DNA from: Fibrobacterota bacterium
GTDB lineage: Bacteria > Fibrobacterota > Fibrobacteria > UBA11236
Reading direction: 5' to 3'
NCBI GenBank assembly: GCA_028287505.1
Contig: JAQBPN010000092.1
Location: 1-64,000 of the forward strand
DNA: 64,000 bases
Every line of letters starts with the position of its first letter. Position 1 is the first letter of the stretch. This document shows, one piece after another, positions 1-64,000 of the stretch. Both the position numbers and the translations under genes were made by a program. Under the pieces are notes generated by a model, which did no database searches, had not been told where the DNA came from, and saw only the letters and a program-made list of their open reading frames with translations.

Positions 1-1212
1 GATGCCGCCGACGCGACCCTGCAAGCCGGCCTGGAAACCTTCGCCAAGCGCATGCGGGTCATCAACCGCATGATCAAATCGGTCAGCGCCACCATCACCA
101 TCCCGGACCTGCTAGACCGCACCATGACCCTGCTCTTCGAGGCCGTCAATTGCGACACCGGCTACATCCTGGTCACGGACCCGGCCAACCACGACAACAT
201 CAACGCCCACATCGCCTACGAACGCGGCAAGCGCAAAGAGAACCTGGAAGAAAAGCTCTACAGCCGCACCCTCGTCTCCACCGTCATCCAGAAGAAATCC
301 GGCTTTATCTTCGACAGCGACGAAAGCGGCGAACAGGACCAATCCCTCAGCATCTTCCAACTGCGCATCAAGACCGCCCTCTGCTGCCCCATCCACTCGG
401 AAGGCCAGATCTACGGCGTCATCTACCTGGACAACAAAAAACGCGGCGCCAAGTTCAACGGCGACGATCTCGACCTGTGCATGAACATCGCCGGCATCTC
501 CGGCGTGGCCATCGAGAACATGGAACTCTACAAGAAGCTCGAGACCGAGTCCCTGATTCGCGACCATCTCAAACGCTTCTGCTCCCCCAACATCGCCGAA
601 AAGATCATCGCCGAACGCGGCAGCAGCGACTTCCACCTGCAATCCCAGAAGACCAACCTAACGGTCCTCTTCGCCGACATTCGCGGCTTCACGCCCCTCT
701 CGGAGACCCTGGCCCCCCTGGAAGTGGCCCAGCTCCTCAACAGCTATTTCTCCGAGATGTGCACGATCGTCTTCGCCAACGGGGGCACCCTGGACAAGTT
801 CATCGGCGATTGCATGATGGTCCTGTTCAACGCGCCCATGCCGGTGAAGGACCACGAGTACATGGCCGTGAAGACGGCCCTGGAGATGAAGACGCGCCTG
901 CGCAAGATGCTGCCGGAATTGCAGGCCAAGGGCATCCCGGAATTCCAGGTGGGAATCGGGATCAATACGGGCGAGGCGGTGGTGGGCAGCATCGGGACCA
1001 GTTCGCGTATGGAGTATACGGCGATCGGGGATACGGTGAACATTTCATCCCGGGTATGCGGGATTGCGAAGCCGAACCAGATTCTGATCACGGAGAGCGT
1101 GCACGAGAAGGTGAAGGATAGGTTTCGGACGGTGATGTTGGGGGCGACGCAGTTGAAGGGGAAGTCGCGGCAGGTGTTGGTGCATGAGGTGGTGGATGAT
1201 TTGGGGAAGTAG
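1..1212 (+). CDS. GAF domain-class III adenylate cyclase (5' end missing)
   Basis: The reading frame is open from base 1, so the N-terminus lies upstream of the window; an in-frame ATG at 52 is probably internal. About 403 residues are visible. A GAF sensor domain covers roughly residues 20-180, followed by a class III nucleotide cyclase catalytic domain (about 215-395). Metal-binding aspartates sit in FADIRGFT and IGDCMMVLF; the lysine of DKFIGD and the aspartate of TAIGDTVNISSR are the pair expected for ATP rather than GTP specificity, so cAMP synthesis is likely. The arginine of NISSR is the transition-state residue. Proteins of this kind often carry an N-terminal FHA or second sensor domain, which cannot be checked here. 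The gene ends just before a strong terminator, so it is the last gene of its unit. G+C and codon use match the chromosome, unlike the island that follows. Confidence 0.9.
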   Translation, partial: DAADATLQAGLETFAKRMRVINRMIKSVSATITIPDLLDRTMTLLFEAVNCDTGYILVTDPANHDNINAHIAYERGKRKENLEEKLYSRTLVSTVIQKKSGFIFDSDESGEQDQSLSIFQLRIKTALCCPIHSEGQIYGVIYLDNKKRGAKFNGDDLDLCMNIAGISGVAIENMELYKKLETESLIRDHLKRFCSPNIAEKIIAERGSSDFHLQSQKTNLTVLFADIRGFTPLSETLAPLEVAQLLNSYFSEMCTIVFANGGTLDKFIGDCMMVLFNAPMPVKDHEYMAVKTALEMKTRLRKMLPELQAKGIPEFQVGIGINTGEAVVGSIGTSSRMEYTAIGDTVNISSRVCGIAKPNQILITESVHEKVKDRFRTVMLGATQLKGKSRQVLVHEVVDDLGK

Positions 1213-1255
1213 GTAGGGAGTCGCGGAGAGTTTAAGAAAGAGATTTTGAAGAAGG

Positions 1256-1282
1256 ACGGCGCCCAGGTGGGGTGCCGTTTTT
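1256..1282 (+). terminator. Rho-independent terminator after the cyclase gene
   Basis: An 8-bp stem (1256-1263 with 1271-1278, one G-T pair) closes a 7-nt loop and runs straight into five T residues at 1278-1282. It lies 44 bp after the cyclase stop codon and marks the end of the normal high-G+C chromosome before the A+T-rich island. Confidence 0.8.
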
Positions 1283-1420
1283 AGTTTAGGGACGGCGTTC
1301 TGTATTGAATATCAATTTTCAAATGCCTCAATTACAAAACAAGGTTTTGTTTCCCCAAAGAATGGCATCCGGATCTGAATTCCAATGCGCAATCGTATCA
1401 ACAAAATATGCGCGGCAGCT

Positions 1421-1453
1421 GTTCTAGGGTGAAGAAAATATTCACCCTAGAAC
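1421..1453. repeat. Perfect 13-bp hairpin with 7-nt loop
   Basis: Bases 1421-1433 (GTTCTAGGGTGAA) are exactly complementary to 1441-1453, with loop GAAAATA. No T-tract follows, so it is not a standard terminator. It contains GTGAAGAAAA, a 10-mer that recurs at 2427-2436 and 2828-2837, at other gene boundaries of the island. It may be a recombination or replication-strand structure; its function is unknown. Confidence 0.65.
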
Positions 1454-1466
1454 TAGTGGTGTTCAA

Positions 1467-1485
1467 TTACCCCCAAATCAAAAAC
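1467..1485. repeat. Left inverted repeat flanking the PD-(D/E)XK-like gene
   Basis: TTAC followed by CCCCAAATCAAAAAC. Its inverse complement recurs at 2448-2468 on the other side of the gene, matching 18 of 19 bases with one 2-base insertion. The two copies are about 960 bp apart and face each other, like the ends of a small mobile cassette. Confidence 0.6.
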
Positions 1486-1515
1486 TAACCCCCAAAAAAG
1501 ATTTAAATTTGATAT

Positions 1516-2415
1516 TTGAAACCGAAAGAAGAGATGCGAGAAGTTAATGTAACACAGCTAAACAAAGAGCTATTAGACGATCTGATTTGGCTCCAAAAGA
1601 TTCCCGGGTGTACTAACCTTGGAAGGTATCAAGGGATAAAGGATAGGCTCGAGGAAATTGAGAGAAATTATGACGCCTCAACAAATAGGCTTACTGCTGA
1701 CGCGGCTGAAAAAGACCTCCTACTCTCTAGCTTGGAAGCGTATGAGCTGCATGATGTAATCCAATTTCTTCGGAAACAACCGTCACATTCCCTTCCGATA
1801 AAAAGTCTGCAAAGATTGCTCAATGGACCCGAGTACCATCTCGATGAGGAACCAAAATTTGGCGGTTCTGAGGGTCGGGACATCCAATTCGAGCTAAGCC
1901 TTGGGTCAAGAATTGCCGATTCTGGACTGCAAGTCATTGACTATGATGATGTTGTCGTCAACGTTGACGGCATAAAGGTGGGCTTTCAGTGTAAGCGGCC
2001 TGCCTACTTAAAGACATTGAAGCAAGCCTTTGAAAAAGCAGTCTCCCAACTTGAAAGCCGGATTTCTTCCGGGAGAAATGATTACGGCTTCGTTGCAATA
2101 TGCTTGGATAAAGTCTGCGAACTCGATAAGGTACTTTTCCGAGGAGAGGATCACGAACAGGTCACTGAACGACTAATTTTGGAAAGAAACAAGATTAGTC
2201 ATTTTTTGAGGGCAAACAGAAAATTAGCCAGCTCTAAAAGAATCATCGGCGTGATTCTGAATATTAAAGGATTATTTTTCAACCAGAAAATTGGGCGATT
2301 TAGTCCGGTTAGCGCGATCTTTACCGAACGAACAGAGCAGGAAGGGCCTGCAGGGGAATTCGACCGCTTATTCAGCCTTATAGCCACTCAAATGAAAACT
2401 GGTAGCCCGGATTAA
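1516..2415 (+). CDS. Orphan PD-(D/E)XK nuclease-like protein
   Basis: A 299-residue soluble protein of unknown family, A+T-rich compared with the chromosome. Residues about 120-162 show a PD-(D/E)XK-like layout: a glutamate in FELSLGSR, then a strand with paired aspartates (DYDDVVVNVDG) and FQCKRP, in which Q-x-K replaces the usual E-x-K, a substitution also known from Mrr-type nucleases. The N-terminal third is helical and polar; the C-terminal third may be a target-binding part. The start is uncertain: TTG at 1516 has no ribosome site, and ATG at 1534 follows AAGAAG very closely. It is bracketed by inverted repeats (1467-1485 and 2448-2468) and followed by a large palindrome (2497-2760). 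Nuclease function is an inference from the motif only; a restriction or defence role fits its methylase neighbour 2.3 kb away. Confidence 0.6.
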   Translation: MKPKEEMREVNVTQLNKELLDDLIWLQKIPGCTNLGRYQGIKDRLEEIERNYDASTNRLTADAAEKDLLLSSLEAYELHDVIQFLRKQPSHSLPIKSLQRLLNGPEYHLDEEPKFGGSEGRDIQFELSLGSRIADSGLQVIDYDDVVVNVDGIKVGFQCKRPAYLKTLKQAFEKAVSQLESRISSGRNDYGFVAICLDKVCELDKVLFRGEDHEQVTERLILERNKISHFLRANRKLASSKRIIGVILNIKGLFFNQKIGRFSPVSAIFTERTEQEGPAGEFDRLFSLIATQMKTGSPD

Positions 2416-2447
2416 AGAATTTGGGAGTGAAGAAAACAGGTCCCCTT

Positions 2448-2468
2448 GTTCTTGATTTGGGGGAGTAA
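2448..2468. repeat. Right inverted repeat flanking the PD-(D/E)XK-like gene
   Basis: GTTCTTGATTTGGGGGAGTAA, the inverse complement (18 of 19 bases plus a 2-base insertion) of 1467-1485. It lies 33 bp after the stop codon, just downstream of a second copy of GTGAAGAAAA (2427-2436). Confidence 0.6.
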
Positions 2469-2496
2469 ACTCAGCGCACCGTGTCGGTGCTTGGCC

Positions 2497-2760
2497 TCCG
2501 GCGAACACAACAAGCGGCATTAAGGCGGTTTGCTTCGCCGGCCGCGCAAATGGCTTTCCGGATTGGCCTGGCTGTCCAGATTGAGATTCGAGCGGCGCGA
2601 ACTTCGCAAAAGGCCTACGCCCGCTTGCTCTCACCTCATCTTCACAGCATGTTGCGGACGCTCATTCCGGGGGCGGTAGTGCCCCACTCCATTCGCATCC
2701 TCACATGCAGGCCTAATCCGAAAAGCCACTTCATAATGCCGCGAACGTTGTGTGATATTT
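2497..2760. repeat. Large attC-like imperfect palindrome 1
   Basis: The outer ends ACACAAC (2505-2511) and GTTGTGT (2747-2753) are complementary. Inside them GCGGCATTA (2514-2522) pairs with 2734-2742, and the 20 bases at 2551-2570 (starting TGGCTTTCCGG) pair with 2708-2728 with one mismatch and one extra base. The left arm carries a 28-nt insertion (2523-2550) that has its own small hairpin. Each outer 7-mer matches the integron attC core (RYYYAAC, GTTRRRY) at 6 of 7 positions. The element lies directly after a gene, as attC does. Short frames across it look like chance reading. Bases 2651-2702 resemble 4314-4364 in the second element. No gene is seen in the rest of 2416-2853. Confidence 0.55.
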
Positions 2761-2853
2761 TGGCTCTTAAAGTGTTGGTAATCGAATTCCATCCTCTTAT
2801 CAATATTAAGTACTTATTATTTGGGGGGTGAAGAAAAGAATACAAAAGGAAAA

Positions 2854-4104
2854 ATGGAAAACGAACCCGCCATAAATCTAAACTCATCGATGCCGGTAAA
2901 AGAAAAAAAGAAATCCTCGAAGGTCGAAGATTTTTTTGTGGAGATATCGGCTTTTCTTTTTTGGGTTTACGTAATCACAAAATTATTTTTGTTTGATATA
3001 GACAACTATTTGTTTCAAAAATTCATACCTGGAAATATGTGGGTGCTTCACTACAAGTTAATTTTTATACTTGTTTTCATCGCAGTTGTTTGGTTAGTGA
3101 CAAAGAAAAACTGGATTTATTTTTGGATTTTCTATATTATTTTTTCGCCAGTGTTTCTCCTCTTTTTTAGAATACCCTGGATTTTTTTCAAATCAAAAAA
3201 TTGGATTGGTGCTTTTGCATTGATTGGCCTTGTACTATCCTTCTTTAAAAAATTGAAGTTTAATTTCATTTCGGCAGCACTAACCCTACTAGCTTTTCTA
3301 ACAATTACAAAAGCAACAAACGCGTTACTATTATATGCAGCCATTATTTTTCTCGGCGGGAATCTCGCTGTAATTTTGGTTAGGGCGGTATACTTCTCAT
3401 TCAAGCCATCCGTATTATTTTCTGTTCAGTCAGAAGCATTGGTTAAGCTTTGGGGATTTTTTAAAAAATCGTGCACGCTGGAAGATGAGCTAAAATCAAT
3501 GGAAATTGAAAAATATTCAGAACAACAAAGATTAAAATGGATCACGAACCTACAAACGGCGATGATATTTAATCGCGTTTGTTATTTTGTTTCCTCAAAG
3601 TTACGCGATTTTCAGAAAAGCAAAATCAATATTGTCTATTATGTTCTTAACTTTTTAATTCTTGTCATTGCTACCGTTTTAATTTTTTCCTTTGCCAATT
3701 ATGGCGTATTTAGACTTGACCAGAAAAGTTTCTTCTGGGTAACTGAGCCAAAATTTATTTCGTTTTTTAACTACAGCATCAACACGCTCTTCACAAATAG
3801 CATTTCCGATTTTTATGCTCGTTCCGGTTTCGCTAGGTTTTTAAGTACAGCAGAAATTGTTTGCGCATTTTTTCTGCTAGTAATCATGTTTTTTCTGGTA
3901 ACAACAATTCAAAGTAGTCGCCATAATGAGGAGCTTGATCTTGTAATTGGTTCGATAAATAAGCAAGGAAGAGAACTAGACATTTTTATTGAATCCGAGT
4001 ACAGAATTTCAATTGTAAATGCTATGGAAGAGCTTCAAAAGGCAAAGGCTGGTTTTGTTGGATTTATTTTTTACTTATCCAAAAATGTGGGGGAAGAAAA
4101 GTGA
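2854..4104 (+). CDS. Multi-span membrane protein, possibly channel-like
   Basis: A 416-residue integral membrane protein of very low G+C (19/60 in one sampled line). ATG at 2854 is chosen over an upstream TTG at 2821 because AAAGGA precedes it at normal spacing. The N-terminus is charged, followed by about five hydrophobic segments within roughly residues 40-195, a long soluble coiled-coil-like section (about 200-265), and a C-terminal pair of spans (about 270-295 and 340-370). Between that last pair lies an aromatic and hydroxyl-rich loop, and the second span starts FLSTAEIV and continues with large aliphatic residues. This resembles the pore helix plus TM2 of two-span ion channels, but no TVGYG filter is present. 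A cytoplasmic helical tail follows. No known family is recognised. In a defence setting such a protein could be a membrane-depolarising effector; that is speculation. Confidence 0.7.
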   Translation: MENEPAINLNSSMPVKEKKKSSKVEDFFVEISAFLFWVYVITKLFLFDIDNYLFQKFIPGNMWVLHYKLIFILVFIAVVWLVTKKNWIYFWIFYIIFSPVFLLFFRIPWIFFKSKNWIGAFALIGLVLSFFKKLKFNFISAALTLLAFLTITKATNALLLYAAIIFLGGNLAVILVRAVYFSFKPSVLFSVQSEALVKLWGFFKKSCTLEDELKSMEIEKYSEQQRLKWITNLQTAMIFNRVCYFVSSKLRDFQKSKINIVYYVLNFLILVIATVLIFSFANYGVFRLDQKSFFWVTEPKFISFFNYSINTLFTNSISDFYARSGFARFLSTAEIVCAFFLLVIMFFLVTTIQSSRHNEELDLVIGSINKQGRELDIFIESEYRISIVNAMEELQKAKAGFVGFIFYLSKNVGEEK

Positions 4105-4142
4105 AAAACTTTAAGGCACCCCCCAAAGAATAAGATTGAGCC

Positions 4143-4480
4143 AAAACGATCACACAACAAAGCCCAGCCAGGGCTCCGCGGGTAGCTCCGCATTGCCGGG
4201 CCACAAATGGCCTGGGAAGGCTGCACGGCAATTCAGAATAAGCTGCGACGCTAACTTTCTCCGTTGTCTTTTTCGTTCGGCTTCGTCAGCGTCGCAGCTT
4301 TTCTTCATTGCGGGCTGCGGGTGTTCGCTCCGGGGTCGACACTCCCCACTCCGCTCACATCCTCGCCCATCTTCTTATGTGGTCCACGTCTGCTTGCCTC
4401 ATCCCGTCTTCATTATTTGCTGCTGGCGGGCAAGCCCCAAAACCAACTTCACCCTGCGGGCCCGTTGTGTTCGATGGGAT
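4143..4480. repeat. Large attC-like imperfect palindrome 2
   Basis: ACACAAC at 4152-4158 pairs with GTTGTGT at 4464-4470; GCCC…CAGGG at 4162-4173 pairs with 4452-4461 allowing two extra bases. Inside is a perfect 13-bp inverted repeat, AAGCTGCGACGCT (4240-4252) with 4288-4300, around a 35-nt loop. The segment 4314-4364 is related to 2651-2702 of palindrome 1. It begins 39 bp after the membrane-protein gene. It is more G+C-rich than the genes on either side. Several short open frames cross it but share no coding features. Confidence 0.5.
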
Positions 4481-4742
4481 GCGGGAATAAGAAGCACCAC
4501 ACATCGCGCGCGGCGGGCATTGCTATAAGAAAGAGCCGAATAGAGCAAAGAATCAGCGCTTTTGAGTATATTTAAGGGTAATTTTTTAAGCCGTTTTGCA
4601 GAGCAATTTCGTGGAGTTGGTCCAAGCATCATATTGAGATGGTACTATCAAGATAAAATGCTTGTTCACACACCCGGTAAAAAAGATTGAGACCAGTCCT
4701 TCTCTCAGGTAGACTCTGAAGCAACAGAAATTAGGGTAAGCC
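4481..4742. other. Upstream region of the methyltransferase gene
   Basis: A+T-rich, without a credible gene. It probably holds the promoter for the gene at 4743, but no pair of -35/-10 boxes at good spacing could be picked out with confidence. Confidence 0.4.
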
Positions 4743-7385
4743 ATGCAAAGTGATTATGAAACAGTTCTGGAACTCACTGGGGTAGACCTTTCTCCTGTTG
4801 AATCGAATCGATTGCTTCAGCGCTTTGCATTGGATTTTGGCTGGCAACCTTCCGATACCCTACTTGATCCGAATCTAAATGAATTTTCTAATGGCCACCT
4901 TATTGTAGAGCACGGCCTAGAGAGCGCAGCCGTTGTCACGTTTTTCAAACAGCCAATACGTTACGATGACCTTGGGACCAATGAACGAAAACGTCTCCTT
5001 TCTCTTTCTTACAATAATCTTATTGATTGGCATATTTATGTTGAGTCGGGAAATGTATCTGTTATTTACAACCGGACCGAATCACCACAACTGGTGGCGT
5101 CTAAGAGAGTCACACGACATGATTTCGCGGCCCTTAGACGAGAAGCATTTGAGAAAATAACCGAGGAAAGGCCGACATCAAACCTTCTTGCGCTTGACGA
5201 CGCATTAATATCAACAATTTCGAATTGGAAAAGACTTTTGGCTGCAGAAATCGGTAATCTTACAAACCGACATTTTTCTGCGCTATTTAATTCAATTATT
5301 TTCGCTAGAGCTGCAGAGGACAACAGGCGGTTTCGGAGCGCGCGCGCTGGCGATCTTCAATCAAAGGGACAGGTTTTACTTGCAAAATGGTATTCGGGGC
5401 AATTCGAAACTGTTGGTCGCCTTCTTAATGAAGTCACTATAGAACTTATTGAGGGACCAATCCCAGGATATCTTGCAATAGATTCCGAGCTCGACAAATT
5501 TTCGAGTCTTAGCAAAACATCCGTCGCATCACTCCTTAGCGATTTCTACCATAATAAATATGCTAGCTACTTTGATTATGACTTTTCGATCATTTCCAAG
5601 CACGCATTAAGTAGAATATATGAGCACTACGTTTCGATACTCAGAATAAACGATACGCCTCAGACCAGCCTTTTCCCGGAACTTCCGATTGAACAACAAG
5701 ATCGCGCCTATGGAAGCGTTTACACGCCTCAGTACATAGCACGGTTCTTTGCTCGATTTATTAGCACTCGTTTCACGCAATCCCAAATTTCTAGTTTAAA
5801 AATTGTTGACCCCGCATGCGGCTCTGGAATTTTTCTGAGGACTTTACTCGAATCTTCTGTCGAAGCGGGGTTTCAGCAAGATTCAATCCATCAACTAAGC
5901 TCAATATTTGGCAATATAATGGGTGCTGACGTTGATGAAAATGCGACTTTTGCAACGCGCCTTTCGCTTTCGCTTCTACACCTCGTCCTAACAGGATCGC
6001 TTCCCGATTCATTAAACATCGAAAATGCCGAAGCAATTGAATACTTCAGTACACATAATGAGCATGATGAAGCATTTGATGTCGTAGTTGCCAATCCACC
6101 TTATGTCCCAATTGAAAAACAATCGCAGGAAATGCGAGATAAAGTTTCAACATTTCTTGCAACATTAGCGAGTGGTCGAGTTGATTTGTATGTTCCATTT
6201 CTTTTAATTGCGCTCAAGCTTCTTAAACCGGGTGGATACGGTTGTTTTGTATTGCCACACAGTTTTTTGCTAAGCAAGTCTACTCTACGGATAAGGCAAC
6301 GGCTGAGTGAAGATTGTTACATCCACTGCATAGCCGACCTTTCGGATGTACGAGTTTTTGGTGACGTCGGAGCATACCCGATACTTTTCATTTTCCAAAA
6401 AAAAGCCTCAAAAATCGAACAAATAGATGCATTAGTTGTTAAATGCAAAGAGTTTCCTGGGCAAGCACTGCAAGAAGCGATTATTGGGAAAACCACTGAG
6501 AATAAATTTTTTAGCATTTATAAAGTTACACAGGCAATATTTCAAAGCGATCAGTGGGTAATCCTTCCAGCAGCTGAGCATAGAATAAATCGAAAATTAG
6601 GCGCGCTTCGGCCTTTAAGCGATTTTCTTTATGTTAAGCAAGGTGTTGTAACAGGTGCTGATGATATCTTTTTTAGAACGGCTAGAGATGTAACGAAAAA
6701 GGAAAGAGAAATTTGGATTTCTCTTCTCAAAGATAAGGAAATGCTCCCCTATTCTGTACCGGCAGAAACAGAGCTGCTTCTGTTCTATCCTTTTATTGAC
6801 AATGAAAAGTTATCCGAAAATGTTTTGAGGAAGCGGTTTCCGGAAACCTGGCGATATCTAGTCGCAAACAAACTTGCACTCTCAAAACGAAGCTCATTGG
6901 AGAGGTACGGGAAAACGTGGTGGGAACCAATGTGGCCTCGACTTCCAGAAGAGCTACTCAGGCCAAAATTAGTAACCCCTCACCTTATTTTGATTCCAAG
7001 GTTTTCTATCGATCTCGAAGGTGAAAAAGCTGTTACTCGCTCTCCATTTTTGTACCCAATCGAAAGCGGTGCAGATGAAGACTTGCTAAAATATTTCCTG
7101 GCAATTCTGAATTCTTCAACTGCTTTTTGGCATTTGTCCTCCTACTCGCACCGGTACCGAGGTGGATATTTAATGCTCGAACCAAAAACTCTGAAGAACC
7201 TCCCCGTTCCGGATCCATCGTCGGTAGGCTCAGCTAGTATTTCAAGAATTGTGAAGTTAATTGATAAAAGAATTGCGCCAAAAATTAGTAGTTCCTCAGC
7301 AGTAGAAATCGAAAAGGAAATAGATGATCTAGTTGCGTCTATGTACTCGCTTTCAAAAGAAGAAAGAAAAAGCATAGGGCTCTGA
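4743..7385 (+). CDS. Eco57I-type N6-adenine DNA methyltransferase (possible type IIG enzyme)
   Basis: An 880-residue protein that should methylate adenine in a specific DNA sequence with S-adenosylmethionine. Motif I, VDPACGSGIFL, lies near residue 355 and the catalytic NPPY (VVANPPYVP) near residue 450, the order of gamma-class N6-adenine methylases. The C-terminal half (about 620-850) contains the run WEPMWPRLPEELLRPKL and a region like the TaqI-type target-recognition domain. The first 330 residues are of the kind found ahead of Eco57I-like methylases, but no clear D-x(n)-E-x-K nuclease motif could be seen there, so cleavage is not assured. ATG at 4743 follows AGGGTAA. The next gene starts 3 bp after the stop and is surely co-transcribed. 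Codon use is A+T-rich, unlike the chromosome, which suggests transfer. Confidence 0.88.
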   Translation: MQSDYETVLELTGVDLSPVESNRLLQRFALDFGWQPSDTLLDPNLNEFSNGHLIVEHGLESAAVVTFFKQPIRYDDLGTNERKRLLSLSYNNLIDWHIYVESGNVSVIYNRTESPQLVASKRVTRHDFAALRREAFEKITEERPTSNLLALDDALISTISNWKRLLAAEIGNLTNRHFSALFNSIIFARAAEDNRRFRSARAGDLQSKGQVLLAKWYSGQFETVGRLLNEVTIELIEGPIPGYLAIDSELDKFSSLSKTSVASLLSDFYHNKYASYFDYDFSIISKHALSRIYEHYVSILRINDTPQTSLFPELPIEQQDRAYGSVYTPQYIARFFARFISTRFTQSQISSLKIVDPACGSGIFLRTLLESSVEAGFQQDSIHQLSSIFGNIMGADVDENATFATRLSLSLLHLVLTGSLPDSLNIENAEAIEYFSTHNEHDEAFDVVVANPPYVPIEKQSQEMRDKVSTFLATLASGRVDLYVPFLLIALKLLKPGGYGCFVLPHSFLLSKSTLRIRQRLSEDCYIHCIADLSDVRVFGDVGAYPILFIFQKKASKIEQIDALVVKCKEFPGQALQEAIIGKTTENKFFSIYKVTQAIFQSDQWVILPAAEHRINRKLGALRPLSDFLYVKQGVVTGADDIFFRTARDVTKKEREIWISLLKDKEMLPYSVPAETELLLFYPFIDNEKLSENVLRKRFPETWRYLVANKLALSKRSSLERYGKTWWEPMWPRLPEELLRPKLVTPHLILIPRFSIDLEGEKAVTRSPFLYPIESGADEDLLKYFLAILNSSTAFWHLSSYSHRYRGGYLMLEPKTLKNLPVPDPSSVGSASISRIVKLIDKRIAPKISSSSAVEIEKEIDDLVASMYSLSKEERKSIGL

Positions 7386-7388
7386 GAT

Positions 7389-7976
7389 ATGTCAGAATTA
7401 AAGATTTCGAACGACAACCTTTCGTCCCGTTTTCTAGTAATTCGGCAACGCCTATCTGTACTCCGAACGCATCCGAATAAAGTATCACCCTGGCAGGATG
7501 TCGCAGTTGAGCAGTCACCAAACGGACAAGTCTATATTTTAGGTTCTCATGATGGAATGAAAATCAATGCTACATATCGAGACTGGCGATTTTCAACAAT
7601 TCATAGAAACTTAAAGGCAATGTACTTTGAAATCTGGCAGCCAACGACCGCTCAGCGAATGGAATGGGAACTTCACCAGGCCTATTTTAGCCTATATCAT
7701 CTAGACAGGAACAAGCGCAAAGAACGGGAAGTGCTTTCCATTCATTGCGATCCCTTGGAAAAACTGAGCGCAACCCACTACGAATACAAGCGCGGCCCTC
7801 ATTTACATGTAAGTTTTTCTCCTAGTCCATTACCCGAAGCTCATTTTGGCCTCAATCAGTATGAACTGACTGAAGTACTTTCAAACATTAGCAACTTAGA
7901 TCGTGCGCTAGCTCAAAGCATTCGAATGGTTAGAGACCAGGTATTAACATTAGATTGGGACATTGCTCATACCTGA
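7389..7976 (+). CDS. Unknown partner protein of the methyltransferase (HxH motif)
   Basis: A 195-residue soluble protein starting 3 bp after the methylase stop, so translation is probably coupled. No family is recognised. Conserved-looking elements are a stretch with paired histidines (YKRGPHLHVSFSPSPLPEAHFGL, residues about 137-159), an earlier IHCDP, and aromatic-rich segments (ATYRDWRF, AMYFEIWQP). Clustered His and Asp residues would suit a metal-dependent hydrolase or nuclease, but that is only a suggestion. The tight linkage to a DNA methylase points to a restriction, regulatory or DNA-binding partner role. It shares the low G+C of the island. Confidence 0.7.
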   Translation: MSELKISNDNLSSRFLVIRQRLSVLRTHPNKVSPWQDVAVEQSPNGQVYILGSHDGMKINATYRDWRFSTIHRNLKAMYFEIWQPTTAQRMEWELHQAYFSLYHLDRNKRKEREVLSIHCDPLEKLSATHYEYKRGPHLHVSFSPSPLPEAHFGLNQYELTEVLSNISNLDRALAQSIRMVRDQVLTLDWDIAHT

Positions 7977-8129
7977 GAATATGATTGCGTCCTGGTCACA
8001 GGGTGCCTCACACGTCGTGTGCTCGGCAACCAACGCACCCCCCGCTCGAATACAACAGCAGTCGTGGCGCGTCGCTCGCTCCTCGCTCCTCGATTAGTTG
8101 GGTTTTCTACTCGATCAATTTCCGCAGGA
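7977..8129. other. Possible third attC-like site at the right island edge
   Basis: After the operon end lie ATACAAC (8050-8056) and GTTGGGT (8097-8103). The latter matches the attC core GTTRRRY at all seven positions, the former RYYYAAC at six. CGAATACAAC here differs at one base from CGAACACAAC at 2502-2511. A perfect 6-1-6 palindrome, CACACGTCGTGTG, lies at 8010-8022. The internal arms pair less well than in the first two elements, so this is the weakest of the three. Open frames through this stretch look like chance. Confidence 0.35.
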
Positions 8130-8354
8130 TTCCAATCCACCGTTGCCTACAGGAAAAGCAGGCCCGAAATCATAACCAAAACCAGTCGCAGGGAATCAAC
8201 GAACGCCTTCACCCAGTTGAAGCTTTTGCCGGGTCAAAGCGCGGATATATGGAACGTGCGCGGCGAACGCGAGTATCTATTGCCGAATACGGGAATACAT
8301 TTCATCCGTATCCATGGGCGCCAGGAGAGGGTCGTGAAGTTTTTCCGACCTTAA
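8130..8354 (+). pseudogene. Severed 3' end of an exported-protein gene
   Basis: In the frame ending at 8354 the last 45 codons (from about 8217) read like a C-terminal sorting tail: DIWNVRGERE, then TGIHFIRIHG and RVVKFFRP, similar to the tails of other exported proteins in this window. Upstream in the same frame the sequence degenerates into low-quality reading with no start, signal peptide or domain. The simplest view is that an exported-protein gene lost its 5' part where the island inserted or decayed. The exact left limit is not defined. Confidence 0.35.
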
Positions 8355-8423
8355 AGGGAATCGGAATACCTAGTTTTGTGCAAACGTGTCCTAAGCAGGA
8401 CATGCATACAAAGGACATCCCGC

Positions 8424-10337
8424 ATGCCATTCCCCACCCTTCGACTCCTGTCTTGTGCGGCCCTGATTGCCCTCCTTTTCGGAGCCGGAGGCAGCGTCCA
8501 TGCGTCCTGCGACAAATGCCCGGAGCGGCGGGTCACCCTCTACGATTTCGACGTCACCGTTCCCCGGCCGGACAGCTTGGCCGATATGGCGAACTGGTAT
8601 TTCCTGTTCTATGCGGCCCCGGGAGCGGCGTCGGCGATTTTCACTCCGCAATGCGCCCAGTTCATCGATGCCGCTTTTTACCGCGACACTTCCGGCGTCC
8701 CGTCCAAATCGCTCACGGTGGGTATCGATCATCCCAATACGGCCCCTTCGGGGAGCATGAAAGGCATGGACTACCTGCTCACCGGAACCGTCGGTCCGGA
8801 TGGATCGGGATACAAGCTGACCTTGTCCCTGGAGACGGCATGCGACCGGAAGAAGGTGGCGACCGCATCGGGGCATTTCGATCGGGCCGATCAGGCCTCG
8901 ACCGTCGCGGCGGATTTGGCCCGGCAGAAGTTCGTTCCGATCGCGGAGATTATCCGGTCCTATGAGCGGGACGTGCGGAGCGCGGATCCGCAGGTTTCCA
9001 TCGGGGGATACAATGCCAAGCTCACGGTGGATCCCGCGCGCCGCAAGGCATCCATGGGCGAAAAGATTCCCGTCACCTTGACCTTGATCGACTGCGATGG
9101 GGAGCCCTTGGCGGGCAGGACGATTTCCCTGACGGGCGGCGGTAAAGCGGCTCCGCCATCGTCCAACGGGACCTTCGCCGCCGCCGAAGCGACCACGGGG
9201 AGCGATGGCAAGGTGACGGTCGATTTCACGGTGGGCTCCACCAACGGCACCGCCTTGGCCCGGGCCTATTTTTTCCACAAAACCCCTTTCGGCTGCGAAG
9301 CCGTCGCCGTGGATGAGGCCGCCATCGAAGTGGGCGGAAGCGCCGCGTATTACCAGGTCCGGTACGAGTATGAGGAGACCCATATCATGGAGTCCAAGTA
9401 CAAGGAACAGCCCACGCCGACCTGGATCAAAACGACCCGCAAAACCGATTCCCGGCATACCGTCTTTTCCGGTTCCGCGGTGTTCAAGAACACGGCCAAT
9501 GCTTTGGGCGGCAGTCTCGTCGAGTTGGAAGGCGCCGGCCTCGAGGGCGGTTTGATGAACGGTTCCTATGTGCAGTCGATCCATTTCACCGCGAACGAAA
9601 ACTATTCCGACGCCATCGCGACCATCCGGAGCGCCAATTACGAGGATCGGATCACGGAGGGCGCCCCCATCCGATCCGACAGCGCGCTTCCCGATTTCTT
9701 CGTGTCCCTGGACCCGGATGACCTGGGGGAGAGCTCGCAGTTCAGCTTCACGCTTCCCTTCGCCCTTCACGGCACCGTGACCGGCTATGGGTTCGAAGTG
9801 ACCACGGCGAGCGGCAAGGTGTTCGATACCTCGAGTTCGGTCAACGAGACCAATTCCGACGAGACCGTTTTCGGTCCCGAGATAAAAATCATCAACCATT
9901 ATTCGATGAAGGATTCGGCCTTCCACGTCGAGGGCGCGTTGGATACCGCTTGGTCGGCCGAAGGCACGGATACGGAGTTGCACGGGAAGTTCAGTGCGAC
10001 CGTCGCGCCCATCGCCCTGCGGATCAAGCCAGACGGGATATTTCCGATCCGGGCTCCGGCTCTTCGCCGGGGGCGGATCCGGGTTTTGAACAATGGGGCC
10101 TTGATCGCCTGCAGGCTGCAGGACGTGGCTCCGGAGGCGCGCGTGCGGGTCGAACTCCACTCGCTTAAGGGAGCACTCCTATCCGTACTCCACGATGCTC
10201 CCAGAGGCGCGGAGGGGGAAATCACCCTGTCGCTGGATCAGGCCGGGGTCGAGGCGGGGGCGGGGTTGTCGGTGATCGTGTTCCGCGCGGGAGGTTTGCA
10301 AGAGAGCCGGGTCTTGTATCGGAGCGGAAAACAATGA
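8424..10337 (+). CDS. Exported protein with Ig-like domain, function unknown
   Basis: A 637-residue secreted protein. ATG at 8424 is favoured because AAAGGA precedes it and a clear signal peptide follows (hydrophobic core LLSCAALIALLFGAG, cleavage near VHAS). Residues about 35-190 form an alpha/beta domain (TLYDFDVTVPRP…) that could be related to envelope-associated CsgG/TolB-like modules. A Big-1-like immunoglobulin domain follows (about 190-300, GEPLAGRTISLTG and GKVTVDFTVG). The middle is beta-rich and unassigned. The end, SVIVFRAGGLQESRVLYRSG, resembles the C-terminal sorting tails of other exported proteins here. It stands alone between the island and a convergent reductase gene. Only export and the Ig-like fold can be supported. 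Confidence 0.75.
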   Translation: MPFPTLRLLSCAALIALLFGAGGSVHASCDKCPERRVTLYDFDVTVPRPDSLADMANWYFLFYAAPGAASAIFTPQCAQFIDAAFYRDTSGVPSKSLTVGIDHPNTAPSGSMKGMDYLLTGTVGPDGSGYKLTLSLETACDRKKVATASGHFDRADQASTVAADLARQKFVPIAEIIRSYERDVRSADPQVSIGGYNAKLTVDPARRKASMGEKIPVTLTLIDCDGEPLAGRTISLTGGGKAAPPSSNGTFAAAEATTGSDGKVTVDFTVGSTNGTALARAYFFHKTPFGCEAVAVDEAAIEVGGSAAYYQVRYEYEETHIMESKYKEQPTPTWIKTTRKTDSRHTVFSGSAVFKNTANALGGSLVELEGAGLEGGLMNGSYVQSIHFTANENYSDAIATIRSANYEDRITEGAPIRSDSALPDFFVSLDPDDLGESSQFSFTLPFALHGTVTGYGFEVTTASGKVFDTSSSVNETNSDETVFGPEIKIINHYSMKDSAFHVEGALDTAWSAEGTDTELHGKFSATVAPIALRIKPDGIFPIRAPALRRGRIRVLNNGALIACRLQDVAPEARVRVELHSLKGALLSVLHDAPRGAEGEITLSLDQAGVEAGAGLSVIVFRAGGLQESRVLYRSGKQ

Positions 10338-10355
10338 GGACCATAGGCCAGGTGT

Positions 10356-11369
10356 TTACCCTCCTTCACGCTGATGCGCCAACATCCACCCCGGATACTC
10401 CGGCGGAAACTTGCTCACCTCATCCAGCCTCTTCAATTCCGCCCCCGTAAACTTCACCTCCACCGCTTTCAGATTGTCCTCCAACTGATCCGGCTTCTTG
10501 ACCCCCAGGATTACTGAAGTGACCACGGGCTGGTGCAAGAGCCAGGCCAGCGCCAGACGGGCCACGGTGCTCTGCTTCTCCTGGGCCAGCGCCTGCAACA
10601 CATCGATGACGTTGTACGCCCTTTCCTTGTCTATCGGCGGGAAATCGAAGGCCGTGCGCCGGGAGCCGGGGACGCCGTCATTGCCGCGCGTGTACTTGCC
10701 GCTGAGGAATCCCCCGGCCAAGGGACTCCAGACCATCAGTCCCATGTTTTGGTCCTTCAGGACGGGCACGACTTCCCGTTCCAGGTCCCTTCCCGCCAAG
10801 GTATAGTATGCCTGCAGGGAAACGAATTTTGCCTGGCGAGTGTATTTGGAGTAGGCGGCAGCTTTCATGACGTGCCATGCGGCCAGGTTGCTGCATCCGA
10901 TGTATCGGACCTTGCCGGAAGTCACCAGACCGTCCAGAGTGTCGAGAGTGTCTTCCAGGGGCGTCAGCTCATCGTAGCCGTGGATTTGGTAGAGGTCGAT
11001 GAAGTCCATGTTCAGGCGTTTGAGGCTTGCGTCCACCTGGTGCAGGATATGCTTGCGGGAGAGGCCGGCGCCATTGGGCGTATTGTCCGTTTTGCCGCGT
11101 ACCTTGGTGGCGATCACCAAGTCCTCGCGTTTGAGCCCGAGGTTGCGGATGGCCTTGCCCGTTATCTCCTCGGCCAGGCCTTCGGAGTAGACGTTCGCGG
11201 TGTCGATGAAATTGATCCCGGCTTCTATGCCCCGGCGTAGCAATGCGTCCGCTTCCTGCTGTTGCAAGGCCCCGATATTCTTCCACATCCCCTGGCCGCC
11301 GAAGGTCATGGTGCCCAGGCACAGTTCCGAGACTTTGAGGCCGGTGTTTCCCAACAGGTTGTATTTCAT
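10356..11369 (-). CDS. Aldo/keto reductase
   Basis: A 337-residue cytoplasmic NAD(P)H-dependent oxidoreductase of the aldo/keto reductase superfamily. The catalytic tetrad is visible: Asp and Tyr in FIDTANVYSEG, Lys in VIATKVRG and His in YQIHGYD. The C-terminal part has the cofactor-loop pattern ending SVILGVKKPDQLEDNL. The start at 11369 (MKYNLLGNTGLKV) is preferred because family members begin there and GGATGGA lies upstream; a longer frame to 11420 would add 17 residues. The substrate cannot be told. The gene is convergent with the exported-protein gene and divergent from the lipoprotein gene at 11554. Confidence 0.92.
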   Translation of the reverse strand: MKYNLLGNTGLKVSELCLGTMTFGGQGMWKNIGALQQQEADALLRRGIEAGINFIDTANVYSEGLAEEITGKAIRNLGLKREDLVIATKVRGKTDNTPNGAGLSRKHILHQVDASLKRLNMDFIDLYQIHGYDELTPLEDTLDTLDGLVTSGKVRYIGCSNLAAWHVMKAAAYSKYTRQAKFVSLQAYYTLAGRDLEREVVPVLKDQNMGLMVWSPLAGGFLSGKYTRGNDGVPGSRRTAFDFPPIDKERAYNVIDVLQALAQEKQSTVARLALAWLLHQPVVTSVILGVKKPDQLEDNLKAVEVKFTGAELKRLDEVSKFPPEYPGWMLAHQREGG

Positions 11370-11553
11370 GGTGTTCCATCCGGAATAAGGTGGCTGCGCC
11401 GGGACGTTCAATCCGGGCAAGGCTGAAACTATTTATTCCGAGGGAGCGGGGATACAGGGGCGCGAAGGAATCGCCTGCCAAAATGGCGGCAGCTTGCCGG
11501 TTTTTCTGTTATCTTTTTCACATCCGTTTTGCCCGAGTCCCGTGAAAGCCAGC

Positions 11554-13767
11554 ATGAAAAGAATACTACCGTCCCCGGTTTCCATCGGTCTTGTCCTTCT
11601 CGTTCTGTGCGCCCCGGCATTGCTCCCCCTCGGTTGCCTGGGAACCACGGAATCACGAAGCGGGCAAACCATTCCTCCCGGCTGGTATGGCCCTTTGCAC
11701 AGCCAGGCCAAAACCTCTGGAACCTGGTATTCGGGCTACAATTGTTTTCTCTCCGATGGCCATTTCCAATATCTGGAATTGGGTTTCCGGAAAACCGCGG
11801 GAACCACGGTCCTGTTCCAAGCCACGTGGATGAAAGGGACCTGGCGAGCATGGAGCGACACCTTCTTGATTTACCTCGAGGCCAAGGGCGAGTCTTATTC
11901 ACCGGATGGGTTGGGCAAGGGCTGGCAACAGGAAATCGTTTTCACCACCCTTAAGCCCCAAGCCCCCCGGCCCTTGAACTTCAGGTTGGCCGGCGATACC
12001 ATGATCGCGTTCAATAAACCGGCCGCGTACTTTGATTCCACCATCAAAACCGAATTGCCCGCCGGGGTCGAGTTCGATCCTGCCCGGGTTTCGGAAAACC
12101 TGGTCAAGCAGGTGATTCCCGAATTCCCCGAGGATTCCGCGGCGGTATTGGATTTGGACAAGGTCGCGTACCCCGACAGCTCGAACCTGCCCCATCATTA
12201 TGAAATCCTGGACAGCGGGGGCATTCCGCTCGTTCTGGATCGGAATCTTCTTACCCTGCAACCAAAGCGCGACTTCTATGGCGATCTCCAGATTATCGTC
12301 AAGGCTACCGGATCGGATGGTAAGGGTCGAACCGATTCCCTACGCATCAGATTTTTCAACGTAAATGATCTTCCGGTACTGGTGGAAGCGCAAACAGATA
12401 CCGCCATCCATTTCGCGGCTGAACTTACGCTGCCGTGGAGGCGCCATTTCCGGGATCCCGATGACTTTTGGCTGAAAGGCGCATTCGTGGGGGATACCTC
12501 GAGAATCACTGCCGTTTTTTCGGACTCGATGGTCACGCTTAAGGGAAAAGGGAAATTCGGTCCCGTGCCTATCCGCATCGTGGCGAAAGATGCCATTGGC
12601 GCAGGGGATACGCTGGCCTTCACCTTGAACACCAATGGCCCGGCAACTCCGGGAATCCCGCTCGGGCTTCCCATTTGGAGCGACGATGATATGGCGCCAA
12701 ACATCCTCCTTGAGCGAAGCGAACGGAAAACCATGGCCATCTTCACAATCGATAAGATCTATTTCGTCGACAGCCACGGCGCGCTTATCGGTCCAACCAT
12801 ACCTGTTCCCAAAGCCAAGCCTATCGTGGATTTCGGATTCGATAGGAACAGGATTTTCTTCGATGCCGTGTATGGATCCCAAGTGGATACCATGGCCTGG
12901 CTGCAAGTCGATCCGTCCACCCCACTCTTGGCCAAGCGGGCCTTCATCACATATCCAAGCAGCCTCCAGTCGGGAGGGAATTCCTTCGTGCCGGTACGCA
13001 CATCCTTCGATACGCGGGTATTGTTTACCCACCGATCGACTAAGTACGACTCAGGCAAAGCTTATGGCGTGTATTCCATTGCCGCGGCAACCTCGGGAGG
13101 CGCCTTTCAGGAACTTTGCGTGCTGCCCGTTCCCAGGGCGGCGACCATCCGCAAGGTGGTTGAAACCGAGGCCGGATACCTGGTTTTCTGGTACCTCACA
13201 AGTGACGGCCTGGAAGCGATGACGGTGACCGCGGGCGCATTTTCCAAAGAGGGCAACCCGATTGGAGTCCCCGCCGTCTTATCTCCTTATACCCCGGGCA
13301 CGGTCACCGTTCCGGGATTCAAGCGATGCCATAAAATGCTGCTCGATGCTTTCGTGCTCGACGGCCGCATCGAGGTGCTGCACTCGACCGCCAACGGCAC
13401 CGAAGCCGGATTCGGAGGGAAGTTTTCCGATGCCTATATCATGAGGACGGCGTTCGAAAAAGATTTGTTCACCTCTTCCGCGCCCGAAGTCATACTGCCG
13501 GGAACGGTGAAGCCCGGTGATTATGCAGGCGTCTACCCCCTCCATCTGGGACTGCTGGGAGGATCCCGATACCGGATTTATTGGGGACTTTGGGCCGATG
13601 TCTCCGATAACCCGACCATTGGGGCGGTGACCGTCGATGCGGCATCCAAAACCTATTCCGAGCCTGCCGAAACGCCCCCGGGCAAAACCGTGATGGATTT
13701 CCAATTCGCGGATGGTACCGTTTTCAGAGACTCTTACGAGACACGCGCCGGGGGGTATCTCCCTTAG
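11554..13767 (+). CDS. Large lipoprotein with cadherin-like repeats
   Basis: A 737-residue lipoprotein. The ATG at 11554 gives a signal peptide with lipobox LPLGC. Residues about 190-330 hold two tandem beta-sandwich repeats of the cadherin-like/putative-Ig type, with the linker FNVNDLPVL matching the D-x-N-D-x-P calcium-binding pattern. The second half (about 370-730) has repeated beta blades and may form a propeller. No enzyme motif is visible. Attachment to the outer membrane and a structural or carbohydrate-binding role are plausible but inferred. It faces the GH26-like gene, with 28 bp between the stop codons. Confidence 0.75.
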   Translation: MKRILPSPVSIGLVLLVLCAPALLPLGCLGTTESRSGQTIPPGWYGPLHSQAKTSGTWYSGYNCFLSDGHFQYLELGFRKTAGTTVLFQATWMKGTWRAWSDTFLIYLEAKGESYSPDGLGKGWQQEIVFTTLKPQAPRPLNFRLAGDTMIAFNKPAAYFDSTIKTELPAGVEFDPARVSENLVKQVIPEFPEDSAAVLDLDKVAYPDSSNLPHHYEILDSGGIPLVLDRNLLTLQPKRDFYGDLQIIVKATGSDGKGRTDSLRIRFFNVNDLPVLVEAQTDTAIHFAAELTLPWRRHFRDPDDFWLKGAFVGDTSRITAVFSDSMVTLKGKGKFGPVPIRIVAKDAIGAGDTLAFTLNTNGPATPGIPLGLPIWSDDDMAPNILLERSERKTMAIFTIDKIYFVDSHGALIGPTIPVPKAKPIVDFGFDRNRIFFDAVYGSQVDTMAWLQVDPSTPLLAKRAFITYPSSLQSGGNSFVPVRTSFDTRVLFTHRSTKYDSGKAYGVYSIAAATSGGAFQELCVLPVPRAATIRKVVETEAGYLVFWYLTSDGLEAMTVTAGAFSKEGNPIGVPAVLSPYTPGTVTVPGFKRCHKMLLDAFVLDGRIEVLHSTANGTEAGFGGKFSDAYIMRTAFEKDLFTSSAPEVILPGTVKPGDYAGVYPLHLGLLGGSRYRIYWGLWADVSDNPTIGAVTVDAASKTYSEPAETPPGKTVMDFQFADGTVFRDSYETRAGGYLP

Positions 13768-13795
13768 CGCCACGATTCCCATTCCGTGGAAATGA

Positions 13796-14878
13796 CTAGC
13801 CGGGATCGAACAGCCTGGATTGGAAGCGGGAAGACCGGTAGGCGGATTTGATGCTCTCCCCCAGTCCTCGGAGTGAAAAATCCTCCTTCCCGTTCTGGCC
13901 ATTGTAAAGATTGAAGAATTTGATCCTTTGGTCTCCGGCAAGGCTCCCGAGCGATTGGGCATACCAAGCCTCCTTGGCGCCGCTCTCCGTCCGGTTGGTT
14001 CCGAATTCACCGAGCCCGAAAGCCGGGATCAGCGAGTCCCCTTCGGCCCGCCGGGATTCCAGGAAGCGTCCCATCTCATTGTAAAAGTACTCCATGGCCT
14101 GTTCCAGCGTTTGGGTCCGTTTTTCATGGTGTTCATATGCGTCCACGAAAATAAGATCGGCATATCCCGAACCGGGGAAATATTGGAATGGTCTGTTCCA
14201 GGACCGCAATGGAAAATCCTCGGCGTTGGGACAGAAGACCCAAAGCAGATTGCCCGCGCCTTCGCGGATGAAAAGGTCATGGACATGGCGCCAAGCCTGG
14301 ATGAACTTTTCCGGACCATCGGCACTCCCATTCCCATCGGCATCGCCGCCGCCGGCGTAAGGATACCAATCGCCGTTCATTTCATGGGCGTACCGGAACA
14401 GGATGGGAAGATGGAAATCCCGGAGAACCCCGGCCAGGGCCTTGAGCGACGAATCGAATTCACCCCTATTGATCATTGCGATGAAGGTCTTCTGGTACGC
14501 CTTGTCCGGTTCATCATAATCCTTGGGGTCCAAGGTAACGTAAGGAACGCAGCCTTTGGCATGCGCGGCGTCCAGAAATGATTTCAAATGCCCGGGCCTG
14601 CTGGAAAGATCGAAATAGGCGCCGACCGTGGCCGGATACACTCCCGTCTGTTCATGAAACACTTCGACGTTCGAATCCACCTCCCAAGCGTAATTCATGG
14701 AACGGAATGCGAATTGTACTCCCACTACGCCCTTTGCATTGTCCATCGCATAGCTCTCGACGAATGGGTTTTTGGCGTTCCGGAGCAGAGAAAGGTCGAA
14801 GGTGGTAGGAGTGTTATCCGGTTCGTCCGCGGTTTCGAAGAGGCACGAACCGAGTAGGAATGGACAGATCAGGAACAA
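13796..14878 (-). CDS. GH26-like glycoside hydrolase lipoprotein
   Basis: A 360-residue lipoprotein (lipobox LLGSC) with a TIM-barrel glycanase domain similar to family GH26, which includes beta-mannanases. The acid/base glutamate is in RYAHEMNGDWYPY and the candidate nucleophile in GLGEFGTNRTES; both motifs are in the expected order and spacing. Substrate-side aromatics (FQYFPGSGYADL, VDAYEHHEK) are present. Anchored outside the cell, it would cut a mannan-type or related beta-glycan. The next reverse-strand gene, a DUF1080 protein, lies upstream by 62 bp and may share the transcript. Confidence 0.82.
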   Translation of the reverse strand: MFLICPFLLGSCLFETADEPDNTPTTFDLSLLRNAKNPFVESYAMDNAKGVVGVQFAFRSMNYAWEVDSNVEVFHEQTGVYPATVGAYFDLSSRPGHLKSFLDAAHAKGCVPYVTLDPKDYDEPDKAYQKTFIAMINRGEFDSSLKALAGVLRDFHLPILFRYAHEMNGDWYPYAGGGDADGNGSADGPEKFIQAWRHVHDLFIREGAGNLLWVFCPNAEDFPLRSWNRPFQYFPGSGYADLIFVDAYEHHEKRTQTLEQAMEYFYNEMGRFLESRRAEGDSLIPAFGLGEFGTNRTESGAKEAWYAQSLGSLAGDQRIKFFNLYNGQNGKEDFSLRGLGESIKSAYRSSRFQSRLFDPG

Positions 14879-14940
14879 TCCTGCGGCCGGAATTCGGATC
14901 GCCGGTGGAAAACGAAGGGATGGGTCGGGCCGCCGGCGAT

Positions 14941-15987
14941 TCAGAGGAGACTTATCTTCCTGGTTACGGATCCCGATGCCAGGTCCAGCCGCAGCAAATA
15001 GATCCCGGTCCCGAATCCGCCCGGGAACACGGCTTTGCGGCCCGCTTCGGTGAGCGAGGCGCGGACGATGAGCCTTCCATCCAATCCGATCAGCGAGGCG
15101 CTCTTCACGCCGTTATCCGCCAAGGTGAGCGTAATCGTTCCCGCGCCCATGCGCAGCACCGTATAGCCCGTTTTCCCGGGCATCGCATCGTTCCTGATGG
15201 ATACGGGACTGCAAGTCGATAAAGCCGGACTCGCGGGCCCGAAGCAAGGTTTGTCCGTAATCTTGAGATTCTTGATTTGCCACTTGCCTCCGTGATCGCC
15301 TTGCAGACCCAGATAGCCTTCTTCGATATAGCCGCTTTGGCGGTCGCCCGCCACCTTGTTGGTCAGCCGGCTCTCCGCGTACCACTTGCTCCTGTTATAG
15401 GCCTCCCAGAAATCGGGACTGTGATATTTGTAGCCGGTCACCTTGACGCCGTTCGACCAGTGCTCGACGCTGTCCCCAATCACGATTATGCGCGCCTCAT
15501 TCCATAATCCGGTATTATAGGCGTTATAGACAACGGGGTCCGGGGCATAAAGGTCGTATGCCGCTGCCGGATTGTCCTTGCCAAGATACGTGACGTTATT
15601 GATGGTGTATTCGACTCCCGACTGCCAACTGCGATCATATTGGACTGTGGAACGGTACATTATGCCTTGTCCCCCATCCGTTTTGTAGGTCATCCGGAAG
15701 TCGAAGTCCCGGTAGGTTTTGACGGAGCGGAGATCCGTGGCATTGCCCGACGGGAGCCGGATGCAGGCGCAGGCGGAATCCAGGATCCATTTGGCGCTGA
15801 TGCCGGTGTTGGTGGAATCGCCTTTCACATAGTCGGCCCAGTGGGATTGGAAACCGGCCAAGGTGCCGTCGAAAAGGAGTTCATACCCTTGCTGGACTTC
15901 AATGGGAGTCAGAACATTGTCCGCCGCGCGGGCCTGGCCCGATTGCATGGCCGCCAAAGCGATAGCGCATAGAAACGATCTTTTCAT
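14941..15987 (-). CDS. Exported DUF1080 (3-keto-disaccharide hydrolase-like) protein with sorting tail
   Basis: A 348-residue exported protein. ATG at 15987 gives a signal peptide ending QARA. The DUF1080 jelly-roll domain spans about residues 25-235: YELLFDGTLAGF at the start, FRMTYKTDGGQGIMYRST and YTINNVTYLGKDNPAAAY in the middle, GYLGLQGDHGGKWQIKNLKI at the end. DUF1080 proteins bind or hydrolyse glycans, some as 3-keto-disaccharide hydrolases. The last 75 residues form a beta-sandwich sorting tail ending GIYLLRLDLASGSVTRKISLL, as in type IX-secreted proteins. It sits upstream of the GH26-like gene on the same strand, which fits shared glycan use. Confidence 0.85.
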   Translation of the reverse strand: MKRSFLCAIALAAMQSGQARAADNVLTPIEVQQGYELLFDGTLAGFQSHWADYVKGDSTNTGISAKWILDSACACIRLPSGNATDLRSVKTYRDFDFRMTYKTDGGQGIMYRSTVQYDRSWQSGVEYTINNVTYLGKDNPAAAYDLYAPDPVVYNAYNTGLWNEARIIVIGDSVEHWSNGVKVTGYKYHSPDFWEAYNRSKWYAESRLTNKVAGDRQSGYIEEGYLGLQGDHGGKWQIKNLKITDKPCFGPASPALSTCSPVSIRNDAMPGKTGYTVLRMGAGTITLTLADNGVKSASLIGLDGRLIVRASLTEAGRKAVFPGGFGTGIYLLRLDLASGSVTRKISLL

Positions 15988-16257
15988 CAGAGCCCCCACG
16001 GATTTCCGGCATTACGCGTGCCCGCTCCTTGAATGAGCCGGGTCCGATGGTAAGTTACAGCCAATGGTCCAAGGATGTCCTGCGTCCGGGAATGAATACG
16101 TATTCCGCGGGAGAACAATCTTATCAGCGCAAAAGCTTCCGAGTTGCGTTCGATGGAGTGGGCGTGAGGGAGAAATCAATTCCCGGTGGCATACCCTGAC
16201 ACTCAGGTCAAACCTGGAGGGCCCAATGCCGGAATTGTTTCGCTGGAAAAACTGCAA
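15988..16257. other. Intergenic region, no gene seen
   Basis: Between the DUF1080 start and the RRM terminator. It should hold the reverse-strand promoter for the DUF1080 gene. Short open frames on both strands lack coding character or ribosome sites. Confidence 0.5.
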
Positions 16258-16287
16258 GTCTGGCGAAAGGAGGTCCCTCCGCCAGAC
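16251..16287 (-). terminator. Terminator-like hairpin after the RRM gene
   Basis: GTCTGGC (16258-16264) pairs with GCCAGAC (16281-16287), and the inner GGAGG/CCTCC (16269-16280) stacks on it, giving a 12-bp stem with a one-sided bulge. Read on the reverse strand a T-rich run (AGTTTTTCC) follows about 6 bases later. It lies 24 bp after the RRM stop codon. Confidence 0.6.
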
Positions 16288-16311
16288 GTACGTAATGAAG
16301 GAGTCTACCGA

Positions 16312-16620
16312 TTAACGGCCGCGACCGCCGCCGCCGTATCCGCCGCCACCGCCGCCGCCGCCGCTGCGCTGGGGGCGCTCTTCGGCTTCGTTGACCTTGA
16401 GCGCGCGCCCATCGATGTTTTTCCCGTTGAGCTGAGCGATGGCCGCGCTGGCGGCCTGATCGGAGCCCATCGTGATGAAGGCGAAGCCGCGGGGCTGGCC
16501 GGTCTCACGATCGGTGGGAATGGCTATTTCGCGGACTTCGCCGGCAGCCGAGAATTCTTCTTGGAGAGTTTCTTTGGAGGTGTTGAAGGAAAGATTTCCT
16601 ACATATAAACGATTACCCAT
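16312..16620 (-). CDS. Glycine-rich RRM RNA-binding protein
   Basis: A 102-residue single-RRM protein. RNP2 is LYVGNLSF at the N-terminus and RNP1 is RGFAFITM near residue 45, with the aromatic residues that stack on RNA bases in place. The tail after residue 80 is a glycine run with final GYGGGGRGR, coded by a GC-repeat tract. Such proteins bind single-stranded RNA and are often cold-induced chaperones in cyanobacteria and other phyla. Length and layout are normal for the family. It is probably its own transcription unit, closed by the hairpin at 16251-16287. Confidence 0.93.
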   Translation of the reverse strand: MGNRLYVGNLSFNTSKETLQEEFSAAGEVREIAIPTDRETGQPRGFAFITMGSDQAASAAIAQLNGKNIDGRALKVNEAEERPQRSGGGGGGGGYGGGGRGR

Positions 16621-16727
16621 GATTCAACGCTTTCTGTGCTTCCTGCTGAATAGCCGAAGGGGCTGAATATGCAGTCCGTTCGCCGAAGCATCATAGACAT
16701 AGGTAATCGTAGAGGGTTTGGCCATCT

Positions 16728-17999
16728 TTATAGGGTCTCACCCCTCGTTTCCCGCCCAATCGCCAATGCACCCAGGGTAATGGCCGCCGCCGCCGACAGA
16801 TAATACCCCACGAACCGCAAACCATAGTGGGTGGCCAGGTAGGTCGCGGCATAGGGCGCCAGGGAAGCCCCGAAAATCCCGGCCAGGTTGAAGGTCAGGG
16901 AAGCCCCCGTATATCGGACTTTCGTGGGGAATAACTCCGATAACATGGCCCCCAGCGGCCCATAGCACAGGCCCATCAATCCCAGCCCCAAGGAGAGGGA
17001 CAGTACTACCAGGGGCGTGCTCCCGGACCCGAACAGAGCCCCAAAACAGAGCCCAAACAGGATAATCGCCCCCATAATCCACATTTGCGTGCTCCGGCGC
17101 CCGTACCGGTCCGCCAGCCAACTGGCTACTGGGATGGTCAGTCCGAAAAAGACCACGCCGAACATTTGCATCAGCAGGAAGGTATTCCGGGAATAGCCCA
17201 GGGATTTCGTCCCCCAGGCCAGGGTGAACACCGTCATCAGGTAGAAGTCCACGAATACGGTCAGGGCCAGCATGGTTCCCAGCACCAGGGTGGGCCCGTG
17301 GGATTTGAAGACCTCCAGGAGGGGCACGGACACGCGTTCCTGCTTTTCCAGGGACTTGCGAAACACGGGGGTTTCCTCCAGCTTCAGGCGCACGTAGAGG
17401 CCCACCCAGACGAGCAGGGCGCTGGCCAGGAAGGGAATGCGCCAGCCGTAGCTGAAGAATTCCGCATCGCTCAGGACCTGGCTCAGAACCAGGAAGATGC
17501 CGTTGGAGAGGATGAACCCGATGGGGGCGCCCAGTTGGGGGAACATCCCGTACCAGGCGCGTTTCCCCGGCGGGGCGTTCTCCGTGGCCAACAGGACTGC
17601 GCCGCCCCATTCCCCGCCCAATCCCAATCCCTGTCCGAAACGGCACAAAGCCAGCAGGGACGGGGCCCACAGGCCTATCTGGTCGTAGCCGGGCAACAGG
17701 CCGATGGCCACGGTGGAGGCTCCCATGGTGAGGAGGGCCGCCACCAAAGTGGCCTTGCGGCCCACCCGGTCGCCGAAATGGCCGAACAGGGCCGAGCCGA
17801 CGGGGCGGGCGAAAAAGGCGAGGGCGAAGGTCGCCAGGGATTGCAGCGTGGCCGTGGCGGGGTCGGATTTTGGGAAGAACAAATGGGGAAAGACCAGGAC
17901 CGCGGCGGTGGCGTAGATGTAGAAGTCGAAGAATTCGATGGCCGTGCCGATGAGGCTGGCGAACAGGATGTGGGCGGTGGAATTGGGTTTGGCGGTCAT
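16728..17999 (-). CDS. MFS transporter, metabolite:H+ symporter type
   Basis: A 423-residue, 12-span inner-membrane transporter. ATG at 17999 is chosen because the first span (LIGTAIEFFDFYIYATAAVL) follows directly; a frame running on to 18353 overlaps the SDR gene and reads as nonsense. Family signatures are the MHS-type FDFYIYA in span 1, the loop 2-3 motif GHFGDRVGRKATL, and RFGQGLGLGGEWGGAVLLATE. Members (ShiA, ProP, KgtP types) import small organic acids or osmolytes with protons; the substrate here is unknown. The SDR gene ends 46 bp upstream on the same strand and may be co-transcribed. Confidence 0.9.
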   Translation of the reverse strand: MTAKPNSTAHILFASLIGTAIEFFDFYIYATAAVLVFPHLFFPKSDPATATLQSLATFALAFFARPVGSALFGHFGDRVGRKATLVAALLTMGASTVAIGLLPGYDQIGLWAPSLLALCRFGQGLGLGGEWGGAVLLATENAPPGKRAWYGMFPQLGAPIGFILSNGIFLVLSQVLSDAEFFSYGWRIPFLASALLVWVGLYVRLKLEETPVFRKSLEKQERVSVPLLEVFKSHGPTLVLGTMLALTVFVDFYLMTVFTLAWGTKSLGYSRNTFLLMQMFGVVFFGLTIPVASWLADRYGRRSTQMWIMGAIILFGLCFGALFGSGSTPLVVLSLSLGLGLMGLCYGPLGAMLSELFPTKVRYTGASLTFNLAGIFGASLAPYAATYLATHYGLRFVGYYLSAAAAITLGALAIGRETRGETL

Positions 18000-18045
18000 T
18001 TCCAAAGAATAGGAAATAGCGCCCAAGCCCATGGATGAAGGAGCG

Positions 18046-18882
18046 TCAAAAAGCTCCATCCGTCGACTTGGAGAGCGCTTCATGGCCACGCGTTTCCCGC
18101 AGCCTGGACTCGAGCGCCGGCACAATCGTTTGCAGGGCGTCGCTACCGGCAACGAACACCTTAGGCGGATTCTCCATCCCGGCAAGGTTGACCAGGGCGA
18201 CACCGAGCTTCGCCGGATCCCCTGGCTGCGTGCCGTTGTAGGCCATCCACTGCTCCTGGACCTTGCCCCCACCCGCGTAGTCCTCAATGGTTCCGCTGGG
18301 GAACTTAACGTTTTCAGGCGCAAGTAGATTGGTGCGGAAGAAGCCCGGCTCAACGAGCGTGATTTTGATGCCGAATGGCTCGACTTCCGTCGCTACCGAG
18401 AGTGAGAGGCCTTCAACCGCGAACTTGGATGCGGCATATGCGGCACAGTGCCTAAGCCCGACGACGCCGGCGACCGAGCTGATGTTCAGGATGCGGCCGG
18501 ACCGCTGTTTGCGCATCACGGGCAGCGCAGCCCGCATGGCGTAGACAACGCTCCAGAAATTCGCGGCGAATTGCTGCTCCATCTGGGCTATGGTCATCTC
18601 CTCGAAATTGCCCAGCAGACTGTATCCGGCATTGTTGACCAAAACGTCCAACCGGCCGAATTCCTTAACCGTTTCCCCGACGGCTTTACCCGCCTGTGCC
18701 TCATCGGCAACATCCCATTGGACGAACCTTATTTTTTCGCTCGCTACTTCGCGGAAGGCATTCCGCACCTTGTCCAGGTTCCTGCCGGTCGCGACCACGC
18801 GATCACCGGCTTTCAATGCCGCCTTTGCAACTCCGGCTCCAATGCCGCTCCCAGCGCCTGTGATAAGCCATACTTTGCTCAT
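18046..18882 (-). CDS. Short-chain dehydrogenase/reductase
   Basis: A 278-residue classical SDR. The dinucleotide motif TGAGSGIG, the NNAG motif, Ser in NISSVAG and the YAASK catalytic pair are all present. Arg in ATGRN after the second strand suggests NADP(H). The start at 18882 (MSKVWLITG) has GGAG at proper spacing; ATG at 18888 is too close to it. The substrate is unknown. A reverse-strand neighbour of the MFS and cupin genes. Confidence 0.93.
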   Translation of the reverse strand: MSKVWLITGAGSGIGAGVAKAALKAGDRVVATGRNLDKVRNAFREVASEKIRFVQWDVADEAQAGKAVGETVKEFGRLDVLVNNAGYSLLGNFEEMTIAQMEQQFAANFWSVVYAMRAALPVMRKQRSGRILNISSVAGVVGLRHCAAYAASKFAVEGLSLSVATEVEPFGIKITLVEPGFFRTNLLAPENVKFPSGTIEDYAGGGKVQEQWMAYNGTQPGDPAKLGVALVNLAGMENPPKVFVAGSDALQTIVPALESRLRETRGHEALSKSTDGAF

Positions 18883-18934
18883 ATTCATTCTCCATTGAAA
18901 TACTCATATCTACCCGTACTGCCGATCCAATTTG

Positions 18935-19342
18935 TTATCGACAGCAACACGTTTGATAATGCTCGTCGCTTACCGGTTCCATCCAATCGACTACTTTACC
19001 ATTGAGGTTTTCCTGAATGGCAATATGGGTCATAGCCGTGTTTGCCCTTGCGCCGTGCCAATGCTTTTCACGCGGTTCGATCCAGACCACGTCGCCGGGC
19101 TTTATTTCCTCGGGCGGTTTCCCTTCACGCTGGACCCACCCGGAACCTGCAGTAACGATCAGGGTTTGACCCAGCGGATGCGTATGCCAATTCGTACGAG
19201 CACCAGGCTCGAAAGTGACGCTTGCACCGACAGCGCGCGCCGGTTCCGGAAAGCTGAAGAGTGGATCAATGCGTACCGTTCCGGTGAAATTCTCCGGCGG
19301 ACCTTTGCCGGAGGGTTGTGAGCCGTTCCGTTTGATTTCCAT
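18935..19342 (-). CDS. Cupin protein, (R)-mandelonitrile lyase-like
   Basis: A 135-residue single cupin. ATG at 19342 follows a perfect AGGAGGA site. Cupin motif 1 is [19 protein letters not shown] and motif 2 is [17 protein letters not shown], giving the histidines that hold a metal such as Mn. The full pattern, including the N-terminal [11 protein letters not shown] and the C-terminal [14 protein letters not shown], matches the small cupins described as (R)-hydroxynitrile lyase-like; the physiological role of most members is unclear. The unusual end TCCCR adds three cysteines. It is divergent from the Rossmann protein at 19478; the 135-bp gap should hold both promoters. Confidence 0.88.
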
Positions 19343-19477
19343 AATCTTCCTCCTGCCTCGGCTATTCTTCTGAAAATAGATTTGCCGCTTTCCGAGGGCC
19401 AAAGACCTATTTTGTGCTTAGGGGTTCCATGCGCTGGAACAAATGACCGGTCGCTGAGGAAGACCAAGGAGGACAGC

Positions 19478-20122
19478 ATGCGTATCGGCATCCTGGGTTC
19501 GGGGTTGATGGGCGGCAAGCTTGGAACAATCTTCGCGCGGGCAGGGCATGAGGTGGTGTTCAGTTATTCGCGCAGCCACGAGAAACTCGAAGAGCTTGCG
19601 CGAAGCTCCCAGGGGAAGGCCCGAGCGGGCACGCCGCGCCAGGCGGCCCAGGAGGCGGACGCTCTGCTGTTGGCCGTGCATTGGTCCCGGATGGATGATG
19701 TGTTGGGCAAGGCAGGGGACCTGTCCGGCAAGGTGATCCTGAGCTGTTCACTCCCCATGAATACCGGCGATACCGAGCTCGTTGTCGCCCATACCTCTTC
19801 CGGCGCGGAGGAACTTTCCAGGAAAGTTCCCAAGGCCCGGGTCGTCTCCGCGTTCAACACCGTTCCGAGCGAAGTGCTGTTCGATGTCTTCGAGGCCCGG
19901 CACAAAAAGGCCAGGCCCAGCCTCATGTACTGTGGGGACGATGAGGATGGCAAAGGGACTGCCGCCGGATTGATCCGCGATGCGGGATTCGAACCCGTGG
20001 ATGCGGGTCCTTTGCGAATCGCCCGATATGCCGAGCCGTTCGCGTTGCTGGTCGCCCAGTTGGCATACGAAGGCACAGGCGGTCCGGAACTGGCGTACCG
20101 GTTCGAGCGGATGGGTAAGTAG
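19478..20122 (+). CDS. Rossmann-fold NADP-binding reductase (F420:NADP reductase-like)
   Basis: A 214-residue protein beginning MRIGILGSGLMGGKLGTIFARAGHEV, a typical N-terminal NAD(P)-binding site, with SYSR after the second strand favouring NADP. Length and the pattern VVSAFNTVPSEVLFD fit the family that includes NADPH-dependent F420 reductases; whether this organism uses F420 is unknown, and many bacterial members act on other substrates. ATG at 19478 follows AAGGAGG. It is transcribed away from the cupin gene, possibly continuing to the YCII gene. Confidence 0.85.
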   Translation: MRIGILGSGLMGGKLGTIFARAGHEVVFSYSRSHEKLEELARSSQGKARAGTPRQAAQEADALLLAVHWSRMDDVLGKAGDLSGKVILSCSLPMNTGDTELVVAHTSSGAEELSRKVPKARVVSAFNTVPSEVLFDVFEARHKKARPSLMYCGDDEDGKGTAAGLIRDAGFEPVDAGPLRIARYAEPFALLVAQLAYEGTGGPELAYRFERMGK

Positions 20123-20219
20123 GCTGATGAGCGGATGGCCAAAAGAAACGGCATTTTGGGCCGAATGCCTTCGATTGGGAAAGATTTTTAGGTTTTAGGG
20201 GTCCGCGAAAAAAGTTTGG

Positions 20220-20295
20220 CGGCTTGTCGATTTCCGGGTCCGCCGATCGCAGTGTAAGTAGAGCCGAAGGCTGGGCAATGCCGCCCGACAAGCCG
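20220..20295. repeat. Spaced 10-bp inverted repeat in the YCII gene leader
   Basis: CGGCTTGTCG at 20220-20229 is exactly complementary to CGACAAGCCG at 20286-20295, 56 bases apart and ending 23 bases before the YCII start codon. It could fold as a leader hairpin. No other feature is seen in 20123-20318. Confidence 0.4.
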
Positions 20296-20318
20296 GAGTG
20301 CAAAAAAAGGAGAAGCAC

Positions 20319-20750
20319 ATGAAAGTCATCGTCATGGTCAAGGCCACCAAGAATTCCGAAGCGGGAGTGATGCCCAGCGAGAAGCTGCTCACGGATATGG
20401 GGAAATTCAATGAAGAACTGGTGAACGCCGGTATCATGCAGGCGGGCGAAGGCCTGCACCCTTCCGTCAAGGGCAAGCGGATCCGCTTCGGGGGCGGAAA
20501 GCGGACTGTCGTCGACGGGCCGTTCACGGAAACCAAGGAACTGGTTGCCGGATTCTGGATTTGGAAAGTGAAAAACATGGAAGAAGCGGTGGCCTGGGCG
20601 CAGCGCTGCCCGGATCCCATGCCCGGCGAAGAGGCCGAGCTCGAAATCCGCCCCGTGTTCGAAGCCGAGGACTTCGGCGCGGAATTCACCCCCGAGCTGC
20701 AAGCGCAAGAGGAGCGCCTGCGCGCAAAAGTGGAGCAGCAGCAGAAGTAA
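20319..20750 (+). CDS. YCII-related (DGPF domain) protein
   Basis: A 143-residue protein with a ferredoxin-like YCII domain. The family signature DGPFTETKELVAGFWIW (about residues 66-82) and the acidic helix region after it (EEAVAWAQRCPDPMPGE) are clear. Such proteins are small dimers found beside ECF sigma factors or oxidoreductases; activity is mostly unproven. ATG at 20319 follows AAGGAG. The tail after residue 115 is acidic and then a Gln/Lys-rich helix. Confidence 0.9.
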   Translation: MKVIVMVKATKNSEAGVMPSEKLLTDMGKFNEELVNAGIMQAGEGLHPSVKGKRIRFGGGKRTVVDGPFTETKELVAGFWIWKVKNMEEAVAWAQRCPDPMPGEEAELEIRPVFEAEDFGAEFTPELQAQEERLRAKVEQQQK

Positions 20751-20763
20751 GCCCGCTCCCGGG

Positions 20764-21720
20764 TCAACGCATCAGGTTGGCCTTAGTGGGGGTGCGGAAA
20801 TAGATCCCGGGATGGATTGCATCGGACGTCCTTCCTCGCGCATCGAAACCCTCTTCCCCGGCCACTGGCTTTCCGCTCCGGATCGATTTTCCGGTCCCGT
20901 AGCGGAAAGCGGGGGATAAACCGGTGGTGCTCCCGGTCAAATCCATGATTTCCACCCTGCGGTAATAGACTTCGGCGGCTTCGGCTTCGAAGCCGATTTT
21001 TCCTTTTAGCAACGGCGCGAACTGGTCCGGATTCGTTGCCATGCGCTGGCGTAGTTTGAAAACCCGATTGTTGACCTTGCCGTTGGTGTAATACACCACG
21101 CTGTCATCGTGCACGTACATCTCCAGGTCGTTCCATCCCGCTATCTCATAATTCGCGTTCTTGGACAACCCGACATAATCCGTGGGCGCGGGATGCTCAT
21201 ATAGGACTCCGCCCGCGGAAGCCTCCATGAATTTCGGGGTTCCGGCGATCGAGTTCGGATCCACAGTGGTGGTCACCCAAACGTTTCTGAGCGCCCAGAC
21301 ATCTCCCACGTCGCCTTCTTGAATCTGGAATTCGACGCAGCGCGGCCAACCATCCTGGTCGGGTCCCGTGATATGGTAGAGCAGGCCCGCATCTCTTTTC
21401 GCGGTGGTGGGCGCGAATCTTTTGGTCCCGAATTTGAATTGCCACCGGATCCGGTAATGGGAGTATTCCTTTTCCGTGGCCAGGTACCCGTAAGAAATGG
21501 TGGACCCATCCGCGGATTTGGCATACACGTGGATGGAGGAGTCGGGATCCACGGAGAAATAGCCGCCGGGATCCTGGTTCTTCCCTTTTCCGTCTATCCA
21601 GGTATAAAAGCCCGAGAAATCCTTGCCGTTGAATAGAGGCGTCCAAGTCGGAGCCCCCAACGAAAGCGTCCGCACGAAAAACAGAATCGCCGCTATCAGA
21701 TAAAGAACCCTGCCCATCAT
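20764..21720 (-). CDS. Exported DUF1080 (3-keto-disaccharide hydrolase-like) protein
   Basis: A 318-residue exported protein with a signal peptide (LYLIAAILFFVRTLSLGA) and a DUF1080 jelly-roll: WTPLFNGKDFSGFYTWIDG at the start, YRIRWQFKFG, then DAGLLYHITGPDQDGWPRCVEFQIQEGDVGD, which carries the usual ligand-contact residues of this glycan-active family. Unlike the other copy (14941-15987), the C-terminus keeps only a stub of a sorting tail (PGIYFRTPTKANLMR). It is convergent with the YCII gene. Confidence 0.85.
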   Translation of the reverse strand: MMGRVLYLIAAILFFVRTLSLGAPTWTPLFNGKDFSGFYTWIDGKGKNQDPGGYFSVDPDSSIHVYAKSADGSTISYGYLATEKEYSHYRIRWQFKFGTKRFAPTTAKRDAGLLYHITGPDQDGWPRCVEFQIQEGDVGDVWALRNVWVTTTVDPNSIAGTPKFMEASAGGVLYEHPAPTDYVGLSKNANYEIAGWNDLEMYVHDDSVVYYTNGKVNNRVFKLRQRMATNPDQFAPLLKGKIGFEAEAAEVYYRRVEIMDLTGSTTGLSPAFRYGTGKSIRSGKPVAGEEGFDARGRTSDAIHPGIYFRTPTKANLMR

Positions 21721-21871
21721 CCCCCCCGAATCCGTCGGAACAAGCCCTACCTCTCGGATTTACCTCCAGGTCGGGGAGTTGATCATGGGTCCGTGTAGGA
21801 AATTCAGATCAAAAGGACCTATGCGATACTCAGCCCTACAAGCGCAAAGAAAGCGATTTTCAAAGAGAGCC

Positions 21872-22675
21872 ATGGATAAAAAAGCTTTCTTATTGGCAAC
21901 GGCGTTGATTTCGGGTCCGGCGATCGTTTTGGCCGGGCCGCCTTTTTTGACGGACGATCCGGAACCGGTGGACTACCGGCATTGGGAATTTTACATCGCG
22001 TCACAGCATACCCGAGCGTCCGACCGTTGGTCGGGAACCGCGCCACATTTCGAATTGAATTATGGTGTCGTTCCCAACGTGCAATTGCATCTCATCGCTC
22101 CGCTGGCCTATAACGCCCCGAACGAGGGGCACACGCATTACGGCTATGGCGACACGGAACTCGGCTTCAAATTCCGTTTTATCCCGGAAATGGAATATCT
22201 TCCGCAAGCGGGAATTTTCCCCTTGCTGGAAGCTCCCACCGGCAGCGAATCGGACGGATTGGGCAGCGGCCATGTGCAGGTGTTCCTGCCGTTGTGGCTG
22301 CAAAAAGGTTTTGGCGACTGGACGATTTACGGCGGGGGCGGCTACGGCATAAATCCCGGCGCGGACAACGAGAATTGGGGCTTTGGCGGCCTGGTCGTGC
22401 AAATGCAAATCACCAAAAATGGATTGCTCGGCGCGGAAGCCTATCATCGCACACCAATGGAGACCGGCGGACGCGGCGACACGGGCTTCAATATCGGGAC
22501 GGTCATCGATTTCACCGTACATCAACATCTGCTGTTTTCCGCCGGACGTTCGATCGACGGCCCGACGGACTCTCAACTTTATCTCGCCTACCAATTCACC
22601 TTCGGTCGGGGCGGCGTTGAACCATCAGCCTTCCATAAAGGGGCACAGGACCCATGGCGGGAAATGGACCATTAG
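21872..22675 (+). CDS. Outer-membrane beta-barrel protein (phenol MetA-like)
   Basis: A 267-residue exported protein. ATG at 21872 gives a signal peptide ending VLAG. The mature part starts PPFLTDDPEPVDYRHWEFYIA, the usual opening of a family of transporter-like barrels related to the MetA pathway of phenol degradation. Alternating hydrophobic strands (QLHLIAPLAY, TELGFKFRFIP, GFGGLVVQMQI, QLYLAYQFTFG) are consistent with 10-12 strands. The C-terminus does not end in the usual aromatic residue; about 18 polar residues extend past the last strand. The substrate is unknown. Confidence 0.8.
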   Translation: MDKKAFLLATALISGPAIVLAGPPFLTDDPEPVDYRHWEFYIASQHTRASDRWSGTAPHFELNYGVVPNVQLHLIAPLAYNAPNEGHTHYGYGDTELGFKFRFIPEMEYLPQAGIFPLLEAPTGSESDGLGSGHVQVFLPLWLQKGFGDWTIYGGGGYGINPGADNENWGFGGLVVQMQITKNGLLGAEAYHRTPMETGGRGDTGFNIGTVIDFTVHQHLLFSAGRSIDGPTDSQLYLAYQFTFGRGGVEPSAFHKGAQDPWREMDH

Positions 22676-22768
22676 GTATGGTCCTTGGATTCCGGGCAGG
22701 GTTAGCTACCTTAAAACCCCGATATTCTTGAATATCCCGCCGCAGCCCTGATTCAAAATAACGGATCC

Positions 22769-23362
22769 ATGAAAAAGATTACACTCCTTCTCGTTCTGTC
22801 ACTTGCAATGAGTGTGCGTGCTTATGAGGAGGAATACGATGAATCCTTCCATGCGAACGACAATAAGAACATCTATATGGAAATCCCCATGATTGGGAAC
22901 GGATTCGCCAGGGTTTTTCCCTCCCGCATCCTGTCGCTGAAAGCGGATGTCACCAGTCAATTCGGCCTGGTGGCAGAGCCCTTGTTGGGATATGGCCTGG
23001 TCCAGGGGTATGGGAGCACGGCCGGATTCTACTATCGGAACGGAAAAAATTTCAGCGGACTGAAGTATGCGCTCACCCATATCGATGGGTACGGTTTGTT
23101 GCATGAATTCTTCTACGACTATCAGTGGTATTATCGGACCAAACCCGGCATCAACCTCAGCCTCGGCTTTTCGGCCGGCGTCGGCATGACCCACTACGGC
23201 GACAGGAAACATGAGATCCGCACCGCGATCTATGCCATAGGGATAAATGCGGGCTACAACAAAACCTTCTATCCGCGTGATTATGATGACGAGGTCAAGA
23301 TCGAAATAGGGCCGACCTTCCGGCTGCATTGCGATTTGGCATACCTTTTCAAATACAACTGA
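22769..23362 (+). CDS. Exported small beta-barrel-like protein
   Basis: A 197-residue protein with a signal peptide (MKKITLLLVLSLAMSVRA). The mature part has amphipathic strands rich in Tyr and Gly (GLVAEPLLGYGLVQGYGS, FFYDYQWYYRT, LSLGFSAGVGMTHYG) and ends in a strand LAYLFKYN, suggesting an eight-strand outer-membrane barrel. No specific family is recognised. It follows another barrel gene by 93 bp. Confidence 0.6.
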   Translation: MKKITLLLVLSLAMSVRAYEEEYDESFHANDNKNIYMEIPMIGNGFARVFPSRILSLKADVTSQFGLVAEPLLGYGLVQGYGSTAGFYYRNGKNFSGLKYALTHIDGYGLLHEFFYDYQWYYRTKPGINLSLGFSAGVGMTHYGDRKHEIRTAIYAIGINAGYNKTFYPRDYDDEVKIEIGPTFRLHCDLAYLFKYN

Positions 23363-23389
23363 CCATGAAAACAATCTTATTCGTTCTGC

Positions 23390-24028
23390 TCACACCACCA
23401 TCAAGGCCGCCACCCGATCTCCGGCCACCAGAAACCTTCCCGCCAGAACCCGCCCCTGTGAAAATTCCCCGATGTCCTTGGCCAATTCCAAAGTGAACCG
23501 CCCCTCCGCCTCCAAGCGCACCGACACGTCCTGGAATCCCACCCAAATGTGGGTCAGCGGGAATTGCATTTTATAGAAGGCCTCTTTGGCGGAGAAGATC
23601 GCGCTGATCCTCGCATTCCGGGTCGAGTCCGGCCCCGCCTGCAATGCTTCCCGTTCCGAATCGGTAAACACCTTCGAAGCGATGGAATCCGTGATCCGAC
23701 CCACGGACTCGATATCCAGACCGATGCCGCGGAACAGGCTTTTCCTGGCGACCGCCACCGCGCAATAGTCGCGGGTATGCGTTATGCAACCGGCAATCCC
23801 CTCGGGCCACATCGGGCTGCGATCGGGATACGCGCCGATGGGCGGGGAATCCGCTCCCGACAATCCCAGGGCCCGCCGCGCATAGGACCGGCCGGTCAGG
23901 AATTCAGCCTTCCGTTTGGGCCCGAAGCCCGATGCCCACTCGGCTTCGGCGGGCGCCACCTCCCACCCGTCCGCCAGGATGGGCCCCTCCACGCATAGGA
24001 CTTCAGGTGGAATAATGGATTCAAGCAC
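23390..24028 (-). CDS. 4'-phosphopantetheinyl transferase (EntD/Sfp type)
   Basis: A 212-residue enzyme that transfers phosphopantetheine from CoA to a carrier protein serine. The magnesium-binding core GIGLDIESV and the FSAKEAFYK motif are in place, with VFTDSE between them; GCITHTRDYCAVAVA supplies the CoA-binding HT pair. GTG at 24028 is preferred: AGAGGA lies 7 bases upstream, and it fits EntD-type length, whereas an upstream TTG adds unrelated residues. No carrier protein, PKS or NRPS gene is in the window, so its target is elsewhere. It is divergent from the methyltransferase gene. Confidence 0.9.
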   Translation of the reverse strand: MLESIIPPEVLCVEGPILADGWEVAPAEAEWASGFGPKRKAEFLTGRSYARRALGLSGADSPPIGAYPDRSPMWPEGIAGCITHTRDYCAVAVARKSLFRGIGLDIESVGRITDSIASKVFTDSEREALQAGPDSTRNARISAIFSAKEAFYKMQFPLTHIWVGFQDVSVRLEAEGRFTLELAKDIGEFSQGRVLAGRFLVAGDRVAALMVV

Positions 24029-24184
24029 GCGGGTTCCTCTATCACTCTTGGACGAAAATCCTGGAAAAAAGTAATCAAACCGGTTCCCATTCCAGAGTCT
24101 GGATGGGAGAAAGGGACCTTTGGTTACAAAAATCCCCCGCACCCTGCCCAAAGTTTATATTCGAAACAAAATCGGAAGGCTCCC

Positions 24185-25588
24185 ATGACCCCGGAAATCC
24201 TGTCCATCCTGCGCTGTCCTTATTGCCGCGGAACCTTCGTATTCGCGGAAACGCCGCACCCCAAACCCCTGGCCGCCGCCTGCGGCATACTACGCTGCGG
24301 TTGCGGGGCATTCCCGGTAATCGACGGAATTCCCATTTTGAAAAAAACGCCTATCAGTCCGCTGGAAAACGGCGGGCCCTTCGACCAGGCGGATGGGGTT
24401 CCCGTTGCGGAACTGGTCCGCTTGTTGGAGGCCGGACGCGCCGTCGATGCGTTGTTGGAATGTCTGGCGGTACCCGGAAGGCGGGCTGCGGCGGCGGTTT
24501 CACGCTTGGCGCCCCAGCGCATCGCCCGCGGCGAGGGCATGCGCCGGTTGCTGCGATTTCCCGCCAAGTGGCGTCTGCTCCGGCTCCTGGCCAAGCGCGA
24601 CAGCCTGAGCGCCCGCGCCGTGTTGGAATTCTTCTTCACGCCCGAATCCGCGCTCGGTCAACTCTATGGCACCTTCTTCATCATGCGCTTCTGCCAGCCC
24701 CGCAATCTGGCGGCGCTTTCACTACTGGCCACCCTTCCCGGCGGCAAGCAGCAGGGTTCCCCGGGCGGTAAACCGATCCTGGACATCGCTTGCGGCCTTG
24801 GCCACTTGGAGCATTACCTCACGGGCCGGGCCGATCCCGCAGCATCCGTGGGCACGGATATGAATTTCTTCCATGTTTGGATGGCGCGCCACTGGTTCGC
24901 GCCCGCCGGGGCCTACGTCTGCGCCGATGCGAGCGAGGGACTGCCCTTCGCGGACGGATCCTTTTCCGCCACCCTCTGCGCCGACGCCTTCCACTACATT
25001 CCCAACCGACATGGCCTGCTCGGGGAAATCGAACGCTGCGCCCCCGGCCGGCCCGTTTTCATCATCCGCGTGGGCAACAGCGAAGTGATGCCCAACGAAG
25101 GGACCGAACAGTCGCTGCTGGGTTACCTGGGGGAATGCTCCCGCTTCGGGGAGGGCGTGCACGCATACAGCGAAGCGGAACTGGTGGAGGCCTACCTGCG
25201 CGGCAAGAATCCCCTGACGCGGCCGGACCGCGTCCCTCCCGGCCTCGACCGGGTGAAGTGGCTCTCATTGGCCTGGAACATCGGCGCCGAACTGCGCGAG
25301 AGGGCGCCCGCCAAGGACGATCCGCCCCATGCCGTGGGTCGCATAGGCATCAACCCCATCTACCGGGTCTCCCGGCGCGCCCAGGGCCGGACCCTGCTGC
25401 GTTTCGAGTTCCCCCTCCCCTGGTACGCCTACGAGAATCACGGGATGCTGGCGTATCATCCGCAATACGTGGATGTCCCCGATGCCGGCCGCGAAGCCCT
25501 GCAAGCCTGGCGTGACAACGCCGATCTGGCCAAGCTGGTGGATTCGTTCGTCATGATCGGAATGCCCGAGCGCTTCGACTCGCCTTGA
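24185..25588 (+). CDS. SAM-dependent methyltransferase with Trm112-like zinc ribbon
   Basis: A 467-residue protein. The N-terminus (ILRCPYCRGTFVF … LRCGCGAFPVIDGIPIL) is a Trm112-like zinc ribbon with two CxC/CxxC knuckles, typical of methyltransferases and glycosyl enzymes of natural-product or lipid pathways. A Rossmann methyltransferase domain follows from about residue 195: motif I PILDIACGLGHLEHYL, acidic VGTDMNFF, and a post-motif VCADASEGLPFADGSF. The C-terminal 130 residues are a family-specific extension. The substrate is unknown. It begins 157 bp from the divergent phosphopantetheinyl transferase. Confidence 0.82.
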   Translation: MTPEILSILRCPYCRGTFVFAETPHPKPLAAACGILRCGCGAFPVIDGIPILKKTPISPLENGGPFDQADGVPVAELVRLLEAGRAVDALLECLAVPGRRAAAAVSRLAPQRIARGEGMRRLLRFPAKWRLLRLLAKRDSLSARAVLEFFFTPESALGQLYGTFFIMRFCQPRNLAALSLLATLPGGKQQGSPGGKPILDIACGLGHLEHYLTGRADPAASVGTDMNFFHVWMARHWFAPAGAYVCADASEGLPFADGSFSATLCADAFHYIPNRHGLLGEIERCAPGRPVFIIRVGNSEVMPNEGTEQSLLGYLGECSRFGEGVHAYSEAELVEAYLRGKNPLTRPDRVPPGLDRVKWLSLAWNIGAELRERAPAKDDPPHAVGRIGINPIYRVSRRAQGRTLLRFEFPLPWYAYENHGMLAYHPQYVDVPDAGREALQAWRDNADLAKLVDSFVMIGMPERFDSP

Positions 25589-25633
25589 CGGGACGCCGGG
25601 CCGAGGGGACGCGAGGCCGATGGCCCCGGCGCC

Positions 25634-26218
25634 CTATTTCGCTTTTCCCTCGAATACCGGGTTCGCCAGATCGAGGGCGTGCGCCTTGACGTCGTGCGGC
25701 CAGTCCTCCATCTGCAGCAGGAAGTTTTTTTTGTCCTTCTTGTAGAGCGCCCGTATGGCTTCTTCGTATCCTTTCAGGTCTCCGGCGACTGCGAACATGA
25801 ATTTGTAGGCTTTTTCCTGGATTTGCTTGATGGAATTGCCTTCCAGGGACTTTTTTTTCGCTTCGTCAACGAGCCTCCGCAGAACTGCCGACGCGCCTCC
25901 CGATTGCGAAGCGAGCCATTCCCACTGGCGAGGCAGCAAAGATACCTCGCGGGAAACCACCCCCAGCCTGGGCCTGCCGGGTCCCGAACTTTCCGGACCG
26001 TCTTCCCTGACGAAAACTTCGAGCCGCTTGAGGACGTCCTTTTCGGTGCCTTGGAAGTTGAAGTCCATGGTATTCCCGGTGGCATCGCTGAAAACCAGGG
26101 TGGAACTGTTTTCGGCCTTTCCAATCCGCCGCTTTATGCCGAGGATCACCTCCGGCAGCGGTCCCTGGGAAACCAGCTTGTGGCCTTCGAATGCGGTATA
26201 GGTATTCACGTTTTCCAT
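25634..26218 (-). CDS. DUF2239 family protein
   Basis: A 194-residue protein matching DUF2239 closely: NTYTAFEGHKLVSQGPLPEVI at the start, TLVFSDATGNTMDFN, then GRPRLGVVSREVSLLPRQWEWL and GGASAVLRRLVDEA. The family has no proven function. ATG at 26218 follows GAGGTG. The 10-base predicted leader is very short because the promoter (26234-26281) is immediately upstream, and that promoter is covered by operator palindromes, so the gene is probably under tight repression by a regulator encoded elsewhere. It is divergent from the CIS-tube-like gene. Confidence 0.92.
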   Translation of the reverse strand: MENVNTYTAFEGHKLVSQGPLPEVILGIKRRIGKAENSSTLVFSDATGNTMDFNFQGTEKDVLKRLEVFVREDGPESSGPGRPRLGVVSREVSLLPRQWEWLASQSGGASAVLRRLVDEAKKKSLEGNSIKQIQEKAYKFMFAVAGDLKGYEEAIRALYKKDKKNFLLQMEDWPHDVKAHALDLANPVFEGKAK

Positions 26219-26233
26219 TTTCACCTCGGACTT

Positions 26234-26281
26234 AATTATACCCGGGTAATATACATTTGTCAATATTACCCGGGTATAATT
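26234..26281 (-). promoter_or_regulatory. Consensus sigma-70 promoter inside a perfect 19-bp operator palindrome
   Basis: On the reverse strand TTGACA (26258-26263) and TATAAT (26235-26240) are separated by exactly 17 bp, a full consensus promoter. Bases 26234-26252 are perfectly complementary to 26263-26281 around a 10-nt loop. Each arm contains TACCCGGGTA, itself a palindrome, so there are two complete operator sites, one overlapping each promoter box. The downstream gene is DUF2239. No TetR-, MarR- or RHH-type repressor gene lies nearby. Confidence 0.85.
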
Positions 26282-26419
26282 ATCAAACAAAGGGCAAGGA
26301 CCCGCCCCGGGGTTTGCGATTGATGTTATGTTTTAAAGGCCGGTATCCGGGAGACTTTGGATTTCCCGGAGCCGGAAAAGCGGTTCCCTGACCGGGCTCC
26401 GCGCAAGGAGATGAGTCCC

Positions 26420-27022
26420 ATGACCAAGTCCTTATGCCTGGCGATCGCCACCGGATTCACGCTTGCGGCCCTTGCGCAAGCGGCGTCCCCCATCAAGGAA
26501 GCGGCGAAACTCAGGATCAAGCCCCTGGAAGGCAAACTTCCCGGCATCGAAGCCCAATACAACCCGAAGGAAATCACCGTCGACAAGCGTCTGGACTGGG
26601 AAAAGTCCAAGGACAGCCGCGACGATGCTCCCAGCCTGGAATTCAAGGCAGCGGAACCCAAGACCATGAGTTTCGAATTGATGTTCGACACCTTCGAGAC
26701 CAAGGAGAATGTGTACGATAAATTCATCGCGGCGCTGGAGGCGATGGCCAAGAGCGATGAAGGCCTCAAGCGTCCGCCCAGGGTCTCAATCATTTGGGGA
26801 AATGCGTTGCCCAGGTTCGAGGGAGTGATCTCATCGCTCAGCGTCAAATACACCCTGTTCCTGCCGAACGGCACTCCCGTGCGGGCCACCGTAAACGTGG
26901 GACTGCAAATGGCCGAAAAAGTCGCCCTGCACACGCCCCATTGCAACAACGACATCATGGATGAGGATGAGACGGGTCCCGATTGCGGCGGCGTCCTTTG
27001 CCTTCCCTGCAACGTTCCATAG
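26420..27022 (+). CDS. Exported contractile-injection-system tube-like protein
   Basis: A 200-residue protein with a signal peptide (MTKSLCLAIATGFTLAALAQAA) followed by a domain resembling the CIS tube/LysM-associated baseplate protein (Afp7/PVC7-like): IEAQYNPKEITVDKRLDWEKS, TMSFELMFDTFETKENVYDKF, RPPRVSIIWGNALPRFEGVISSL, and SVKYTLFLPNGTPVRATVNV. The C-terminus is a cysteine motif (CNN…DEDETGPDCGGVLCLPC) like the DCGG-x-C-x-x-C repeats of exported myxobacterial and Fibrobacterota proteins. ATG at 26420 has AAGGAG 9 bases upstream. No sheath, spike or ATPase gene is near. A signal peptide on this normally cytosolic phage-tail-like part is odd. It is followed 4 bp later by DUF2277. Confidence 0.75.
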   Translation: MTKSLCLAIATGFTLAALAQAASPIKEAAKLRIKPLEGKLPGIEAQYNPKEITVDKRLDWEKSKDSRDDAPSLEFKAAEPKTMSFELMFDTFETKENVYDKFIAALEAMAKSDEGLKRPPRVSIIWGNALPRFEGVISSLSVKYTLFLPNGTPVRATVNVGLQMAEKVALHTPHCNNDIMDEDETGPDCGGVLCLPCNVP

Positions 27023-27026
27023 CCAT

Positions 27027-27332
27027 ATGTGCCGCAACATCAAAACCCTGTTCAACTTCGACCCTCCAGCCACCGAGGGTGAGATCCAGGCCTCGGCCCT
27101 GCAATTCGTCCGCAAGCTCAGCGGCTTCAATATCCCGTCCAAGGCCAACGAGGCCGCGTTCAACCTCGCCGTGGAGCAGGTTGTGGGGGCCGCCACGATC
27201 TTGGTCCGCTCCCTGGTTACCAATGCGCCTGCCCGCAATCGCGAGGTGGAAAAGGCCAAGGCCATGGAGGAGTCCCGGAAACGGTTCGGACCGTCCACCG
27301 TGAAAATCCGGCCTTTGAATCGGGATATATAA
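27027..27332 (+). CDS. DUF2277 family protein
   Basis: A 101-residue protein opening MCRNIKTLFNFDPPAT, the invariant start of DUF2277, and continuing ASALQFVRKLSGFNIPSKANEAAFN. It is a small helical protein of unknown function, probably cytoplasmic. It begins 4 bp after the CIS-tube-like gene with no ribosome site of its own, so it is likely read by coupled translation. An upstream in-frame ATG overlapping the previous gene is unlikely, because family members start at MCRN. Confidence 0.92.
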   Translation: MCRNIKTLFNFDPPATEGEIQASALQFVRKLSGFNIPSKANEAAFNLAVEQVVGAATILVRSLVTNAPARNREVEKAKAMEESRKRFGPSTVKIRPLNRDI

Positions 27333-27360
27333 GGGTGTCTATAACGTTGGTGCCGACCGT

Positions 27361-27924
27361 TCAGAACCCGTAGGCCGAGCGCAGCTGGTCCTGGGTCGGC
27401 ATGGTGTCGTAAACCTCTTCACGCGGACCCCTCCACTTCCCCCCAGCCAACTCTTCCAGACGCACCGGGGTCTTGGAGCCGTTGCTGTTGACGACTTCGA
27501 TGGTGGTCGCCTTGGGTTCCTGGAAGGTTTCCTCCTGCTTTACCGCATCGGACTGTTTCTCGACATAGACCGTATCCGGCTTCTGAACGACAACGTATCC
27601 TTCCGGAGCGGTCCGGTAGTAGATGCCTTCGTAGTAGTAGTACACGGAAGGCCCGTATCGCAGACGTACTGCCGCGGAGGGGACGACGGCTACCGTGACT
27701 CCCAGGGGTGGCGGCATAAGGAAATACGCATGTCTCCTTCTCCCGTAGAAATGGCCATAGTGGTAATAATATGGGTTGCCGCCGCCGCGGACCACGACCC
27801 GCACGTATTCATGGGGGTGATGGACGACGACGACCCTGCGGTGGGAATGCGGGTTGGCGGGGGCCAAGGAGACCACGGCAAGGATTGCCGGGATAACGAG
27901 GGAAACCAATTTCCAGATTTTCAT
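27361..27924 (-). CDS. DUF6515-like exported Tyr-rich protein
   Basis: A 187-residue exported protein with a signal peptide (IPAILAVVSLAPANP) and a His/Tyr/Arg-rich mature part: HRRVVVVHHPHEYVRVVV, YYYHYGHFYGRRRH, then SVYYYYEGIYYRTAPEGYVVV. The last block is the signature of DUF6515 and related periplasmic proteins of unknown function. A charged linker and a short C-terminal domain follow. It is convergent with DUF2277. Confidence 0.75.
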   Translation of the reverse strand: MKIWKLVSLVIPAILAVVSLAPANPHSHRRVVVVHHPHEYVRVVVRGGGNPYYYHYGHFYGRRRHAYFLMPPPLGVTVAVVPSAAVRLRYGPSVYYYYEGIYYRTAPEGYVVVQKPDTVYVEKQSDAVKQEETFQEPKATTIEVVNSNGSKTPVRLEELAGGKWRGPREEVYDTMPTQDQLRSAYGF

Positions 27925-28093
27925 TTTCCGTCTGCTTTCCCTAAGTACGTACCTGATTTAGGTCTGATGGGTATCCCTATAAATTAGATAGTTCCCAACC
28001 TTAAACCGTTCCCGATTAGTGCCTTTGAAAGTCCTTGGAGAGGCCTGGCTCGCGGTTTTGGAGCGCCTCAAGTATATTTCCTGCTGTAAAACC

Positions 28094-28600
28094 ATGGAAA
28101 TAACCGGCGCGTCCTATTTAAACACCCTGGCCACCCTCTCAATCACCTTCGTGGGCTTTTCCGCCTTGCTGATCTTCTTCCGCCAAATCGCCGGCGGGGG
28201 CATGTCGAAATACGACAATTACTTCGTGCTCACCTTCATCCAAACCGGTTTCATCGTCACCATCGGATCCATCATTCCCCAGGTGGTCCATTCCTTCGGG
28301 AACAAGGAAACCCTGGCTTGGCGCATCGCCAGCGGATTGATCGTCATTCCCCTGTTCATCTTCGTGGCTACCCTGCCGGGCCGGAGACGGGCCGTCACGG
28401 GCACTTCCATGCCGGTCGCGATCCGGATTCCCTTGGCGTGCCAGTGGTTGGCGGCCGCGCTTCTTGTATTGAATGTCGCGGGGGCGCCCCTGGAACCGTC
28501 CTTTTCCCTGTATGCAACGGCGCTGGCCATCGTGCTTATCACAGCGATGGTGGCGTTCCTCTTCGCGCTGGGGATCATTTTCAGGGAAACCAAGAATTAG
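28094..28600 (+). CDS. Four- to five-span membrane protein, unknown
   Basis: A 168-residue integral membrane protein starting MEITGASYLNTLATLSITFVGFSALLIFFRQ. Hydrophobic spans lie near residues 13-32, 50-70, 80-97, 115-135 and 140-163. The opening motif, with a polar SITFVGFSAL span, recurs in small uncharacterised membrane proteins of Proteobacteria and Fibrobacterota. ATG at 28094 is preferred over a start at 28019 because the extra residues look non-coding. No function is suggested by neighbours. Confidence 0.65.
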   Translation: MEITGASYLNTLATLSITFVGFSALLIFFRQIAGGGMSKYDNYFVLTFIQTGFIVTIGSIIPQVVHSFGNKETLAWRIASGLIVIPLFIFVATLPGRRRAVTGTSMPVAIRIPLACQWLAAALLVLNVAGAPLEPSFSLYATALAIVLITAMVAFLFALGIIFRETKN

Positions 28601-28744
28601 CCTTCGATCGAAATCCCAAATCCTTTCGAAAACCATTCCGATCTGAATTGGTTTAGTGCCTGTTTTCCATTTTTCAATGCTGGCGGCCATTCAAAATACC
28701 CAAAAGGCCTAAAGAGGACCTAAAGAGGATTCAGGAAGGATGTC

Positions 28745-28778
28745 TTGCGTTAATTATTATTTAATTATATTGTAATTA
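28745..28778 (+). promoter_or_regulatory. brnTA promoter with three TAATTA operators at 11-bp phasing
   Basis: TTGCGT (28745-28750) and TATTGT (28768-28773) are separated by 17 bp. The palindromic hexamer TAATTA occurs at 28751-28756, 28762-28767 and 28773-28778, exactly 11 bp apart, so all copies face the same side of the helix across the promoter. Ribbon-helix-helix antitoxins such as BrnA bind tandem sites of this type and repress their own operon. The predicted start of transcription falls at or just after the first ATG, so brnT may be read from a leaderless message or from ATG 28787. Confidence 0.7.
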
Positions 28779-29062
28779 TGCCGGATATGGTTTTCAAATG
28801 GGATACCAAAAAAAATTCCCATAACCAGGAAAAGCATGGTGTTTCATTTGAAGAAGCCAAGTCCGTATTTTATGATGAAAATGCCAGACTTATCGAGGAT
28901 CCGGACCACTCTGAAATTGAAGACAGGTTTATTCTTCTCGGTTTCAGTTCTGCGGTAAGACTACTTGTGGTCTGCCATTGTTATAGAGAGGACGAATCCA
29001 CCATTAGAATCATTTCAGCACGCAAGGCCACAAAATCCGAGACAAGAAATTACTTGAGGTAA
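28778..29062 (+). CDS. brnT: BrnT-family toxin
   Basis: A 94-residue RelE-like ribonuclease toxin. The family opening FKWDTKKNSHNQEKHGVSFEEAKSVF and the closing IRIISARKATKSETRNY are both clear; in BrnT the basic and aromatic residues of these segments form the RNA-cutting face that stops translation. The length is normal. The antitoxin gene follows after 2 bp. The pair is A+T-rich relative to the chromosome, in keeping with mobility. ATG at 28778 or 28787 could be the start, depending on where the transcript begins. Confidence 0.93.
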   Translation: MPDMVFKWDTKKNSHNQEKHGVSFEEAKSVFYDENARLIEDPDHSEIEDRFILLGFSSAVRLLVVCHCYREDESTIRIISARKATKSETRNYLR

Positions 29063-29064
29063 CT

Positions 29065-29274
29065 ATGAGACAGGAATACGATTTTTCGAAATCAGCAAAA
29101 AATCCTTACGCTAAAAGGCTAAAAAAACAAATTACGATTCGGCTCGATGAGGATTCCATATCCTATTTCAAAACCATGTCCCAAAAGACAGGAATTACTT
29201 ACCAGAATCTTATCAATCTGTATTTAAAGGACTGTGCCGCAACCCATCGCAAGCTGTCTTTCAAATGGCAATGA
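29065..29274 (+). CDS. brnA: BrnA-family antitoxin
   Basis: A 69-residue antitoxin with a C-terminal ribbon-helix-helix: the strand QITIRLDEDSISYFK and helix pair QKTGITYQNLINLYLKDCA. The N-terminal YDFSKSAKNPYAKRLKK is the BrnT-binding segment. It should neutralise BrnT and repress the operon through the TAATTA sites at 28751-28778. It starts 2 bp after the toxin gene, the usual BrnT-BrnA order. Confidence 0.92.
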   Translation: MRQEYDFSKSAKNPYAKRLKKQITIRLDEDSISYFKTMSQKTGITYQNLINLYLKDCAATHRKLSFKWQ

Positions 29275-29330
29275 CGGCTCTTTCTTTCCCTGAATCGGTT
29301 TGAAATACCGCTTTCCTTGGCGCTCTTTCC

Positions 29331-29359
29331 ATCAGGCACCATATAAAATGGTACCTGAT
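29331..29359. repeat. REP-like hairpin, copy 1
   Basis: ATCAGGCACCAT (29331-29342) pairs with 29348-29359 with one mismatch, around loop ATAAA. The core AGGCACCAT…ATGGT(G/A)CCT recurs at 34838-34860 with the same 5-nt spacing. Both lie a short distance after a stop codon. Confidence 0.7.
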
Positions 29360-29431
29360 TCCGGGAGGACTTTCCTTCCAGGCGGACCGTAACCTGGGTG
29401 GGACCGCTCCGCTTAACTAGATTCCCGATCC

Positions 29432-30685
29432 ATGCCCACCCCCACCGTTTCGAAATTAATTCTTCGTCGACTCTGCGCCGGCTTCTTGTTTCCGATTTTG
29501 GCTGCCAGCGTCAGTCAAGCGGATTGGGATCCGTCCGGCGGCCTTGCCTACCCGAATGTCCGCGCCCTTGCCGTGGTCGGCGATAAGGTTTTCGCCGGTA
29601 TGGGAGATAGCGGCGTTTTCCTGTCCACGGACAATCGGAAAACCTGGAAGGCCGTCAATACGGGCCTGCCTAAGGCCGATGTCACGGCCATGGGCCGGAT
29701 CGGGAATGCCATTCTGGTGGGCAACACCTATGGCGGGGTTTACAAAACCGTGAACGATGGCGCAAGCTGGGAGCCGGTCATACCGGGCATGCCTCCGGAT
29801 ATCGACGTCCTCACCATTTCCGTGATCGGCGCGGACATCCTGGTCGCCGCCGCGGGCGGGAATTTCATGTGCTCCCTCTCCGACACGAGCTGGACCCGGG
29901 TGGATGGGGATTTGCCCGGGAATATCGTTGTCCTTAGCTTGGCAGAAAGCGGGGGCAAACTCTTTGCTGGAGCCTATCGAGGGGGGATTTTCCAATCCGC
30001 GAACCGCGGCATCAACTGGACAAAAGCCAATGTGGCCGTGCCGGAAAGCGTGCTGGTCCGGACCCTGGGCGTGAGCGGTGATACCATCCTGGCGGGAACG
30101 GATAAAGGAATCTGGCGGTCGTATGATAACGGCAAGAATTGGCTGGAGGGAAACGACGGCTTGACGAACGGGGATGTCATCAAATTCGAGTTCACGGGCG
30201 GACTGATTTTCGCGGCGACCAATGGAGGCGGCGTTTACCAATCCCGCGACGGCGGCTCCTCCTGGACGGCCTTCAATGCCGGCTTCCCGAGCTCCACTCC
30301 CGTGGTGTACTCCATGGTCGTAAGCGGCGGCGCCATCTATGCGGGTATCCCCGGCTATGGAGTGTACAGCCGGCCCCTCTCGGAAGTGAACTCGGCCATC
30401 CGCCCCCGGTCCATTGCCGGAGCGGCATTCGGGTTCGCGCCGGACTTGGGGCGCATGATCGTTCCGGGATCGGCCATCGGGTTCAGCACCGGACAGCCAG
30501 GGCGGGTAGAGTTCGGCATATATGACGCGGAGGGAAACAGGGTAGCCACCTTGCTCGATTCCGAAATTGCCGCGGGATCCCACCGCGCCCCGTTCACCGG
30601 AGACGGAATGGCCATGGGAACCTATTTCCTCCGGCTCAAGGCCGCCGGAATGAGCCGGATCCGGCGCGTCCTTTTGGCCCGGTAA
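29432..30685 (+). CDS. Exported beta-propeller protein with sorting tail
   Basis: A 417-residue exported protein (signal peptide to about SVSQA). At least six repeats of the BNR/Ycf48 type follow: GDSGVFLSTDNRKTWKAVNTG, GGVYKTVNDGASWEPV, GGIFQSANRGINWTKA, KGIWRSYDNGKNWLEG, GGVYQSRDGGSSWTAF. These Asp-box-like blades form a propeller as in sialidase-like and photosystem-assembly proteins; no catalytic residues are evident. The last 90 residues are a sorting-type beta-sandwich ending GTYFLRLKAAGMSRIRRVLLAR. A surface-attached binding protein is likely. Confidence 0.85.
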   Translation: MPTPTVSKLILRRLCAGFLFPILAASVSQADWDPSGGLAYPNVRALAVVGDKVFAGMGDSGVFLSTDNRKTWKAVNTGLPKADVTAMGRIGNAILVGNTYGGVYKTVNDGASWEPVIPGMPPDIDVLTISVIGADILVAAAGGNFMCSLSDTSWTRVDGDLPGNIVVLSLAESGGKLFAGAYRGGIFQSANRGINWTKANVAVPESVLVRTLGVSGDTILAGTDKGIWRSYDNGKNWLEGNDGLTNGDVIKFEFTGGLIFAATNGGGVYQSRDGGSSWTAFNAGFPSSTPVVYSMVVSGGAIYAGIPGYGVYSRPLSEVNSAIRPRSIAGAAFGFAPDLGRMIVPGSAIGFSTGQPGRVEFGIYDAEGNRVATLLDSEIAAGSHRAPFTGDGMAMGTYFLRLKAAGMSRIRRVLLAR

Positions 30686-30850
30686 ACCCAATAAACCCAG
30701 ATCGAGTAGCAATCACTCCATAAATTCTCCCGGGACGCCCTCCGCGAATCTCCCGTAACGCATACCTTTTCCCCACGGGCGTGGGGCCCTCCTTCCCAAT
30801 CGACTCCTCCTGGAGTCCGAATCCTATTCGTCGGCTTGAAGGAGCAGAAC

Positions 30851-32239
30851 ATGAAGGCGTTATACCTCCTGACCTGTCTTTTTTTCCTGATCGCGTCCAC
30901 GGCCCAGGGCCGCGTGGTCTATCATGGCAAGCAGGTGCGCCAATTGCCCTGGCAGGAATCCGAGATCCGTCCGTTGGCCAAGACCGGCGCCTTGCCCGAC
31001 CATTTTTGGCCGCATCCCGTGGGAGTCAGGCCCATGCTGGCCTTGCTGGTGGACTTCTCGGATGCGCCCGCGGACTTCAGCATGGCCGCGGTGGATTCCC
31101 TGCTGAACGCGCCCGGCTACAAGCGGTTCGGAAACAAAGGTTCCGTGCGGGACTTCTATCTGGACGTGACCGGCGGGAAGCTGGACATCCATTATCTGGT
31201 CAAAGGGTATTACCGCGCCTTGAAGACCAAGACCTACTACGAGACCAAGGGGAACTACGCCGGCGGCGATGAGCTGCTGGACGAGGTGCTTCTGGCGTTC
31301 GACAAAGACGTGGATTATTCCACCTTGGGAACGCCCGGGGAAAGCGCCGCCAATTCCGTGGCGATATTGTATGCGGGAGACGAACATGATGGGGATCTGT
31401 GGGGAACCACCTCGGGATCGGATTTGAAACTGGACGGGAAACGGATCGGACGCGCGTTCTGGGCGGGCCTGGGCAAATCGAGCATGATCCTCTCCACCAA
31501 TTGCCATGAGATGGGCCATATGCTTTTCAATTGGCCCGATCTGTACAATGCGCCCACGGCCACGGGGGGCGTGGGAGCCCATTGCCTCATGTCTTCCTAT
31601 GCGGACGAGTACAATCCGCCACCTCCCGACGAAGCGCTCAGCGCGGACCAGGGTTGGATCCAGGTGAAGGATTTGCAAGCCTCCAGCCAGGGACTGTTCA
31701 CGGCCCCGGCCAATTCCGATACCGTCTACCGCTTCCTCAATCCCCTCCGATCGAACGAAAGCTTTTTCGTGGTCAACCGGAAGAACACAGGGCGCTACTC
31801 GTCCCTGGACGGCAAAGGAATCCTGATTTTCCATTTCGACATGTCCTGGAACGAGAACCAGGATGATGCCAAGGTAGCCGTGCTGCTGGTGGCCGAAAAA
31901 GGCAAGCTGGCGCCCCCGAAGAACTGGGCTGAACCGGCGCATTATTTCTACCGCGAGAACCAGCCCGAGTTTTCCGCGGCCATGCAGCAAACCGGAAATG
32001 CCTGGCACGATGGGACGGCATCGGGCATCCGCCTGTACGATATCGGACCCATAGGCGACAACATGGTCTTCTCCATGGGGAGTATTTCGACCTCCGCGCG
32101 GGGCTTGCCCCTGGCGGCAGCCGCGGGAAGGCGCGCGGCCCGGTCCCCGGCGTATTTCCTGGCGAACGGGACTTTCGTAGGGAACGCCTCGAGTCCCAAA
32201 TCCAGGTCATTCGCGTTGCATTCCGGCATGGATTGGTAG
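30851..32239 (+). CDS. M6-family (immune inhibitor A-like) metalloprotease
   Basis: A 462-residue exported zinc protease. ATG at 30851 follows GGAG and begins a signal peptide (LYLLTCLFFLIASTAQG). The propeptide-like part is short. The active site is STNCHEMGHMLFNWPDLYN: HExxH with the downstream Asn-x-Pro-Asp-Leu-Tyr of family M6. The domain before it (MLALLVDFSDAPADFS, KGSVRDFYLDVTGGKLDI) is also typical. No C-terminal sorting tail is obvious. It would degrade proteins outside the cell. The TIGR02147 gene starts 9 bp after the stop and may be co-transcribed. Confidence 0.9.
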   Translation: MKALYLLTCLFFLIASTAQGRVVYHGKQVRQLPWQESEIRPLAKTGALPDHFWPHPVGVRPMLALLVDFSDAPADFSMAAVDSLLNAPGYKRFGNKGSVRDFYLDVTGGKLDIHYLVKGYYRALKTKTYYETKGNYAGGDELLDEVLLAFDKDVDYSTLGTPGESAANSVAILYAGDEHDGDLWGTTSGSDLKLDGKRIGRAFWAGLGKSSMILSTNCHEMGHMLFNWPDLYNAPTATGGVGAHCLMSSYADEYNPPPPDEALSADQGWIQVKDLQASSQGLFTAPANSDTVYRFLNPLRSNESFFVVNRKNTGRYSSLDGKGILIFHFDMSWNENQDDAKVAVLLVAEKGKLAPPKNWAEPAHYFYRENQPEFSAAMQQTGNAWHDGTASGIRLYDIGPIGDNMVFSMGSISTSARGLPLAAAAGRRAARSPAYFLANGTFVGNASSPKSRSFALHSGMDW

Positions 32240-32248
32240 AATTAGAGC

Positions 32249-33085
32249 ATGCCGAATATTTTCGAGTACAATGATTTCCGCGCGTACCTGCGGGACTATT
32301 ACCTCGAGAACAAGGCGCGCAATTACCGGTTCTCCTACAGCTTCATCGCCCAGAAACTGGGCTTCGAATCGCCCAGTTTTTTCGGCCATCTGATTTCGGG
32401 CCGTTCCAATCTGTCCAGCGCCATGACCGCGCGCTTCGTGTTGTTCCTGAAGCTGAAGCGGCGGGCCGCTGATTTCTTCGAAACCCTGGTGAACTACAAC
32501 CAGGCCAAGGATCCCCTGGAGGAAAAGCGCCACTTCGAAAAGCTGGTGGCGTTCAAAGGCTCCAAGATCCGCCTGATGGGAGCGGATCAATACGAGTTCT
32601 ACGGGAAGTGGTATTATCCCGCCATCCGCGAGCTGCTCTATTTCCATCCGGTCAAAGGGGACTACGATGCGCTGGCGAAGATGCTTTCCCCGCCCATCAA
32701 AGCCTCCGAGGCCCGCCAGGCCGTGCAGTTGCTGCTGCGCCTGGGCCTGGCCCGCAAGGATGCCCAAGGGGCCGTCGTGCGCGCAGATCCCTTGAGCGAC
32801 AGCACCGGCTATCAGGCGGCCGACGCTTCCATCTACGATTTCCAGCAGCAGACCCTGGCGCTGGCCGGCGAGGCAATCCAGCGGTTCCCGCGCGACACGC
32901 GCAGCCTGTCCACCCTCACCTTCAGCCTGTCCCAGAACGGCTTCGATACCATCAACGAGGAGCTGAAAGGCTTCCGCCGCCGCCTGCTCAAGATCGCCGA
33001 GGAGGACAAAGCGGAAGACACGGTCTACCAGGTGAACTTCCAGGTATTTCCCCTGACCAGGCCCGCCGGGGGGAAGCCCGCATGA
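32249..33085 (+). CDS. TIGR02147 family protein (Fibrobacter-type regulator-like)
   Basis: A 278-residue cytoplasmic protein: IFEYNDFRAYLRDYYLENKARN at the start, an N-terminal helix-turn-helix-like segment FSYSFIAQKLGFESPSFFGHLISGRSNLS, then DUF4423 (YGKWYYPAIRELLYF; AVQLLLRLGLARKDAQG). The family is greatly expanded in Fibrobacter and is thought, without proof, to act in gene control. Its stop codon overlaps the ATG of a lipoprotein gene (ATGA at 33082-33085), so the two are translated together; pairing with a downstream surface lipoprotein is frequent in this phylum. Confidence 0.92.
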   Translation: MPNIFEYNDFRAYLRDYYLENKARNYRFSYSFIAQKLGFESPSFFGHLISGRSNLSSAMTARFVLFLKLKRRAADFFETLVNYNQAKDPLEEKRHFEKLVAFKGSKIRLMGADQYEFYGKWYYPAIRELLYFHPVKGDYDALAKMLSPPIKASEARQAVQLLLRLGLARKDAQGAVVRADPLSDSTGYQAADASIYDFQQQTLALAGEAIQRFPRDTRSLSTLTFSLSQNGFDTINEELKGFRRRLLKIAEEDKAEDTVYQVNFQVFPLTRPAGGKPA

Positions 33086-34812
33086 ACCTCCGTTGGGTAT
33101 CCGCGGCGTTACCGGCCTTTTTCATGCTTGCCTGCCTGGACGCCTGCATGGATACCCGGGACGGCAAGGACTCCCTGCAAGGTCCGGGCACGGAAACCGT
33201 GGGGCTGCATGGCATGGCGGTCTACCCGGACGGAACGCCCGCCAAGAACGCCGATGTGATCGTCCGATCGGCGCGCTATCTCCCCAACGCCTTCCCGCAT
33301 ACCGGACGTGCCTACGATCAGGGCGCGACGACCACGGACGCGCTGGGCCGCTATAGCTTGGACTCCCTGCTGCCGGGCGCATACGCCATCGAGATCCGGG
33401 ACAGCGGCAACCAGGCGGCCCTGGTGCGCCATACCCTGGGCCGCGACAGGGAATCCCGGGCCGCGCCCCAGGCGCTGCTCCTCAGCCTGGCGGCCATCAG
33501 CGGCCGGCTCGAACGGCCGGAAGGCCTCAAGGTCCATGCGTCCGTCGGCGTTTACGGCTTGGAGCGGCGCGTCTTCAATGAATTCGAAACCGGCAAGTTC
33601 ATGATCGCGGACCTGCCCCAGGGAGAATACACCCTGCGCGTCACCTCCCTGGACACGGTGCTGGGAGGCGTGGACGTGCCCGGCATCCAGGCCGTGGCCA
33701 AGGCCAACGTGGACATCGGCAGGGTGCTGTTGGATACCCTCAAGGAGGATTACACCACGTGGGCCCGGTCCCGCCAGGTGTTCATCCGCACCGGCAAGGC
33801 GGGGGCGAACGTCGCGGGGACGGTGGCGGATTTCCCCTTGGCCATCCATCTGGACTCGGCCGATTTTCCCTTCGACACCTCGAGCGCGCCCTACGGGTCG
33901 GACATCCGTTTCGCCAGCGCCGCGGGCGCCCCCCTGCGCTATGAGATAGAGGCCTGGGACGCGGCCCGGCGCGTGGCCGTCATCTGGGTGCGCGTGGATA
34001 CTTTGCGCGGGAACGACGACGGGCAGTTCATCCGCATGTATTGGGGCAAGCCCGGCGCGGAAGCCTTGTCGTATGGGCGATCGGTTTTCGACACGGCCCT
34101 GGGATACCGCAACGTATGGCATCTCAACGAAGATCCGCGCACGGCGGGCCTGATTCTGGACGCGACCGCCTCCGGCAACGATGCCGTCTCCCCCGTCCCC
34201 TACGCCACGGATACCAACACGGCCCCCGTGTACCAGGGAGTGTATTTCAACGGCAGGCAAGGATCCCTGACCACGAACCAATCGGTCCGGCCCCCGGGGT
34301 CCTTGACCATTTCCCTGTGGTTCCAATCCTTCTCGCAGGGGAAACTGCTGGGGTTCCAGAACACTCCCGCGGGCACGGCCGCCACCCGCTTCGATCGCCA
34401 TTTCTGGATCGACAAGAACGGCCACATCCGCTTCGGCGTGAACTCCGCGGATACGGCCGGGAAGGTTTTGCCCAATACGCGCTATGTGTCCTATACGGAC
34501 GGATATGCCGACGATTGGGAATGGCATCATGTGGCCGTGACAATGGCGCCGGATTCCCCCATGGCCCTTTATTTCGACGGAGCCTTTTCGGATCGGGACA
34601 CGGCCACCCGGGGCGCGGAAGACTATTCCGGGTATTGGAGGATGGGCACCGGATCCCTGGAGGGTTGGCTCTCGACCCCGGTACGGGAATACTTCTACGG
34701 CGCCCTGGACGAGGTGCGTATCGAAGCGATCGTCCGGAGTCCGGATTGGATCAAACTTTCCTTCGAGACCCAGAAACTCAAATCCACCGTAGTGAAGATT
34801 GCGCCGGAGTAA
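33082..34812 (+). CDS. DUF2341/LamG-domain lipoprotein
   Basis: A 576-residue lipoprotein (signal peptide with lipobox MLAC or LDAC). A carboxypeptidase-regulatory-like domain (about residues 40-110) opens GLHGMAVYPDGTPAKNADVIV. DUF2341 follows (about 250-350): FPLAIHLDSADFPF, YGSDIRFASAAGAPLRYEIE, QFIRMYWGKPGAE. A LamG/concanavalin-like domain covers about 390-570 (GSLTISLWFQSFSQGKLLG, WHHVAVTMAPDSPMALYFDG, GALDEVRIEAIVRSPDW). These modules bind glycans on the cell surface of Fibrobacter-type bacteria. The start overlaps the TIGR02147 stop. Confidence 0.9.
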   Translation: MNLRWVSAALPAFFMLACLDACMDTRDGKDSLQGPGTETVGLHGMAVYPDGTPAKNADVIVRSARYLPNAFPHTGRAYDQGATTTDALGRYSLDSLLPGAYAIEIRDSGNQAALVRHTLGRDRESRAAPQALLLSLAAISGRLERPEGLKVHASVGVYGLERRVFNEFETGKFMIADLPQGEYTLRVTSLDTVLGGVDVPGIQAVAKANVDIGRVLLDTLKEDYTTWARSRQVFIRTGKAGANVAGTVADFPLAIHLDSADFPFDTSSAPYGSDIRFASAAGAPLRYEIEAWDAARRVAVIWVRVDTLRGNDDGQFIRMYWGKPGAEALSYGRSVFDTALGYRNVWHLNEDPRTAGLILDATASGNDAVSPVPYATDTNTAPVYQGVYFNGRQGSLTTNQSVRPPGSLTISLWFQSFSQGKLLGFQNTPAGTAATRFDRHFWIDKNGHIRFGVNSADTAGKVLPNTRYVSYTDGYADDWEWHHVAVTMAPDSPMALYFDGAFSDRDTATRGAEDYSGYWRMGTGSLEGWLSTPVREYFYGALDEVRIEAIVRSPDWIKLSFETQKLKSTVVKIAPE

Positions 34813-34837
34813 TCGGGAATAACGGTGATTTCCCACA

Positions 34838-34860
34838 AGGCACCATGGAAAATGGTGCCT
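34838..34860. repeat. REP-like hairpin, copy 2
   Basis: AGGCACCAT (34838-34846) pairs perfectly with ATGGTGCCT (34852-34860) around loop GGAAA, 25 bp after the lipoprotein stop. It is the same element as 29331-29359. The rest of 34813-35107 shows no gene. Confidence 0.7.
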
Positions 34861-35107
34861 GCTTCCCCCGCCTCCCGCCCAATCCCATCCGGTTGGGTCC
34901 CAATTTTCAAGAAGCGTAATCGTTTCAACTAAAAAATCCCCGCTCCTGTTGTTATCTATTTGACCGCGCACTCGTTCCGTTTTTCCGATCCAACACGCTT
35001 CCCGATGGGGCCCTTCTCCTTGGAACCGTGACGGATCATATGCGGCGGGTTCGCAATGTGATTTCCATGACGTGTTCTCGCACATTGAATCGACAGGAAA
35101 AATCCCC

Positions 35108-38100
35108 ATGTTACGCTCCACCCGAGTTGAAGCCATGAACAAGACCGGAATGCAAAGCAGGACTTTCACCGGAGCGATGCGGGCCGTCCTGCTGACGGCG
35201 GCGCTGCTGCTGGGCTGGTCGCGATCGGAAAGCGCCAATATTCTGTTCGTGGTGGGGAGTACGACCCTCAATGCGGGTGATTCCCATGTCAACGATTGGC
35301 TGCACCTGACCAACCATACCGTGACCATCAAGACCGGTCTGGCGGCCGTGGCCGGCGACACCACCGGAAAGGACCTGGTCATCATCTCTTCCACCGTGAC
35401 TTCCGCGGATGTGAATACGAAATTCAAGAACGTGAAAAAACCGGTGTTGACGTGGGAGGCTTCCCTTTTCAATCCAATGGGCATGACCGGGGCGGTTTCC
35501 GGGACCGATTTCGGCACTACGGCCGCGCAAACCACCGTCGTCGTTAAGCTTCCCGCCCACGCGCTCGCCGGCTACGGAGCCCTTACGGGTACGCCGACGG
35601 TCTATACTTCGGCCGACATCGTCTCATGGGGCGTTCCCAACGCCAACGCCATCAAGGTCGCGACGCTTGCCGGAGACGCCACCAAGTGGACCTATTTCGC
35701 TTATGAGACGGGCAGCGCCATGATAGGTCTCACCGCGCCGGCCCGTAGGGTCGCTTTCCTGTTGGCGGATCTCGGCGCCTCCAAGTTCAACGGCATCGGG
35801 GATACCTTCCTGCAGTCGGCCATCAATTGGAGTCTTGGCTATACCATGCCGGTCATCACCTTGTTCCCGGCCGACGCCACGGTGAATCCGGGACAGACGG
35901 CCACGTTCACCATGGCCGCGACCGGAGTGCCCACTCCGACATGCACCTGGTATCGCCAGCCGGCAGGCACGCTCGTGGCCAGCACCTGCACGTATGTCAC
36001 CGCCCCCGTCACGGCCGCCGACGACGGCGCCGTTTTCCTGGCCAACACCAGCAATGCCGTCACCTCCATGGGCGTGGGAACCGCCACCCTGACGGTGAGG
36101 ATTCCGCCTACCGTCACCAGCCAGTCGGGCAACGTGACCGCAGTGCTCGGAACTTCCGCGTTATTCACCGCGGCAGCCTCCGGAACGGCCCCTTTGAGTT
36201 ATCAGTGGAGAAGGGGATTGACGGATATCCCGGGAGCCACCGCCGCTTCCTATACCATTCCCTCCGTAGCCGCCGCCGATGACGGCTCCAATTTCTCCTG
36301 CCGGATATCCAATGCCGCGGGAACGGCGACCACCAACCCGGCCGTCTTGACCGTCCTCACGCCCCCGGTCATTACGCTCCAGCCCTTGAACCGTACGGTG
36401 ACTCAGGGTCAGACCGCGCCCTTCACGGTTTTGGCGACGGGTCCGGGTACCTTGACTTACCAATGGCGCAAGAACGGCGCGTCGATCGCCGGAGCCACGG
36501 ACGCCGTCTATATCACGCCTCCGACGGTAGCGGCCGACAACAACGCCTCCTTCAGCGTGATCGTGGGCAATGCCGCCGGCACGGTCACCAGTATTCCCGT
36601 CACCCTCACCGTCATCAGCCCGCCGGTCATCACCCTCCCCCCGGCCAACCGGACCGTCGTCGTCGGACAGACCGCGGCCTTCTCGGTCACGGCGACCGGA
36701 GCTTCCCTGACGTATCAGTGGCGCAAGAACGGCGGATCGATAGCCGGCGCCACCGCCGCGACCTATACCACGCCGCCGACGGTGGCCGGGGACAACAATG
36801 CCAGCTTCGATGTTATCGTCGCCAATCCCGCGGGTTCCGTGTTCAGCGCCGCCGCGGTCCTGACCGTCAACGGGCCTCCGGTCATCAACACGCAACCCGC
36901 GCCCAAAACCGTCGCCCCGGGCCAGACCGCGGAATTCGCGGTCTTCGCCACCGGGAACGGGGGTTTGACCTACCAATGGAGAAAGAACGGCACGGCCATC
37001 CCGGGAGCCACCCTTTACCTTTACACGACCCCGCCGGTCACGGATTTGGACAACGGAGCCCTCTTTGACGTGATAGTCTCCGCTCCGGGCGGATCCGTCA
37101 CCAGCGCGCCCGCCCTCCTGACGGTGAGCAGCTCTTCCGCGGCCACGTATCCTTTCAGCGACGGCTTCGAATCGGGAACTTTCGCTCCCTATTGGTCCTT
37201 CTACAAATCCAACGTCCTCGGCCGCACCATCGTGACCAGCGCCGGCATCCCCTATAGCGGCAGCTATCATGCGGCCATGGACGTCAACAGCGCTTCCGTC
37301 TCCACCTACAATCTGAACGAGATGATCCTGACGATCAATCTGGCCGGGCAATCCAACGTGGAACTGAGCTTCTTCCACAAGATCACGGGCGATGAGGACG
37401 AAGTCCTTCCCGCCTCCTGGAACGGCCATATCAACGGGGACGGCGTGTCCATCAGCGCCAACGGCGCCACCTGGTACAAGGCCCGGGGCACCACGGTTTC
37501 CGAGGGCGGCAGCGAGACCTATCATATCTTCAAAGTCAATCTGGACGCCGTGGCGGCCGCGGCCGGCATCGCCTACAACTCCACCTTCCAGATCAAGTTC
37601 CAGCAATACGACGATTTCGCCACTCCCACCGACGGACACTTCTTCGACAATATCCGCCTGGGCGCGCCCCTGCCCAACCAGCCGCCCACGGTGGCGATCA
37701 CCAGCCCGACGAACGGCTCCGTGTTCACCAACCCCGCCACCGTCTATATCTACAACAATGCCTTCGACGGAGACGGCAGCATCAGCAAGGTGGATTTCTA
37801 CCGAGGCGGCACCACCCTCATCGGCACTTCCACCGTCAGTCCCTTCACCTTCGTCTGGTCCGGCGTCACGCCCGGGGCCTACAGTCTTACCGCCGTGGCC
37901 ACGGACAACCAGAATGCCACGGGCACCTCCGCCCCGGTCTCCATCACGGTGAACGAGGCCGCTCCCTATGTCACGGCCACCGCCACGCCTTCCACGGGCG
38001 GCGCGCCGCTGAACGTGGCCTTCACGGCCAACAACTCAGGGGGCACCGTCACCGGCTGGCTCTGGAATTTCGGGGACGGCAGCAACACCACCTTGCAGAA

Positions 38101-39433
38101 TCCCACCCACCTTTACAACGCTACCGGCGTGTACAACGTTTCCGTCACGGGCTCCGGCCCGGGTGGAAACTCCACCTATCTCCTGACCGTCACCGTGGTG
38201 GCGGCGCCCAACATCACCATCACCGCCACCCCCATTTCCGGAACCCGGCCGTTGACCGTGTCCTTCTCGGTGGCCAACACCGGCGGCGCCATCAACGCTT
38301 ATGCCTGGAACTTCGGGAACGGCGGCACCAGCGGCAGCGCCAATCCGGTATTCACCTACACGACGGCGGGTACCTTCACCGCTACCCTTACCGCCAGCGG
38401 TCCCGGCGGATCCTCCGCGGCCTCCCGCGTCATCACCGTCAATCCCATCCAATACTCCCTGACCATGTGCGCCACCGGCAACGGGACCACCTCGCCTCCG
38501 GTGGGACCTCTCCCCGGCCCCATCAACGAGGGGATGTCCGTCCCCATTACGGCCACGCCCGCAGCCGGGAACCAGTTCGAAACCTGGAGAGTGCAGTCCG
38601 GAACGGTCGCCATCGCCAATCCCGCCTTGCCCGCGACGTCCATGGTCCTGAGCTCCAACGCCACCGTATGCGCGGATTTCCATCCCAATCCCGTCACCTT
38701 GACCGTGGTCCACACCGGCAGCGGCTCCACCACTCCCGTCAGCACCGGCTCCGTGATCCCGGGCCGCAGCTTCGACATCAGCGCCGTGCCCGCGGCGGGA
38801 TTCACCTTCCTGGGTTGGAGCGTGCCCTCCGGAGACGCCGTCATCGCCAATCCGGCCATGCCCGCCACCCACCTGACCATGACGGGGGCCAGCACCGTGC
38901 AAGCGGAGTTCATCCCTGAAAACATAGTGCCCGCCAACAAGAAGCTGGCCATCTCCGGGGAATTGTCCGATGCCTCCGGGAACCGCATCGGGTTCCCGAA
39001 TCCGGAAATCGTGGATGTGAGCATCCGCCTGTGGACCGCGCTCACCGGCGGGACCGCGGCGTATTCGGAAAGCTTCCTGGCCGCCAATTCGCAAGGCGTT
39101 ACCGTGGATGACGGCTTCTTCGTCGCCCGGCTCGGGGAAGGCACCACCACCGGCAACCTGCAACAGGCCATCTCCGGCAATCCCCAGCTCTGGGTGGAGA
39201 TCACCGTGGAAGGCGCCGCCCCGGACGTACTCTCGCCCCGGACGCCCTTGACCGCATCCGCATACGCCCTGGGAGGCGTCCCCACCCTGGTGCCCTTGGC
39301 GGGCGGCGTCATGCACGGCGAAGGGGATCCCAACGCCATCAAGGCGGGCGCATCCATAGGCAGTTATTACGTGAACGACAGCGACAATTCCACTTGGTTG
39401 AAAATCAGCAGCGGTTGGAGCCAGATCCGTTGA
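35108..39433 (+). CDS. Giant secreted protein with Ig-like and PKD repeats
   Basis: About 1,441 residues. ATG at 35108 follows AGGA; ATG at 35135 is an alternative that leaves the signal peptide (AVLLTAALLLGWSRSES) intact. The N-terminal 200 residues resemble a degenerate ThuA/glutamine-amidotransferase fold (ILFVVGSTTLNAGDSHV, LVIISSTV). Five Ig-like repeats follow (YQWRKNG motif in each), a jelly-roll module starting SDGFESGTFAPYWS, an Ig domain with DGDGSISKVDFYRG, two PKD domains (GWLWNFGDG, AYAWNFGNG), two InlB-type repeats (ATGNGTTSPPVG; HTGSGSTTPVSTG), and a C-terminal domain AISGELSDASGNRIG…LTASAYALGG. It is probably a cell-surface adhesin or carbohydrate-binding protein. No catalytic residues are seen. 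Confidence 0.85.
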   Translation: MLRSTRVEAMNKTGMQSRTFTGAMRAVLLTAALLLGWSRSESANILFVVGSTTLNAGDSHVNDWLHLTNHTVTIKTGLAAVAGDTTGKDLVIISSTVTSADVNTKFKNVKKPVLTWEASLFNPMGMTGAVSGTDFGTTAAQTTVVVKLPAHALAGYGALTGTPTVYTSADIVSWGVPNANAIKVATLAGDATKWTYFAYETGSAMIGLTAPARRVAFLLADLGASKFNGIGDTFLQSAINWSLGYTMPVITLFPADATVNPGQTATFTMAATGVPTPTCTWYRQPAGTLVASTCTYVTAPVTAADDGAVFLANTSNAVTSMGVGTATLTVRIPPTVTSQSGNVTAVLGTSALFTAAASGTAPLSYQWRRGLTDIPGATAASYTIPSVAAADDGSNFSCRISNAAGTATTNPAVLTVLTPPVITLQPLNRTVTQGQTAPFTVLATGPGTLTYQWRKNGASIAGATDAVYITPPTVAADNNASFSVIVGNAAGTVTSIPVTLTVISPPVITLPPANRTVVVGQTAAFSVTATGASLTYQWRKNGGSIAGATAATYTTPPTVAGDNNASFDVIVANPAGSVFSAAAVLTVNGPPVINTQPAPKTVAPGQTAEFAVFATGNGGLTYQWRKNGTAIPGATLYLYTTPPVTDLDNGALFDVIVSAPGGSVTSAPALLTVSSSSAATYPFSDGFESGTFAPYWSFYKSNVLGRTIVTSAGIPYSGSYHAAMDVNSASVSTYNLNEMILTINLAGQSNVELSFFHKITGDEDEVLPASWNGHINGDGVSISANGATWYKARGTTVSEGGSETYHIFKVNLDAVAAAAGIAYNSTFQIKFQQYDDFATPTDGHFFDNIRLGAPLPNQPPTVAITSPTNGSVFTNPATVYIYNNAFDGDGSISKVDFYRGGTTLIGTSTVSPFTFVWSGVTPGAYSLTAVATDNQNATGTSAPVSITVNEAAPYVTATATPSTGGAPLNVAFTANNSGGTVTGWLWNFGDGSNTTLQNPTHLYNATGVYNVSVTGSGPGGNSTYLLTVTVVAAPNITITATPISGTRPLTVSFSVANTGGAINAYAWNFGNGGTSGSANPVFTYTTAGTFTATLTASGPGGSSAASRVITVNPIQYSLTMCATGNGTTSPPVGPLPGPINEGMSVPITATPAAGNQFETWRVQSGTVAIANPALPATSMVLSSNATVCADFHPNPVTLTVVHTGSGSTTPVSTGSVIPGRSFDISAVPAAGFTFLGWSVPSGDAVIANPAMPATHLTMTGASTVQAEFIPENIVPANKKLAISGELSDASGNRIGFPNPEIVDVSIRLWTALTGGTAAYSESFLAANSQGVTVDDGFFVARLGEGTTTGNLQQAISGNPQLWVEITVEGAAPDVLSPRTPLTASAYALGGVPTLVPLAGGVMHGEGDPNAIKAGASIGSYYVNDSDNSTWLKISSGWSQIR

Positions 39434-39476
39434 AGACGCGCGGACCCATGCCGTACCGGACTTTCACCATGATTGG

Positions 39477-42400
39477 ATGCGTGCCATGAGAAAACTGAAA
39501 TCCACTTGGCTGCTGGCCTCCCTGGCGGCATTCTCCTCCGCCTTCGCCATCCGGCCGGATACCCCGCCGGGGGATTCCGCGACCGCGGCCGCCCAGGCGG
39601 CCCGATCCGCGACCTTCCGGGAACACAGGCTGGCGAAGCTGGAACGCTTGGGGTTCAAGCATTTACTGGACTCCGGCGAGACGGATGGCGGCAAACGCAT
39701 CGGCCTCAAAGGCCCGGCGGAGAAAAGGATCCTGGAAAGGCTGAACCGCAGGCTGGCCAAGGTGGACGGCGAGGTGAGGGTCACCCAGGTACAGGAGGAC
39801 GGGCTGGGAAACCGGCATGTGCGCCTACTGCAGTATTACAAAGGCATTCCCATCATCGGCACGGACATGGTGGTGCACGTGGATGCGCAGAACCGGATCT
39901 ACGCCTTGGGAGGCAACACGGCCCAGGGCCTGTCCCTGTCCCTTTCGGCCCGCTTGAGCGTGGATGCGGCGGAAGCTTCCGCACGCCAGGCCTTGCGATT
40001 GGATCTGACGGCGCAATCCCTGGAAGCCCCCAAGCAGGTGATCTACGACGGCAAGCTGGCCTACGAAGTGGTTTTGCCCGGGACCAAGCCGGACGTGTGG
40101 CAAAGCTACGTGGACGCCAACACCGGGGAAATCCTGTACCAGGCGAACCGCGTTCTGCATGCGGCGCCGGTGGGCGGCGCCCAGGCCGTGGTGCACGGAT
40201 TGATCCTCCCCGATGAGGGCGGCACGGACGAGAACATCGACGGATGGCTGGACACGCAGAACCGGTATTTCCTCCAACATACCGCCAACCAATGGGGCGT
40301 GTACGATGAGGATGCCGCCGATTGGGAACAGCAAGCCACTCCCGATTGGGCCTTGAACGATCGCGCGGCCATGTCGCTCGGCCGCAATCTCGCCCTGACC
40401 CAGGATTACGTCAAGAACGTGCTGGGCCGGAACAGCTTCGACGATCATGGGGCTTTCGCCCGGGCCATCGTGCACGAAGGCACCAGTTACGTGAACGCCT
40501 TCTGGGACGGTTCCTATCTGCATTTCGGGGACGGCAACGGGACCACGGCCAATCCGCTCACGGTCATGGACGTGGTGGCCCACGAGTACGGCCACGCCAT
40601 CACCCAATACACTTCCAATCTGAACTACTCCGGCGAATCCGGGGCGCTCAACGAATCCTTTTCCGACATCATGGGCACCCTGGTGGAGTTCCACACCCAG
40701 CCGGACGGGCGCTCCGCCTATCCCGCCGGGTTGAACGGCCGCGCCGATTACCTGGTGGGCGAAGACTGCTGGGTCAGCGGGGAAGCCCTGCGGGACATGC
40801 GCAATCCCATGCGTTACGGGCAGCCGTCCTATTACGGCGGCACCTACTGGGCTCCGGGCAACGACGTGCACACCAACAGCGGCGTGCAGAACTTCGCCCT
40901 CTTCCTGCTGGCCGAAGGCGGCAACGCCGCCAACGACGGCCATGCCTACAACATCCCGGGTCTGGGGATCCAGACGGCGGGGCGCATCGCCCTGTACGCG
41001 AACATGTTCCTTCTGACCAGCACATCCCAATACCGGGATGCGCGCGATGCGTGGGTCCTGGCCGCGGTCACCCTGGGCTACGATGCGGCCACGGTCAGCG
41101 CCGTCTGGACGGCCTGCGGCATCGCTCCCATGGAAAGCCATCTGGCCGCCGCTCCCGCCTCGCTGGATTTCGGGAACGTGGGCGTGGGAAGCGTTTCCAC
41201 CCTGGTCCTGACCTTGCGCAACGATGCGGCCGCGGCCACTTTGGTCAATGCCCTGGCATTTTCCAATCCGCGCTTTTCCACCACCGCCACCTTGCCGATT
41301 TCCGTACCCGCCGGCGGCTCCGTGCCCGTGTCCGTCCGGTACAGTCCCAATGCCTTCGCCGCGGATGCGGGAACGCTTTCCATTTCCAGCAACGCAGCGG
41401 ACCATCCCGCGATTTCCGTGCCCCTGACCGGGACCGGCACCGCCGGACCGCAGGCCTCCCTAACGCCCCCCAGCCTGGCCTTCAGCTTCGCTCCCAGCGA
41501 TGCCCCCGCCGACCGCACCGCCACCCTGGCCAATCTGGGCGCGGCCGATCTGACCTTCACGGTTTCCGTATCCGCCCAGGCCAATCCAACCGCGTCCGCC
41601 CTGGCCAACCCGGGCGCTCTCGCGGGAATGCCCGCCTCGCTGCCGACGCCCCGGAACGATCTCATCTATGCCGCCGCCAATTACTCCCAGCCCTTCGCGC
41701 CGGGACAGGTCATCGTGGCCTTCAAATCCGGCCGCCAGGACTTCGCCGATCCCGGCACCGGCGGCTTCGCCGAATCGATGCGGGAACTCGCCATCGCCAA
41801 AACCCCCGGAACCGGGCTCCGATCCCATGGCGGCCGCAAGCTGGTGCTCATGCACCTGGCCGCCGCGGGCGCTCCCACGGTGCAGCAGGCCATCGCCATC
41901 ATCCGCAGCGACGCCAACGTCGAGTACGCGGAACCGAACTATATCCGGGAGCTCGTGGCCATCCCCAACGACGCCGCCTTCGGAAATCTCTACGGCATGC
42001 ACAACACCGGCCAATCCGGCGGCCGGGTCGACGCGGATATCGACGCGCCGGAAGCCTGGGACCGTTTCACCGGCAACAAAAGCCTCATCCTGGGACTCAT
42101 CGATACCGGCATCGATTATCTGCATCCGGATCTCGCGGCCAACGTCTGGACCAACCTGGCGGAGCTGAACGGAACTCCGGGAGCGGACGATGACGGCAAT
42201 GGATTCATCGACGACGTGCACGGATACGATTTCATCAACAACGATTCCGATCCCATGGACGACCATTACCACGGGACCCATTGCGCCGGGACCATCGCCG
42301 GAGTGGGCAACAACGGCGTGGGAGTGGCGGGAGTGGCCTGGACCGCCAACGTGGCGGCCCTGAAGATCTTCAATTCCGGCGGCTCCACCACGGACGCCGC

Positions 42401-44579
42401 CATCCTCAACGCGGTGGATTATTCCAACGCCATGGACATGAAAATCACCAGCAACAGCTGGGGCGGCGGGCCCTATTCCCAGAGCCTGTACGATCTGATC
42501 AACGAAGGCCGGACCCTGGGGCATCTCTTCATCGCCGCGGCCGGAAACAACGGATCCAATACCGATTCATCCCCCAACTATCCCTCCGGCTACACCCTGG
42601 ACAACATCATCGCCGTGGCCGCCACCGATCGCAACGACGCCTTGGCCTCCTTCTCCAACTACGGGGCCGTTTCCGTGGACCTGGGCGCGCCGGGCGTGGA
42701 CATCTACAGTTGCCAGCCGGGGAACCGTTATCAGCTTCTCTCCGGAACCTCCATGGCCACGCCCCACGTGGCTGGAGCCGCCTATCTGATCTGGAGCTAC
42801 AAACCCTCCCTGGCCGCCGCCGACGTCAAGCGGATCCTGCTGGCCACCGTCGATCCCGTGCCCGCCCTGGCCGGCACAACCTTGTCGGGAGGGCGTCTCA
42901 ATATCGCCCGGGCCCTGGACGAAGCGGGTCCCGCCTGGCTGTCCGCGGCTCCTGCCGCCGGATCCGTTCCCGGAGGCCAGGACAGGCCCATCACCGTCAC
43001 GGTCAATCCCGCGGGGCTGGCCGCCGGCCGCTGGACCGGGGACATCGCCGTGGCCACGAACGATCCGGCCAATCCCTCCCTTAACGTGCATGTTACCGCC
43101 GACATTTCCGGCTGCCGCAACGTCACCCTGACCCCGTCCACCCTCGATTTCGGAAACGTCTTCGTCGGAGTCGCGGCCGCGCGCACCCTCACCCTGGAAA
43201 ACCGTTGCAACGAAGCCACCGTGGTCACCGGCCTCGCCTTCGACAACGCCGCCTTCTCCACCGGCGCGTCCCTGCCCCTGTCCCTGGCGCCGTTCGCCCG
43301 CGTTCCCGTCACCATCGCCCTCAGGCCTTCCGTCCCGGGCACGGTATCGGGGTTGCTCACGCTCACCTCCAATGATGGAGTCCATCCGGTCCGGACCCTG
43401 GCTCTTTCCGCCCTGGGCGTGCTGGGGCCCATGTTCCGCGCATCCGCCACCGCCATCGCCGGACACGCGGTCCCGGGCCAGAGCGTCACGCGCACCCTGA
43501 CCCTTTACAACGACGGCGGGCTTCCCCTGGATTGGAGCCTTTCCGGGGCCGGGTCCACCGCTTCGGAAACCACGGAAGCGGCTTACGGTCCCGAGCATTT
43601 CGCCGAGTTCGCCAAAGGCGACGAGGACACCCGCGTCGGCCTGCCCGTGTTCGCGTCCACCGGAGGCCCGGATGCCGCCGGATACCGGTGGATCGATTCC
43701 GATCAACCGGGCGGTCCCGTTTACGTCTGGAACGACATCAAGGCCACGGGCACGCGCCTGTCCACCATCTCCTCCTGCGATGATTGCTCCCAAAGCCAGG
43801 CCCTCAGTTTCCCCTTCACCTTCTACGGCCAGGCCTACAGCAGCGCCTACATAGGGTCCAACGGCATCGTCACCTTCGGCGCCGGGAGCAGTCAGTACGT
43901 CAATTATCCCCTGCCCAGCACCAGCGCGCCCGCCAACCTCATCGCCCCGTTCCACGAGGATCTCTATCCTTCCATATCGCTGGGAGGCGTCTACTTCCAG
44001 GATTTCGGAAACAAGGTGGTGGTGCAATACGAGAACGTGCCCGCCTACAACGGAAGCGGCAACTACACCTTCCAGGTGGAATTGCAGGGCAACGGAACCA
44101 TCACCTATTACTACAAGTCCATGGCGGGAACCCTGACCAGCTGCACGGTGGGCATCCAGAACCAGACCGCGACCGTTGGCCTGACCACGGTCTATAACCA
44201 GACCTATATCAAGAACGGCTTGGCGGTGCGGATCCAGAACGCGCCCGATTGGATCACCGTAAGCGAGACCTCCGGGACCCTCGCTCCCGGCGGATCGCGC
44301 AGCGTGGGCATCACCCTGGATGCATCCCACCTGGCCATCGGGGACTACGCAACCGATCTTCTCGTGACCCACAATGGCGTCAACGTTCCCTCCCCCATGG
44401 TCCTGCCGGTCACTTTCGGCGTGCTGCCCGCCACTCGCGGCCATTCGCGCATCCTGCGCATGGGAACCTCCGCCCAGGTCTCGGCCCGGGGCGCCTCCTA
44501 TGCGGTCGCCAGGTTGTCGATAGGCGGCGAAACCATCGGCATGCAGCGTGGATCCCATTACCATTTACGGTTGAGGTAA
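39477..44579 (+). CDS. Dual M4 metalloprotease-S8 subtilisin fusion
   Basis: A 1,700-residue exported protein with two different protease domains. After a signal peptide come an FTP-type propeptide and an M4 thermolysin-like domain: zinc ligands in AHEYGHAIT (His about 369) and NESFSDIMG. A choice-of-anchor-D (ASPM-like) domain spans about 560-665. A subtilisin propeptide and catalytic domain follow: Asp 876 in LIDTGIDY, His 932 in HGTHCAGT, Ser 1092 in GTSMATPHVAG. A second anchor-D domain and a domain with YIGSNGIVTFGAGS/BACON-like repeats finish it. Translation is continuous, with all catalytic residues kept in both domains. ATG 39486 is an alternative start. The order M4 then S8 in one chain is unusual. 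It is 43 bp after the giant Ig protein gene. Confidence 0.88.
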   Translation: MRAMRKLKSTWLLASLAAFSSAFAIRPDTPPGDSATAAAQAARSATFREHRLAKLERLGFKHLLDSGETDGGKRIGLKGPAEKRILERLNRRLAKVDGEVRVTQVQEDGLGNRHVRLLQYYKGIPIIGTDMVVHVDAQNRIYALGGNTAQGLSLSLSARLSVDAAEASARQALRLDLTAQSLEAPKQVIYDGKLAYEVVLPGTKPDVWQSYVDANTGEILYQANRVLHAAPVGGAQAVVHGLILPDEGGTDENIDGWLDTQNRYFLQHTANQWGVYDEDAADWEQQATPDWALNDRAAMSLGRNLALTQDYVKNVLGRNSFDDHGAFARAIVHEGTSYVNAFWDGSYLHFGDGNGTTANPLTVMDVVAHEYGHAITQYTSNLNYSGESGALNESFSDIMGTLVEFHTQPDGRSAYPAGLNGRADYLVGEDCWVSGEALRDMRNPMRYGQPSYYGGTYWAPGNDVHTNSGVQNFALFLLAEGGNAANDGHAYNIPGLGIQTAGRIALYANMFLLTSTSQYRDARDAWVLAAVTLGYDAATVSAVWTACGIAPMESHLAAAPASLDFGNVGVGSVSTLVLTLRNDAAAATLVNALAFSNPRFSTTATLPISVPAGGSVPVSVRYSPNAFAADAGTLSISSNAADHPAISVPLTGTGTAGPQASLTPPSLAFSFAPSDAPADRTATLANLGAADLTFTVSVSAQANPTASALANPGALAGMPASLPTPRNDLIYAAANYSQPFAPGQVIVAFKSGRQDFADPGTGGFAESMRELAIAKTPGTGLRSHGGRKLVLMHLAAAGAPTVQQAIAIIRSDANVEYAEPNYIRELVAIPNDAAFGNLYGMHNTGQSGGRVDADIDAPEAWDRFTGNKSLILGLIDTGIDYLHPDLAANVWTNLAELNGTPGADDDGNGFIDDVHGYDFINNDSDPMDDHYHGTHCAGTIAGVGNNGVGVAGVAWTANVAALKIFNSGGSTTDAAILNAVDYSNAMDMKITSNSWGGGPYSQSLYDLINEGRTLGHLFIAAAGNNGSNTDSSPNYPSGYTLDNIIAVAATDRNDALASFSNYGAVSVDLGAPGVDIYSCQPGNRYQLLSGTSMATPHVAGAAYLIWSYKPSLAAADVKRILLATVDPVPALAGTTLSGGRLNIARALDEAGPAWLSAAPAAGSVPGGQDRPITVTVNPAGLAAGRWTGDIAVATNDPANPSLNVHVTADISGCRNVTLTPSTLDFGNVFVGVAAARTLTLENRCNEATVVTGLAFDNAAFSTGASLPLSLAPFARVPVTIALRPSVPGTVSGLLTLTSNDGVHPVRTLALSALGVLGPMFRASATAIAGHAVPGQSVTRTLTLYNDGGLPLDWSLSGAGSTASETTEAAYGPEHFAEFAKGDEDTRVGLPVFASTGGPDAAGYRWIDSDQPGGPVYVWNDIKATGTRLSTISSCDDCSQSQALSFPFTFYGQAYSSAYIGSNGIVTFGAGSSQYVNYPLPSTSAPANLIAPFHEDLYPSISLGGVYFQDFGNKVVVQYENVPAYNGSGNYTFQVELQGNGTITYYYKSMAGTLTSCTVGIQNQTATVGLTTVYNQTYIKNGLAVRIQNAPDWITVSETSGTLAPGGSRSVGITLDASHLAIGDYATDLLVTHNGVNVPSPMVLPVTFGVLPATRGHSRILRMGTSAQVSARGASYAVARLSIGGETIGMQRGSHYHLRLR

Positions 44580-44599
44580 AAGCGGCTATCCTATTGGCC

Positions 44600-44755
44600 A
44601 TGGAGCAGGTGATCCATGTCCTGGTGGACGACTTGCAACGCATCCGTCTTTACGCGGAAAAAGGCTTCCAGGTTTTCCAGGAGATTCCGACCGGTGTCTG
44701 GCAGGCCTATGAACGCTTGGTCCAATTGGGCTTCACCGATCATCTGATCCGCTGA
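44600..44755 (+). CDS. Possible 51-residue small protein
   Basis: An open frame of 51 codons, MEQVIHVLVDDLQRIRLYAEKG and on, predicted all-helical with good codon use, between the double-protease gene and the esterase gene. No ribosome site is visible, and it begins 20 bp after the preceding stop, so reinitiation would be needed. It has no recognised family. The remainder of 44580-44901 (44756-44901) shows no other gene. Confidence 0.35.
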   Translation: MEQVIHVLVDDLQRIRLYAEKGFQVFQEIPTGVWQAYERLVQLGFTDHLIR

Positions 44756-44901
44756 CCGCTATTTCCTCCCCTTCGGAAAGAGTCCGGCCGGGGCGTTCTC
44801 AAAATAGGAACGATATCTCGCCTTCCCCTATCGCTTAACCGCGGCGTTTCACCTACTGTTTGCTTTCCTGGCGCCGGGTGGAAAACGGGACGGGAGACAT
44901 C

Positions 44902-46416
44902 GTGATTTTCAAAGCCAAACAGGGGCCGGCGGCATTCCATGCCAAGCTGGCCGCCATGCTTTTGTCATTTGCCGGAATCGTCATGCCCTGCCGCGGGCAG
45001 GCGAACTCCGTGAACCTGTCCGGGACCGTGGCGGACGCGGCGGGCAAACCCATCGCCGGCGCAAAGGTCAGGCTTGTGGGCCTGGGCCTGTCGGCGGCCA
45101 CGGATGCCAACGGCAAGTACAGCCTGACGGCCCAGGGCACTGGGCTGGGCCATAACGGACGGTTGCAACCGGGAACCGGAAACGCTCCGGAGCTGAAAGG
45201 CGGCGATCTTAACTTCCGGATCGACGGAGCCGCCCGCAACGTCCGCATCGATTTCCACTCGCTCTCGGGGCAAAGCCTGGGCGAGGTGATGAACGCTCTC
45301 CTGCAACCCGGCCGCTATCGGATCAGCCCCTCCCTGAAAGGGTCCCGGCAATCCTCCCGGCCCCAGGTCGCCTTGTTGCGGGTCCGCATCGACGCGGCGA
45401 CCTTCACCCTGAAAATGCCCCTGATGCTGAATGCCGAAGGCGACGGCAACCGATTGCAGGCGATGGACGGCGGCGACGCGTCCCCGCGCTTGGACAAAAC
45501 CGGCGCGGCCGGAGGAGACAGTCTGGACGTGCTGGCCATCGGCTACTCGCGGGCCGGCCGCGGCTTGGCGGCCCTCACCGGCACCCAGGACTTCAGGTTG
45601 AACGCCCTGCAGTACAACGGCGTGCCGTTCAAGGCGATCACCCTTTCCGACTACGAGAAAAAGATGACCACCCTGGACGTCCACGTGCCCACGGGGCCCA
45701 TGCCCGCCGGGAAATGGCCCGTGATCGTGCATCTCCATGGCGGCGGCCTGCAGGAAGGCGACAGCCAGGAAGGCTGGACCGCCGGGAACATGAACAATTT
45801 CGTGCGCAAGATTTATGATCAAGGCTACCTGATGATTTGTCCCAACTATCGCCTGGGCGTCGACCCCGATCTTCCCAACGGCGGCGCGCCCCGCGGCAAA
45901 TGGCCGGAGTACATGGAAGATGCCGCCGCATCCATCGCCTGGGCCAGGAAGCATGCGGAAGAGTACGGGGGCGATACGGCCAACTTCTTCGTGATGGGAT
46001 ACTCGGCGGGCGCCTGGCTGGCCGTGATGATGGCCGTCGATACCCCGTGGTACAAGGCGATCGGTTTCGACGAAAACCGGATATCGGGATACATCGCCCT
46101 CAGCACCCACATGACCACTTATTTCGAATACGCCATCGAGTTCAACGTTCCCAATACCGGATTGTCCCCCGGGGCCATCCTATCCCATATCCGGAAGGTG
46201 GACGTCCCCATCCGCCTGTTCGTCGGGGGGCTCGAAGAGCAGCGTATCCCGGACAATCAGACCTTCGTCTCCAAAATGAAGGAGGCGGGCGCCCGGGATA
46301 TCGAAGTATCGGTGATGCCGAACAGGAACCACCAACAGATCGTGGAGACGATAGGAAACGCCACCGATGAAACCCGGACCCTGCTCCTGGACTTCCTGAA
46401 AAAGCACCTCAAGTAG
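44902..46416 (+). CDS. Exported alpha/beta-hydrolase esterase with carboxypeptidase-regulatory domain
   Basis: A 504-residue exported enzyme. GTG at 44902 has GGGAG at good spacing; a hydrophobic signal segment (LAAMLLSFAGIVMPC) follows. Residues about 35-80 form a carboxypeptidase-regulatory-like beta-sandwich (NLSGTVADAAGKPIAGAKVRLVG). The hydrolase spans about 240-500: oxyanion motif HLHGGGLQEGD, nucleophile Ser in VMGYSAGAW, and a C-terminal His in NRNHQQIVE, as in BD-FAE/feruloyl-esterase-like carboxylesterases. A role in de-esterifying plant glycans is plausible in this setting. The linker (about 100-230) is beta-rich. Confidence 0.85.
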   Translation: MIFKAKQGPAAFHAKLAAMLLSFAGIVMPCRGQANSVNLSGTVADAAGKPIAGAKVRLVGLGLSAATDANGKYSLTAQGTGLGHNGRLQPGTGNAPELKGGDLNFRIDGAARNVRIDFHSLSGQSLGEVMNALLQPGRYRISPSLKGSRQSSRPQVALLRVRIDAATFTLKMPLMLNAEGDGNRLQAMDGGDASPRLDKTGAAGGDSLDVLAIGYSRAGRGLAALTGTQDFRLNALQYNGVPFKAITLSDYEKKMTTLDVHVPTGPMPAGKWPVIVHLHGGGLQEGDSQEGWTAGNMNNFVRKIYDQGYLMICPNYRLGVDPDLPNGGAPRGKWPEYMEDAAASIAWARKHAEEYGGDTANFFVMGYSAGAWLAVMMAVDTPWYKAIGFDENRISGYIALSTHMTTYFEYAIEFNVPNTGLSPGAILSHIRKVDVPIRLFVGGLEEQRIPDNQTFVSKMKEAGARDIEVSVMPNRNHQQIVETIGNATDETRTLLLDFLKKHLK

Positions 46417-46429
46417 CGTAGATCCGGAT

Positions 46430-46867
46430 TCAGTTGCCGCAGTTCTTCCGCTTGGCCGCGGCCAAGTCCACGTCGCCTTTTTTACGGACCTCTTCCCGGC
46501 GCGCGCTATCGGGAATCGGCTTCATCCGATAGGGCCACCCGTAACCCCAACGATACCAGGTGGGGAAATAGGAGGACCCGCCGGCCCGGGTGCCGCGGAA
46601 CACGGCCATGGCCAGGGTGGAATCCCCCGTGCGCGCCAGGACGCAAGCCCGCAAGCCCTGGTCCGCTTCCAGGCGGAGGGAATCGGGGCCGCCTTTCCAA
46701 TAAGCGTAGTCATGCACGATGCAGCAGTCGCACCAGGTCTGCCCGCTCTGATAGTCCTGATCCGGGAACAGGCTGCACCCGTCGCTGGTGAACGGTTGCA
46801 ACCGGGGAGGCCGCGCGCAGGCGGCCAACAGGAGAACGATGCCGAACAGAGTTTGCGAGCGCGTCAT
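46430..46867 (-). CDS. Phospholipase A2-like lipoprotein
   Basis: A 145-residue lipoprotein (lipobox LLAAC). The mature part carries SDGCSLFPDQDYQSGQTWCDCCIVHDYAYWKGG: adjacent cysteines followed by His-Asp, the arrangement of the catalytic CCxxHDxCY of phospholipase A2, with Tyr-Ala-Tyr in place of the next Cys. A helix then has RLEADQGLRACVL, and the tail reads GGSSYFPTWYRWGYGWPY. Short lipoproteins of this pattern occur widely in Gram-negatives but remain unassigned; lipase activity is inferred from the motif. It is convergent with the esterase gene. Confidence 0.7.
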   Translation of the reverse strand: MTRSQTLFGIVLLLAACARPPRLQPFTSDGCSLFPDQDYQSGQTWCDCCIVHDYAYWKGGPDSLRLEADQGLRACVLARTGDSTLAMAVFRGTRAGGSSYFPTWYRWGYGWPYRMKPIPDSARREEVRKKGDVDLAAAKRKNCGN

Positions 46868-47118
46868 GGGCGGTGAAAAGGTATCATTTTCACCGATTTC
46901 AGTTGGATCCGGGGAGCTGATTCCATGCTCTCTGCGTCGCTCCGTCAGGGGAAAAATTAGTCAAACGGTAGCCCATTTGCGGTGTTGGAGGGAACCCTTG
47001 GCCCGTACACGGCCTTTCGGAACGGATCGTTCCCCTCAGTCGCTTGTCCCCAGTCCCCGCCAGGCCCTAAAATCTCCCAAGGCCTCCGCACTTTCCGGCG
47101 GCCTTCCAAGGGTGTCCC

Positions 47119-48927
47119 GTGACCTTGAATCCTTCCCGGTCGAAATGGTCCGAATGGCTTTTGCTGGCGCCCCTGATTGCCTTCGTCCTGTGCCTGCCCC
47201 AATGCCATCTCGATCAAAGCGCGGGTCGGGAAGAGAAGTATGTCACCGTGCACCTCAACGATTCCCTGAAACGCTTCGACAGCGTGGACATCGCCATCCT
47301 GGTGGCCGCGGATACGTCCAATGTGGTGGGATCGATGTGGAGCGGGAAATTGCCGGACCCGGCCGCGGTGCCTTCCTACCGGCTTGACGATGCCGAAGAC
47401 CGGGCCTTGGCCATCCGGGTGCGGGCATACAATGCATCGGGCCAGCTCATCCTGGACATGATCATTTCCAAGGTCGGTGGGACGCAAACCGTCCAGAACC
47501 TTCCCGTTTACGTGCCGCCGGTTCCGCCTTCCCTGGCGCTCGCCGCTTTGCAACCCTCCCCCGGCGCCTTGGTTCCGGCATTCGATTCGGCCCATAAGGA
47601 CTACACGATAAAGTTGTCCTACGCGGAATCCACCCTGACGCTTAAGGCCGTTCCCGCGTTCGCGGAGGCATCCTTGCATGCCGGAGCCTTGGTGCTGAAA
47701 TCCGGACAAGCCTCCGAGCCCATCCATCTCAACGTCGGCGACAACCCGATCACGGTTACGGTCGCCGCCGGCAAGGATAGCGGGGCATATACCGTAATGG
47801 CCATGCGCGCACCGGCGCCTCCCGACACCACCCATCCTCCCATTCCCGTGGAACCGTACCCGGCCTGGAAATACAAAAGGATCGTCGATATCAAAGTCAA
47901 TTCCCTGGGCATGAACAAGGGAACCCGGGTCCAGGGCTTTCCGATGCTGCTCCGGCTTACCGACGGCACCCTCAGATTCAGCCAGGCGGGCGCCTCCGGC
48001 CAGGACATCCGCTTCGCCACCCTGGACGGCAAGGTCCTGCCCTATGAAATCACCTACTGGGACGCATTCAATCAAAAGGGCAGCGCCGACATCTGGGTCA
48101 GGCTCGACACGCTCAAATCCGATGACGACAGCGCCCGCATCTACATGTACTGGGGTAACCCAAACGCTACCTCGGAATCGGACGGCTCCAAGGTGTTCCC
48201 TTCCGACGACGGATTCGGAAGCGTATTGCATCTCTCCGAGCAGGCCAAGGGGCAAGCCGCCGAGTTCAAGGACGCCACGGGAAAGAACCACGGAACGGGA
48301 GGTTCCGGAGACGGCAAGAATCTTCCCAAGCGGATAGACGGCGTGGTCGGGTACGGACAGGACTTCCATCCTGCCTCCGTTGTCGGCGGAATCCTGGGCC
48401 CCCTGTTCTCCTCCTTGGACCAGGGAACCATCAATCTCCCTTCCACCTTCGATCCCGGAAACCAGATCTGGACCTTCCAGGCGTGGATCTGCCGCACCAC
48501 GAATGCGGACGGCACGATTTTCCAGAAGGGCGAAGCCATGGTGGCGGGCAAACAGCGCTTCAAGATCCGGTGCAATGGCGCGAACGGAGGCCAGGTTTCC
48601 ATAGAGCGCGAAGGCGCGATCTATTTCACAAACGTGTATCTGGCCGCCAACCAATTCGACCACTTGGGCGTGGTGTATAACGGGAACAAAGCGGACGTAT
48701 ACCTGAACGGGTTGCTGAAGGACAGCAAGATATGGTCCCAGGGCGGCGAACCCTTGGGCCGGGCGGTGCTGGGCGCCTTCACCGCCAATGGAGACAATGC
48801 GGGATACGTGGGATATATGGACGAGGTCTGGTTCGCCTCCGCGATACGCTCTCCCGAGTGGATGCGCCTCAGCTACGAGTCCCAGCGGCAGGCAGGCGCG
48901 CCCATCGCCGTGCTTCGCGCCCTATAG
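47119..48927 (+). CDS. DUF2341/LamG-domain lipoprotein with cadherin-like sandwich
   Basis: A 602-residue lipoprotein; GTG at 47119 gives a signal peptide with lipobox LPQC. A cadherin-like beta-sandwich (PF12733 type) lies near residues 140-235 (FDSAHKDYTIKLSYAESTLTLKA; NVGDNPITVTV). DUF2341 covers about 270-360 (GFPMLLRLTDGTLRF; GQDIRFATLDGKVLPYEI; ARIYMYWGNPNA). A LamG domain ends the protein (QIWTFQAWICRTTNADGTI; VYLNGLLKD; MDEVWFASAIRSPEWM). It is the paralogue of 33082-34812, with a similar surface glycan-binding role. The region 46868-47118 before it shows no gene. Confidence 0.9.
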   Translation: MTLNPSRSKWSEWLLLAPLIAFVLCLPQCHLDQSAGREEKYVTVHLNDSLKRFDSVDIAILVAADTSNVVGSMWSGKLPDPAAVPSYRLDDAEDRALAIRVRAYNASGQLILDMIISKVGGTQTVQNLPVYVPPVPPSLALAALQPSPGALVPAFDSAHKDYTIKLSYAESTLTLKAVPAFAEASLHAGALVLKSGQASEPIHLNVGDNPITVTVAAGKDSGAYTVMAMRAPAPPDTTHPPIPVEPYPAWKYKRIVDIKVNSLGMNKGTRVQGFPMLLRLTDGTLRFSQAGASGQDIRFATLDGKVLPYEITYWDAFNQKGSADIWVRLDTLKSDDDSARIYMYWGNPNATSESDGSKVFPSDDGFGSVLHLSEQAKGQAAEFKDATGKNHGTGGSGDGKNLPKRIDGVVGYGQDFHPASVVGGILGPLFSSLDQGTINLPSTFDPGNQIWTFQAWICRTTNADGTIFQKGEAMVAGKQRFKIRCNGANGGQVSIEREGAIYFTNVYLAANQFDHLGVVYNGNKADVYLNGLLKDSKIWSQGGEPLGRAVLGAFTANGDNAGYVGYMDEVWFASAIRSPEWMRLSYESQRQAGAPIAVLRAL

Positions 48928-49024
48928 GCGCGGAAGCGACGGACGGACTTCCGGATCCCGGAATCCTCTTTCCGCATATCCCTGAAGATGCGCATAATAT
49001 ATCTTCCGGCCATGCCCCGTCGCA

Positions 49025-50770
49025 ATGAGCCGGAACGATCCGATGCCCCATAGCGTTTCCCTCATCAGCACCATCGCCGCGAGCCTGGGACTGGCCCTCA
49101 TCTTCGGATTCATCGCCGTGCGCCTGAAGCTTCCGGCTTTGGTCGGATACCTGGTGGTCGGGATTCTCATCGGCCCCCATTCCCCCGGCTACGTGGCGGA
49201 CCAGGGCCTCGCGGGCCAGCTTTCGGAAATCGGGGTCATGCTGTTGATGTTCGGAGTCGGCCTGCATTTCTCCGTGCAGGATCTGCTTTCCGTGCGCCGC
49301 ATCGCCTTGCCGGGAGCCATCCTGCAAATCGGCGTCGCCACCGCCATGGGCGCCGGAGCCGCCGGCCTGTGGGGCTGGAATATCGGAGCGGGCATCGTGT
49401 TCGGCTTGGCGCTCTCCGTGGCCAGCACCGTGGTGTTGCTCCGGGCCCTGGAAAGCCTGAACCTGCTGAACTCCGTCAATGGCCGCATCGCCGTCGGTTG
49501 GCTGGTGGTGGAAGATCTGGTCATGGTGCTGGTGCTGGTCCTCCTGCCGCCCCTGGCCGCTTTTCTGGGCGCGCATCCGCCCGCCGGCGCCCATGTCCCC
49601 GCGACGGCGGGCGGCAACCCTTTGCTTTCGGTGGCCATTACGCTGGGCAAGGTCGCCCTCTTCGTGGTGCTCATGCTGATTGTCGGCCGGCGCCTGTTCC
49701 CATGGATCCTTTGGCAGGCCGCCCGGACCGGTTCCCGCGAACTGTTCACCCTTGCCGTGGTGGCCGCCGCGGTCGGAGTCGCTTATGGCTCCTCCGTCCT
49801 CTTCGGGGTATCCTTCGCCTTGGGTGCGTTCTTCGCCGGAATGGTCCTGCGGGAATCCAAACTCAGCTATCGCGCCGCGGAGGAGTCCTTGCCCTTGCGG
49901 GACGCGTTTTCGGTCCTGTTCTTCGTATCGGTCGGGATGTTGTTCGATCCCCGCGTGCTGCCTGACCATCCGTTGCGGGTGTTGGCGGTGGTGGCCATCA
50001 TCCTGTTCGGAAAATCGATCGCGGCCTTCCTGTTGGTGCTGGCGTTCCGTTATCCGCTCAATACCGCGTTGACGGTTTCCGCGAGCCTGGCCCAGATCGG
50101 CGAGTTCTCGTTCATCCTGGCCGGCCTCGGGATATCCCTGGGCATGCTGCCGCCCGAGGGGCGAAGCCTCATCCTGGCCGGCGCGCTCATCTCCATCGCC
50201 CTCAATCCCCTGGTCTTCAGGGTCATCGAACCCGTGCAGGCGTGGATCCGCGCGCGTTCCGGACTGGCCCGCGTTCTGGAACGATCCGCGGACCCGCTGG
50301 CGGGATTGCCGTCCGCGGTCGAGCCGGCCCACCTTACCGGGCACGCAATCCTGGTGGGATACGGACGGGTGGGGCGCAGCATGGTGGCATCCTTCGCCGC
50401 GCAGGGGATTCCCTTCGTGGTGATCGACCAGAACCGCGACCTGGTGGAGAAACTGCGGGCGGCCGGGCATCAATCGGTGGCCGGCGACGCCTCCGATCCG
50501 TCCGTGCTGGTACAAGCCCATATCGCCCGCGCCGGCGTTCTGGTCATCGCGCTTCCCGATACCTTCCTGGTCCGCAAAATGGTGGAGATGGCCCGCACGC
50601 TCAATCCCGGAATCGAAACCATCGTGCGCACGCATACCGAAGAAGAAGCCGATTTATTGCGCCGGGAACACATCGGCCAGGTATACATGGGCGAACATGA
50701 ATTGGCCCTGAGCATGACGCGATGCGTGGTGGAAAAAATCAACCGCCCTGCCGGTCCGCCTCCCGCTTGA
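49025..50770 (+). CDS. CPA2-family cation/proton antiporter with RCK domain (KefB/YbaL-like)
   Basis: A 581-residue inner-membrane transporter. About 12 spans carry the CPA2 exchanger pattern (LPALVGYLVVGILIGPHSPG in span 2; GVMLLMFGVGLHFS; FAGMVLRESKLSYRAAEESLPLRDAFSVLFFVSVGMLF). From about residue 435 an RCK N-domain follows: HAILVGYGRVGRSM and the acidic FVVIDQ, binding NAD(H). Such proteins exchange K+ or Na+ for protons and are gated by nucleotides. ATG 49043 is an alternative start. The 3' end overlaps the convergent zinc-ribbon gene by 32 bp. Confidence 0.93.
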   Translation: MSRNDPMPHSVSLISTIAASLGLALIFGFIAVRLKLPALVGYLVVGILIGPHSPGYVADQGLAGQLSEIGVMLLMFGVGLHFSVQDLLSVRRIALPGAILQIGVATAMGAGAAGLWGWNIGAGIVFGLALSVASTVVLLRALESLNLLNSVNGRIAVGWLVVEDLVMVLVLVLLPPLAAFLGAHPPAGAHVPATAGGNPLLSVAITLGKVALFVVLMLIVGRRLFPWILWQAARTGSRELFTLAVVAAAVGVAYGSSVLFGVSFALGAFFAGMVLRESKLSYRAAEESLPLRDAFSVLFFVSVGMLFDPRVLPDHPLRVLAVVAIILFGKSIAAFLLVLAFRYPLNTALTVSASLAQIGEFSFILAGLGISLGMLPPEGRSLILAGALISIALNPLVFRVIEPVQAWIRARSGLARVLERSADPLAGLPSAVEPAHLTGHAILVGYGRVGRSMVASFAAQGIPFVVIDQNRDLVEKLRAAGHQSVAGDASDPSVLVQAHIARAGVLVIALPDTFLVRKMVEMARTLNPGIETIVRTHTEEEADLLRREHIGQVYMGEHELALSMTRCVVEKINRPAGPPPA

Positions 50771-51362
50771 GCTTGGCGAGTTTTTCCTTTTCCCGCTGCG
50801 CCCGTTTGGCCCGTTCCTGATCCAAATCCTTGCGGTATTGGTCGTCGACCAGTTGCCCGCCGGAATTCCGCCATTCCACCAGGCGTTTGAGTTCCCCCGA
50901 GTCCAGCCATACCCCGTGCCCGTGGCATTGGTCCGTCACGACGCCGCTGCGCTGGCCGAAGTTGATCCGGTTCATCAGCTTGGCGCATACGGGACATTTG
51001 CGGTAGGTGACGCGGGTTTCCGCCGTCCGGTTGCGGCTCAGATCTTCCAGGCGCTTGGTATCGGCGAGAAACCCGAAGCTGGCGAGATCGTTGAGGACGG
51101 CTTCCAGTTTATAGAAAGGGAAGAACAGGCCGAAACAGGCCCCGCATTGATCCGCCGTCAAGGGCTGGCCGCCATGCTTTCCCAGCTCCAGGGATTTCAT
51201 GGCCGCACCGCAGGCGGGACAAGGATATTTGGAAGCTTCCCCTGCGGTTTCACCCGCATCCCGGATCAGCAAGTCCCGATCGATATCGTTGCTGGACCCG
51301 CAATATTCGCAGCGGCCCCGGAAGGCCAAAAGCGGCGCGGAACAATTCTGGCAGCGGTTCAT
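50739..51362 (-). CDS. Zinc-ribbon protein (two TFIIB-type zinc fingers)
   Basis: A 207-residue cytoplasmic protein with three metal knots: CQNCSAPLLAFRGRCEYCG at the start, a TFIIB-type finger CPACGAAMKSLEL … CGACFGLFF (about 50-85), and a second one CPVCAKLMNRINF … DQCHGHGVWLDSGEL (about 122-155). The last 50 residues are a charged helix (Lys/Glu/Arg). The family is of unknown role. The SPFH gene lies 39 bp upstream on the same strand, a common pairing, so an operon is likely. The end overlaps the antiporter gene by 32 bp. Confidence 0.85.
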   Translation of the reverse strand: MNRCQNCSAPLLAFRGRCEYCGSSNDIDRDLLIRDAGETAGEASKYPCPACGAAMKSLELGKHGGQPLTADQCGACFGLFFPFYKLEAVLNDLASFGFLADTKRLEDLSRNRTAETRVTYRKCPVCAKLMNRINFGQRSGVVTDQCHGHGVWLDSGELKRLVEWRNSGGQLVDDQYRKDLDQERAKRAQREKEKLAKLKREADRQGG

Positions 51363-51401
51363 GGCAGGGTATAAGCTGGTCCGCGTGTCGGCGATGAAGG
51401 A

Positions 51402-52397
51402 CTAAAGGTCCTTCAGGATTTCCCGCTTCTTGGCGTCGAACTCGGATTCGGAAATCAGCTTCTCGTCGAGCAGGCTTTTCAGCTTGCGCAAGCGGGACAA
51501 CGATCCTTCGGAAGCGTCCGGCGCGGCCGCGTCGGAAGCCAGCATGCGGCCCAGTCCCGCGCCCGTACCGGCTCCCAACAGCACGCCCGCGGCCCCGCCT
51601 TCGTTGCGCGCCGCGTCCCGCATGGCCATGAGCTTCTGCAATTCCCCGTAGGAAATCCCCAGCTTGTCAGCCGCGTGCCGATCGGCCAGCTTATCGGATA
51701 TCTGCCCGATGCGTTGCTTGGTGCCTTCGTCGAAGTCCGTGCCCTCGATGCGGAAATCCGTGACCGCGAACCCGAGCTTGGCGAAGTCCGCGCCCAGGCG
51801 TTGCAGGGCCCCGGACGCAATCTCATGGCGGCGGGAATCGATTTCGATATAGGCGAGCTTCTTCTCCGCCAAATAGTCGCTGATGATCGGGACCAGCAGG
51901 CTGATGAGCGCTTCGCGCAGATCCGAGACCAGGTAGCGGTCCCGGGCTCCGACGATGTTCAGGAAGAATTTTTCCGGTTCGACTATCTGGCAGGCGAAAT
52001 TGCCGAATGCCTTGAGCGCCACCGGGAACCCGAATTCGGGATCCTCATACTTGATGGGCGAAACCGTGCCCCATTTCTGGTTCAGGATGCGGGTCTTGCG
52101 GAAAAAATACAGGCCGGCCTTGTGCTCGCTCTCGAAGGATTGCATGGCCTTGGTCAGGGTGGTCCAGAAGGGGATGTTGGCCGTGGCCAGATCGATCATG
52201 CCCTCCCGGTCCAGCACGTTGCGGATCTTGCCTTCGTAAACGAAGATGCATCCCTGGCCGGGATTGGCGATGAGCTTGGAGGCATTCTTGATTTCGTCGC
52301 CGTCCTCGGACCACCGGCGGAAGAGTTCATCCTCGCCGGGGTTTTCCCATTCGATGACGGAGCGGAGTTGTCTGCGGATAGGATCGAACAAACCCAT
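51402..52397 (-). CDS. SPFH-domain protein (YdjI/virion-core-like) with SHOCT tail
   Basis: A 331-residue protein. ATG at 52397 follows AAGGTG; a GTG at 52406 lies too close to that site. Residues about 30-215 form an SPFH domain of the type named virion core protein: VIEWENPGEDELFRRW, NPGQGCIFVYEGKI, YFFRKTRILNQKWGT and TDFRIEGTDFDE. A Gly/Ala-rich segment (GGAAGVLLGAGTGAG) may touch a membrane, and a short SHOCT helix pair ends it (LKSLLDEKLISESEFDAKKREIL). SPFH proteins assemble into membrane-associated rings; the role here is unknown. It lies upstream of the zinc-ribbon gene on the same strand. Confidence 0.85.
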   Translation of the reverse strand: MGLFDPIRRQLRSVIEWENPGEDELFRRWSEDGDEIKNASKLIANPGQGCIFVYEGKIRNVLDREGMIDLATANIPFWTTLTKAMQSFESEHKAGLYFFRKTRILNQKWGTVSPIKYEDPEFGFPVALKAFGNFACQIVEPEKFFLNIVGARDRYLVSDLREALISLLVPIISDYLAEKKLAYIEIDSRRHEIASGALQRLGADFAKLGFAVTDFRIEGTDFDEGTKQRIGQISDKLADRHAADKLGISYGELQKLMAMRDAARNEGGAAGVLLGAGTGAGLGRMLASDAAAPDASEGSLSRLRKLKSLLDEKLISESEFDAKKREILKDL

Positions 52398-52499
52398 GGC
52401 GGCCACCTTCCTTCGAAAACCGTCCGCTTAGTATATCACAAGGGCCGGGCGCTTGGAAGCGGAGCCGGAGGCCGTGGCCTCCGCCTCTTCGGCGTTTCT

Positions 52500-53729
52500 T
52501 CAGGGAACCGGCATTTTCAGGGTCTGGGAGAATCCGCCGCCTACTTTCAGGCGGCAGAAGTAAAGGCCTTGGGAAAGGCTTTTCGCGTCCAACCGGACGG
52601 AATGGCTTCCCGGGGACTGGAATTCCCCGACCAAAGTGCGGACCTTTCGGCCGCGGGAATCGAAAACCGCCAGGGAGACGAAACCCCGCCCGGACACGGA
52701 GTAGGAGATGTCCATGGCCGAACCGACCGGATGCAGACGGTTGCCGCCCGCATAGGCAGGCTTGCCCGGGAGGACTCCGGTCCCCAAGCCGGAAGTGGCT
52801 AGATAGACCCCGTCCTTGCCGGTGAACCACATCATGAATCCCGGACCCGATTTGATCACCGAGGGCGAGCCCCCTTCCAGGAGCGAGCCCATCGGGCCCT
52901 TGCCTTCCACCTTGGTCCAGGCGAGGCCATCGGGGGATGTCGCGTATCCGATGCGGCTCGAATCCAAATCGTCGTACCCTACGTAGAACATATGGAATCC
53001 GTCTCCATCCTTGACCACGGAAGGAAACGCCGTTCCATGGCTATCGAACTTTCCGGATGCTCCGGAGCCCAGCATGTTCCCCCCTGCCGCGGGACCGGCT
53101 ACATTCGTCCAGGCCCGCCCGTCCGGCGAAGTGGCATACCCGATGGCGAAATGGAAGGCGGAGCCGGCTAAGGTCAGGCGAGAGTACCACATGCGATAGG
53201 TGGAGCCGTCCTTGACTACGGTGGGTGTGGTCAAAGCCAAGGCCGCGGATCCGTCCATGGTGCGATCATAGACGCTTTTGCCCGTGCCCGCGCCGTCCAC
53301 CTTGGTCCATTCCTCTCCGTCCAAAGACCAGGCATAGCCGATGTTCCCGATTTGCGGACCGTTGCCCCAGTACCACATCCGCAAGGTGTCCCCGTCCTGG
53401 ACGACGGCGGGCTGCCCCAGCTTCTTCTTGGAATCGAAGCGCGTCCCGTCCGTCGCGGGAAGCATTGCCAGGGAGTCACCGAGTTCCCAGGTGACGCCAT
53501 CCGCGGAAACGGCATATCCGATGTTCTCGGTGGTATCGCCGTTCCGCCGGGTGTACCACATTTTATAGCCGGGCGCGGCCTTGATCACCATGGGCCCATA
53601 GATGTCAGGCGTGGCGGGATCCTGTTCCGTCCCGAAAACGGGCCCTTCGGTGACATCCCAATCCACTTGGGCGAAACCCTGGGCGCAAAACACCATCATC
53701 AATGCGGCAATGCCTGGACACTTATTCAT
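52500..53729 (-). CDS. Exported five-bladed propeller protein (GH43/68-like fold) with sorting tail
   Basis: A 409-residue exported protein. ATG at 53729 follows GGGGTAGG and begins a signal peptide ending GFAQ. The core repeats blades of the type seen in family 43/62/68 glycosidases: YKMWYTRRNGDTTENIGYAVSADGVTW, LRMWYWGNGPQIGNIGYAWS, YRMWYSRLT, FHMFYVGYDDLDSSRIGYATS, FMMWFTGKDG. A catalytic triad could not be assigned, so binding rather than cleavage is possible. The C-terminal 80 residues are a sorting tail ending GLYFCRLKVGGGFSQTLKM. Surface or secreted location is likely. Confidence 0.85.
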   Translation of the reverse strand: MNKCPGIAALMMVFCAQGFAQVDWDVTEGPVFGTEQDPATPDIYGPMVIKAAPGYKMWYTRRNGDTTENIGYAVSADGVTWELGDSLAMLPATDGTRFDSKKKLGQPAVVQDGDTLRMWYWGNGPQIGNIGYAWSLDGEEWTKVDGAGTGKSVYDRTMDGSAALALTTPTVVKDGSTYRMWYSRLTLAGSAFHFAIGYATSPDGRAWTNVAGPAAGGNMLGSGASGKFDSHGTAFPSVVKDGDGFHMFYVGYDDLDSSRIGYATSPDGLAWTKVEGKGPMGSLLEGGSPSVIKSGPGFMMWFTGKDGVYLATSGLGTGVLPGKPAYAGGNRLHPVGSAMDISYSVSGRGFVSLAVFDSRGRKVRTLVGEFQSPGSHSVRLDAKSLSQGLYFCRLKVGGGFSQTLKMPVP

Positions 53730-53872
53730 CGCGAACCTACCCCTTTGAAATTGATAGGAAAGTATTCCGCTAATCACACGGCGATTGCAACCGGGATTTG
53801 ACCTTTATTTAATGCCGAAAAGCTATTTTGGGGCCGGCCCGGGTCTTCGGGCCGACACGGAGGGCGATCAGC

Positions 53873-54817
53873 ATGGGCGGAAAACGGCAAACCATTTTGG
53901 GGGCGAACGGAACCATCGGCGCGCCCCTGGCCCGGGAACTCAAGGCTTATACGGATACCATCCGCCTGGTCAGCCGCAATCCCCGCAAGGTCAACGATTC
54001 CGATGAGCTGTTCCCGGCCGATCTGTCCCAGCCGGAACAAGTCGAAAAAGCCGTGGCCGGATCCGATATCGTCTACCTGTTGGTGGGGTTCGACTACAAC
54101 CTCAAGGTCTGGCGGGAACGCTGGCCCAAACTGATGCGCGCCACCCTGGACGCTTGCGCCAGGCACAAGGCCAAGCTGGTCTTTTTCGACAACGTGTACA
54201 TGTACTCCAAGGACGCCATCCCGCACATGACGGAAGCATCCCCTCCGGATCCTCCCAGCAAAAAAGGCGCGGTGCGGCGGGAAATCGCGGAGATGGTGAT
54301 GCAGGCCGCCAAGTCCGGGAGCGTGCAGGCCATGATCGCCCGCTCGGCGGATTTCTACGGGCCGGACAATGCGAAAAGCCTGCTCACGGAAGTGGTCTCC
54401 AACAATCTGAAAAAAGGCAAGAAGGCGAACTGGGTGATGGACGCGGACAAAAAGCATTCCTTCACGTTCACCCCCGATGCCGCCAAAGCCACGGCCTTGT
54501 TGGGTAACACGGAAGATGCCTACAATCAGGTTTGGCATCTGCCCACCGATCCGAATGCCCTGACGGGCCGGGAGATGGTCGCATTATTCGTCAAGGAGAT
54601 GGGCGGACCCGCCGGGGTTTCCGTTCTGCCCATGTGGCTGTTGAAGGTGCTCGGCCTCTTCATGCCCATCATGCGGGAAATGCCGGAAATGATGTACCAG
54701 TATGACAGGGATTACCTGTTCGACTCGGGAAAGTTCGACAAGCGGTTTTCCTTCCGGACCACGCCATACGCCCAAGGCGTCAAGCTGACCGTGGCGGCGG
54801 GCGCAACCAAGCCATAG
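53873..54817 (+). CDS. NAD-dependent epimerase-like Rossmann protein
   Basis: A 314-residue protein of the extended SDR/NmrA type. The start (ATG 53873, GGAGG upstream) gives GGKRQTILGANGTIGAPLARELKAY, an NAD(P)-binding site with GANGTIG. RLVSRNPRKV after strand 2 suggests NADP. DNVYMYSKDAIP supplies the Tyr-x-x-x-Lys-like region but without the classical catalytic pair in the usual spacing, so redox or epimerase activity is unsure. It is convergent with arsM. Confidence 0.82.
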   Translation: MGGKRQTILGANGTIGAPLARELKAYTDTIRLVSRNPRKVNDSDELFPADLSQPEQVEKAVAGSDIVYLLVGFDYNLKVWRERWPKLMRATLDACARHKAKLVFFDNVYMYSKDAIPHMTEASPPDPPSKKGAVRREIAEMVMQAAKSGSVQAMIARSADFYGPDNAKSLLTEVVSNNLKKGKKANWVMDADKKHSFTFTPDAAKATALLGNTEDAYNQVWHLPTDPNALTGREMVALFVKEMGGPAGVSVLPMWLLKVLGLFMPIMREMPEMMYQYDRDYLFDSGKFDKRFSFRTTPYAQGVKLTVAAGATKP

Positions 54818-54895
54818 CCGTTCCCAATCGCGAAAATGCTCCCTGCCGGCCGGCGTCCATTTCATCCGGCTGAGCGATGGGGCGCGGGAAGTCCG

Positions 54896-54946
54896 TCAGC
54901 GGGTGACGTTGACCCGCTGATCGGCTGAATCCGCCTCATTTTTTTT
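54896..54946. terminator. Hairpin between convergent genes, possible two-way terminator
   Basis: TCAGCGGGT (54896-54904) pairs perfectly with ACCCGCTGA (54912-54920) around a 7-nt loop. A run of eight T residues lies 18 bases later (54939-54946), at the 3' end of arsM. It separates the epimerase-like gene and arsM. Confidence 0.5.
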
Positions 54947-55868
54947 ATTCCGGATTGGCTGTCCTTTTCACCAAAGGCTGGCAACAGGCTCCGGAAGCTT
55001 TTCCGTCGGCATCCTTGGGGGCCGGGAGGCAACAAGGCTCGGAAGCATCCGAAACCACATCGGCAGGTTTGGTCCCCTTCACAGTCACGCTCAGGATTCG
55101 CATGCCTGAACGGTCCAGGGAATTCCGTTGCTCGGGAGAAAGGTATGCGGCGAGAAGATCATCGGGAAGGGTGATGGTTTTCTCACGGCTCACTTCGACA
55201 TTCTGGAAACCTGATTGTCGGATGAGGTCCAGATACTCCCTCTTCTGCATGGCTCCGGAAACGCATCCCACATAAAGTTCTGCCGCCTTACGGAGGTCTT
55301 CGGGGAAATCCCCTTCCAGGACAACATCGGAGATTCCAAAACGGCCGCCCGGCTTGAGGACCCGGTGGATTTCGCTGAAAGCCTGACGTTTGTCGGGAAC
55401 CAGGTTGAGCACGCAGTTGCTGATCACGCGATCCATGCCGCCGGCGTCCACGGGGAGTGCTTCGATTTCCCCGAGCCGGAATTCCACGTTCCGATAGCCG
55501 AGCCTGGCCACGTTTTCCCTGGCTTTCCGGATCATGTCCGGCGTCATGTCCACACCTATCACCCGGCCCGTTTCTCCGACTATGCTCCCGGCCACGAATA
55601 CATCGTTTCCGGCCCCGGACCCGAGATCCAGGACGGTCTGTCCGGGTTGGAGATCCGCCGCTTCGGTCGGAATGCCGCATCCAAGTCCCAGGTCGGCATC
55701 GGCCACATATCCTTCAAGCTTGGTATAGTCTTCGCTGAAGTCGACAAAAGAGGACTCCCCGTTGGAGGGACCGCAACAATTCGTCGGCCCGCAGCAGGAG
55801 CCGCCGTCCCTCGCCAACTGTCCATATTTTTCCCTGACGATTTCCTTCAAACTTTCTGCGCTTTCCAT
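54945..55868 (-). CDS. arsM: Arsenite methyltransferase ArsM
   Basis: A 307-residue SAM-dependent methyltransferase that turns arsenite into methylated arsenicals. The SAM site is VLDLGSGAGNDVFVAG. The arsenic-binding cysteines are in GLGCGIP, SNCVLNLVPD and YVGCVSGA, matching the conserved three-cysteine set of ArsM. Extra cysteine pairs occur near the N-terminus (SCCGPTNCCGP) and C-terminus (EPCCLPAP; GACCQPL) and probably bind arsenic too. ATG at 55868 follows AAAGGA. It is the last gene of the arsenic unit, 25 bp after arsR1. Confidence 0.93.
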   Translation of the reverse strand: MESAESLKEIVREKYGQLARDGGSCCGPTNCCGPSNGESSFVDFSEDYTKLEGYVADADLGLGCGIPTEAADLQPGQTVLDLGSGAGNDVFVAGSIVGETGRVIGVDMTPDMIRKARENVARLGYRNVEFRLGEIEALPVDAGGMDRVISNCVLNLVPDKRQAFSEIHRVLKPGGRFGISDVVLEGDFPEDLRKAAELYVGCVSGAMQKREYLDLIRQSGFQNVEVSREKTITLPDDLLAAYLSPEQRNSLDRSGMRILSVTVKGTKPADVVSDASEPCCLPAPKDADGKASGACCQPLVKRTANPE

Positions 55869-55893
55869 TTCGGATTCCTTTCGATGCGGATAT

Positions 55894-56226
55894 TCAGCAA
55901 CATTTTTTCCTGGCGATGTCCAAATCCTGGACCATGGCCTGGAGTGCCGCCCAGGCCTCATTCAGGACGTCCCAGTCGATGCAATAGCAGGACTTGGTTC
56001 CTTCCACCTCTCCGGTGATTATCCCCGCCGCTTTCATTTCTTTCAGATGCTGGGAAACCGTCGATTGGGCCAGCGGAAGGACTTCCACGATCTCGCCGCA
56101 GATGCATACGCCCTTTTTGGCGAGGACTTTCAATATCGCCACCCGGGCCGGATGCGAGAGGACTTTGGCGAAGTCCGCTACGAGCTGGTCTTTCCGGGCA
56201 AATTCGGATTTCTTGTTCAGTGCCAT
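55894..56226 (-). CDS. arsR: ArsR-family arsenic repressor 1
   Basis: A 110-residue winged-helix repressor. KVLSHPARVAILKVL is the usual ArsR opening; KGVCICGEIVEVLPLAQSTVSQHLKEM holds the recognition helix preceded by the two arsenite-binding cysteines (CIC), and a third pair, CC, ends the protein. It should leave its operator (56236-56263) when arsenite binds. It lies between the channel-reductase fusion and arsM, with its own promoter. Confidence 0.93.
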   Translation of the reverse strand: MALNKKSEFARKDQLVADFAKVLSHPARVAILKVLAKKGVCICGEIVEVLPLAQSTVSQHLKEMKAAGIITGEVEGTKSCYCIDWDVLNEAWAALQAMVQDLDIARKKCC

Positions 56227-56235
56227 AACAACAAC

Positions 56236-56263
56236 ATCGTATATCTACGATATAAAGTCAATG
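56236..56263 (-). promoter_or_regulatory. ArsR operator and -35 box upstream of arsR1
   Basis: ATCGTA (56236-56241) and TACGAT (56246-56251) form a perfect 6-4-6 inverted repeat, 9 bp upstream of the arsR1 start, of the kind bound by ArsR dimers. On the reverse strand TTGACT (56256-56261) lies just beyond it, so the operator sits between the -35 box and the expected -10 region. Confidence 0.65.
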
Positions 56264-56325
56264 GAGTTCACAAGAAAAAAGCCCGGTCATTCCGGGCCAT
56301 CATGAAATTCCTCCAAAACGGAATC

Positions 56326-57465
56326 CTAGACGGATTGCAGAAGATCGCTGATCTTGGATTTGATCAGGTCCCGCACCTGCCGGAACTCTTCCGGAGGCAT
56401 ATGCTTGGGATCGGGGATCTGCCAATCCACCCGCTGCTTGGCCCTCACGAAAGGGCAGGCATCCCCGCAGCCCATCGTCACCACGGCATCGTATTCGATA
56501 TCGGGGATGTCGTCAAGGGATTTGGATTCATGCTTGGAAAGGTCGTATCCGATTTCACGCATGGATTCGATGGCCTTGGGGTTGACCACGCCCGAGGGCC
56601 TGGAGCCCGCGCTGTAGGTCTCCACCTTGTCCCCGCCGAGTATCCTGGCGAAAGCCTGGGACATTTGGCTTCGGTTCGAGTTTTCGACGCAGACGAAAAG
56701 CAATTTCTTTTTGGAGTCGGCCATGGTTTCCATTCCTTGGGGGTTTGCTTGGGATAGGGCGGGAACAAGCCATTTGAAAATCGCGGTCGCGGCAGCGGCG
56801 CCCGCCAGTTGGGCCACGATAAAGCCCGGCACGTCCGCAAAGCGGATGCCGGCGAATGTATCGCTGGCGGAACGCGCCAGGGTGACCGCCGGATTGGCGA
56901 ATGAAGTGGACGCTGTGAACCAGTAAGCCGCCGTTATATAAGCGCCCACGGCGAAGGGGACGGCCCCGGAACGGCGCCGGGAGCATCCCCATATCACCGA
57001 GAGAAGACCGAAGGTCGCCACGAACTCGCTGAAGAGCTGGCTCATGCCCTGCCGGGGGTGATGGGAGGCGAAGAATACGGGAAGGTCGAACATGACGTTG
57101 GCCGCCGCCACTCCCAGAAAGGCCCCGGCAACCTGCGCGACGATATAGCCGGGCACTTTGCGCCAGGACAGCCCGCCCACGAATGCATCGCACAAGGTCA
57201 CGGCGGGATTGAAATGGGCTCCGGAAACCGGACCGAAGGTCAGGATCAGGGCGATCAAGGCCGCGCCGGTGGCCAGGGAGTTGGCCAGAAGCGCGATGGC
57301 GGTATTCCCCGCGGCCAATCTCTCCCCCATGATTCCCGACCCGATGACGGTTGCCAGGAGAAAACCCGTACCCAGGGTTTCGGCGACCATTGCCTTGATG
57401 GACCCACCATTAGCCATTGGACGAAGTAATTCGGGTTTCACGTCTTGCATAGATCGTTTTTGCAT
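56326..57465 (-). CDS. Aquaglyceroporin-arsenate reductase fusion
   Basis: A 379-residue fusion. Residues about 20-240 form a six-span MIP channel with two NPA loops, HFNPAVTL and FANPAVTLARS. Residues 248-379 are a complete 132-residue thioredoxin-type ArsC: P-loop with the nucleophilic Cys in VCVENSNRSQM (Cys 259), the Cys pair in MGCGDACP, and DIPD. It should reduce arsenate and let the arsenite leave through the joined pore. Such channel-reductase fusions are known in some bacteria. The ArsC part begins at an in-frame ATG (56724) preceded by AAGGA at usable spacing, so free ArsC may also be made. The start (57465) overlaps arsR2 by 28 bp. Confidence 0.93.
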   Translation of the reverse strand: MQKRSMQDVKPELLRPMANGGSIKAMVAETLGTGFLLATVIGSGIMGERLAAGNTAIALLANSLATGAALIALILTFGPVSGAHFNPAVTLCDAFVGGLSWRKVPGYIVAQVAGAFLGVAAANVMFDLPVFFASHHPRQGMSQLFSEFVATFGLLSVIWGCSRRRSGAVPFAVGAYITAAYWFTASTSFANPAVTLARSASDTFAGIRFADVPGFIVAQLAGAAAATAIFKWLVPALSQANPQGMETMADSKKKLLFVCVENSNRSQMSQAFARILGGDKVETYSAGSRPSGVVNPKAIESMREIGYDLSKHESKSLDDIPDIEYDAVVTMGCGDACPFVRAKQRVDWQIPDPKHMPPEEFRQVRDLIKSKISDLLQSV

Positions 57466-57782
57466 ACCGTCTTGAGCTTTTGCCTGTCCGCTATCATTTG
57501 CGGGTCATCGCTCAACCAGAAATGGAGGAGGGGAAGCAGGGAGGCGACCTCGGAAGATTTTGGGTCTTGAACCAAGTGATAGTAAACCCACCGCCCATCC
57601 TTCACAGAGCGAAGGAAACCGGCTTTGACGAGCACGGATAAGTGGTTGGAAATGGTCGGGGTGGAAAAACCGAGGACCTCGGTGATTTCGCAGACGCACA
57701 GGGATTTGACCTGGAGGAGTTTCAGAATCCGGAGCCGGTTTTTGTCCGACAGCGCCTTGAAATTGTTGACCAGGGCTTCCAT
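57438..57782 (-). CDS. arsR: ArsR-family arsenic repressor 2
   Basis: A 114-residue winged-helix repressor: KALSDKNRLRILKLL at the start, then VKSLCVCEITEVLGFSTPTISNHLSVL with the arsenite-binding CVC ahead of the recognition helix, and the wing SVKDGRWVYYHL. Extra cysteines at the C-terminus (VCKNDLC) may add metal ligands. It differs clearly from ArsR1, so it belongs to a second ArsR subtype. It heads the arsenic unit and overlaps the channel fusion by 28 bp. The palindrome TTAGCTAA just upstream (about 57795) is a candidate operator. Confidence 0.93.
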   Translation of the reverse strand: MEALVNNFKALSDKNRLRILKLLQVKSLCVCEITEVLGFSTPTISNHLSVLVKAGFLRSVKDGRWVYYHLVQDPKSSEVASLLPLLHFWLSDDPQMIADRQKLKTVCKNDLCKT

Positions 57783-57904
57783 CCTCCAATCATTTAGCTA
57801 ATGGACGAAATATTTTAAAGAAGGGTTGAGATCCCGAAATCAAAATGAAATACAGCGCATCAATTGGAAAGTAAGAACGATTAAGGAGGATATTTAACCA
57901 TTGC

Positions 57905-59092
57905 TCAAGGAACAACCGTCCGCCGGCTGAGCGTCCGGTTTCCCGTCTTGACCCGGACCCAGTATATTCCGTGCCCAGCCAGGTTCCCGACGACGAATCG
58001 CATCGCATCCGTGCCGGTTTTTTCCGCCACTTTTTTTCCGGAAAGGGTGAAAACCTCCACCGCATGTTCGCCGGGCCCCGTCACGCCCACGCGGAGTTCC
58101 CCCACCCTGGCTTCCGTTTCCAAAACGATCCTTTCCGATCCGGTTTCCGCATGCAAAGCCGACACGGGCGATGTCAGGCAGGATCCTCGGGTGAATTCCC
58201 GTCCGGCCGCCCAGCAAATCCCGAAATGGAGGATGTCCTGCGAAGTCTGGTCTTCGAATTCCCCGAAGCCATGCTCTCCCGCCGGAAAGTAAATCCCCCA
58301 TCCCCAGTTCGTGTAGTAGTACCGGCCTTGTCTGCCTCCCGGCGACGATGCCGGCATCCGTACCGTCCATGTCACCGGATGATCTCCCATGAGCGAAGAT
58401 GGCAGATAGGTCTTCTCATCCACCGTGATTAGCACGTCCACCTTATCCGCCTTGTCCCTTGGATTGAAGGTGAAACTCATCCACTTTTCGCACATGGACC
58501 ACGGTTCAGCCGGCAATACGGCAAGCAGCGAAGCATATTCCTCCTTCTGGGCGCGGACCGTTCCGCCGGTTGGCAGGGTATCGACATGAACCATTGATTT
58601 CGTTACGGACGCCCCCCCGCTGCAGCCGGGATCCCCCCAGCCCGCGAATTTCGTCAAGGCAAGGTTATCGGTGAACCATTTCCACGTATCCGAATGATCC
58701 ATCACACCGTGCAGACCGACCGCGGCGCCTCCCTCCTCCATCCATTGGATAAAGGCCGATTTCGCCGAAGGTGGAAATACCGTCCCGATGCTGCTGGTAT
58801 TGCTGAGCAAGACGACATCGAAACCGCGCAAATACTCCAGGGTGAAACCCGCGGCCGAAGTATCGATGGTAACAGCCAGATTCCAAGCCGCGCCCTTTGA
58901 GTTCAGCAGGCTTTTCACATTTTCAAAACTCTGAGAGTACGGAAAGCCTCCATAGTCGTTCAGGGCCAGGACCTTGGTCCGGATCGGGTTTTGGGCCGCC
59001 ACCGGCTTGAAGCAAATGAGCAGGATGACGAGAATCATCATTGACTGAAATAACGGAAGCGGATGGGACGCCTGATTGAATGAACGCGTCAT
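57905..59092 (-). CDS. Exported ThuA-like protein with sorting tail
   Basis: A 395-residue exported protein. ATG at 59092 (GAGGT upstream) starts a signal peptide (MMILVILLICFKPVAAQ). The ThuA/glutamine-amidotransferase-like domain covers about residues 35-280: KVLALNDYGGFPYSQSFENVK, FDVVLLSNTSSIG, GGAAVGLHGVMDHSD, VTWTVRMPASSPGGRQGRYYYTNWGWG. In ThuA proteins the domain acts on disaccharide keto-sugars, which links it to the DUF1080 proteins of this window. The tail ends GIYWVRVKTGNRTLSRRTVVP, a sorting-type end. A longer reading frame upstream belongs to the opposite strand's regulator and is not part of this gene. Confidence 0.85.
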   Translation of the reverse strand: MTRSFNQASHPLPLFQSMMILVILLICFKPVAAQNPIRTKVLALNDYGGFPYSQSFENVKSLLNSKGAAWNLAVTIDTSAAGFTLEYLRGFDVVLLSNTSSIGTVFPPSAKSAFIQWMEEGGAAVGLHGVMDHSDTWKWFTDNLALTKFAGWGDPGCSGGASVTKSMVHVDTLPTGGTVRAQKEEYASLLAVLPAEPWSMCEKWMSFTFNPRDKADKVDVLITVDEKTYLPSSLMGDHPVTWTVRMPASSPGGRQGRYYYTNWGWGIYFPAGEHGFGEFEDQTSQDILHFGICWAAGREFTRGSCLTSPVSALHAETGSERIVLETEARVGELRVGVTGPGEHAVEVFTLSGKKVAEKTGTDAMRFVVGNLAGHGIYWVRVKTGNRTLSRRTVVP

Positions 59093-59230
59093 GGGTACCT
59101 CGAATTTGGATTCGTCGTGGCGGGCGGAGCGGAGTATGAAAGTCAAATTACATCGGGGGACAACTGCGTAAATGTACTTTCGATGCTTTATTGTGTAATA
59201 AATCAGCCCCTTCTTCCTAGATTTCTCCCC

Positions 59231-60616
59231 ATGCCCGATAAACCCGAGAAAAAACCGAAAAGCGCGGAGACCCGTCCCGGCAAGGGCCTCAACATCCTTA
59301 TCGTCGACGATGAAGCCAACATCCGCAAAACCTTGGCAATGGCTTTGGAACTGGACGGACACGACGTCGTAGCCGTCAGCAACGGCAAGGACGGATTGAT
59401 CCAGGCCTCGCTCCGGCATACCGACCTGGTGTTCCTGGACATGCGCCTGGGCACGGAAAAGGGGACCGACTTCATCCCGGATTTCATCGCCACCAGCCCA
59501 TGGATCAAAATCGTCGTCATCACCGCATACGCTTCGGTGGAAACCGCCGTGGAGGCCATGAAGCGCGGGGCCGTGGACTACCTGCCCAAGCCCTTCACTC
59601 CCGACCAGGTGCAGGCCATAGTGGCGCGCGCGGCGGAAACCAAAAAGGCCGAAGATCACGTGGCCGCTTTGGGTTCCCCGTCGGAAGGGGACGATGCGGG
59701 CATGGACCTGGACAGCAAGAGCGCGGTCATGCAACGGGCCCTGACCCTGGCCCGGCAGGTTGCGCCCACCGAGGCCGGCGTGCTCATCCGCGGGGAAAGC
59801 GGCACGGGCAAAAGCGTGCTGGCGCGCCTCATCCATTCCTGGAGCGACCGCGCGGCCAAACCTTTCGGCGTGGTATCCTGTCCTTCCTTGTCGGCGGAAC
59901 TCCTTGAAAGCGAGTTGTTCGGCCACGTGCGCGGCGCGTTTACCGGCGCGCTACGGGACCATCCGGGCCGCATCGCCGCCCATGACGGAGGCACTTTGTT
60001 CCTGGACGAGATCGGCGATCTGCCCATCCAGGTACAGCCCAAACTGTTGCGCTTCCTGCAGGACCGGGAATACGAAAGGGTGGGCGAAAGCGCCACCCGG
60101 AAAGCGGACATCCGCATCCTGGCCGCGTCCAACCTGGATCTGGAAACCCTGGTCAAAGCCGGCCGGTTCCGCGAGGATCTCCTGTATCGGCTCAACGTCT
60201 TCCAGATAGAGTTGCCGCCCCTGCGGGACAGGGCGGAGGATATTCCGCTCCTCTCCCATCGCTTCCTGGCGTTCTACGCGGGCCGGAACCACCGGCAGTT
60301 CCATGGTTTCACCGATGAGGCGCTGGCGGCGATGAAAGCGCATCCCTGGCACGGCAACATCCGCGAACTCCGCAACGTCATCGAACGATCCACCATCGTC
60401 GCGCGCGGATCGCAAATCGGGATTGCGGAACTGGGCTTGAAGCCGGGCAGCGGCGAGGAACCGATCCACGTGGGGGCTGCGGTGAGCCTGGACAAATTGG
60501 AAGAGGCCCATATCCGCCACGTGCTGGCGTCCTGCAAATCCCTGGATGAAGCGGCGCGCGTGCTGGGGATAGATGCCGCCACCCTCTGGCGGCGGCGCAA
60601 GAAATACGGGATTTGA
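59231..60616 (+). CDS. Sigma-54-dependent response regulator (AlgB/NtrC type)
   Basis: A 461-residue regulator. The receiver domain (about residues 20-135) has the phosphoacceptor Asp in LVFLDMRLG and the DDE pocket in ILIVDDEAN; TAYAS and LPKPF complete the switch. The AAA+ domain has Walker A GESGTGKS, the sigma-54 contact loop GAFTGA, Walker B GGTLFLDEIG and the arginine-finger region. A Fis-type helix-turn-helix ends it (LDEAARVLGIDAATLWRRRKKYGI). It activates sigma-54 promoters on phosphorylation, presumably by the kinase that follows 190 bp downstream. ATG at 59231 is chosen; the frame upstream overlaps the promoter region of the ThuA-like gene. Confidence 0.93.
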   Translation: MPDKPEKKPKSAETRPGKGLNILIVDDEANIRKTLAMALELDGHDVVAVSNGKDGLIQASLRHTDLVFLDMRLGTEKGTDFIPDFIATSPWIKIVVITAYASVETAVEAMKRGAVDYLPKPFTPDQVQAIVARAAETKKAEDHVAALGSPSEGDDAGMDLDSKSAVMQRALTLARQVAPTEAGVLIRGESGTGKSVLARLIHSWSDRAAKPFGVVSCPSLSAELLESELFGHVRGAFTGALRDHPGRIAAHDGGTLFLDEIGDLPIQVQPKLLRFLQDREYERVGESATRKADIRILAASNLDLETLVKAGRFREDLLYRLNVFQIELPPLRDRAEDIPLLSHRFLAFYAGRNHRQFHGFTDEALAAMKAHPWHGNIRELRNVIERSTIVARGSQIGIAELGLKPGSGEEPIHVGAAVSLDKLEEAHIRHVLASCKSLDEAARVLGIDAATLWRRRKKYGI

Positions 60617-60806
60617 TCGCCACGTCCAGGCCCTGGCCCTCCGGCCGGTCCAGCCTTTCCCCATTGCAGTCTGCACGGGGATTTTTCCGGCAGCTTGCAT
60701 TTTGCAAGGTCCCGGGATGGGCGTGCGGATCGCATGCCGTTTCCGGCCCGGAATCCGGCTTTTCGGGTCGCTTTTCAGGCATCAACTTTGCCCCTTATAA
60801 CCGCCA

Positions 60807-62654
60807 ATGTTAGGTCTCCGCCACAAGCTGTTCATCGCCTTCGCCGGCCTTTCCGTCCTCCTCGTCATCGTAGCCGGGCTGGGTACCCTCTTTATCGGCA
60901 GGGTGTCGCAATCCTTCGATCGCATCTTCCGGGAAAACCTGACCAGCATCAACGCCTGCCGGGAAATGCGCCAGGCCGCGGAGGAAATGAACGAGGACCT
61001 GCTGCTGGCCTTGTGGGACGGGACGGCTCCGGATTCGGCCGACGCCTTGGTCCAGGCCGGGGAATTCGAGCGCCACCTCCGCTTCCAACAAGGCAATCTC
61101 ACCGTGGCCGGCGAACAGGCCATCACCGACAGCCTGCTCCGGGTCTGGCGGGAGTACCGTACGCGTTACTTCGCCCTGATTGGATCGGGCGCCTACGGCA
61201 AACCGATATCCCAACGGAGGACCGCCTATCGCACGGAAGTGAATCCCTATTTCCGGATCATCCAGCGGCAGACCCGCGCCATCGCCGAATTGAATTCCGG
61301 CAACATCCTTTCCGCCGACGGACAGGTGCGGGCCCAGGCGCGCACAGCGCGCAAAGCGATGACGGCGCTGCTCGGCTCCGGCGGCGCGCTGATCCTGTTG
61401 CTGCTCATACTCCTGGGGCGCACCATCCTGAAACCCATCCAGGCCTTGACGCGCTCCGCCCAGGAGATCGAGAAGGGAAACCTGGATTTGGCCCTGAAGG
61501 TGGGTTCCAAGGATGAACTGGGTCAGTTGGCCGAGGCCTTCAACTCCATGGCCGCCCGGCTCAGGGAATTCCGCCGTTTCGATCAGGCCAAGCTGGTGCG
61601 GACGCAGCGCGCCACCCAGACCGCCATCGGCAGCCTTCCCGACGCGGTGGCGGTGCTGGGGCCGGATGGCGAAGTGGAAATGTCCAACGATCCCGCCGCC
61701 GCCCATTTCGGGATCAAGCCGGGATCGCACGTCGACGGCCTGGGCCTGCCTTGGCTGGCCGAGCTTTTCAGCAAGGCCAGGCGGGAACTTCGGCCTTTCC
61801 ATCCCCAAAGCTATGAATCCGCCCTGCAGGTTTTCCGCGAGGGCCAGGAACGTTTTTTCCTGCCCCATGCCATTCCCATCCTCGATGAGGCCGGGCATCT
61901 CACCGGCATGACCTTGGTGTTGGCCGATGTAACAGGATTGCGCCGACTGGATGAGACCAAAAGCGATCTGCTCTCCACGCTCTCCCATGAACTCAAGACG
62001 AAATTGACTTCCGTGCGCATGGCGGTCCATCTGCTCCTGGGGGAAAAGGTGGGCGACCTCAATTCCCGGCAGGCCGACCTTCTCATCGCCGCCCGGGAAG
62101 ACAGCGAACACCTGCATCGCATCATCGAAGGGCTGCTGGACATGGGCCGGATCCGTTCCGGACGGCTCAATATGGAGCAGAAGCCCGTCGATACGGGGGA
62201 AATGACGGCGCAGGCCGTTGCGACCTTCATGCGCGCGTACCAGGACAAAGGCATCCGTCTCTCCCTGAATCTTCCGGCCGATCTGCCAAAGGTGTTCGCC
62301 GACGGAATCCGCGCGCCCCTGGTCCTGGAAAACCTCCTTTCCAACGCGCTGAAATATACTGGCCCGGGAGGAGAGGCCAAGGTGGAAGCGGAAGCCGATG
62401 GTGGATTCGTAGCCTTCCGCGTGACCGACTCGGGCGCGGGGATCCCCGCGGAGGATTTGCCTCGCGTGTTCGATCGCTTCTACCGCGGCGCGCGCGAAGG
62501 GGAACCCGGCGGCGCCGGATTGGGCCTGGCCATCGCCAAGGAAATCGTGGAAGCCCATGGCGGGACCATCCAGGTGGATAGCCGCAAAGGGGAAGGCAGC
62601 GTCTTTTCCTTCACCCTAAGGCGCGCCGATGCCGACTGGGAAGGAGCGGGATAG
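60807..62654 (+). CDS. Membrane sensor histidine kinase (KinB-like)
   Basis: A 615-residue kinase with a first span at about residues 8-28, a periplasmic sensor of about 160 residues, a second span (ALILLLLILLGRTIL), a HAMP linker (IQALTRSAQEIEKGNLDLAL), and a PAS-like domain (about 275-385). In HisKA the phospho-His is in LSHELKTKLTS, where Lys replaces the usual Pro (SHELKTPL). HATPase_c follows: NLLSNALKYT, DSGAGIPAEDLPRVFDRFYRG, GAGLGLAIAKEIVE. Gene order regulator-then-kinase matches the AlgB/KinB pair. The next gene begins 3 bp after the stop. Confidence 0.93.
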   Translation: MLGLRHKLFIAFAGLSVLLVIVAGLGTLFIGRVSQSFDRIFRENLTSINACREMRQAAEEMNEDLLLALWDGTAPDSADALVQAGEFERHLRFQQGNLTVAGEQAITDSLLRVWREYRTRYFALIGSGAYGKPISQRRTAYRTEVNPYFRIIQRQTRAIAELNSGNILSADGQVRAQARTARKAMTALLGSGGALILLLLILLGRTILKPIQALTRSAQEIEKGNLDLALKVGSKDELGQLAEAFNSMAARLREFRRFDQAKLVRTQRATQTAIGSLPDAVAVLGPDGEVEMSNDPAAAHFGIKPGSHVDGLGLPWLAELFSKARRELRPFHPQSYESALQVFREGQERFFLPHAIPILDEAGHLTGMTLVLADVTGLRRLDETKSDLLSTLSHELKTKLTSVRMAVHLLLGEKVGDLNSRQADLLIAAREDSEHLHRIIEGLLDMGRIRSGRLNMEQKPVDTGEMTAQAVATFMRAYQDKGIRLSLNLPADLPKVFADGIRAPLVLENLLSNALKYTGPGGEAKVEAEADGGFVAFRVTDSGAGIPAEDLPRVFDRFYRGAREGEPGGAGLGLAIAKEIVEAHGGTIQVDSRKGEGSVFSFTLRRADADWEGAG

Positions 62655-62657
62655 CCA

Positions 62658-64000
62658 TGCCGGAAAGAAACCCGAGCTTTCTCCAGCTCATCCGCCGTGA
62701 CAGGCGCGGCCGCTTGAAGATCTACCTGGGCTACGCGGCCGGCGTGGGCAAGACCCATCAGATGCTCCAGGAGGCGCACCGGTTGCGGCAGGAAGGCGTT
62801 GATCTGGTTTTGGGCCTGGTGGAAACCCACGCAAGGCTGGAAACCGCCGCGCTCGCGGAAGGCCTGGAAACGGTTCCCGTCAAGCGCACGGAATACCACG
62901 GCATTTCGGTGGAGGAAATGGATCTGGATGCCATCCTCGCACGCAAACCGCATGTGGTGCTCGTCGATGATCTGGCCCATGCCAACGCGCCCGGCAGCCG
63001 CAACCCCAAGCGCTACCAGGACGCGGAGGACATCCTGGCCGCGGGTATCAACGTCATCGCCACGCTGAACGTCCAGCACCTGGAAAGCCTTTACGATACC
63101 GTGGAAAGGATGATGGGCGTCAAGGTCCGCGAGCGCGTGCCGGACTCGGTCCTGGCCGAGGCGGATCAAATCGTCAACGTGGACATTTCCGCCGAGGATC
63201 TTCTCAAGCGTTTGCGGGCAGGCAAGGTATTTCCCCTGGACAAGGTGGACGCGGCCCTGGTGAACTTTTTCCAGTTCCACCACTTGGAAGAACTGCGCGA
63301 ACTCACCCTGAGGGAAGCGGCTTCGCAAATCGATTTCCGAAGGCGCGAGACCGAAAATCAGGGTAACAAGGGCGGTACGGACCAGGTCATGGCCTGCCTG
63401 GATGCCCGGGGACCGGAAAACGCCGCCCTGCTCCGCTACGCATCCCGCTTGGCAGGCCGGCTCAATCGCAATTGGTACGCCGTGTATGTGCAGCCTCTGG
63501 AAGGGCGCGGGTCCTCCCTGGACGGATCCGGCCAAAAACTGCTTTCGGAAACCCTGCTGCTGGCCAACCAACTGGGCGCCACCGTGTTCACCTTGAAGGG
63601 GGACGACGTGGCGGACACCCTCGCGCGTTTCGCCGCGGAATACCGGGTGGGCCACATCATTCTGGGGAAACCCCATCCTCGCCCTTGGTGGAAAATGTTT
63701 TCCCGCAAGAAGGACGTGGTGGGGCCCCTGATGGAAAAAAGCGATGGTTTCACTTTGATCCTCATCGATACCCGGCCCGGCATCGACGTGTCCTCGCCCG
63801 TGGAAGACGTCGCGGATTCCGTTCCGGTGCCGGCGGCCAAGGCCGGCGAAAGGTTGAAACTGTGCGATTTCCTCGGCGAAGGTCAAATCGTGGTCTGGGA
63901 AGAGGCCGTCTCCAAGGAACAGGCGATGCGGGATTTGGTCCGCACCCTATTGGCGTCCCATCCCTCACTGGACGAGGGTTTCCTGTTGCGGAAACTCAAG
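62658..64000 (+). CDS. KdpD-like non-kinase sensor with USP and EIIA-like domains (3' end missing)
   Basis: 447 complete codons are visible, and the frame is open at the right edge. The KdpD N-terminal domain (about residues 10-220) has a P-loop GYAAGVGKTHQML and VDDLAHANAPGSRNPKRYQD, then TLNVQHLESLYDTV. A universal-stress-protein-like domain follows (about 230-370: VMACLDARGPENAALLRYAS … HIILGKPHPRPWW). Near the right edge the sequence LKLCDFLGEGQIVVWEEAVSKEQAMRDLVRTLL resembles a PTS EIIA type-2 domain, incomplete here. No transmembrane or kinase region has appeared yet, unlike true KdpD. It starts 3 bp after the kinase stop, so it is in the same operon. Confidence 0.85.

Follow-up and report, generated by a model that had tools for sequence, protein, structure and literature searches.

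A solitary CIS tube-domain protein with a predicted signal peptide and a myxobacterial-type cysteine tail in a Fibrobacterota bacterium

Afp7 and Pvc7 are baseplate proteins of eCIS, a type of contractile injection system (CIS), in which a tube-like domain (PF19266) is combined with LysM. In the baseplate, Afp7/Pvc7 domains contact both the tube and the hub. In the CIS clusters of a Myxococcota class that includes Kofleriaceae, the Afp7-like gene follows those for the sheath, the tube and a long protein and precedes gpD and gpV. Here we describe a gene of this family that lies outside such a cluster, in a 64,000-nucleotide stretch (hereafter the window) of contig JAQBPN010000092.1 from a Fibrobacterota bacterium (assembly GCA_028287505.1). 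An initial annotation made from the sequence alone had proposed that its product is a phage-tail part reused as an exported protein. The CIS homology, the isolation of the gene and the signal-like N-terminus on which this idea was built all hold, while export itself stays a prediction from sequence.

The gene (26420..27022, + strand; direct reading, ORF and Pfam) encodes a solitary CIS_tube-domain protein of 200 amino acids in an intact frame, the ends of which read MTKSLCLAIATGFTLAALAQAASPIKEAAKL...DCGGVLCLPCNVP. The motifs singled out in the initial annotation are all found where they had been reported: YNPKEI at residues 47-52, FELMFDTFE at 85-93, RPPRVSIIWG at 118-127, YTLFLPNGTPVRA at 144-156 and DCGGVLCLPC at 188-197. 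A Shine-Dalgarno-like AAGGAG, read directly at 26405..26410 (+), is located 9 nt before the ATG at 26420. In-frame ATG, GTG or TTG starts occur at 26420, 26411 and 26357, each of which keeps the hydrophobic stretch, and the sequence between the 26420 start and the CIS domain contains none. Because no later start of these types precedes the domain, the hydrophobic stretch cannot be removed by one, which speaks against the concern that the true start might leave out the signal. The N-terminus consists of MTK followed by SLCLAIATGFTLAALA and AQA and is predicted to form a Sec type-I signal peptide (MTKSLCLAIATGFTLAALAQA, 26420..26482, +), likely cut after A-Q-A. This prediction comes from a rule-based test with a shuffle control, a crude rule that is passed by the N-terminus of this protein, by 58 of the 202 host ORFs called and, after shuffling, by 2.7% of host proteins; the same stretch is of low confidence in the AlphaFold2 (AF2) model. 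The protein is thus a candidate for Sec export.

The tube-like domain of Afp7 and Pvc7 is readily recognised in the central part of the protein (26543..26917, +). Residues 42-166 match the Pfam model CIS_tube over profile positions 22-151 of 158 (E 1.4e-28, 100.1 bits, against a curated cut-off of 27 bits), which answers the profile search called for in the initial annotation; a second, weak Pfam match is to P2 GpU. The nearest PDB sequences are CIS/eCIS baseplate proteins (best 4.3e-11), including Pvc7 (6.5e-10) and Afp7 (3.3e-9). Structure prediction, also suggested at the outset, leads to the same family. In the AF2 model, built on an alignment of 55 sequences from the window and the loci, pLDDT is above 90 in all ten-residue blocks from residue 31 to 160 and low over the signal peptide and the tail. 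A Foldseek search of the PDB with this model retrieves the Pvc7 chain 6j0n_b at 1.7e-12, and the top seven matches are all CIS baseplate chains, from the PVC, Algoriphagus, AFP, Streptomyces and Anabaena systems. No LysM profile matches the protein, the C-terminus of which is formed by the cysteine tail instead; it is a LysM-less baseplate protein of the Afp7/Pvc7 type. Of the 43 positions conserved in cluster copies it retains 34. The last-strand signature K-x-K-E of the cluster copies (K161, K163, E164) has become G-x-Q-M, a replacement that, as judged from the alignment, would fit the idea that an assembly contact was lost.

The cysteine-rich end had been pointed out as a peculiarity of this protein. 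It is indeed present, but it is not an ad hoc extension, being a recurrent module of secreted-looking myxobacterial proteins. The module (CNNDIMDEDETGPDCGGVLCLPC, residues 175-197, 26942..27010, +) contains all four cysteines of the mature protein and, as judged from the myxobacterial consensus and from pattern counts, is a complete copy of C-x-[DN]-x3-[DN]-x2-ET[DG]xDCGG-x(1-2)-C-x2-C. Among 55 module copies from 30 loci, a cysteine occurs at -9 in 54, D or N at -7 in all and N or D at -3 in 53; the tail agrees with this consensus in all cysteines including that at -9, in N at -7, a hydrophobic residue at -5 and D at -3, and in ETG and DCGG. Genome counts with a degenerate DNA pattern for ET[ADEGV]xDCGG-x(1-3)-C-x2-C reveal the pattern in only one of 168 Fibrobacterota genomes, namely this one, and in none of the other 167. 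In one Myxococcota class, 208 of the 308 genomes have it, and a single genome contains as many as 132 matches. The reversed-pattern control has no match in any of the genomes listed. A permissive rule assigns a signal-like or lipoprotein-like N-terminus to 26 of the 30 carriers. Abundant as the ET[DG]xDCGG module is in Myxococcota, it has no Pfam or NCBIfam match in the three repeat-bearing carriers tested; its PDB matches were chance antibody chains and were rejected as an identification, and literature searches retrieved no papers on the motif.

That the gene stands alone, as originally proposed, is confirmed for the host genome. This genome (6.07 Mb in 130 contigs, 98.7% complete) was searched as a whole for the sheath and CIS_tube families and contains a single CIS_tube copy and no sheath match. 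Within the window, profiles built from related loci detect no sheath, tube, gpD or gpV, and no CIS gene adjoins the CIS_tube gene, which is flanked by unrelated genes for a methyltransferase, DUF2239, DUF2277, DUF6515 and BrnT. Five genomes of the same genus lack the CIS_tube gene. The other Fibrobacterota copies read have genes for sheath, tube or gpD as neighbours, and most of them finish with a LysM-like stretch; the native CIS copies of this phylum are a different, mostly LysM-bearing type. Phage records contain no match to the protein, viral contigs no confirmed relative and plasmid records only distant copies.

The contig itself belongs to the host. The DUF2277 gene (27027..27332, +), which starts 5 nt downstream and has no shown link to the CIS-domain gene, is a native neighbour with 72-80% identity to same-genus genomes, and the tetranucleotide signature of most of the contig agrees with the genome; together these rule out contamination. 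In same-genus genomes DUF2277 is present with different neighbours, so that no empty site can be defined. Other features of the window were recorded in passing. Positions 1-16000 have a GC of 0.513 and a tetranucleotide score of 0.575, versus about 0.8 elsewhere, and may be mobile or foreign. A minus-strand sigma-70-type promoter (26235-26290, perfect 12/12) serves the DUF2239 gene and sits within an operator-like inverted repeat, AATTATACCCGGGTAATAT / ATATTACCCGGGTATAATT. At 28778-29280, a BrnT toxin gene is followed by a BrnA-like antitoxin frame in the same direction.

The closest proteins are LysM-less copies from a Myxococcota class that includes Kofleriaceae (up to 48% identity). As a peculiarity, however, isolation does not distinguish this gene, because about 21 loci of the same class carry Afp7-like copies with none of the cluster genes nearby; this call covers roughly 1-4 kb on each side, and since some contigs end close by a few may be cut-off clusters. 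One further locus, L088, was left out of the solitary set on account of the baseplate-like genes beside it. The proposed survey for solitary homologues with signal peptides yielded one, L129, nearly all others of the 21 being without. Several solitary copies adjoin housekeeping genes, and the neighbours recorded include genes for ribonucleotide reductase, CTP synthase, a succinyl-CoA-ligase-like protein and lipoyl synthase; in L072 and L074 the adjacent gene encodes a class II ribonucleotide reductase, and in L075 and L077 a large gene occupies the same position. Some Myxococcota genomes (e.g., G195 and G415; loci L098, L099, L101, L103, L104 and L109) contain two to six CIS_tube matches, most of them in separate CIS-type clusters. 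Among the loci read (318 genomes of the class, 379 of the phylum), no Myxococcota relative has the cysteine tail, and the Myxococcota search retrieved no donor form combining signal peptide, domain and tail. The protein described here is the single known example of a CIS domain with both signal peptide and cysteine tail.

In the phylogeny, the protein is basal to a group of 41 Myxococcota rows, on an end branch of 0.82, and the whole 42-row clade has a support of 100/94. Grouping of its domain with the Fibrobacter copies is rejected (AU p 0.0007), whereas placement with all Fibrobacterota rows, a weaker test on a reduced tree, is not (p 0.135). A single clade of all solitary copies is also rejected (p 6.6e-5), and, with the present copy counted as solitary, the tree requires a minimum of eight switches between the cluster and the solitary state; solitary copies arose repeatedly in Myxococcota. 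On these trees, a Myxococcota origin of the CIS domain is most likely. With both the domain and the tail indicating Myxococcota, transfer into the Fibrobacterota lineage is the simplest account, its direction probably being from Myxococcota to Fibrobacterota. The gene has a host-like composition (GC 57.5%, GC3 0.75, the latter similar to that of its neighbours) and not that of a donor with 73% GC, which means that the transfer is old or that the gene came from some donor other than a 73% GC myxobacterium.

Taken together, the protein is probably a borrowed machine part turned into an exported protein, with its function a matter of inference. In the mechanism we propose, a LysM-less Afp7/Pvc7-type tube domain of a myxobacterial lineage would have been acquired by horizontal transfer, with the signal peptide and the cysteine module either coming along or joining later. 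The product would be exported by Sec and cleaved near residue 21, and its tube domain would fold outside the cytoplasm. Two disulfides within the C-terminal module would stabilise the protein or dock it, either in the periplasm or on the cell surface, and the tube-like beta domain may then act as a scaffold or in binding. Export, both disulfides and this extracytoplasmic role are inferred. The reading as a whole is supported by the following evidence: the PF19266 match, with the Pvc7/Afp7 fold match and a high-confidence core; the signal-like N-terminus behind a well-placed ribosome site, with no start excluding it; the confinement of the mature cysteines to a Myxococcota-type module whose carriers are mostly signal-like; the well-supported Myxococcota clade with rejection of the Fibrobacter grouping; and the lack of a sheath gene in a genome whose native contig carries a copy with most conserved positions kept. 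Counted against it are its status as a single known example, the loss of the three last-strand charges, the host-like GC, the unrejected placement with all Fibrobacterota rows and the missing three-part donor form. On balance, reuse of a CIS baseplate domain as an exported, disulfide-stabilised protein rather than as an injection-machine part has, in our estimate, somewhat the better chance of being right.

A transferred gene that is decaying or neutral, with a product that has no selected role, is unlikely but deserves to be weighed seriously: the absence of the gene from same-genus genomes, its single copy, the lost charges at 161-164 and the end branch all favour it, but the frame is intact and comes with Shine-Dalgarno, signal peptide and full tail module, the conserved positions are largely kept and GC3 resembles that of the neighbours. 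A secreted decoy or antagonist, in which the lone tube-like domain would bind the hub or tube of a rival's or a phage's baseplate and block assembly or firing, seems improbable to us. Afp7/Pvc7 domains do belong to solved baseplates (PDB entries), and the domain comes from a lineage often carrying CIS; nevertheless, the conserved charges are lost, and baseplates are built in the cytosol of the producer, so that an exported subunit would meet finished particles only. Loss of the K-x-K-E signature also speaks against a structural role at the surface or in the outer membrane, in which the protein would keep the ancestral hexameric assembly and build extracellular rings or tubes; we hold this to be very improbable even though the model suggests a retained core fold. 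That the protein works in a CIS, the other genes of which were missed or fall into assembly gaps, as a genome in 130 contigs at 98.7% completeness would allow, and that its N-terminus is no signal peptide in practice, is scarcely credible given no sheath match genome-wide, unrelated flanking genes and native CIS copies of another type.

Beyond reuse as an exported protein in this one host, a broader possibility, which we regard as quite unlikely, is that CIS tube-like domains, having left their clusters repeatedly in Myxococcota, became in a few lineages a new secreted class with an extracellular role, e.g., binding or blocking contractile particles. If so, a dedicated export signal and a cysteine module would be described here for the first time in such a protein. 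The literature that could be covered, which was incomplete and thus gives weak evidence of novelty, nowhere mentions Afp7 proteins that are solitary or secreted. Together with the approximately 21 solitary Myxococcota copies, the protein suggests that one baseplate domain has repeatedly been put to a second use, and it is a small target in which export and cleavage are easily tested.

Compared with known systems, the protein shares with Afp7 and Pvc7 the tube-like domain, both by sequence and by predicted fold, but differs from them in being without LysM and outside a CIS cluster, and in having a predicted signal peptide and a cysteine tail. Its closest sequence group is that of the CIS clusters of the Kofleriaceae class (L026, L027, L028 and L030; 32-42% identity), which also lack LysM; these, in contrast, are encoded between the long protein and gpD/gpV and have no N-terminal signal peptide. 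The solitary Afp7-like paralogues of Myxococcota (L029, L063, L071-L086, L094, L122 and L129) resemble it in lying outside CIS clusters, but none has the cysteine tail and all except L129 are without a convincing signal peptide; L129 also has a signal-like N-terminus, in a genome with no sheath match. Finally, the secreted-looking ET[DG]xDCGG proteins of myxobacteria (L151-L180) carry this tail module with identical cysteine spacing, although repeated up to seven times and in proteins without a recognised CIS domain (three tested, with no Pfam match).
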